IMG/VR virus record: IMGVR_UViG_3300034023_000908
Coordinates: 1 to 22,300 of that record
DNA from: a virus
DNA length: 22,300 bases
Reading direction: 5' to 3' (one strand)
The stretch's first letter is position 1. Each line of letters starts with the position of its first letter. Position numbers and translations under genes: made by a program. Of the stretch, positions 1-22,300 are shown piece after piece. The notes beneath the pieces are model-generated. The model was not told the origin of the DNA and did not search any database. It saw only the letters and a list, made by a program, of their open reading frames with translations.

Positions 1-68
1 CCATGCTGTGCGTCAATTTCTGAGCTGTCCACAGCTTGATTCCTTCGCCTACCGATGAACTCGTTGCG

Positions 69-986
69 CTATGTAAACCTCAACTGCGTAACTCCTGAGT
101 TGTTTTGAGTTGCTGATTGAAACTGCGAGATCTTTGATAGGGGTGCAAAATTGGCTGCTGCCGAGGTTAGATAGTTTTGAGAATCGATCGTTAAAACACC
201 TTTGCCGGTAGCGCGATCGACCGACAATACCGGGCGATCCTTCCAGTTCGTTGCGGCGCTTGCCGCCGTCGAAGTGCTGCTAACACCAGCATTCCAACTC
301 ATGAGCTGAGTGAATGTGGCGCTTGACGATCCGGTTGACACCGCGTTGCTCGAAACGTAAAAAAGCCAGTCGCTCCCGGTGTAATGAACCAAGGCGCGAT
401 CGCGACCCGAAAACACCTTTTCACCGACTGAGGTAGGAGCGGTGGAAAAGTCACCAAACAGCTCGATAATATCGCCCGCCGTCGGGGTAGCGGGCAGTGT
501 GAGAGTTAACCCAGCGCTGACTCGATACTTACCGCCCGCAACTAATTCGATATCGCTCGTAACACTTTGCCATCCCCCCGCCTCACCACCAACGACAGAC
601 CAGGTGGAGGAAACGCGATCAAAAACGATAAGTCGATCGTTATTCGGTGTCAGCTCGTCATCGTCGATCGTGACACCACCGGTCGGGACGATCGTTGATG
701 AAACCGTATTGGTAGACGGGCTGACCAAACGGATCAGACCATTGCCCTCGCTGATCGTCGGTAACGTGATCGTGAGATCGTCACCGATAACGAGATACTG
801 CCGGAAATTGGCGGCGGTGAAATCAGCCTCGTTAGCAATGAGGGTCGTCCGTAGCGTGGCCTCGTTTGCATCGACTTGAGCGGTTGATTGCAGCGCTTCG
901 ATCGCGGTTCGTAGGGCGGTGTTACTGTCAGCAATTTCGGTCAACGCTGAAGTGGCATCGGTTAACAGATCGTTGAAAGTGGTCAT
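69..986 (-). CDS. Tail fibre-like protein (unknown family)
   Basis: A 305-residue protein follows the collar-fibre gene after a 4-nt gap (TAAAACGATG junction), so it is the last complete gene of the tail operon. Residues about 1-60 are Ala/Thr/Glu-rich and probably helical or coiled coil. The rest is Ser/Thr/Gly-rich with alternating hydrophobic stretches, as in beta-structured trimeric fibres. No enzymatic motif is visible. Position after the I and H-like genes is where P2-like phages carry receptor-binding fibres, so a host-recognition role is inferred from context and composition rather than a recognised domain. After the TAG stop the same frame stays open to the window edge. Confidence 0.6.
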   Translation of the reverse strand: MTTFNDLLTDATSALTEIADSNTALRTAIEALQSTAQVDANEATLRTTLIANEADFTAANFRQYLVIGDDLTITLPTISEGNGLIRLVSPSTNTVSSTIVPTGGVTIDDDELTPNNDRLIVFDRVSSTWSVVGGEAGGWQSVTSDIELVAGGKYRVSAGLTLTLPATPTAGDIIELFGDFSTAPTSVGEKVFSGRDRALVHYTGSDWLFYVSSNAVSTGSSSATFTQLMSWNAGVSSTSTAASAATNWKDRPVLSVDRATGKGVLTIDSQNYLTSAAANFAPLSKISQFQSATQNNSGVTQLRFT

Positions 987-990
987 CGTT

Positions 991-1959
991 TTAGGAGTAT
1001 TGGATTTTAGTTTCGAGGCTAGTCAATCGACCGCTCTGCTTTATCTGCTCGATCAATGAGGCCGTCAGCGAAGATTCGACCGTATTGATCGACACCGTTG
1101 AATCGGTGGATAGCGTGACGGTTACGGAGTCCGGTGGTAGGCCGACTAGGTGCTGATTGAAGCTGAGATATTGACCACGGCTCAAAGCTGACAGATTGGT
1201 TAGGGCTAGCAGATCGGGGGAGCTAACGATCGAAAATAAAACGCCGGTCGTGGTGATCGCACCAATCTCTCGGATCGCCGCCGATCGCTGAAACGAAACA
1301 TTGACCGGCGCGTCCACGGCGATCGTTCCTGCATTAAGCCGCGTGACCTTCGCGACCCGTTGATCGTAGGTATAATCAACGCCCTCGGTGTAGATGGTGG
1401 AGCTACCCTGAGAAGACACGACAACCCCGATCCCGGTCGGGATTGCGGTCGGGAGCTGAATCCGATTGGCATTAAATGAAGCGGCGACGATCGGCTGCTC
1501 AACACCATAATCCGAGCGCACGATCCGCACCGTCTCGCCTGGGGTGATCGCTCCGGTCGGTTTTCGGGCGATCTCGCACCGGATCGGATCGACGGTGTAA
1601 TCAGCTCCGGTGTACGTCGTCAAACCATCGGCACTGGTGATGATCACGGACGAGATCTTGCTTTCCATATTTGATGGGTACAAATACAGAACGTCACCGT
1701 CAAATTGATACGGCTCTTCTTGCGCGGGGGTGACGATCGCCGTGATCCGCTTGATTCCATCGCCAATGATTTCGTACGACGATATGGGGATACGCAGGAA
1801 TTCGCCTAGAAGTTCGGTCGCCAAAGGGGTCGGAGTCCATCCGCCTGAACCGATCGCGATGTGCGACAGCTCGACATGCAAACCCGCGATCGCCGCGCCA
1901 TTCGCTTCATTAATTCCGGCTAGGGTCGGGAGTCCAACGACACTGTTCGTAGTGGTCAT
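991..1959 (-). CDS. Phage tail-collar fibre protein (P2 gpH-like N-terminus)
   Basis: A 322-residue protein. The N-terminal ~45 residues (LPTLAGINEANGA, then ELSHIAIGSGGWTP) match the tail-collar fibre domain (DUF3751-type) at the N-terminus of many P2-like fibres, which attaches the fibre to the baseplate. The remainder is beta-rich with repeated Val/Thr segments and ends in a short helical tail. It starts with an ATGA overlap on the tail protein I gene (1956-1959), showing translational coupling. It is shorter than full P2 gpH, so the receptor-binding part may be in the following gene. The domain assignment is by pattern recognition. Confidence 0.8.
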   Translation of the reverse strand: MTTTNSVVGLPTLAGINEANGAAIAGLHVELSHIAIGSGGWTPTPLATELLGEFLRIPISSYEIIGDGIKRITAIVTPAQEEPYQFDGDVLYLYPSNMESKISSVIITSADGLTTYTGADYTVDPIRCEIARKPTGAITPGETVRIVRSDYGVEQPIVAASFNANRIQLPTAIPTGIGVVVSSQGSSTIYTEGVDYTYDQRVAKVTRLNAGTIAVDAPVNVSFQRSAAIREIGAITTTGVLFSIVSSPDLLALTNLSALSRGQYLSFNQHLVGLPPDSVTVTLSTDSTVSINTVESSLTASLIEQIKQSGRLTSLETKIQYS

Positions 1960-2717
1960 AATGAGAAACTTTCAAACCAAGTGGCAAGGTAAATCATCGG
2001 TGTCGCGGCGCTCGCAACGGGGGAGGGTATATCAAATTCGATCACGGTGAAGCTATCCGCCACCGACACGATCGCGAGATCTAAACGTGGTAGATCGATC
2101 GGGGCAACATCGATCAAAACCTCGTCATATTGATCCGCGTTAATCCAAAGCCCGAGTCCGAGAATTTCGCTGAGGCGATCGGGGTCAACCCAGCCGTCAT
2201 CGTCGGGCGGGACGACTTCACCGTCGTAAAATCCGGTGGTCAGCAAGATCCGGCGCGACACCGCTTTAACGGCATTTACCAACACCTCGATCTGAACAAA
2301 GTCAGCCGGGTCGGTTGGATCAAAACCGGACGCATAATTCAGGTTTGACCAGGCGATCGCCGTCGCTGTATAAGGTTCACCCTTTGGTACGATTTGCCAC
2401 CACTCCACCAACTCAACCCCAACACCGATCAAGCCGAGCGTGAAATTGATCGCCCACGGTGTACCCTTCAGCCGGACGATCGGTAGCGCATTTTTGATGA
2501 TTTCGCGGATACCCGTCTCGCCCAACTGATTCCAGGCGGCATATTCTTCAAGCGAAAATAATTTCAGTAGGTGGGGCAACATTGAGGCATCAACGGCGTC
2601 AATATCCCACCAGTTCATCATCGAGCGATCGGTGAAAAACTCAATGCGTCGGGCAATCTCACAAGCAATCTCGCTTGAATGTAAGGCGCGTGGTGTAAAG
2701 AGTGTTGGGATTGTCAT
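1956..2717 (-). CDS. Phage tail protein I (P2 gpI family)
   Basis: A 253-residue baseplate protein. The start is set at the ATG forming an ATGA overlap with the J gene (2714-2717). A longer in-frame reading from 2768 would overlap J by 55 nt and adds an unlikely His/Asp/Arg stretch. The N-terminal half has the P2 gpI pattern: a helical segment, then WWDIDAVDASMLPHL and a later region of the form IVRLKGTPWAINF. Family members join gpJ in the baseplate wedge and link it to the fibres. The C-terminal third is acidic and beta-rich. Context between J and the collar fibre is canonical. Confidence 0.85.
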   Translation of the reverse strand: MTIPTLFTPRALHSSEIACEIARRIEFFTDRSMMNWWDIDAVDASMLPHLLKLFSLEEYAAWNQLGETGIREIIKNALPIVRLKGTPWAINFTLGLIGVGVELVEWWQIVPKGEPYTATAIAWSNLNYASGFDPTDPADFVQIEVLVNAVKAVSRRILLTTGFYDGEVVPPDDDGWVDPDRLSEILGLGLWINADQYDEVLIDVAPIDLPRLDLAIVSVADSFTVIEFDIPSPVASAATPMIYLATWFESFSL

Positions 2718-3895
2718 GGCAGAGAATCCCCGCCGATCGTGATCGTGATCGCCCCGACCTGGAGCCATTGCGATCGCGTTAGCACGATTGAATCGTCAGG
2801 GTTTCCATTGGCGAGTAAGACAGCATCCACCGCCAAAACACCGTCCACCGCGATCGCCACCGCCTCGATCTGGCTAACGTGAGTTGAAGCACCGAGTAAT
2901 CCAGTTCGGATCGCCAGTTCAGCCAGGATCGCATCAGTGACCGCCGATCGCACCGCGTCAGTTTGAAACGCCGGTTTTAGATAGATTGTGATCGTGGCGT
3001 CCAGAACGATCGGGGTTGGGGCGAGAAGCCAAACGTAGTCGCCAATGATCCGGCCTTTCTCGCTGGCACGGATCTCGGTTTGCAGCGATTCGAGTAGCGC
3101 GTTGGTTGGTAAACCTGATTCGGTCAGGACAAAAATTTCGGCATGACCGTCAAGCGCGTCACGATTTTCAGCCAATCTCTCGATCGGTCCGAAGACAGCG
3201 ACATCGATGATCGCCGGACTCCGGGCTTTGACGATCGCGGCATAACCTTCAGCACTACCCGGCGCAGCAGCTTCGATCGCCGCCGGGATTCGTTCACGCA
3301 ACGACTCATCATCTTCACGATCCGCCCCACCGGACGCGGCGGCGGCATTCGTCACCTTGACGAACGGGATTAACGAAACCAGGTACTCGATCGTATTTGC
3401 TTCAACATTCCCGATCGTCCCATCAACAACCGCTTTCGCCGATAGCGTGATCGTGGCATCAACATCACCCGCCGGTAACGATCCGGCTTCGGTCAGCTCA
3501 AAAAATTGATTGTCAGCCGAGAGGCAACGTAAACCAATAGGAAATGACAACGCCAAGGGTAGCGGCGCTGTCACGGAGAGACTAAGAGAAGTTAGCGAAA
3601 ATGCCGCTGGTAACCGTTCAACCCCAAACGGATGAGCTATTAAATCCAGGTTTGCCCCGGTCGCATAACTCAACATCGTTTGCCGCGCCCCTTCAATCGT
3701 CGCGTGTTGCGACAATGTGTAGGCGAACGCGATCAAGTCCAATAGAACCGAATCGGGGTCACCGTCCGACACGTGGCGTTGCAACGCTGAAGAAAAAGCG
3801 AGACGAAGGAGTGAGGCGTTTTCTTCAGCATTGGGCGTCTGGACGATCGCACCCGACAGGCTTGGAGTTGAGATTGTAGGAGCTGTCAGCGTCAT
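2714..3895 (-). CDS. Baseplate J-like protein (P2 gpJ family)
   Basis: A 393-residue baseplate wedge protein. The N-terminal region contains DSVLLDLIAFAYTLSQHATIEGARQTML, typical of Baseplate_J proteins. A central portion contains ASGGADREDDESLRERIP and GSAEGYAAIVKA, the most conserved part of the family, followed by a beta-rich C-terminus. Length fits the family. An AGAGG ribosome site lies about 13 nt before the ATG. A 45-nt gap separates it from gp25 upstream, and it is coupled to gene I by an ATGA overlap. In the virion it forms the periphery of the baseplate with gpW and gpI. Confidence 0.9.
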   Translation of the reverse strand: MTLTAPTISTPSLSGAIVQTPNAEENASLLRLAFSSALQRHVSDGDPDSVLLDLIAFAYTLSQHATIEGARQTMLSYATGANLDLIAHPFGVERLPAAFSLTSLSLSVTAPLPLALSFPIGLRCLSADNQFFELTEAGSLPAGDVDATITLSAKAVVDGTIGNVEANTIEYLVSLIPFVKVTNAAAASGGADREDDESLRERIPAAIEAAAPGSAEGYAAIVKARSPAIIDVAVFGPIERLAENRDALDGHAEIFVLTESGLPTNALLESLQTEIRASEKGRIIGDYVWLLAPTPIVLDATITIYLKPAFQTDAVRSAVTDAILAELAIRTGLLGASTHVSQIEAVAIAVDGVLAVDAVLLANGNPDDSIVLTRSQWLQVGAITITIGGDSLP

Positions 3896-3940
3896 AGGAT
3901 TATTTTACCTCTAATACCCCGCATTACTAGGGTACTGTCG

Positions 3941-4357
3941 CTAAATCAAAACGTTAGATTGCGTTGGGATAAAGTTTCCGCCGATCGGTCGCCATTCGAT
4001 CATCAATTCGATCAAGCCTTGAGCTGCGAAATTGATCACGGTAGCGGACATGATTTCGACGCGCGGCTCCCATTGGCGTAACGCTTCAACCGACTCGCGT
4101 TCAACGGCTAACCGCACTTCCACGGTACGAGGTTGATCGATTAATTCCGGTAGTCGAGATCCGAACGTGAGGCGTTGCGGGACATCCCCCGGTCGCGTTC
4201 TCAGAATTACGCCGAAGCTTTGTCGAATCACGGCAGCGTTGATAATTTCCGAACGCTTACCGCTCAAATCCAAGGATCGATACTGTGGCAAGCGTTCGGG
4301 CAGTGCCGATCGATGGGATTCAACTCGATTATTCCACCAGGCTAAAACGCTATCCAT
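3941..4357 (-). CDS. Baseplate wedge protein W (gpW/gp25 family)
   Basis: A 138-residue protein with the gp25-like core: ..IINAAVIRQSFGVILRTRPGDVPQRLTFGSRLPELI.., then a C-terminal strand-rich part with IELMIEWRPIGG. Members are about 110-150 residues and connect the baseplate hub to the sheath-proximal wedge. It is the first gene after the opposite-strand cassette. Its normal upstream neighbour V is therefore 2.4 kb away, so it must have its own promoter or be read through antisense to the cassette. No strong Shine-Dalgarno sequence is visible. Confidence 0.88.
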   Translation of the reverse strand: MDSVLAWWNNRVESHRSALPERLPQYRSLDLSGKRSEIINAAVIRQSFGVILRTRPGDVPQRLTFGSRLPELIDQPRTVEVRLAVERESVEALRQWEPRVEIMSATVINFAAQGLIELMIEWRPIGGNFIPTQSNVLI

Positions 4358-4430
4358 CTATACATACCAAAGGGTTCAGCTCTATTTTTAACAATTTTAC
4401 CCCGAAAATGCCTACAAACAGATTTCGATA

Positions 4431-4439
4431 TGATATAAT
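4431..4439 (+). promoter_or_regulatory. Extended -10 promoter for the cassette 4484-6745
   Basis: TGATATAAT contains a perfect TATAAT at 4434-4439 preceded by TGn, the extended -10 signature. The best -35 at 17-bp spacing is weak (CCTACA, 4411-4416), as is usual for extended -10 promoters. It lies about 45 nt before the first cassette gene in an A/T-rich intergenic stretch, on the strand opposite the tail operon. Confidence 0.65.
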
Positions 4440-4483
4440 AAGATTACAAGCAAAAGAAATAGTCAATAAAGACTGAGAGGAAA

Positions 4484-4951
4484 ATGCTACAAACACAAAC
4501 ATTAATGTGCCGGTTACCGGCTCACCCGGTAAGCGATCGGGTCACTCCAATCGAGTCCTTTGAAATTGCGATCGCGCTAGATCAAGGGACGCCGATCATG
4601 CAAGATATCATTGCAGCGTGTCAGGTGGAGGACATGATTTTCCTCATAACCCGCTTAGTCGGAAAGTTTAAATTTGCGTGGCCGATCGCGGAGTCAGTAT
4701 TATTTGAACGACGGTTACCGATAGCGAAGGAATACAAAGTAGAACGCCGGTCAATCACTCAAGTTAAAGAGTATAAGGTTTGGGACGATCTTAACGAGTG
4801 TTTTGTTTGGGAAGAACTCAGCAATACGACCTGGATTTTCAAGACGATCAAAGGCTACACCGATTACGAGATTTACAACGCATTCAAGGCTCTGACGGGC
4901 TTCTGTGACTTGCGAGCGGGGGTTGGATATCCTGACGACGATGAGTTTTAG
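4484..4951 (+). CDS. Hypothetical protein, first cassette gene
   Basis: A 155-residue protein that I do not recognise. Its start is well supported by GAGAGG 5 nt upstream of the ATG and by the promoter at 4431. It has a mixed hydrophobic/charged N-terminal half, a central stretch rich in Glu/Lys/Tyr/Trp (KEYKVERRSITQVKEYKVWDD), and an acidic tail DDDEF. There is no signal peptide or membrane segment. It is the leading gene of a short operon with the RDF-like and ASCH proteins, and a cytoplasmic regulatory or early role is only inferred from that position. Confidence 0.7.
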   Translation: MLQTQTLMCRLPAHPVSDRVTPIESFEIAIALDQGTPIMQDIIAACQVEDMIFLITRLVGKFKFAWPIAESVLFERRLPIAKEYKVERRSITQVKEYKVWDDLNECFVWEELSNTTWIFKTIKGYTDYEIYNAFKALTGFCDLRAGVGYPDDDEF

Positions 4952-4986
4952 GGTGAGCGAGCGGATCTATTTATTGAGAAAGAAAA

Positions 4987-5274
4987 ATGTACGACGATGA
5001 TAGCAACGGTTTCACAAACGGACGTAAGCCCCGCGCTTCGGTATCAATTCAGCGCCGTTTCGATCTAGGAAATTATGAGCATTACCAGATTTCGGTTAGT
5101 GCTTCTGAGGATCTAGAACCGGGCGAAACGATGGACGAAAAGATCACCCAATTAATTGCAGAGTGTTCCGTCGGGATTTATAGCGGTGCGGCGGAAGAAG
5201 TCGAAGAAAATAACCATCCAAACAAGATCGCACAACGGTTTGTCGCATTCAAAAAACTCGACGACTTTGATTGA
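4987..5274 (+). CDS. Small acidic hypothetical phage protein
   Basis: A 95-residue acidic soluble protein. Residues about 18-65 (SVSIQRRFDLGNYEHYQISV.., GETMDEKITQL) resemble a small phage protein type with an R-x-F/I-x-LGNYE core that I recall from phage early gene clusters, without a known function. It starts 35 nt after the previous gene, with GAGAAAG as ribosome site. The C-terminus is Glu/Asn-rich. It could be a partner of the RDF-like protein encoded next, but no motif shows this. Confidence 0.68.
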   Translation: MYDDDSNGFTNGRKPRASVSIQRRFDLGNYEHYQISVSASEDLEPGETMDEKITQLIAECSVGIYSGAAEEVEENNHPNKIAQRFVAFKKLDDFD

Positions 5275-5321
5275 TCATCAAACTGTCGAACCCGTTCGTT
5301 AATTAATCGAGAGAAATAAAG

Positions 5322-6098
5322 ATGGCTATCAAAGGTTTGACCGATTTACGGAATGGGGGAGTGCTACCCACGATTGGGACGGTACGCAAGGGAGCAGCTA
5401 AGGCCGGTAACAAACCCGGCGCGGATCTAGATTCGTTCCGAGTTACCTCGAAATATGCTGAGGTACTAAAAGAGTTTGAGGCTGAATACAGCAAGATCGG
5501 CGGCTTGTTCCCCGTCGGGATCGGGATCATTTTGGTTCACGACTCGATCGAGGCTAATTTCCCTACCAGCATGGAAGCCTGGGACGCGAAGGGATTGTTA
5601 CGCCGTTGTGATGGCGAAACCCAGTTCCTGCATTTGGCAGGTAACAAGATGAGCCAAACGCGGCTACCGTGTCTCGGTTGCGACGGTGGTAAAGACAGTT
5701 GCAAACCCACGGGGCGGCTCCGTTTCGTCGTCCCACGAATCCGATCACGGGTCGGATCGTTCGAGCTTGAGACGCATTCTAAGTGGGACTTGATCAGCAT
5801 CTCGCAATGTCTACAGGTGATGCGTGAGATCTTAGGATCTCTGACCGGCGTTCCGATGGTGCTATCCCGTGAGCAGCGAGATATCACCGCACCGATGGGC
5901 GAAAATCGCGGGCGAGTTACCAAATCGTTGATCAATCTGCGTCCCCATATCTCAGTGGGTGAGTCCATAGCGCGGACGATCGAAGCCCGCATGATGACCC
6001 GGATCGCTGAAATCGCGGGGGCGTCCGACACGCTCATGCTGGAAGCTTCAGCGGAACCCGAATCCGCTCTACCAGGTGAGATCGTCACCGTCGGTTAA
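5322..6098 (+). CDS. Recombination directionality factor-like protein (Gp3-like)
   Basis: A 258-residue protein. The layout matches the phiC31/phiBT1 Gp3-like directionality-factor family: IGTVRKG near residue 18, DLDSFRVTS (35-43), EAWDAKGLLRRCDGET (85-100), a cysteine cluster C117-x2-C120-x6-C127, then CKPTGRLRFVVP and a vGSFELETHSKWD segment (about 145-157). C96, C117, C120 and C127 could bind zinc. In actinophages such proteins bind a large serine integrase and switch it to excision, but many distant homologues occur in phage recombination loci without proven function. No integrase is encoded in this window. Its place in a compact early-type operon on the strand opposite the structural genes fits a role in induction. 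Confidence 0.6.
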   Translation: MAIKGLTDLRNGGVLPTIGTVRKGAAKAGNKPGADLDSFRVTSKYAEVLKEFEAEYSKIGGLFPVGIGIILVHDSIEANFPTSMEAWDAKGLLRRCDGETQFLHLAGNKMSQTRLPCLGCDGGKDSCKPTGRLRFVVPRIRSRVGSFELETHSKWDLISISQCLQVMREILGSLTGVPMVLSREQRDITAPMGENRGRVTKSLINLRPHISVGESIARTIEARMMTRIAEIAGASDTLMLEASAEPESALPGEIVTVG

Positions 6099-6148
6099 CA
6101 ACTGAAGCGCTCAGAGTCTCGATCGTGGCTCTAGGCGCTTCTTCTTTT

Positions 6149-6154
6149 AGGAGG
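6149..6154 (+). promoter_or_regulatory. Perfect Shine-Dalgarno deciding the ASCH gene start
   Basis: AGGAGG six nucleotides before the ATG at 6161. It decides for this ATG over the upstream in-frame GTG at 6125, which has no ribosome site and would add 12 residues outside the conserved domain. Confidence 0.8.
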
Positions 6155-6160
6155 CACGAC

Positions 6161-6745
6161 ATGCGAGCTTTTACTGTCCACCGGCCTTGGGCTTGGGCGA
6201 TCGCTTACGCGGGGAAGGATGTCGAGAATCGAGATTGGGATCATCGCCTGCCACCAGGGACGCCGATCGTGATCCACGCCGGAAAAAAGTGGGATGCCGA
6301 CGGCGCAGCCTGGATAGCGGAGAAATTTAACACCGTAGTTCCACCCGAACCGGATCAACCGAGTGGAGTTATCGCGACCGCTACGATCGGGAAATGTCTA
6401 CCCTTGAGCCAAACCTTTTCACCGTGGGCGACGGGTGAACTTTGCTGGCCTCTAGCGGAGGTGCGAGCGCTGGCAAAGCCGATCCCGTTTCGTGGGCAGC
6501 AAAAGATTTTTAACATCCCTGATAGCGTCGTCACTCCTGACACCCTGCGCTCCTTAGTCATCCCCAAAATCGAACCCGGTGATCACGTCCAGTTCGATGA
6601 TGCTGGCTACGGCGGTGGTATTCGTACCGGGGTGGTGATCGGGAAAGGTAACCAATTTTTATCGATGTCGCAATACTGGATCGTCGATCCGGACGATGGT
6701 GGTAACCCGCGATTTCTATTGCCCATTCAGTTGACCCAAATTTAG
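6161..6745 (+). CDS. ASCH-domain (PUA-like) protein
   Basis: A 194-residue protein. It begins MRAFTVHRPWAWAIAYAGKDVENRDW, the classical ASCH opening (xxxxxPWAxxIxxGxKxxExR), followed by IVIHAGKKW and GVIATATIGKCLP. ASCH domains are PUA-like folds that bind RNA or modified nucleotides, and some cleave RNA or deaminate modified cytidine. The C-terminal 60 residues form a second strand-rich part (GDHVQFDDAGYGGGIRTGVVIG) that looks like a small beta-barrel. It is the last gene of the cassette, and its stop overlaps the convergent stop of gene V. A role in host takeover or anti-defence is possible but not shown. Confidence 0.72.
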   Translation: MRAFTVHRPWAWAIAYAGKDVENRDWDHRLPPGTPIVIHAGKKWDADGAAWIAEKFNTVVPPEPDQPSGVIATATIGKCLPLSQTFSPWATGELCWPLAEVRALAKPIPFRGQQKIFNIPDSVVTPDTLRSLVIPKIEPGDHVQFDDAGYGGGIRTGVVIGKGNQFLSMSQYWIVDPDDGGNPRFLLPIQLTQI

Positions 6746-7494
6746 AAGATCGTCGGATACGTCCCCGGCGTGTTCGCTTGATCGGTATACGGATGCAAAT
6801 GCGTCACGGTGCAAACGGGTTGATTGTTGAGCGTGAACTTGCCGACATTATCCCAATGCACCCAAGAATCACCCGCGCTAAACGTATATTTTTTAAGCAG
6901 TTCAACCCCGGTGTCATCACCGAGAATGAAACTCTGACCGATCGCGTTTTGAAAGACGATCGCACCGAGCTTGGTGAGGGTTAAACTAGCGCCCGACTTG
7001 GTTCGGATTTGGACGACTTCCGCCTCGATTTCGTATAGCAGATCCGCCGTATGTGTTTGATTGACGTTGGCATGAGTTACGCGATCGCCTGGTGTCGTTT
7101 CAAAGAATCGAGGCGCGTTTGCATCGTAATAATGCTCTGCCCCGTCATCATGCTTCCACCCTTGTAGATCTGGGTTTGAGTATGGTGCGGGGCGTTCGTC
7201 GTTGTAATACCCGCCAACCCAGATCCCCTTATTTGAATTTTGATTGAGGATCAAGACCCCGGCGTCGCCAATCTGGGGTAGACCATAATTGCGGTATCCC
7301 TTTTGACTTGCGAGGGGAACCGCGACCCGTACCCAAGGGCTTTCGATCGGGTTGCCCGTATCCGCATTCTTTCGACCGGGAATCGAACACCGCACCCACA
7401 TTTTTTCGGCGTCGAGTTTGGTGATCGTAGCTTGCTGATAGATTCGCGGGGTAGCGTCGTCAGTCTTACTCGCCATTTGCGTTGCGATCGGCAT
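6742..7494 (-). CDS. Baseplate assembly protein V (P2 gpV-like spike)
   Basis: A 250-residue protein with an N-terminal OB-fold-like part (ATITKLDAEKMWVRCSIPGRK, WVRVAVPLAS) followed by LPQIGDAGVLILNQNSNKGIWVGGYYN, which is diagnostic of gpV/VgrG-like spikes. The C-terminal part is beta-rich, ends with an HLHPYTD stretch and probably forms the trimeric needle. In the particle it sits under the hub protein D and pierces the host envelope. It follows D after a 4-nt gap. Its TAA stop overlaps the convergent TAG of the ASCH gene at 6742-6745, which marks the right edge of the inserted cassette. Confidence 0.85.
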   Translation of the reverse strand: MPIATQMASKTDDATPRIYQQATITKLDAEKMWVRCSIPGRKNADTGNPIESPWVRVAVPLASQKGYRNYGLPQIGDAGVLILNQNSNKGIWVGGYYNDERPAPYSNPDLQGWKHDDGAEHYYDANAPRFFETTPGDRVTHANVNQTHTADLLYEIEAEVVQIRTKSGASLTLTKLGAIVFQNAIGQSFILGDDTGVELLKKYTFSAGDSWVHWDNVGKFTLNNQPVCTVTHLHPYTDQANTPGTYPTIF

Positions 7495-7498
7495 TGTT

Positions 7499-8536
7499 CT
7501 AAATCTCGCGAGTGACGGTTAATTTACCGAGGTCGATAATTTTTCGACAGCTCAGACGGCTCTCGTAGCCTTGGGCGTTCAGCGAGTGGTCAACCTCTTT
7601 GATCTGGTAGATCCCATCGATCACCACACCGCACCCGGTCAGGTCAAAGTTAATCCCGGCTTGGTAAATCGATGATCCTAATAACGTCAATCGCAACGTA
7701 ATTTTATCGGCATTTTTTTCGCGTAAGGCCGACTCCGCGCGGGTGATCGCCTGCTCTCCTGAATCGATCCCCTGCTCGGTGATCTCAAACGTTTCACCAT
7801 CCGGCAACCCGCTCGCGGTGACCAGATAGGCGATCGATTCATCGGTATCCGGGTTCTCGCAAGTGACGCGGCAAGCGCCGTAAACATCGTCGAGTTTGTC
7901 GCTGTAATCCGGTACACCGATCCAATCCGTCGGGGCGATCGAGAACTGGGTCGGAGCTTCGTCGAGTTCCTTTTGCGTGAAGACCACCAAGCGCTGACCG
8001 TCTTCGATCTTGAATAGGTGATCGTGCTTCGCCGCCTCAGTGCTTAAAAATTCGATATCGGTTTGGTTTTCCTGGGTCAACCGCTCAAGCTTGATATCTT
8101 CGATCGTGCCGACCAACTCCAATTTGTAGCGATCGGCAAACTCCGCAAATAGATCCCGTAGCGTGATGTTTTCCCACGTCCGATCGTGCCGGGTTCGGAG
8201 TCCCTTCAATACCGGTGTGCCGGTAGCTCTCAGGTTGAACTCTGTTTGAAGGTCGGAGTCGATATCTGAAATCGTGCCCTCGCGCTCCTGCACCTCGATC
8301 GGCTGACCATCGACAGACCAGCCGAATACGACCGAAAACACCTCACCTTGAACCGGGTATAACGATTCACGCCAGACGCCGGTTGTATCAACGATCGACA
8401 AGCTCAACTCGTCTGATTTATCGTCGATCGAGTCTCGAAACGATAGCGAGATAAATTCGAGATTGGCGTCGGGTACGGCACTCGTCAGCTTTTGATCACC
8501 ATACTTAACCGTGAAATAGGGGCGGCGTTGGGGCAT
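7499..8536 (-). CDS. Baseplate hub / late control gene D protein (P2 gpD family)
   Basis: A 345-residue hub protein related to T4 gp27 and VgrG N-termini. The start is the ATG at 8536, which overlaps the TAA stop of X by one base (TAATG). A start at 8557 would add seven residues inside X. Recognisable parts are ISLSFRDSIDDKSDELSLSIVDTTG near the N-terminus, then LRDLFAEFADRYKLELVG and LTQENQTDIEFLSTEAAKHDHLF in the middle, both typical of phage GPD, and a C-terminal GIYQIKEVDHSLNAQGYESRLSC. It forms the trimeric or hexameric ring at the tail end. Confidence 0.88.
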   Translation of the reverse strand: MPQRRPYFTVKYGDQKLTSAVPDANLEFISLSFRDSIDDKSDELSLSIVDTTGVWRESLYPVQGEVFSVVFGWSVDGQPIEVQEREGTISDIDSDLQTEFNLRATGTPVLKGLRTRHDRTWENITLRDLFAEFADRYKLELVGTIEDIKLERLTQENQTDIEFLSTEAAKHDHLFKIEDGQRLVVFTQKELDEAPTQFSIAPTDWIGVPDYSDKLDDVYGACRVTCENPDTDESIAYLVTASGLPDGETFEITEQGIDSGEQAITRAESALREKNADKITLRLTLLGSSIYQAGINFDLTGCGVVIDGIYQIKEVDHSLNAQGYESRLSCRKIIDLGKLTVTREI

Positions 8537-8769
8537 TAGGTTTTCGCGGTTTTCCACGGCGGGGCGATCGTCGGGAAGCCGGTAGTCGTGAGGAGAGTGT
8601 GAGCGGGAATCAACAGCTCCACACCCGCCGGGAGTACCGGAGAAAAGCGATCGGCTCCGATCATCGGGTTTGCGCGGATCAAGGATTGAACACTGATATC
8701 GAAGCTCGCCGCGATCAAGTCGAGTCGATCAAGCTGCCCGGTTCGATAGGTGCGGAAAGCGATGCTCAT
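8536..8769 (-). CDS. Tail protein X (LysM-like)
   Basis: A 77-residue protein in the X/LysM family: RTYRTGQLDRLDLIAASFDISVQSLIRANP with a C-terminal LPAGVELLIPA. This is the usual YxxxxGDxLdxIA...NPxL...LpaGxxixlP pattern that binds hub protein and/or peptidoglycan. The start at 8769 is chosen because it gives an ATGA overlap with the upstream gene (8766-8769) and removes an N-terminal extension. The usual length is 65-90 residues. Confidence 0.85.
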   Translation of the reverse strand: MSIAFRTYRTGQLDRLDLIAASFDISVQSLIRANPMIGADRFSPVLPAGVELLIPAHTLLTTTGFPTIAPPWKTAKT

Positions 8770-9236
8770 ATCAGTTCCTCTAACCAAACCGCCGTCTGGC
8801 TGTTAATTTTGGCGACCAATGCCCACGGAGAGGAAAGGTTTCGAGGCTCGGTTACCCGCGTCGGGCTTTGTGGTGTCGTTGTCCCTTCAAAGATCAAAGC
8901 AACCTCGATCGCCGTCCGGCCTGGTGAACGGGCGATTTCTGATACTGAGCAAGAAACGAAATACTCCCCCGTCTGAATCCCGCCATACGTGATCGCGACC
9001 GGCTCACCCGCCAACTCAATCCCGAGCAATTCGCCAACCAACGTATCCGGGTGGCGATCGGGCAATACCGTCGTGTCGAATAACAACGAAGCGCCCCACG
9101 TAGCGGCGTCCTGACCCACAACAAACCGGCGGCTCTGCCCTTGAAACGGCTCGACCGTCGCGACCCGTGGCGACTGCTTAAACGACGTAACCGATATCAA
9201 TTCGCGTACATCGATCGCAAAATTTCCAATTTCCAT
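8766..9236 (-). CDS. Tail protein, gpU-like by position
   Basis: A 156-residue protein starting with MEIGNFAIDV. An in-frame ATG at 9308 would add a basic/aromatic leader extending into the promoter region and is rejected. A central segment RRFVVGQDAATWGASLLFD followed by ELLGIELAGEPVAITYGG resembles the gpU plan, in which ring-forming protein U completes the tail at tape-measure length. Order U-X-D supports this, but sequence similarity is weak, so another tail-tip protein is possible. It is the first gene of this operon. Sheath, tube and tape measure do not precede it here. Confidence 0.6.
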   Translation of the reverse strand: MEIGNFAIDVRELISVTSFKQSPRVATVEPFQGQSRRFVVGQDAATWGASLLFDTTVLPDRHPDTLVGELLGIELAGEPVAITYGGIQTGEYFVSCSVSEIARSPGRTAIEVALIFEGTTTPQSPTRVTEPRNLSSPWALVAKINSQTAVWLEELI

Positions 9237-9335
9237 AAAACGCCCACCACTTTCCTTTAGTTTACCCCAAAAAACTGGGTAAGTACGATAAAATATAGAG
9301 ACAAGCAATCGTTAAGTCTAAAAAAAAGGGGAGAA

Positions 9336-9350
9336 TAAACATCATGTTTA
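9336..9350. promoter_or_regulatory. Palindromic operator overlapping the start codon of the HTH gene
   Basis: TAAACATCATGTTTA is a perfect odd palindrome (7-bp arms around one C). The same sequence occurs upstream of the repressor gene at 17786, 17894 and 17999. Here the ATG of the HTH gene is inside the right arm (9344), so a bound repressor would block transcription and perhaps translation of that gene. The site is about 100 bp upstream of the divergent tail operon start. Confidence 0.8.
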
Positions 9351-9712
9351 AAGTGTTACCAAATCGACAGCAATCCGATCATAAATCTCCAAAAAAAGCC
9401 GTGTTGATCAAAATTGTCGATAACCGTACGGTATACGGAACAATTAGCGGCGAGAAGTTCCGAACGCAGCTTGGCGATACGCAGAAATTAGCTGAACATT
9501 TAGGGATTCATTCGCAGGCGATTTGGAATTGGTCGCGAGTTGATCGAGGCACGATCGGCGTCTCTACATTCGCTGCTGTGATGGAGTTTGAAGGTTTTAC
9601 ACCTGAGACTGTTGACTTCCTGCCAGACCACGACACGATCAGCGAAAAGGTTAAGATCTTGACGCAGATCCAAGAATGGCAAAACGCTTTGGCGACGCCC
9701 CGATCGGCTTAA
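9344..9712 (+). CDS. Helix-turn-helix protein, possible regulator of the tail operon
   Basis: A 122-residue protein. Residues about 46-66 (TQKLAEHLGIHSQAIWNWSRV) form a clear helix-turn-helix with recognition helix HSQAIWNWSRV. The region before it (KKAVLIKIVDNRTVYGTISGEKF) is strand-rich. The ribosome site is AAGGGGAGA upstream of the operator. It is divergent from the tail operon across about 107 bp. Its start codon lies inside a copy of the repressor-type operator, so it is likely silenced during lysogeny. It could be a Cro-like or late regulator, and direct action on the tail promoter is inferred from position only. Confidence 0.75.
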   Translation: MFKVLPNRQQSDHKSPKKAVLIKIVDNRTVYGTISGEKFRTQLGDTQKLAEHLGIHSQAIWNWSRVDRGTIGVSTFAAVMEFEGFTPETVDFLPDHDTISEKVKILTQIQEWQNALATPRSA

Positions 9713-9715
9713 AAA

Positions 9716-9750
9716 TACCCCTCTTAGAATCCGTTTCTGAGGGTGGTTTT
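9716..9750 (+). terminator. Probable intrinsic terminator of the HTH gene
   Basis: Just after the stop codon, CCCTC-TTAGAA pairs imperfectly with TTCTGA-GGG around a short TCCGT loop and is followed by TGGTTTT. The stem has a bulge and one G-T pair, so it is plausible rather than certain. Confidence 0.5.
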
Positions 9751-9949
9751 AATGATTTAATAAATTTGTCAGAAGAAGGGAATTAAAGTAGGTAAAAATC
9801 GTTTTATGGGAGAAATTTATGAGCGTTATGACGAGTCGGAATTAGATAGATCGATTGTTTAGAGAGGTTAGCTTAACCGGGGTAAATCTCGATCTGGGTA
9901 GCGAAAAATACGATCGGGCGCAGTCTTTAGGGTTTGGAAACCTGGTTGA
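9751..9949. other. Intergenic region, no convincing gene
   Basis: About 200 bases between the HTH gene terminator and the end of the membrane-protein cluster. A plus-strand ORF of 18 codons (9806-9862) has an AAGTAGG-like site upstream but is too short to support. No repeats or operators were seen. Confidence 0.5.
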
Positions 9950-10078
9950 TCAAACGAACGCTTGGTAAAACACCAGCAACATCGTGAACAAAAGGAGCGA
10001 CCCGAGCCATTCAGCCGATGCTTGAAACAGGTCGGGAGCGATCGCGTAAAACGCTAGGCACAAGATAAAAGCGATCAT
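9950..10078 (-). CDS. Small membrane protein, 42 residues
   Basis: Starts one nucleotide after the TAA of the preceding gene (TAACATG). It encodes MIAFILCLAFYAIAPDLF followed by a hydrophobic second half ending LLLFTMLLVFYQAFV. Two short membrane-spanning stretches flank a polar QASAEW turn. Codon use is like its neighbours, including a HIP1 site within the gene. The tight coupling and membrane character suggest a component of the envelope cluster. A holin-like role would fit the neighbouring cell-wall hydrolase but is only a guess. Confidence 0.65.
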   Translation of the reverse strand: MIAFILCLAFYAIAPDLFQASAEWLGSLLLFTMLLVFYQAFV

Positions 10079-10079
10079 G

Positions 10080-10412
10080 TTAACCACCAATAAAATTGAC
10101 GAGAAAATTGAGGATAGCTGAGATCAGCTTAATCCCAGCGCCGACTCCAATCCCGAGAAAATAAAGTCCCCCAAACGCAACTGTCAACGCCATCAGTAAT
10201 ATTTTCAACTCAGCCCAGGCGGTTGGGACGAGCGTTACAAAGGACGACTTCGCGTCAAATTCATGCCCGTTCTGTCGAAATACGTGGCTCGCAATTTGGA
10301 CGGCGTGAAGTTCCGAAGTTGCCCAGACAATCTCAGCCGTTCGACCGATCGCCGGATGATTGTAGTCGATCTGATAGCGGCGTTTTCGTTCTGGTTTTTG
10401 CGCGGTTGTCAT
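10080..10412 (-). CDS. Small membrane-anchored hypothetical protein
   Basis: A 110-residue protein. The start MTTAQKPERKRRYQID is chosen because AGGAG lies 7 nt before it. An upstream in-frame ATG at 10547 would overlap the hydrolase gene by 125 nt. A basic, polar N-terminal ~65 residues (probably cytoplasmic, with ASELHAVQIASHVFRQNG-like helix) is followed by two hydrophobic segments (about 70-90 and 93-108) ending FLVNFIGG. It sits between the hydrolase gene (10-nt gap) and the 42-residue membrane protein. I do not recognise a family. Confidence 0.7.
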   Translation of the reverse strand: MTTAQKPERKRRYQIDYNHPAIGRTAEIVWATSELHAVQIASHVFRQNGHEFDAKSSFVTLVPTAWAELKILLMALTVAFGGLYFLGIGVGAGIKLISAILNFLVNFIGG

Positions 10413-10422
10413 GGCTAAACTC

Positions 10423-11706
10423 CTAGAGCATTTTTGAGCAAACTGAGGCGGTGTATTCGGCGATCGAGGGGTAGCTTTTCCCGTTGTAGGTTTGGGGTTT
10501 CGTATCGGCGTACAGCTCCGGTTTTCCTGAGTAGTGATAACTGGCAAGCATCCGGCATTGGCTTTCCGGTTCGTCTGAGAGTTTGGAAACCCGCGCCCAA
10601 CCGTCTAATAAATAGCGGTGCATGGCCTCCTCCTGAAGTTCCGGCGATGCGAGGAACTTGCGATCGGTCATGTCCGATCCGAGTAGCGCTCGCATCACAT
10701 CTGGCATGAACTGATATTTACCAAGCGCTCCAGAGTCCGGGTTAACTGCACCGTAGCTATTGCCCGATTCTTGCTTTGCAATCCAATCGCGGTACACATC
10801 TAAATTAAAAAGGGGCGGGATTTCGAGTCGTAGACCACCGGCAAAATTTGGGAAGTTGTCGATCGAGATGATCCGCACCGTCCCGGCTCTCGTTGGCCGA
10901 TCGATCACCTCGCCATCACCGAGATAAATCGCGACGTGCGTGATCGTACCAGGAGGCCATTCACCGTATGTGTTGGCAAAAAATACCAAGTCACCCGGTC
11001 TTAAATCGCGCTTTTTTTCGATCTTCGATCCTTGATCAGCACCGAAGCTATTGGCCGTTAACGGTGACGACGGCATGATTGAATCGAGCGGTTGCCGGGT
11101 GATATCGGGGGAGACAACGATCCCGGCATCCTTTAGCACTTGGCGAACAAACGCCGCGCATTGTTCAGCTTCACCGGGTTTAAAATCTTTGCCCACCCAG
11201 GTCATTGCCGTAGCAGCAACCTTGGAGCCGCTAACCGCTTTACCCTCGTTTTTTGAGGGAGCATCGTCGGACGATAACCCGATAAATTTGGCGGCGGGCG
11301 AATTGGCAACCCGGTAAAGGTTGTAGGACAGATAGGCGTAACTCGACTTTAAAACTGGGTAAGCGGTCACGATTCCCAAGGCCGCGATCGCCAGGAAAAT
11401 CTCGCTCCAAACCTCAGCCGGTGTTTTCCGATAGTTCGCGTCAAGCCCGTGGACGCGCTCAGTGATGACGCGATCGCCGTAGCGCTTAACCCCGGTTTTG
11501 ATTTGCCCCTTAAACCAACCCGCCGCCGTCGGCTTGGGTTTGGTCTTTTCTCTGGCTTTGGTCTTGGCCTTAGATTTGGCTTTGGATTTACCAGCGGGCG
11601 TCGTCTCCGCTTCCGGCTCCGCTACTGGCTCCGCCGCCGGTGTTTGTAGCAGGTTGAGGAGGGTTAGGAGAAATAGCGGGTTCTGATTCTTGGTTTGTTG
11701 GGTCAT
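10423..11706 (-). CDS. Bifunctional cell-wall hydrolase: NlpC/P60-type plus lysozyme-like domains
   Basis: A 427-residue protein. Order: a polar, low-complexity Ala/Glu/Pro then Lys-rich region (about 20-60), one membrane segment (about 103-120), an NlpC/P60-type peptidase (about 160-295) with Cys183 in EQCAAFV, His257 in ITHVAIYLGDG and the usual LRPGDLVFF motif, then a lysozyme/transglycosylase-like domain (about 303-400) with Glu313 in KQESGN and the family motif GKYQFMP (329-335). Both domains cut peptidoglycan: a peptide bond and a glycan strand respectively. The pairing recalls conjugation hydrolases of the Tn916 Orf14/CwlT type (there in opposite order) and virion lysins. The membrane anchor and linkage to the ATPase operon favour a transfer or envelope-channel role over host lysis. 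The start lies within the 3' part of the preceding gene. Confidence 0.8.
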   Translation of the reverse strand: MTQQTKNQNPLFLLTLLNLLQTPAAEPVAEPEAETTPAGKSKAKSKAKTKAREKTKPKPTAAGWFKGQIKTGVKRYGDRVITERVHGLDANYRKTPAEVWSEIFLAIAALGIVTAYPVLKSSYAYLSYNLYRVANSPAAKFIGLSSDDAPSKNEGKAVSGSKVAATAMTWVGKDFKPGEAEQCAAFVRQVLKDAGIVVSPDITRQPLDSIMPSSPLTANSFGADQGSKIEKKRDLRPGDLVFFANTYGEWPPGTITHVAIYLGDGEVIDRPTRAGTVRIISIDNFPNFAGGLRLEIPPLFNLDVYRDWIAKQESGNSYGAVNPDSGALGKYQFMPDVMRALLGSDMTDRKFLASPELQEEAMHRYLLDGWARVSKLSDEPESQCRMLASYHYSGKPELYADTKPQTYNGKSYPSIAEYTASVCSKML

Positions 11707-11842
11707 TAGTTGTTGCTCGATCGATAAACTCAACCGTGTCGCACTTGGCAACATCCGCTCGAATGCCAGTGGCATCGCTCCAACCCAGTTGCTTGATAGC
11801 GGCGAGGCAGATCAAAATCCAGGCGATATTCGATATGCTCAT
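11588..11842 (-). CDS. Small signal-anchored protein overlapping the hydrolase gene
   Basis: An 84-residue protein beginning MSISNIAWILICLAAIKQLG, one N-terminal hydrophobic helix, then a polar region and a Pro/Ala/Gly/Ser-rich tail. The start is fixed by an ATGA overlap with the upstream gene (11839-11842). Its last 119 bases overlap the hydrolase gene in another frame. The low-complexity tail may partly be a by-product of the hydrolase's Ala/Glu/Pro coding sequence. No family is recognised. Confidence 0.55.
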   Translation of the reverse strand: MSISNIAWILICLAAIKQLGWSDATGIRADVAKCDTVEFIDRATTNDPTNQESEPAISPNPPQPATNTGGGASSGAGSGDDARW

Positions 11843-12063
11843 TGGCCTTTGGGGGTGCAAAGACCTGTTTCACGATCGCAGATATATTGCTGCGGGCGCG
11901 GGTCACCCTGCATCTTCAGGCCGGGGGTCGATTCGCCTAGCGCTGCCAGTAATACGTTGCGAGTCATTAGGATGATCGGGTCGAGCTGAATCGAGAACAG
12001 GCCGTTGCCCGCAACGCCCAAAAATAAAACCAAGCCGATCAAAACTGTGATGGATTTAAGCAT
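11839..12063 (-). CDS. Small exported or membrane-anchored protein with a Cys pair
   Basis: A 74-residue protein with an N-terminal signal or anchor (MLKSITVLIGLVLFLGVAG), a second moderately hydrophobic stretch, and a C-terminal extracytoplasmic-looking segment containing two cysteines eight residues apart (ICDRETGLC) that could form a disulphide. The start lies just after a cluster of 8-bp repeats. It is coupled to the next gene by ATGA. Function unknown. Small signal-anchored proteins next to hydrolase and ATPase genes are common in transfer operons. Confidence 0.65.
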   Translation of the reverse strand: MLKSITVLIGLVLFLGVAGNGLFSIQLDPIILMTRNVLLAALGESTPGLKMQGDPRPQQYICDRETGLCTPKGQ

Positions 12064-12078
12064 GATGAAAGTTCTACT

Positions 12079-12126
12079 GATTTACTGATTTACTGAAACG
12101 CTGACTCACTGATTTACTGACTCGAT
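12079..12126. repeat. 8-bp tandem repeat cluster 1
   Basis: Six contiguous octamers of the form GATTTACT (12079, 12087, 12111), with variants GAAACGCT, GACTCACT and GACTCGAT. It lies immediately upstream of the minus-strand gene at 12063. Confidence 0.85.
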
Positions 12127-12260
12127 TCAACTACCGCGATGTAATTGCATAGGACGATGAAACGTGGGTCGGTCGTTGAGCGATGGATGGAAAGGGCTTC
12201 GGCGATCCGACACTCGTGTTACCCAAGGGTGAGGAGGGCATCGATCGTGAGGTTAATTCG
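12124..12260 (-). pseudogene. Decayed copy B of the ATPase C-terminal module
   Basis: The minus-strand frame reads TIDALLTLG, stop, then RIAEALSIHRS and TDPRFIVLCNYIAVVES. This aligns with the intact ATPase C-terminus (AIDKMIAQGKSK..AIADALSIQR..ADPRYVVLTDYLSAVQA). A nonsense codon replaces the middle and there is no start. Position and order show duplication downstream of the intact gene followed by decay. Confidence 0.75.
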
Positions 12261-12292
12261 CAATGAATTGCTCGAAAAGTTGAGGCTTTGCA

Positions 12293-12332
12293 TATTTACT
12301 GAGTTGCTGAACTACTGAATCGCTGAACTGAT
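12293..12332. repeat. 8-bp tandem repeat cluster 2
   Basis: Five octamers: TATTTACT, GAGTTGCT, GAACTACT, GAATCGCT, GAACTGAT. It separates decayed copies A and B. Confidence 0.8.
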
Positions 12333-12360
12333 GAAGAAGTGATTCGGTAGTGAGGTGGGG

Positions 12361-12504
12361 TTGCGAAACGCGGATCGATCAAGCCTTAGCGATCTAGACT
12401 TTGGATTTACCTTGAGTGAGGAGGTCGTCAATCACGGCTTTGTTCCGCTCAAGCCGGGTGGCCGGATCGATTCGAGCGGGCGCGGGTCGGATGGTGTGTT
12501 TCAT
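12361..12504 (-). pseudogene. Decayed copy A of the ATPase C-terminal module (36-codon ORF)
   Basis: From the ATG at 12504 the frame reads DPATRLERNKAVIDDLLTQGKSKV, then TAG (12394-12396). It continues past stops as IAKA-stop-SIRV. This matches DPMVWLDQNKAAIDKMIAQGKSKTAIADALSIQR of the ATPase, including runs of identical DNA. The short ORF could still be translated, but internal stops in the conserved helix-turn-helix-like part indicate decay. Confidence 0.75.
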
Positions 12505-12511
12505 GGTTACT

Positions 12512-12559
12512 AATTTACTGAGATGCTGAACTACTGATTTACTGAACTACTGACATTTT
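12512..12559. repeat. 8-bp tandem repeat cluster 3
   Basis: Six octamers: AATTTACT, GAGATGCT, GAACTACT, GATTTACT, GAACTACT, GACATTTT. It lies directly between the ATPase stop codon and decayed copy A. The ATPase's last codons look derived from the same repeat. Confidence 0.85.
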
Positions 12560-12565
12560 CAATCA

Positions 12566-13804
12566 TTAATTAACTGAAACAGTGTGTTGCTTAACCGCTT
12601 GAACGGCTGAAAGGTAGTCGGTTAGGACGACGTAGCGCGGATCGGCCTTTTCGCCGGTCAGGATTCGTTGGATCGATAACGCGTCAGCGATCGCGGTTTT
12701 GGATTTACCTTGAGCGATCATCTTGTCGATCGCGGCCTTATTTTGGTCAAGCCAAACCATCGGATCGTCTGGAATCTCAAGCTTGAATTTGACGGGGGTG
12801 GATAAGTCGGGAGCTACGATGATCGCGGCCTCACCCGTGATGCAATCCCGATAGCCGACCGCCCGTGCAGGAATGTCGAGTTTTTTCACAATCTCCTGAC
12901 GCTGTTGCGAAATTGCTTTCCGGTTGATATCGGTCGGCAATTGCTCCGAAGCATCACCGTAGGTATTCGCACCAACGATAAATAAATCGCATTGCGCGAC
13001 AACACTAGAATCGAGTTCAGTTCTCGCTTTCTTGAGCGAGTGGGTGACGAGCTTGAGATTCTTTTTAAACTTTCGACCCTCATCAAAAATCACGTCGATC
13101 GCTCGAAGGCCGGATTCCCAACGAAGGGGATGATGCTTTTTCCAATAGCGAATAATCCCGTCCCACTCATCACAGAAACAGATCTCAGCTTCACGCACCG
13201 CTTCACCCTCCCGACCCGCCGCGATCGATGCCTCGGTGTCCAAAAGGTAGTCGAGTAGTTCCTCCATTGAAATTAGATACCGGCGGCGAACTTCTTCACG
13301 ATCAACACCGGGAAGCCAATCACAACCCAGCGGATTGCCATCATGGTCAACAGCATCAAAATGAGGGTCGCACAGCAAACTTCTCGTATTTTTCAGGGTT
13401 AGCGATTGCTGAAACTGATAAGCGGTGATGACTGATTTACCCAGGCCACGAGCGCCGACGATGATCGAACTTTGACCAGCTCGCTTCGGCGTCCAAAAAT
13501 TTGGCGTCGTTAGATCCTGCTTCGGCGTCATCCCCTTAAGAAAATCAGCGATCGGTAACGGTGCGGTTATGGATAGCGGGTCAACTAACACCTCCGTTCT
13601 CTCACCCAAGAGAAGCGCGGTGGCCGTACCGATCGCATCGTCGGTCAGATTCGACAACGATCGGCCTTTTAATTGACCGTACGAAAACCGGGCGGTGACG
13701 ACAGAGCTACTAGCCAACGTGATCGCAACGATATTGTTGGAGGTTGTGATCGCACCGGCGGCGGCGACGGCGGAAAGAAAAGCTGAAAGCATTCCGGCAG
13801 TCAT
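12566..13804 (-). CDS. Membrane-anchored HerA/FtsK-type ATPase with C-terminal HTH-like module
   Basis: A 412-residue protein with a hydrophobic N-terminal anchor (about 5-32), Walker A GARGLGKS (117-124), Walker B EICFCDEW with Asp212-Glu213, and a sensor-like LKLVTHSLKKA (about 250-260). The layout fits the HerA/FtsK superfamily, which includes conjugation coupling proteins and phage packaging or secretion ATPases. The C-terminal 60 residues (IDKMIAQGKSKTAIADALSIQR) look like a recombinase-type helix-turn-helix. It overlaps the upstream membrane protein gene by ATGA (13801-13804), so all three genes from 14831 are coupled. DNA transfer is likely but the exact substrate is not shown. A filamentous-phage Zot-type ATPase is the main alternative. 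Confidence 0.75.
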   Translation of the reverse strand: MTAGMLSAFLSAVAAAGAITTSNNIVAITLASSSVVTARFSYGQLKGRSLSNLTDDAIGTATALLLGERTEVLVDPLSITAPLPIADFLKGMTPKQDLTTPNFWTPKRAGQSSIIVGARGLGKSVITAYQFQQSLTLKNTRSLLCDPHFDAVDHDGNPLGCDWLPGVDREEVRRRYLISMEELLDYLLDTEASIAAGREGEAVREAEICFCDEWDGIIRYWKKHHPLRWESGLRAIDVIFDEGRKFKKNLKLVTHSLKKARTELDSSVVAQCDLFIVGANTYGDASEQLPTDINRKAISQQRQEIVKKLDIPARAVGYRDCITGEAAIIVAPDLSTPVKFKLEIPDDPMVWLDQNKAAIDKMIAQGKSKTAIADALSIQRILTGEKADPRYVVLTDYLSAVQAVKQHTVSVN

Positions 13805-14520
13805 GGGTTGGCCTCAATGGTGGACGGGATTGATTCGGAGCCGGGTAAGGTTGCCCGCTGTTCATTAACCCGCTCCTGCGCGAGTCTCATCGATTCAGAT
13901 TCCAACGCCGCCGCTCGCGTCATTTCAAACAGGAGAGCGACGTTAGCGTTGTGCAACGGCGCGAGTGATAGTGAGCAACCAACGGATTGCTTATCACCAG
14001 CTAAATATCTCAGCGCATCGATGATCGCCAGATTATCGATAACTAAAGCTTGAACACCGTTCGCATCCAGGTTTTGGCTTGAGCCATCAAACTGACCGAC
14101 GGCGGCAGTGACGTTTTTCGCTTGGTTCGTTTTGTATCGCAGTTGCTCCTCTAACCAGGTTTGGGCGGGTAGTTTCTGCTGAAGGTTTGCGGCACGAAGC
14201 CAAGCGCCCCGTCGAGCGCATAACAACGAATTGATCGCCGCGCTTGCTTGCTGTCTAGCCAGATCACTCGACGCGGTGACAGATTGCTTCACATCTCCGA
14301 TCGTCGGGCTGAATGATTGAGCTAGACCTTCCTCCGTGCCATCGCTAACGCCCTCGGCATAACCGTCTTCGGCGCCGTCTTCAAGCCCCTGCTGGTAAAC
14401 CGATGATGGGTCGAAGTTGGTCGGGGTTGGTGACGAGCCGGGGGCTAGGATCTGACGTGCTGCCCAGATCAAAACGAGAGCAAGCCCGCCGCCGATCATT
14501 TGGTTTCGAGTGATTTTCAT
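13801..14520 (-). CDS. Membrane-anchored protein with Gly/acidic tetrad repeat
   Basis: A 239-residue protein. Residues about 8-26 (MIGGGLALVLIWAARQIL) form an N-terminal membrane anchor. Residues about 44-66 form a tetrapeptide repeat G-x-[ED]-[DE] (GLED GAED GYAE GVSD GTEE). The rest is mostly helical, with two Cys (about 102 and 182) and a long C-terminal helix rich in Glu/Arg. It is coupled on both sides by ATGA overlaps, strongly suggesting a complex with the ATPase. No family recognised. Topology suggests a single-pass envelope component. Confidence 0.7.
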   Translation of the reverse strand: MKITRNQMIGGGLALVLIWAARQILAPGSSPTPTNFDPSSVYQQGLEDGAEDGYAEGVSDGTEEGLAQSFSPTIGDVKQSVTASSDLARQQASAAINSLLCARRGAWLRAANLQQKLPAQTWLEEQLRYKTNQAKNVTAAVGQFDGSSQNLDANGVQALVIDNLAIIDALRYLAGDKQSVGCSLSLAPLHNANVALLFEMTRAAALESESMRLAQERVNEQRATLPGSESIPSTIEANP

Positions 14521-14831
14521 GAATCTGAATCTTGATCTTTTAGAATCTGACGGGCTGTTTCGATCGCCGCCGCTTCCTTTGGCGTGAAGCCGGTCATGCC
14601 TGATATGGTTTCGAGGCGATCACTAACCCGGCTCAGGTAATGCGCTGAAATCTGACGTTCCCAACGCGCGATCGCCGCGATCGCGATCAACCCAAAGAAG
14701 AAAGCACCGTTGCTGGCCGCTGACATCAATTCCATCGTTTCAGCCGATCGGGATGCCCCAACGAAGGTAGCAGCGCCAAATCCGGCGGCAATCGCAGGCA
14801 CGAAGAGTCGGAGCAAAAACAGCATTTTCAT
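14517..14831 (-). CDS. Two-helix membrane protein with cytoplasmic tail
   Basis: A 104-residue protein with hydrophobic segments at about 4-24 and 42-60, followed by a charged helical tail (ISAHYLSRVSDRLETISGMTGFTPKEAAAIETARQIL). Ends in an ATGA overlap with the next gene. Small two-helix inner membrane proteins often precede the ATPase in transfer operons, but there is no recognisable family signature. Upstream ribosome site is weak. Confidence 0.7.
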   Translation of the reverse strand: MKMLFLLRLFVPAIAAGFGAATFVGASRSAETMELMSAASNGAFFFGLIAIAAIARWERQISAHYLSRVSDRLETISGMTGFTPKEAAAIETARQILKDQDSDS

Positions 14832-14874
14832 TAGCTTGACCAGTGGAAACAGGGAAAGCGGGTAGCGCCCAAAG

Positions 14875-14994
14875 CTAACGCTGCATCAGGCTTGGTGCTA
14901 TTTCGCTTTGGATTTTCAATAAAACCGGGTGGAGTTTTGGCAGCATCGCGCTGAGGCAAAGGATCAACGCGATCGCAGCAACCGCTCCGGTCAG
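14875..14994 (-). CDS. Possible 39-residue membrane peptide or -1 frameshift extension
   Basis: Directly at the stop of the coiled-coil gene, the -1 frame encodes TGAVAAIALILCLSAMLP (a clear membrane helix), then KLHPVLLKIQSEIAPSLMQR and a TAG stop. There is no ATG/GTG/TTG at its beginning. Either translation restarts at CTG (CTGA overlap with the stop), or ribosomes slip -1 on the run of five G's just before the stop (minus strand of 14999-15003), or a base is missing in the assembly. In the latter two cases the coiled-coil protein gains a C-terminal anchor. Confidence 0.4.
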   Translation of the reverse strand: MTGAVAAIALILCLSAMLPKLHPVLLKIQSEIAPSLMQR

Positions 14995-15725
14995 GACTCC
15001 CCCAGCGCCGCCCGGATCTGCGCTCGTGCATCCCGTTCAGCTCGCACCATTCGCAGCTCATTCGCAGCGGCTTCAGCGCGACGGCGGGCGAGATCAGCCT
15101 CGTCAGATTGACTACGGAAATCGCGATCCGTCTCACGCTGTACTCGACTGAGAGCTGCCGCTTGCTTCAGAATCTCGTCGAGTTGATCGAGGTGGGTGAT
15201 CGCCTGCGATTCTTTCTGGCTCGATTTTTCCTGCATTGCTAAAACACCGCTCGCGATTAACGCCAATGCCGATGATGCGATCGGCTCAACGCTTGTGTTG
15301 TCGTCCAGTTCGTCAACGAAATCAACATCGATCACCTCAGATCCGCTCGCTGTAAGGGTTTCATTCTCGATCGGCTTCGCTGCCTCAGCAAGTAGGCGCT
15401 GAATTTCTTCGACCCATTCGTCAGGGATGAGCAACTGGTTTACAACAACGCGATCATCGTAGTCGAGCAGCAGTAACCATCCGAGTTCGGTGTAACGCTT
15501 ACGGACTCGGACTTTATCCGCACCGACCGCTAAATCTGCCCACGGCGTCCGGCGCGATCGAACGTTGTGCGCCTTGCAATCCGACTTCAGCGCTTCCGCA
15601 ACCTCTTCAGAGGTGTAACGCCCGATCGTAAAGTTCGCAGCCGAAATCTGGCTCGTTAAGACCGTCGGTTCGTGTGCCGTAACGGTACTGTCTGCTATCG
15701 CGACTTTTGGAGTTGCCTTTGCCAT
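14991..15725 (-). CDS. Coiled-coil protein, first gene of the envelope cluster
   Basis: A 244-residue protein. Residues about 28-115 form a compact domain (FTIGRYTSEEVAEALKSDCKAH.., DKVRVRKRYTELGWLLLLDYDDRVVVNQLLIPDEWVEEIQRLL) that may bind nucleic acid or protein. Residues about 165-243 are a long charged coiled coil with heptad-like Ala/Leu spacing, ending RAQIRAALGES. No signal peptide. It leads the operon running to 9950 and diverges from the RHH gene across the 11-bp repeat region. I do not recognise a family; a plasmid-type accessory protein is possible. Confidence 0.72.
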   Translation of the reverse strand: MAKATPKVAIADSTVTAHEPTVLTSQISAANFTIGRYTSEEVAEALKSDCKAHNVRSRRTPWADLAVGADKVRVRKRYTELGWLLLLDYDDRVVVNQLLIPDEWVEEIQRLLAEAAKPIENETLTASGSEVIDVDFVDELDDNTSVEPIASSALALIASGVLAMQEKSSQKESQAITHLDQLDEILKQAAALSRVQRETDRDFRSQSDEADLARRRAEAAANELRMVRAERDARAQIRAALGES

Positions 15726-15816
15726 GATCTTTGCTTGATAAGGTTTTTGGTTGCCTGTGGCGACGCTTTATGTCACCAACCTGTACTTTATTAGACTTTT
15801 TTAGGCTTTTTAAGTT

Positions 15817-15858
15817 CCTTTTTTAGTTCTAATATAGGAACTATAGGACTAAAAAAGG
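15817..15858. repeat. Inverted repeat in the divergent control region
   Basis: Ten-base arms CCTTTTTTAG (15817-15826) and CTAAAAAAGG (15849-15858) are perfect reverse complements. A nested AGTTC/GAACT pair (15825-15829, 15838-15842) lies inside. It overlaps the start of the 11-bp repeats and probably contains promoters for the divergent genes. Confidence 0.7.
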
Positions 15859-15947
15859 ACAATGTAAACCCCAAAAGGACAGATTAAGGACAAACAAGGT
15901 ACAAGGTAATCACAAGAAAGAGACAAAAAGGGGACAAAAAGGGGACA
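15840..15947. repeat. 11-bp direct repeat array (iteron or centromere-like)
   Basis: Units ending in GACA or a variant end at 15850, 15861, 15881, 15892, 15903, 15914, 15925, 15936 and 15947. From 15882 six units are exactly tandem: GATTAAGGACA, AACAAGGTACA, AGGTAATCACA, AGAAAGAGACA, AAAAGGGGACA twice. All steps are 11 bp except one of 20. Exact helical spacing puts all units on one DNA face. RHH proteins such as ParR of plasmid R1 bind 11-bp repeats of this kind. The adjacent RHH gene at 16031 is the obvious candidate binder. Confidence 0.75.
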
Positions 15948-15967
15948 AGGTTGTACCATTGCGGGCT

Positions 15968-16005
15968 CCTAGCGGTTTCCGATACCCTGGAAACACCAAG
16001 CTAGG
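15968..16005. repeat. Nested stem-loop upstream of the RHH gene
   Basis: Outer arms CCTAGC (15968-15973) and GCTAGG (16000-16005), inner arms GTTTCC (15975-15980) and GGAAAC (15989-15994) around an 8-base loop. It lies 26 bp before the RHH start and could be an operator or an mRNA leader hairpin. Confidence 0.6.
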
Positions 16006-16030
16006 TTAAGCAAAGGAACTTAGAAGAGCC

Positions 16031-16258
16031 ATGCAGCAGGTTAAATTGAGCATCCCGGACGCCGTTGTGGACGTTCTCCTCAAACGGGCAAAACAAGAAG
16101 GTCGAACCGTGTCTAATTTGGCGGCATATCTACTCGAACGAGAGACTGAAGGGTATGTCGAGTCGCGGGCGTCGTACCTCAGAAGCCTCGCGACCATTTC
16201 AGATGACGAGTTCATCAAGGTTGTTGCAGCGATTCGGAGCAGTTCGGAAAATGGCTGA
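16031..16258 (+). CDS. Ribbon-helix-helix DNA-binding protein (CopG/ParR-like)
   Basis: A 75-residue protein: MQQVKLSIPDAVVDVLLKRAKQEGRTVSNLAAYLLERE. It opens with a beta-strand, then helix A, the EGRTVSNLAAYLL turn-helix B characteristic of the RHH fold, and a helical C-terminus. RHH proteins of this size regulate plasmid copy number, toxin-antitoxin operons or segregation. Next to the 11-bp repeat array it is a good candidate to bind it. It overlaps the following membrane protein gene by 8 nt. That protein is not a recognisable toxin. Confidence 0.8.
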   Translation: MQQVKLSIPDAVVDVLLKRAKQEGRTVSNLAAYLLERETEGYVESRASYLRSLATISDDEFIKVVAAIRSSSENG

Positions 16259-16676
16259 TGGTGCGACACACGATCGGGTCGGAATTTTGATCGGTTTGGC
16301 GGCGGGTGCGATCACGGAGATCGTCTTCCCAGGAGCTACCGCGCCGATCATGATCGACGCGATCGGTGGCACGCTCTTTCTCTCGCCCGATCTCGACGTT
16401 CGCGATCGAAAGTGCAAAGCCTGGTGGCGGTGGAATCGCTATCTAAAACTCGGTTGGTATTGGAATATTTATGCGGCGTTGATCCCGCATCATCGCCACT
16501 GGCTTTCTCATAGCCCGATCGTTAGCACGTTGATCCGTGCGATTTTTTTGGGTTGGCCGCTCGTGCTCATCCCGACCAAAATTGTGTTCGGAATCTGGAT
16601 ACTTGTATTCATAGGTTTAGAGATAGCGACGCTGACGCACCTTTATCTCGATGGGCTGCTGTTTAAGGAGCGTTGA
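16251..16676 (+). CDS. DUF2227-like membrane-associated metal-binding protein
   Basis: A 141-residue protein beginning MADGATHDRVGILIGL (start overlaps the RHH stop by 8 nt; a longer frame back to 16065 would be entirely within the RHH gene). Motifs: THD (6-8), LSPDLD (44-49), and IPHHRHWLSHSP (79-89), the metal-binding pattern of the YdjM/DUF457/DUF2227 group of small integral membrane proteins. Hydrophobic segments at about 10-30, 33-46, 68-80 and 95-130. It is common in cyanobacteria, and the biochemical role of the group is poorly known. Presence with an RHH gene suggests an operon but no shared pathway is apparent. Confidence 0.75.
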   Translation: MADGATHDRVGILIGLAAGAITEIVFPGATAPIMIDAIGGTLFLSPDLDVRDRKCKAWWRWNRYLKLGWYWNIYAALIPHHRHWLSHSPIVSTLIRAIFLGWPLVLIPTKIVFGIWILVFIGLEIATLTHLYLDGLLFKER

Positions 16677-16816
16677 ATCGCGATCGGGATTACCGACAGT
16701 TTTCTATTCGTTGGATTGATCAGCACTTAACGGGTCTTTCAACCCAATTTAATTGAGTGGAAAGGCTATTATTTTAAATAAGGTTGCAATTTCAATTTTG
16801 GTCTAATTTTTTTTAG

Positions 16817-17092
16817 GACGATGCCGCCATTCCCACCCTTATCGACGGTCGCCTCTGGCAAATTTCCACAGCCGAAAGAAACGACGGCGATCAGGTGATC
16901 GCCGTCGTTCGAGGCATGGAGCATATGAATGAATTAAGTTTTTTGCTCGACGTTCAGCGATCTTGGTCGCAATTGATCGAACACTTCGAGGCAGAAGGTT
17001 TTGACGGGTTTAGATATATCACCCCAGGCGAGAGAATTTCACCCGTCATGCTATTTCCTACTCGGGAGACTCCTCAACACCGTCGCCGCTAA
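16817..17092 (+). CDS. Possible gene or 5'-truncated remnant
   Basis: An open frame starts after a TAG at 16814-16816 and reads IPTLIDGRLWQISTAERNDG, then DQVIAVVRGMEHMNELSFLL and a C-terminal part to 17092. The first conventional in-frame start is GTG 16895, giving 65 residues. The sequence upstream of it also looks protein-like, which suggests a lost start or an unusual one. Its end overlaps the convergent repressor gene by 35 nt. No family recognised. It may be a degraded gene. Confidence 0.35.
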   Translation, partial: DDAAIPTLIDGRLWQISTAERNDGDQVIAVVRGMEHMNELSFLLDVQRSWSQLIEHFEAEGFDGFRYITPGERISPVMLFPTRETPQHRRR

Positions 17093-17732
17093 GGATGATC
17101 GTATCGTCCATATCACGTAGCAAGCTCACCTGAAAGTCAGTCAAGGTCGTAGGCATTTGCCCGCGCGACAGCTCATCCATTTGCTCATGCGTAAACCAGA
17201 GCATCCGCAACGCCCGTTTACCAAAGTGCTCCAAAAGCTTCTGGTACTGGCTTTGCGGTTGATGGGTTGGCATTGAAGTAGATGCTTGTTCGACTGATGT
17301 TTTGATCCGTTCGAGTGCCGCGATCGCGATCGATAAGGCATCGACAATACTAGCGCTCTGTAATTGATTCAAGAATGGGGTTACATCTGTTCCCCAATCC
17401 TCGCCGGGACGCACAAACATTTCCGGTGGCATAACGCCGTTATCCACCGCAATCAACATTTCGACCCAGTCGGTATAGCTGTAATCGAAAAACTGACAAA
17501 GCCGTTCCTGAACTGCACGATCGGGTACACGCTCGCCCAACTGAAATCGCGAGATTGATGACTGGCTCCAGCCTGTTTCTTCACTTAACGTCGCTTGGGT
17601 ATATCCCAAACCATTTTTGCGATCTAGGAGAATCGCAAACGCTCGTTGCAAAACCCGTCGAGCGCGTGTACCCGACAGCCGACGCGGGGCGGTGCTTCGT
17701 AACTTTGCTTCTGGAATTGCGAGTTGCGTCAT
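17058..17732 (-). CDS. XRE/cI-like phage repressor
   Basis: A 224-residue protein. Basic N-terminal arm (about 8-36), then an HTH_XRE segment YTQATLSEETGWSQSSISRFQLGERVPDR (44-72) with recognition helix QSSISRFQLGER. The middle and C-terminal parts are helical and acidic. No S24/LexA peptidase Ser-Lys motif was seen, so SOS self-cleavage is not expected and release may need an antirepressor or another signal. Good site GAGAGGAAAC before the ATG. Upstream non-coding DNA carries four copies of the palindrome found at 9336, so autoregulation and control of the HTH gene are inferred. Confidence 0.78.
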   Translation of the reverse strand: MTQLAIPEAKLRSTAPRRLSGTRARRVLQRAFAILLDRKNGLGYTQATLSEETGWSQSSISRFQLGERVPDRAVQERLCQFFDYSYTDWVEMLIAVDNGVMPPEMFVRPGEDWGTDVTPFLNQLQSASIVDALSIAIAALERIKTSVEQASTSMPTHQPQSQYQKLLEHFGKRALRMLWFTHEQMDELSRGQMPTTLTDFQVSLLRDMDDTIILSGDGVEESPE

Positions 17733-17785
17733 GTTTCCTCTCTAGCCTGTGTTTTTTATATTACGTCCTGAATTCATCAATTGGC

Positions 17786-17802
17786 ATAAACATCATGTTT
17801 AT
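17786..17802. promoter_or_regulatory. Operator O1 upstream of the repressor gene
   Basis: ATAAACATCATGTTTAT, a perfect 17-bp palindrome 54 bp before the repressor start codon, next to a probable AT-rich promoter (minus-strand GTAATATAAA around 17752-17762). Confidence 0.8.
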
Positions 17803-17893
17803 TTAGCCAACGTAAACCCAGCGGGTAGTTGAGGCCGATCCCGATCGTGATCCGATCCGCGATCGACGCCCCTGCTAATCGCGTTCTCAATCG

Positions 17894-17910
17894 ATAAACA
17901 TGATGTTTAT
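17894..17910. promoter_or_regulatory. Operator O2
   Basis: ATAAACATGATGTTTAT, perfect 17-bp palindrome with the complementary centre base, 108 bp from O1. Confidence 0.8.
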
Positions 17911-17998
17911 AGCGCAGCGGTAGAGCCGATCAGCGCGATCCCGACGTTGTTGTTAACCAGGGGATGATCGTTTTCGGCTTGAACGATTGCCAAAACCT

Positions 17999-18013
17999 TA
18001 AACATCATGTTTA
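17999..18013. promoter_or_regulatory. Operator O3
   Basis: TAAACATCATGTTTA, perfect 15-bp core, about 105 bp from O2. The near-equal spacing (10 helical turns) of O1-O3 would favour looping or cooperative binding. Confidence 0.78.
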
Positions 18014-18058
18014 CGACATTAGCGATCTTTTTTCCCGGCGCTCCCTTTCTTCAATCCA

Positions 18059-18075
18059 TAAAGCACGATGTTTGT
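18059..18075. promoter_or_regulatory. Degenerate operator O4
   Basis: TAAAGCACGATGTTTGT: the right arm ATGTTT is kept, the left arm is degenerate. A probable weak site. Confidence 0.5.
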
Positions 18076-18763
18076 ACGTAGATTTACGGACATAACAGGT
18101 GGATCGCGATCGCTTTGAGAACCGGCCTTAAAAAGCGCCCGCTCCTATCGAGTCTTAGGGTTGAGTTAGGTTCACCCGTCTGACACGTTCTGGAGCCATT
18201 CAGCGCTCGCTAACCGATATTCCCAACTCAGAGAGGTAGCCGCGATCCGAACACGGGTCATTTTTTTGCATTGATCGGCGGCGGAAGATCGAACAAGGCC
18301 GACCCCGCTCTCCCCCGATCGAGGGATTTAGCCGCGTTGATCGCCCGGTTCGCTCTTTTTTTCGATCAACTCGATTAATTTCGCCTCGCTTGATTTTTGA
18401 AACAATTTTCAAACCGCCGCCGCAAAATTGAACAAGCCCTACCCTTTTTGGAAAGTCACGAAAATCTAACCAAATTTTCAACTCAACGCGATCAACCCCT
18501 CCGGCTCCGGATCGTTGATCAACCGTTCTCATCGACAAGCTTGAAAAAAATTCCTTACTGTCCAAAGCTTTCCGGTCTTTCTTTCTTCTCTTCTCTGCTA
18601 ATTTAAGGGCAATTTAAGGGAAAGATTAAGAGTGTATGCCGCTGTGAACCCGAGCTATAACCCTATTTGAACCCTTCCCGTAGATCGATATGACTTGGAT
18701 ACCCCCCCCATAAATGGCAGGAGGGTTGTGTTCTTGAGGGTTGCGATCTATCATCAAATCACA

Positions 18764-18796
18764 ACAAAAACGCCCCTAGATCAAAATCTAGAGGCG
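18764..18796 (-). terminator. Intrinsic terminator for a leftward transcript
   Basis: The 11-bp stem CGCCCCTAGAT / ATCTAGAGGCG (one mismatch) with a CAAA loop is followed on the minus strand by TTTTTGTT. There is no U-tract on the plus strand. No minus-strand gene exists to its right, so it may end an antisense or countertranscribed RNA from the initiator leader, or stop read-through. Confidence 0.65.
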
Positions 18797-19000
18797 TCAT
18801 TGCGTGGGATGAGACCCACAAAACCCTTATGATGGGGTTGTTCAACTGGCTCAAGTTGTTACAAGCAAAAGAAAAGCCAGAGAGGTCGGTAAACATCAAG
18901 TCGGTAAATCAAGCCCGACAATCCGTTCCGTTTCGTTAGGTCTGAGCGATAAATCTCAACCGATAACTAAAATCCACCCAGGCAACCGCCTGATCGGCGG

Positions 19001-19061
19001 ACTCTACGAAGCACTACTTAGGTGAACTCTATGAAGCACTACTTAGGTGAACTCTATGAAG
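19001..19061 (+). repeat. 25-bp tandem repeat carrying ribosome site and start codon
   Basis: Two full copies (19001-19025, 19026-19050) and the first 11 bases of a third (19051-19061). Each copy begins ACTCTAYGAAG and ends TTAGGTGA. Copy 1 has ACG where copies 2 and 3 have ATG. The AGGTGA of copies 1 and 2 is the ribosome site for the ATGs in copies 2 and 3. Confidence 0.9.
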
Positions 19062-19069
19062 TATTCTAA
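19031..19069 (+). CDS. Leader peptide overlapping the initiator start
   Basis: The ATG in repeat copy 2 opens a 12-codon ORF, MKHYLGELYEVF, ending TAA at 19067-19069, in a different frame from the initiator and overlapping its first codons. It has the same ribosome site, spacing and start context as the initiator, so it should compete with or couple to initiator translation. It could simply be a by-product of repeat duplication. Confidence 0.5.
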   Translation: MKHYLGELYEVF

Positions 19070-20618
19070 CGCCCCCGTACACGCCGGTCAAGCTATGACC
19101 AGCCCAGAGAAAGAGCTGCTACTGAGCCAGATGGCTACAGTCCAGCCGATCGGTGACATCGTACCGCCTCACTGGGATCGCATTCTCGCGACGGAGGCAA
19201 CGGGTAGCGTCGTCGCGATGCGGGCGGCGCGGTTGCTAGCGCATCTCGTAAGTTGGTGGAAGCCGATTCGTGATGAGCATTCTCAATACTTGGGTCTAGA
19301 TTCGCGATTTACGGGTAACTTTTTTGGTTGTTCGCATAACTACCTAAAAGGCAAATTTGGTTGGACGACGAAACAAAGTCTTTTAGCGTGGCGATTGTTG
19401 GAGGACTTTAAGGGTGAAAAGCTTGCGGAGCGGGTGATTCAGCCCGTCTTGTACGCAACGACCGGGGTTTGTATTTCAAGCACCTTCGCTGTTGTTTATC
19501 CCGATAAGATCGAAGCTCTTTTAGGCTGGCGCGATTCCGCGAAACCGCAAAGTGCCAACATTCGTCACTACGATGCTTTAGTCGATAAGCAGGGTAACTT
19601 GCTAGAAGCTGACCCGGTAACGGGTTTGCCGATTGGTCTTAAGCCGAAGCCGGTGCAACTCGAAACGATCGAGGAGCCGATCGAGGCGTTGATCGAAGCG
19701 ATCGAAGAGCCGGTCAAAGCGATCGCAGAGCCGATCAAAGCGATCGCAGAGCCGGTCAAAGCGATCGAAGAACCGGTCAAAGTGATCGCAGAGCCGATCG
19801 AGGAGCCGATCGAGGCGTTGATCGAAGCGCCGGTCGATTCAGAACTGCCGTGGGAAACGATTGAGGAGCCGATTGAACTGAATGAGGAGTCGGTCAAGCC
19901 GGTCAAAGTGAACGAGGAACCGATCGTGCCGCCGGTCAAGCCGGTCAAGCCGCCGCCCGACATGATCGTAACGACGCCGACTACACGCTTACCGTCAGAA
20001 ACGCCGGTCAAAGTGAACACACCGCCGGTCAAGCCGATCGAGGAGCCGGTCGCCAAACGTAAACCGATACCCGCCCCGATACCCGCCCCGAAAAAACCTG
20101 CGTCCAGTGTCCGGGTCATGACTCGGGAGGAAATGGAAAGCGTGGGCGAGGATTTGATGAACGGTCGTTTTAACGATTACAAGGATCGCGGCCTGTATCC
20201 CATTTGGCGGCGATCGAACAAACTCAACGACTATGATCCGAAGGTTTGCGAGACGCTGAAGAAAAGCTATACCAAGCGCGGGATCGAGATTATTCCCCAG
20301 CAATGGCTATCGATCCGTGAGAAGGATGGAAATTGGGCAGGCATTCTAGCCGTCCTCGATAATCTTGGAGCGCTACACGTATCGCCACAGGCGACGGTGA
20401 TTGAGCGACCGCCTGAGCAAACCGAGAGCGAACGATTGATCGGGATCATTTCCCAACGGATCACGATCCTGACTGCATCGTGGGCAAGACCACAAAATAT
20501 CGAAAAGGCTCTTAGCGGCCTCGATATTTTGATCCAAGAAGCGAATGAACTTGGACTCGGGTTAGAAGAAGAGCTTGAGCGAATCCCGGCAGAGCAACGA
20601 GCTGAGTGGGGTCTATAA
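19056..20618 (+). CDS. Putative replication initiator or helicase-loader protein
   Basis: A 520-residue protein whose ATG lies in the third repeat copy with AGGTGA upstream. A GTG three codons earlier is possible. N-terminal part (about 10-160) is helical: VAMRAARLLAHLVSWW.., GWTTKQSLLAWRLLEDF, suggestive of a winged-helix DNA-binding domain. Residues about 205-345 are low-complexity EPVKAIA-like repeats giving a flexible linker. The C-terminal part (about 350-520) has MTREEMESVGEDL.. and a helical end. It ends 2 nt before dnaB. The arrangement of wHTH, linker, C-terminal domain followed by DnaB resembles phage O/DnaD-type initiators or loaders. No catalytic relaxase or Rep nuclease motif is visible. 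Function is inferred from context. Confidence 0.65.
   Translation: MKYSNAPVHAGQAMTSPEKELLLSQMATVQPIGDIVPPHWDRILATEATGSVVAMRAARLLAHLVSWWKPIRDEHSQYLGLDSRFTGNFFGCSHNYLKGKFGWTTKQSLLAWRLLEDFKGEKLAERVIQPVLYATTGVCISSTFAVVYPDKIEALLGWRDSAKPQSANIRHYDALVDKQGNLLEADPVTGLPIGLKPKPVQLETIEEPIEALIEAIEEPVKAIAEPIKAIAEPVKAIEEPVKVIAEPIEEPIEALIEAPVDSELPWETIEEPIELNEESVKPVKVNEEPIVPPVKPVKPPPDMIVTTPTTRLPSETPVKVNTPPVKPIEEPVAKRKPIPAPIPAPKKPASSVRVMTREEMESVGEDLMNGRFNDYKDRGLYPIWRRSNKLNDYDPKVCETLKKSYTKRGIEIIPQQWLSIREKDGNWAGILAVLDNLGALHVSPQATVIERPPEQTESERLIGIISQRITILTASWARPQNIEKALSGLDILIQEANELGLGLEEELERIPAEQRAEWGL
19671..20055 (+). repeat. Low-complexity repeats inside the initiator gene
   Basis: Imperfect 21-bp (7-codon) units coding E-[EP]-P-[IV]-K-A-I and then PVKPVKP-type units. 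The DNA is dominated by GAGCCG(A/G)TCAAAGCGATCGCA-like units, so HIP1 octamers are embedded in the repeat. Such runs can expand or contract by slippage without breaking the frame. Confidence 0.85.
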
Positions 20619-20620
20619 AA

Positions 20621-21973
20621 ATGCTCGATCTACAATTTGACTCTCCCCTACAACTCCCGCCGCAAAACATTGAGGCAGAGGAGTCGATACTTGGCGGGAT
20701 CTTGCTCGACCCGAATGCCTACGGTCGGATCTCTGATGTCCTCTGTGCCGCCCACTTTTATATCGAGGCTCACCAGCTCATCTTCGACGCGATGAACTTT
20801 CTTAAGAGCCAATGCCAACCAACGGATTTGATTTCGGTTGCAGCGCGGTTATCCGACACCGATACGTTATCGAAGATCGGCGGGCAAGCCAAACTCGTCC
20901 AGCTCGTAGACCGTACCGTTTCGGCGGTGAATATCGATCGCTACGCAGCCTTGGTGATCGATAAGTGGTGCCGACGTAATTTAATCGGCAAGCTTCAGGA
21001 TTCCGAGATGTTGGCTTACGACACGGCGAAACCGTTTCCTGAGATCGCCGCTGCCGTCCAAACGAAGATCCTGGACGCGACTTGCCAATCACCGGAAGCG
21101 TCCGGTGACTGGATGGTCGATGTTGTGATCGATGTCATGGATCTCGTGTCAGCGCGGGCGATCGCGGCTGAAGAAGCTGAACGGCGTGGCGAAAACTATA
21201 CTGTCGGCACTGCGACCGGCTTGGTTGATTTCGATAATCTAACCGAGGGGATGGTACGAGGCGATTTGATGATCATCGCCGGTCGTCCGTCGATGGGCAA
21301 AACAACGCTCGCACAGCAATTTGTTAATGTCGGCAGTTCATCGACCGCTGCTACTGCGATCTTCAGCCTTGAAATGTCGCGCCTTCAATTAGGGATGCGG
21401 GCGATGTCAGCGCAAGCTGGGATCGACTCGACCAAGCTTCGACGCGGGGATCTTAGCAATGATCAATGGTCTGACCTCGGTAACACGGTAGAAACTCTGG
21501 GCGGCCAGAATATTTACATCGACGATCGTTCTTCAATTACGGTTGGCGAAATCGGTCTGACCTGCCGACGCCTCAAAGCCGAACGCGGGCTATCGGTTGT
21601 GATGATTGACTACGCTCAACTTTTGATTAACCACAACGAACGGGCTAATTCAGAATTGAGCCAGATTAGCCGGAGCTTGAAACTTTTAGCCCGCGAGCTG
21701 GATATCTGCGTCATTCTCGTTTCTCAGCTAAACCGGGGCGTCGAATCTCGTCAAGATAAACGCCCGCTAATGTCCGACCTCAAAGAGTCCGGTGCGTTGG
21801 AGCAAGATGCTGATGTAGTCGTGATGCTCTACCGCGACGAATATTACAACCCGGATACGCCCGATCGCGGTGTCACCGAGCTATGGGTACGGAAGAATCG
21901 CAACGGTTCAACTGGCATGGTCAAACTTCTGTTTGCTTCCCAGCAAAATAAATTTGTGAGCTTACAACGTTGA
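20621..21973 (+). CDS. dnaB: Replicative DNA helicase DnaB
   Basis: A 450-residue replicative helicase. N-terminal domain begins LPPQNIEAEESILGGILLDPNAYGRISDVL, as in cyanobacterial DnaB. RecA-like domain has Walker A GRPSMGKT (221-228), SLEMS motif (about 249-253), Walker B VVMIDYAQLL with Asp330, and the C-terminal VSQLNRGVESR..RPLMSDLKESGALEQDADVV..RDEYY region. No intein is present, although inteins are common in cyanobacterial DnaB. Start is the ATG at 20621 with GTGGGG upstream, 2 nt after the initiator stop. It unwinds DNA at the element's fork; a private helicase implies partly autonomous replication. Confidence 0.97.
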   Translation: MLDLQFDSPLQLPPQNIEAEESILGGILLDPNAYGRISDVLCAAHFYIEAHQLIFDAMNFLKSQCQPTDLISVAARLSDTDTLSKIGGQAKLVQLVDRTVSAVNIDRYAALVIDKWCRRNLIGKLQDSEMLAYDTAKPFPEIAAAVQTKILDATCQSPEASGDWMVDVVIDVMDLVSARAIAAEEAERRGENYTVGTATGLVDFDNLTEGMVRGDLMIIAGRPSMGKTTLAQQFVNVGSSSTAATAIFSLEMSRLQLGMRAMSAQAGIDSTKLRRGDLSNDQWSDLGNTVETLGGQNIYIDDRSSITVGEIGLTCRRLKAERGLSVVMIDYAQLLINHNERANSELSQISRSLKLLARELDICVILVSQLNRGVESRQDKRPLMSDLKESGALEQDADVVVMLYRDEYYNPDTPDRGVTELWVRKNRNGSTGMVKLLFASQQNKFVSLQR

Positions 21974-22254
21974 AACGATTACTAGACGATCCTCGATTTT
22001 CCCGGCTTCAGGCCATGTTTAAAATCGAAAATTCGACGGGGCTATCGATCGAGGAAATGAACGTCGAGCAAGACAAACTTGTCGAGCGCACGATCGAGGC
22101 GATGAAACTCCGATCCATTGATCGCCCCAAGGTTAGCAACCCGCTCGCTGTCCGGGTTCAGGAATGCGAACAAACTTTTGCCTGGTATCGTTTGCCAAGC
22201 TACTCCAAAAAAAAAAGGGTTGAACAACATCCCCGTCAACCTCGAAATTCTTGA
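21970..22254 (+). CDS. Hypothetical replication-module protein, probably frameshifted
   Basis: A 94-residue frame beginning TTG in a TTGA overlap with the dnaB stop, or at ATG 22015. N-terminal sequence KRLLDDPRFSRLQAMF and IENSTGLSIEEMN is ordinary soluble protein. After a run of ten A's (22207-22216) the sequence turns basic and low quality (VEQHPRQPRNS), whereas the +1 frame continues well (INIPVNLE-like residues to the window end). The real gene may therefore be longer, via slippage or a sequence error. Function unknown. A replisome role is suggested only by coupling to dnaB. Confidence 0.6.
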   Translation: MKRLLDDPRFSRLQAMFKIENSTGLSIEEMNVEQDKLVERTIEAMKLRSIDRPKVSNPLAVRVQECEQTFAWYRLPSYSKKKRVEQHPRQPRNS

Positions 22255-22300
22255 ATCGATCTCCCTCGAAAAAGATGATCACCTGTGGTGGCACATTTCG
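22220..22300 (+). CDS. Continuation frame or next gene, partial
   Basis: From TTG at 22220, frame +1 relative to the preceding ORF, 27 open codons to the window edge read LNNIPVNLEILESISL then EKDDHLWWHIS. Composition is protein-like. Either it is the rest of the preceding gene after a shift on the A10 run, or a separate gene starting here after AAAAGGG. Confidence 0.5.
   Translation, partial: MNNIPVNLEILESISLEKDDHLWWHIS

Follow-up and report, generated by a model that had tools for sequence, protein, structure and literature searches.

What does an array of 11-bp repeats do beside the gene of a small ribbon-helix-helix (RHH) protein in a viral genome fragment? A sequence-only reading of this locus had suggested a centromere or copy-control site, perhaps of a motor-less or new segregation system, or an array of replication iterons. 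The question was followed up in the whole IMG/VR record IMGVR_UViG_3300034023_000908, 22,300 bases, referred to below as the window.

The fragment and its host

The leftward genes at positions 69-9308 include those for a GpI-like tail protein, baseplate J, gp25, and baseplate V proteins. Because these tail and baseplate genes occur together with a DnaB helicase gene (Table 1), the contig was assigned to a contractile-tailed phage. Judged from sequence relationships, the host is very probably a cyanobacterium, since the relatives of the RHH protein and of an FtsK-like ATPase encoded nearby belong to cyanobacteria or cyanophages.

Several other features of the window concern the life cycle of this phage. 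A protein resembling the Gp3-like recombination directionality factors is encoded at 5322-6098 (Pfam E 2e-28), which suggests an integrating phage with its recombinase outside the 22.3-kb fragment. Four exact TAAACATSATGTTTA palindromes were found at 9336-9350, 17787-17801, 17895-17909, and 17999-18013, with 0.27 expected even when 3 mismatches are allowed; three of them are located upstream of the gene for a 224-aa helix-turn-helix (HTH) regulator and the fourth where the tail gene cluster begins, and they are probable lysogeny or late-gene operators. About five 21-bp repeats (19696-19796) are present within a 523-aa gene upstream of the DnaB gene and form a candidate replication origin of the lambda-O-like kind, and a 25-bp direct repeat with 2.4 copies (18999-19061) spans the start of the same 523-aa gene. 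An Rfam scan and a tRNA scan gave no matches.

Table 1. Coordinates of the features discussed in the text
Feature	Position	Strand	Basis or remark
412-aa FtsK/HerA-like P-loop ATPase	12566..13804	-	N-terminal hydrophobic segment
239-aa protein	13801..14520	-	membrane segment at N terminus
104-aa small membrane protein	14517..14831	-	
244-aa protein, first gene of leftward operon, possible array binder	14991..15725	-	without database family
Divergent intergenic control region, 305 bp, flanked by the leftward 244-aa gene and the rightward RHH gene	15726..16030		ORF boundaries
Left T-rich half	15789..15843		weaker 11-bp phasing (z 3.1, P 0.004); imperfect inverted repeat with 15844-15876
Predicted sigma-70-like promoter of leftward operon	15840..15868	-	TTTACA (15868-15863), 17-bp spacer, TATAGT (15845-15840)
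Two extra units, TAGGACTAAAA (15844) and AAGGACAATGT (15855)	15844..15865	+	in spacer and -35/-10 region of leftward promoter
Array right half, seven tandem 11-bp units	15875..15951	+	period-11 column information, shuffles
GACA-like cores of the seven right-half units	15878, 15889, 15900, 15911, 15922, 15933, 15944	+	
75-aa RHH protein, RHH_5, candidate array binder	16031..16258	+	Pfam E 8.2e-9
DUF2227 putative metal-binding membrane protein	16251..16676	+	E 1.5e-13; hydrophobic segments
DnaB gene and putative initiator gene together	19047-21973		
DnaB helicase	20606-21973		Pfam profile

The 11-bp repeat array

The 11-bp repeat array is genuine and looks functional. The seven units of its right half, 15875 AAGGACAGATT, 15886 AAGGACAAACA, 15897 AGGTACAAGGT, 15908 AATCACAAGAA, 15919 AGAGACAAAAA, 15930 GGGGACAAAAA, and 15941 GGGGACAAGGT, follow each other at a spacing of exactly 11 bp, with one invariant C and a conserved GGACA. 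A run of seven GACA boxes (at most 1 mismatch) at 11-bp steps appeared in 0 of 3,000 dinucleotide shuffles of the intergenic region, and, with all periods from 6 to 20 allowed, seven such boxes in a row appeared in 0 of 1,000; the array is also the sole run of at least five GACA-like boxes at 11-bp steps in the contig. The lag-11 autocorrelation reached z = 5.3 for 15841-15955 and z = 6.6 for 15785-15955. The column information at period 11 was z = 8.0 in the right half and z = 3.1 (P = 0.004) in the left half, and that at periods 7-10 and 12-15 was not significant. The helical phasing noticed in the sequence-only reading is consequently real and its tandem register holds, although the six tandem units counted there were one too few, and the interval 15789-16258 given for the array is correct only in its intergenic part, 16031-16258 being RHH coding sequence. 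When two tandem units were used for an exact search, three viral contigs matched, and the flanks look coding in two of these.

Two extra units farther left carry AGGACT and AGGACA (15845-15861), and their cores at 15847 and 15858 are 11 bp apart, yet 2 bp off the register of the right half. The T-rich units described on the left side are present but are spaced pairwise by 10 and 12 bp, and the inverted repeat thought to comprise 10 bp is larger, with 33-nt arms at 15799-15831 and 15844-15876 that are 76% complementary. A perfect 9-nt inverted repeat, CTTTTTTAG/CTAAAAAAG, was also found. Single-strand folding of the intergenic region was unexceptional (z -1.35).

A predicted promoter inside the array

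The predicted promoter of the leftward operon agrees with the sigma-70 consensus at 10 of 12 positions and was the one such match in the region, with 0.3 expected in shuffles; this is a consensus match only. Array units sit in the spacer and upstream of this promoter and also cover its likely transcription start, and the -35 hexamer coincides with a missing unit and the 2-bp slip of the register. With its position at 15868-15840 within the array, the promoter, again as a consensus match only, overlaps the repeated sites in the manner of an RHH-regulated divergent operator. The consensus scan of the intergenic region found no promoter for the RHH gene.

The genes on both sides

The neighbor of the array had been taken for an RHH protein, which the profile comparison bears out: the RHH_5 match scored 35.5 bits at a curated cut-off of 26. 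A comparison with Arc gave nothing beyond PHROG matches at E 0.07-0.1. Cyanobacteria commonly carry relatives of this protein, most of them of a picocyanobacterial class without this gene neighborhood. The RHH and DUF2227 genes probably share an operon because the start of the latter overlaps the stop of the former.

The leftward operon begins with the gene for a 244-aa protein whose N-terminal stretch appears HTH-like (by eye only) and for which a long C-terminal helix is predicted at low confidence (pLDDT 43); no HTH family matched in profile searches. The structure models of this protein (pLDDT 43) and of the ATPase (pLDDT 34) were too poor for use. Nostoc/Anabaena phages encode a relative of the 412-aa ATPase under the name "DNA translocase FtsK" (E 8e-9), and in hhalign the ATPase of the window matched the A-1(L) FtsK family at 97%. 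Plasmid searches with the 244-aa protein and with the ATPase gave no matches, and 386 cyanobacterial genomes contained no convincing match to the 244-aa, 239-aa, or ATPase proteins, the weak matches there being confined to short segments, for the most part within longer frames.

Three blocks of 8-bp tandem CTGA octamers (12070-12577) adjoin the 3' end of the FtsK-like gene. These runs of 6, 4, and 5 octamers at 12077, 12299, and 12518, with about 205-220 bp from block to block, are the only ones of at least 3 in the contig, and the short frames after two of the blocks vaguely resemble the C terminus of the ATPase (NKAVIDDLLTQGKSK versus NKAAIDKMIAQGKSK). The sequence of these blocks suggests a decayed local duplication or, alternatively, a recognition site of the ATPase.

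Relatives of the module

The 244-aa, 239-aa, and ATPase proteins had close relatives on only one viral contig, IMGVR_UViG_3300042350_005912 (L025). It is a phage contig, to judge by a terminase-like gene and further phage genes read from its translated frames. Its gene order matches that of the window, an RHH gene followed divergently by genes for 227-aa, 126-aa, and 225-aa proteins that are homologues of the 244-aa, small transmembrane, and 239-aa proteins with 27-34% identity, and it is the only relative found with the full divergent arrangement. The matching spacer has a lag-11 z of 2.9, the highest of that locus, and contains the boxes GGAGTCC, GGAGTCC, and GGACTCC at 11-bp steps (z 5.8 for a stretch picked after inspection). 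These boxes differ in sequence from those of the window, and no promoter was predicted in the L025 spacer. About 3 kb away from its RHH module, L025 also carries a ParA gene (L025:5347-5985), which has a neighboring 115-aa gene of its own; because this ParA gene is a separate locus, the RHH/array module is not its obvious partition partner. Upstream of related RHH genes, the strongest of 40 lags was lag 11, with a combined z of 4.9 without the window, a value that, by our own estimate, shrinks to roughly 3 when the noncoding baseline and the relatedness of the sequences are allowed for.

Similar layouts were seen on cyanobacterial plasmids. On NZ_CP151105.1, an RHH gene diverges from an operon that ends in a gene for a P-loop ATPase with a hydrophobic stretch at its N terminus, and one gene of this operon is related (E 2.6e-6) to gene 50 of phage A-1(L), which precedes the FtsK-like gene of that phage. 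A Calothrix plasmid (L003) resembles NZ_CP151105.1 in layout. A cassette common to cyanobacterial plasmids and phages may exist (L002 10053-16082 and L114 8756-13029). A common HTH protein as the link between the phage and plasmid cassettes was considered and rejected, as the profile comparison with the 244-aa protein failed. No paper describing the RHH/array/244-aa module was found in the open-access literature.

Function of the array

The array is, with a probability somewhat above even, a multi-site operator located between the divergent genes, where RHH dimers bind cooperatively and repress the divergent promoter or promoters. The RHH protein encoded by the rightward gene would be the binder, and its dimers would line up along a single DNA face, filling boxes spaced by about a helical turn, in the way of Arc, CopG, and ParR-type RHH proteins. 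The resulting nucleoprotein strip would cover the -35 and -10 motifs of the leftward promoter and probably also a promoter of the RHH gene itself, where none was seen by consensus, and would repress, or tune in dependence on its concentration, the operon that encodes the 244-aa protein, both small membrane proteins, and the FtsK-like membrane ATPase. Support comes from the array and its periodicity (0 of 3,000 shuffles), its uniqueness in the contig, the RHH fold by profile (RHH_5), the promoter match that the array encloses and whose spacer carries units, and the divergent gene order in one other phage, L025, which also has 11-bp-phased boxes in its spacer and its ParA gene elsewhere. On the other side, seven to nine boxes exceed the need of a simple repressor, the promoter of the RHH gene was not found, the leftward promoter is a consensus match only, and L025, with different boxes and no predicted promoter, is a single relative with the full arrangement; the 244-aa protein could also be the binder instead of the RHH protein.

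If the array functioned in segregation, the RHH-bound repeats would be a parC/parS-like site, possibly with an operator role in addition, and the motor would be a ParA or ParM protein encoded outside the fragment or the membrane FtsK-like ATPase. RHH partition adaptors usually repress their own operon too, the contig is only a 22.3-kb fragment, and the ParA gene of L025 means that the phage lineage may include plasmid-like members. The spacing fits that of known RHH arrays, as had been claimed, since ParR of plasmid R1 binds 11-bp repeats in parC and requires at least two of them (PMC9426499). Profile searches nevertheless found no actin-like ParM among 20 window proteins, in agreement with the sequence-only reading, and the proposed search of the flanks for an actin-like or ParA partner yielded no CbiA, AAA_31, ParA, or TubZ match among the window proteins scanned; several smaller ORFs, e.g., 4484-4951, 6125-6745, 10080-10547, and 21970-22254, were outside the Pfam scan. 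The Gp3-like factor suggests an integrating prophage, which would need no centromere. Because the array is located on and around the predicted promoter of the divergent operon, no ParA, ParM, or TubZ was found in the scanned proteins, the ParA gene of L025 is separate, and no genes for plasmid maintenance were seen in the regions read of the Nostoc/Anabaena phages with a related FtsK-like ATPase, neither a centromere nor a copy-control role is supported, and a motor-less or FtsK-driven centromere is unlikely. A variant in which the RHH-coated array would be where the membrane FtsK-like ATPase is loaded onto DNA or anchored, with this translocase moving or tethering the genome at the membrane instead of ParA, ParM, or TubZ, has a very low probability; should the array prove to be more than an operator, a translocase-based holding or moving of phage genomes at the membrane would come into view.

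The array may instead be the operator of the 244-aa protein, with its possible N-terminal HTH and modeled long C-terminal helix, while the RHH protein acts elsewhere. The promoter inside the array would drive the gene of this protein, and the 244-aa gene is conserved along with the RHH gene, but no HTH family matched, the model is of low confidence (pLDDT 43), and no profile links the protein to the HTH-like proteins of the plasmid cassettes, so that this assignment is rather improbable. Intrinsically curved promoter DNA, with phased A-tracts and UP elements and no dedicated array-binding protein, would agree with the AA/TT periodicity at 10.5 bp and the bend predicted by a wedge model, both at or near the contig maximum, and phased A-tracts may account for part of the 11-bp pattern on the left. 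They leave the conserved GGAC unexplained: A-tract bending needs neither an invariant C nor a GGACA that is conserved in seven units spaced by 11.0 bp, and curvature by itself is quite improbable. Iteron origins typically have short phased direct repeats, and the 11-bp array itself is confirmed; nevertheless, iterons are highly improbable here because the DnaB and putative initiator genes are 3-5 kb away, no Rep gene adjoins the array, and the 21-bp in-gene repeats are the better candidate for a lambda-O-like origin.

Comparison with known systems

The locus presents a compact candidate RHH-DNA array in a poorly studied lineage of cyanophages and ties it to an uncharacterized operon for a membrane ATPase that has counterparts in other cyanophages. 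The FtsK-like cassettes of the Nostoc/Anabaena phages A-1(L), N1, Elbi, and YongM likewise contain a homologous ATPase gene preceded by several small genes, whereas no RHH gene of the window type was found directly adjacent to it, and no 11-bp array was found at this site in A-1(L). As in ParR-parC of plasmid R1, a type II (ParMRC) partition system, a predicted RHH gene adjoins 11-bp repeats in head-to-tail order with a promoter, here a predicted one, among them (R1 repeat length, PMC9426499). In contrast to R1, the window, a fragment of a tailed phage, gave no ParM-like match among the 20 proteins searched, and the divergent operon has a membrane FtsK-like ATPase instead; a Walker-type ParA as in the type I ParA-RHH systems does not adjoin the array among the window proteins scanned either.

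Arc and CopG are small RHH proteins with sites about one helical turn apart and control divergent promoters or their own promoter. By analogy, the window resembles the Arc/Mnt- and CopG-type operators in its small RHH protein, in the spacing of the sites by about one turn, and in the predicted control of a promoter, although it contains nine or more sites compared to two to four half-sites. The feature most likely belongs to this familiar kind, being an RHH-type operator array of a phage control region.
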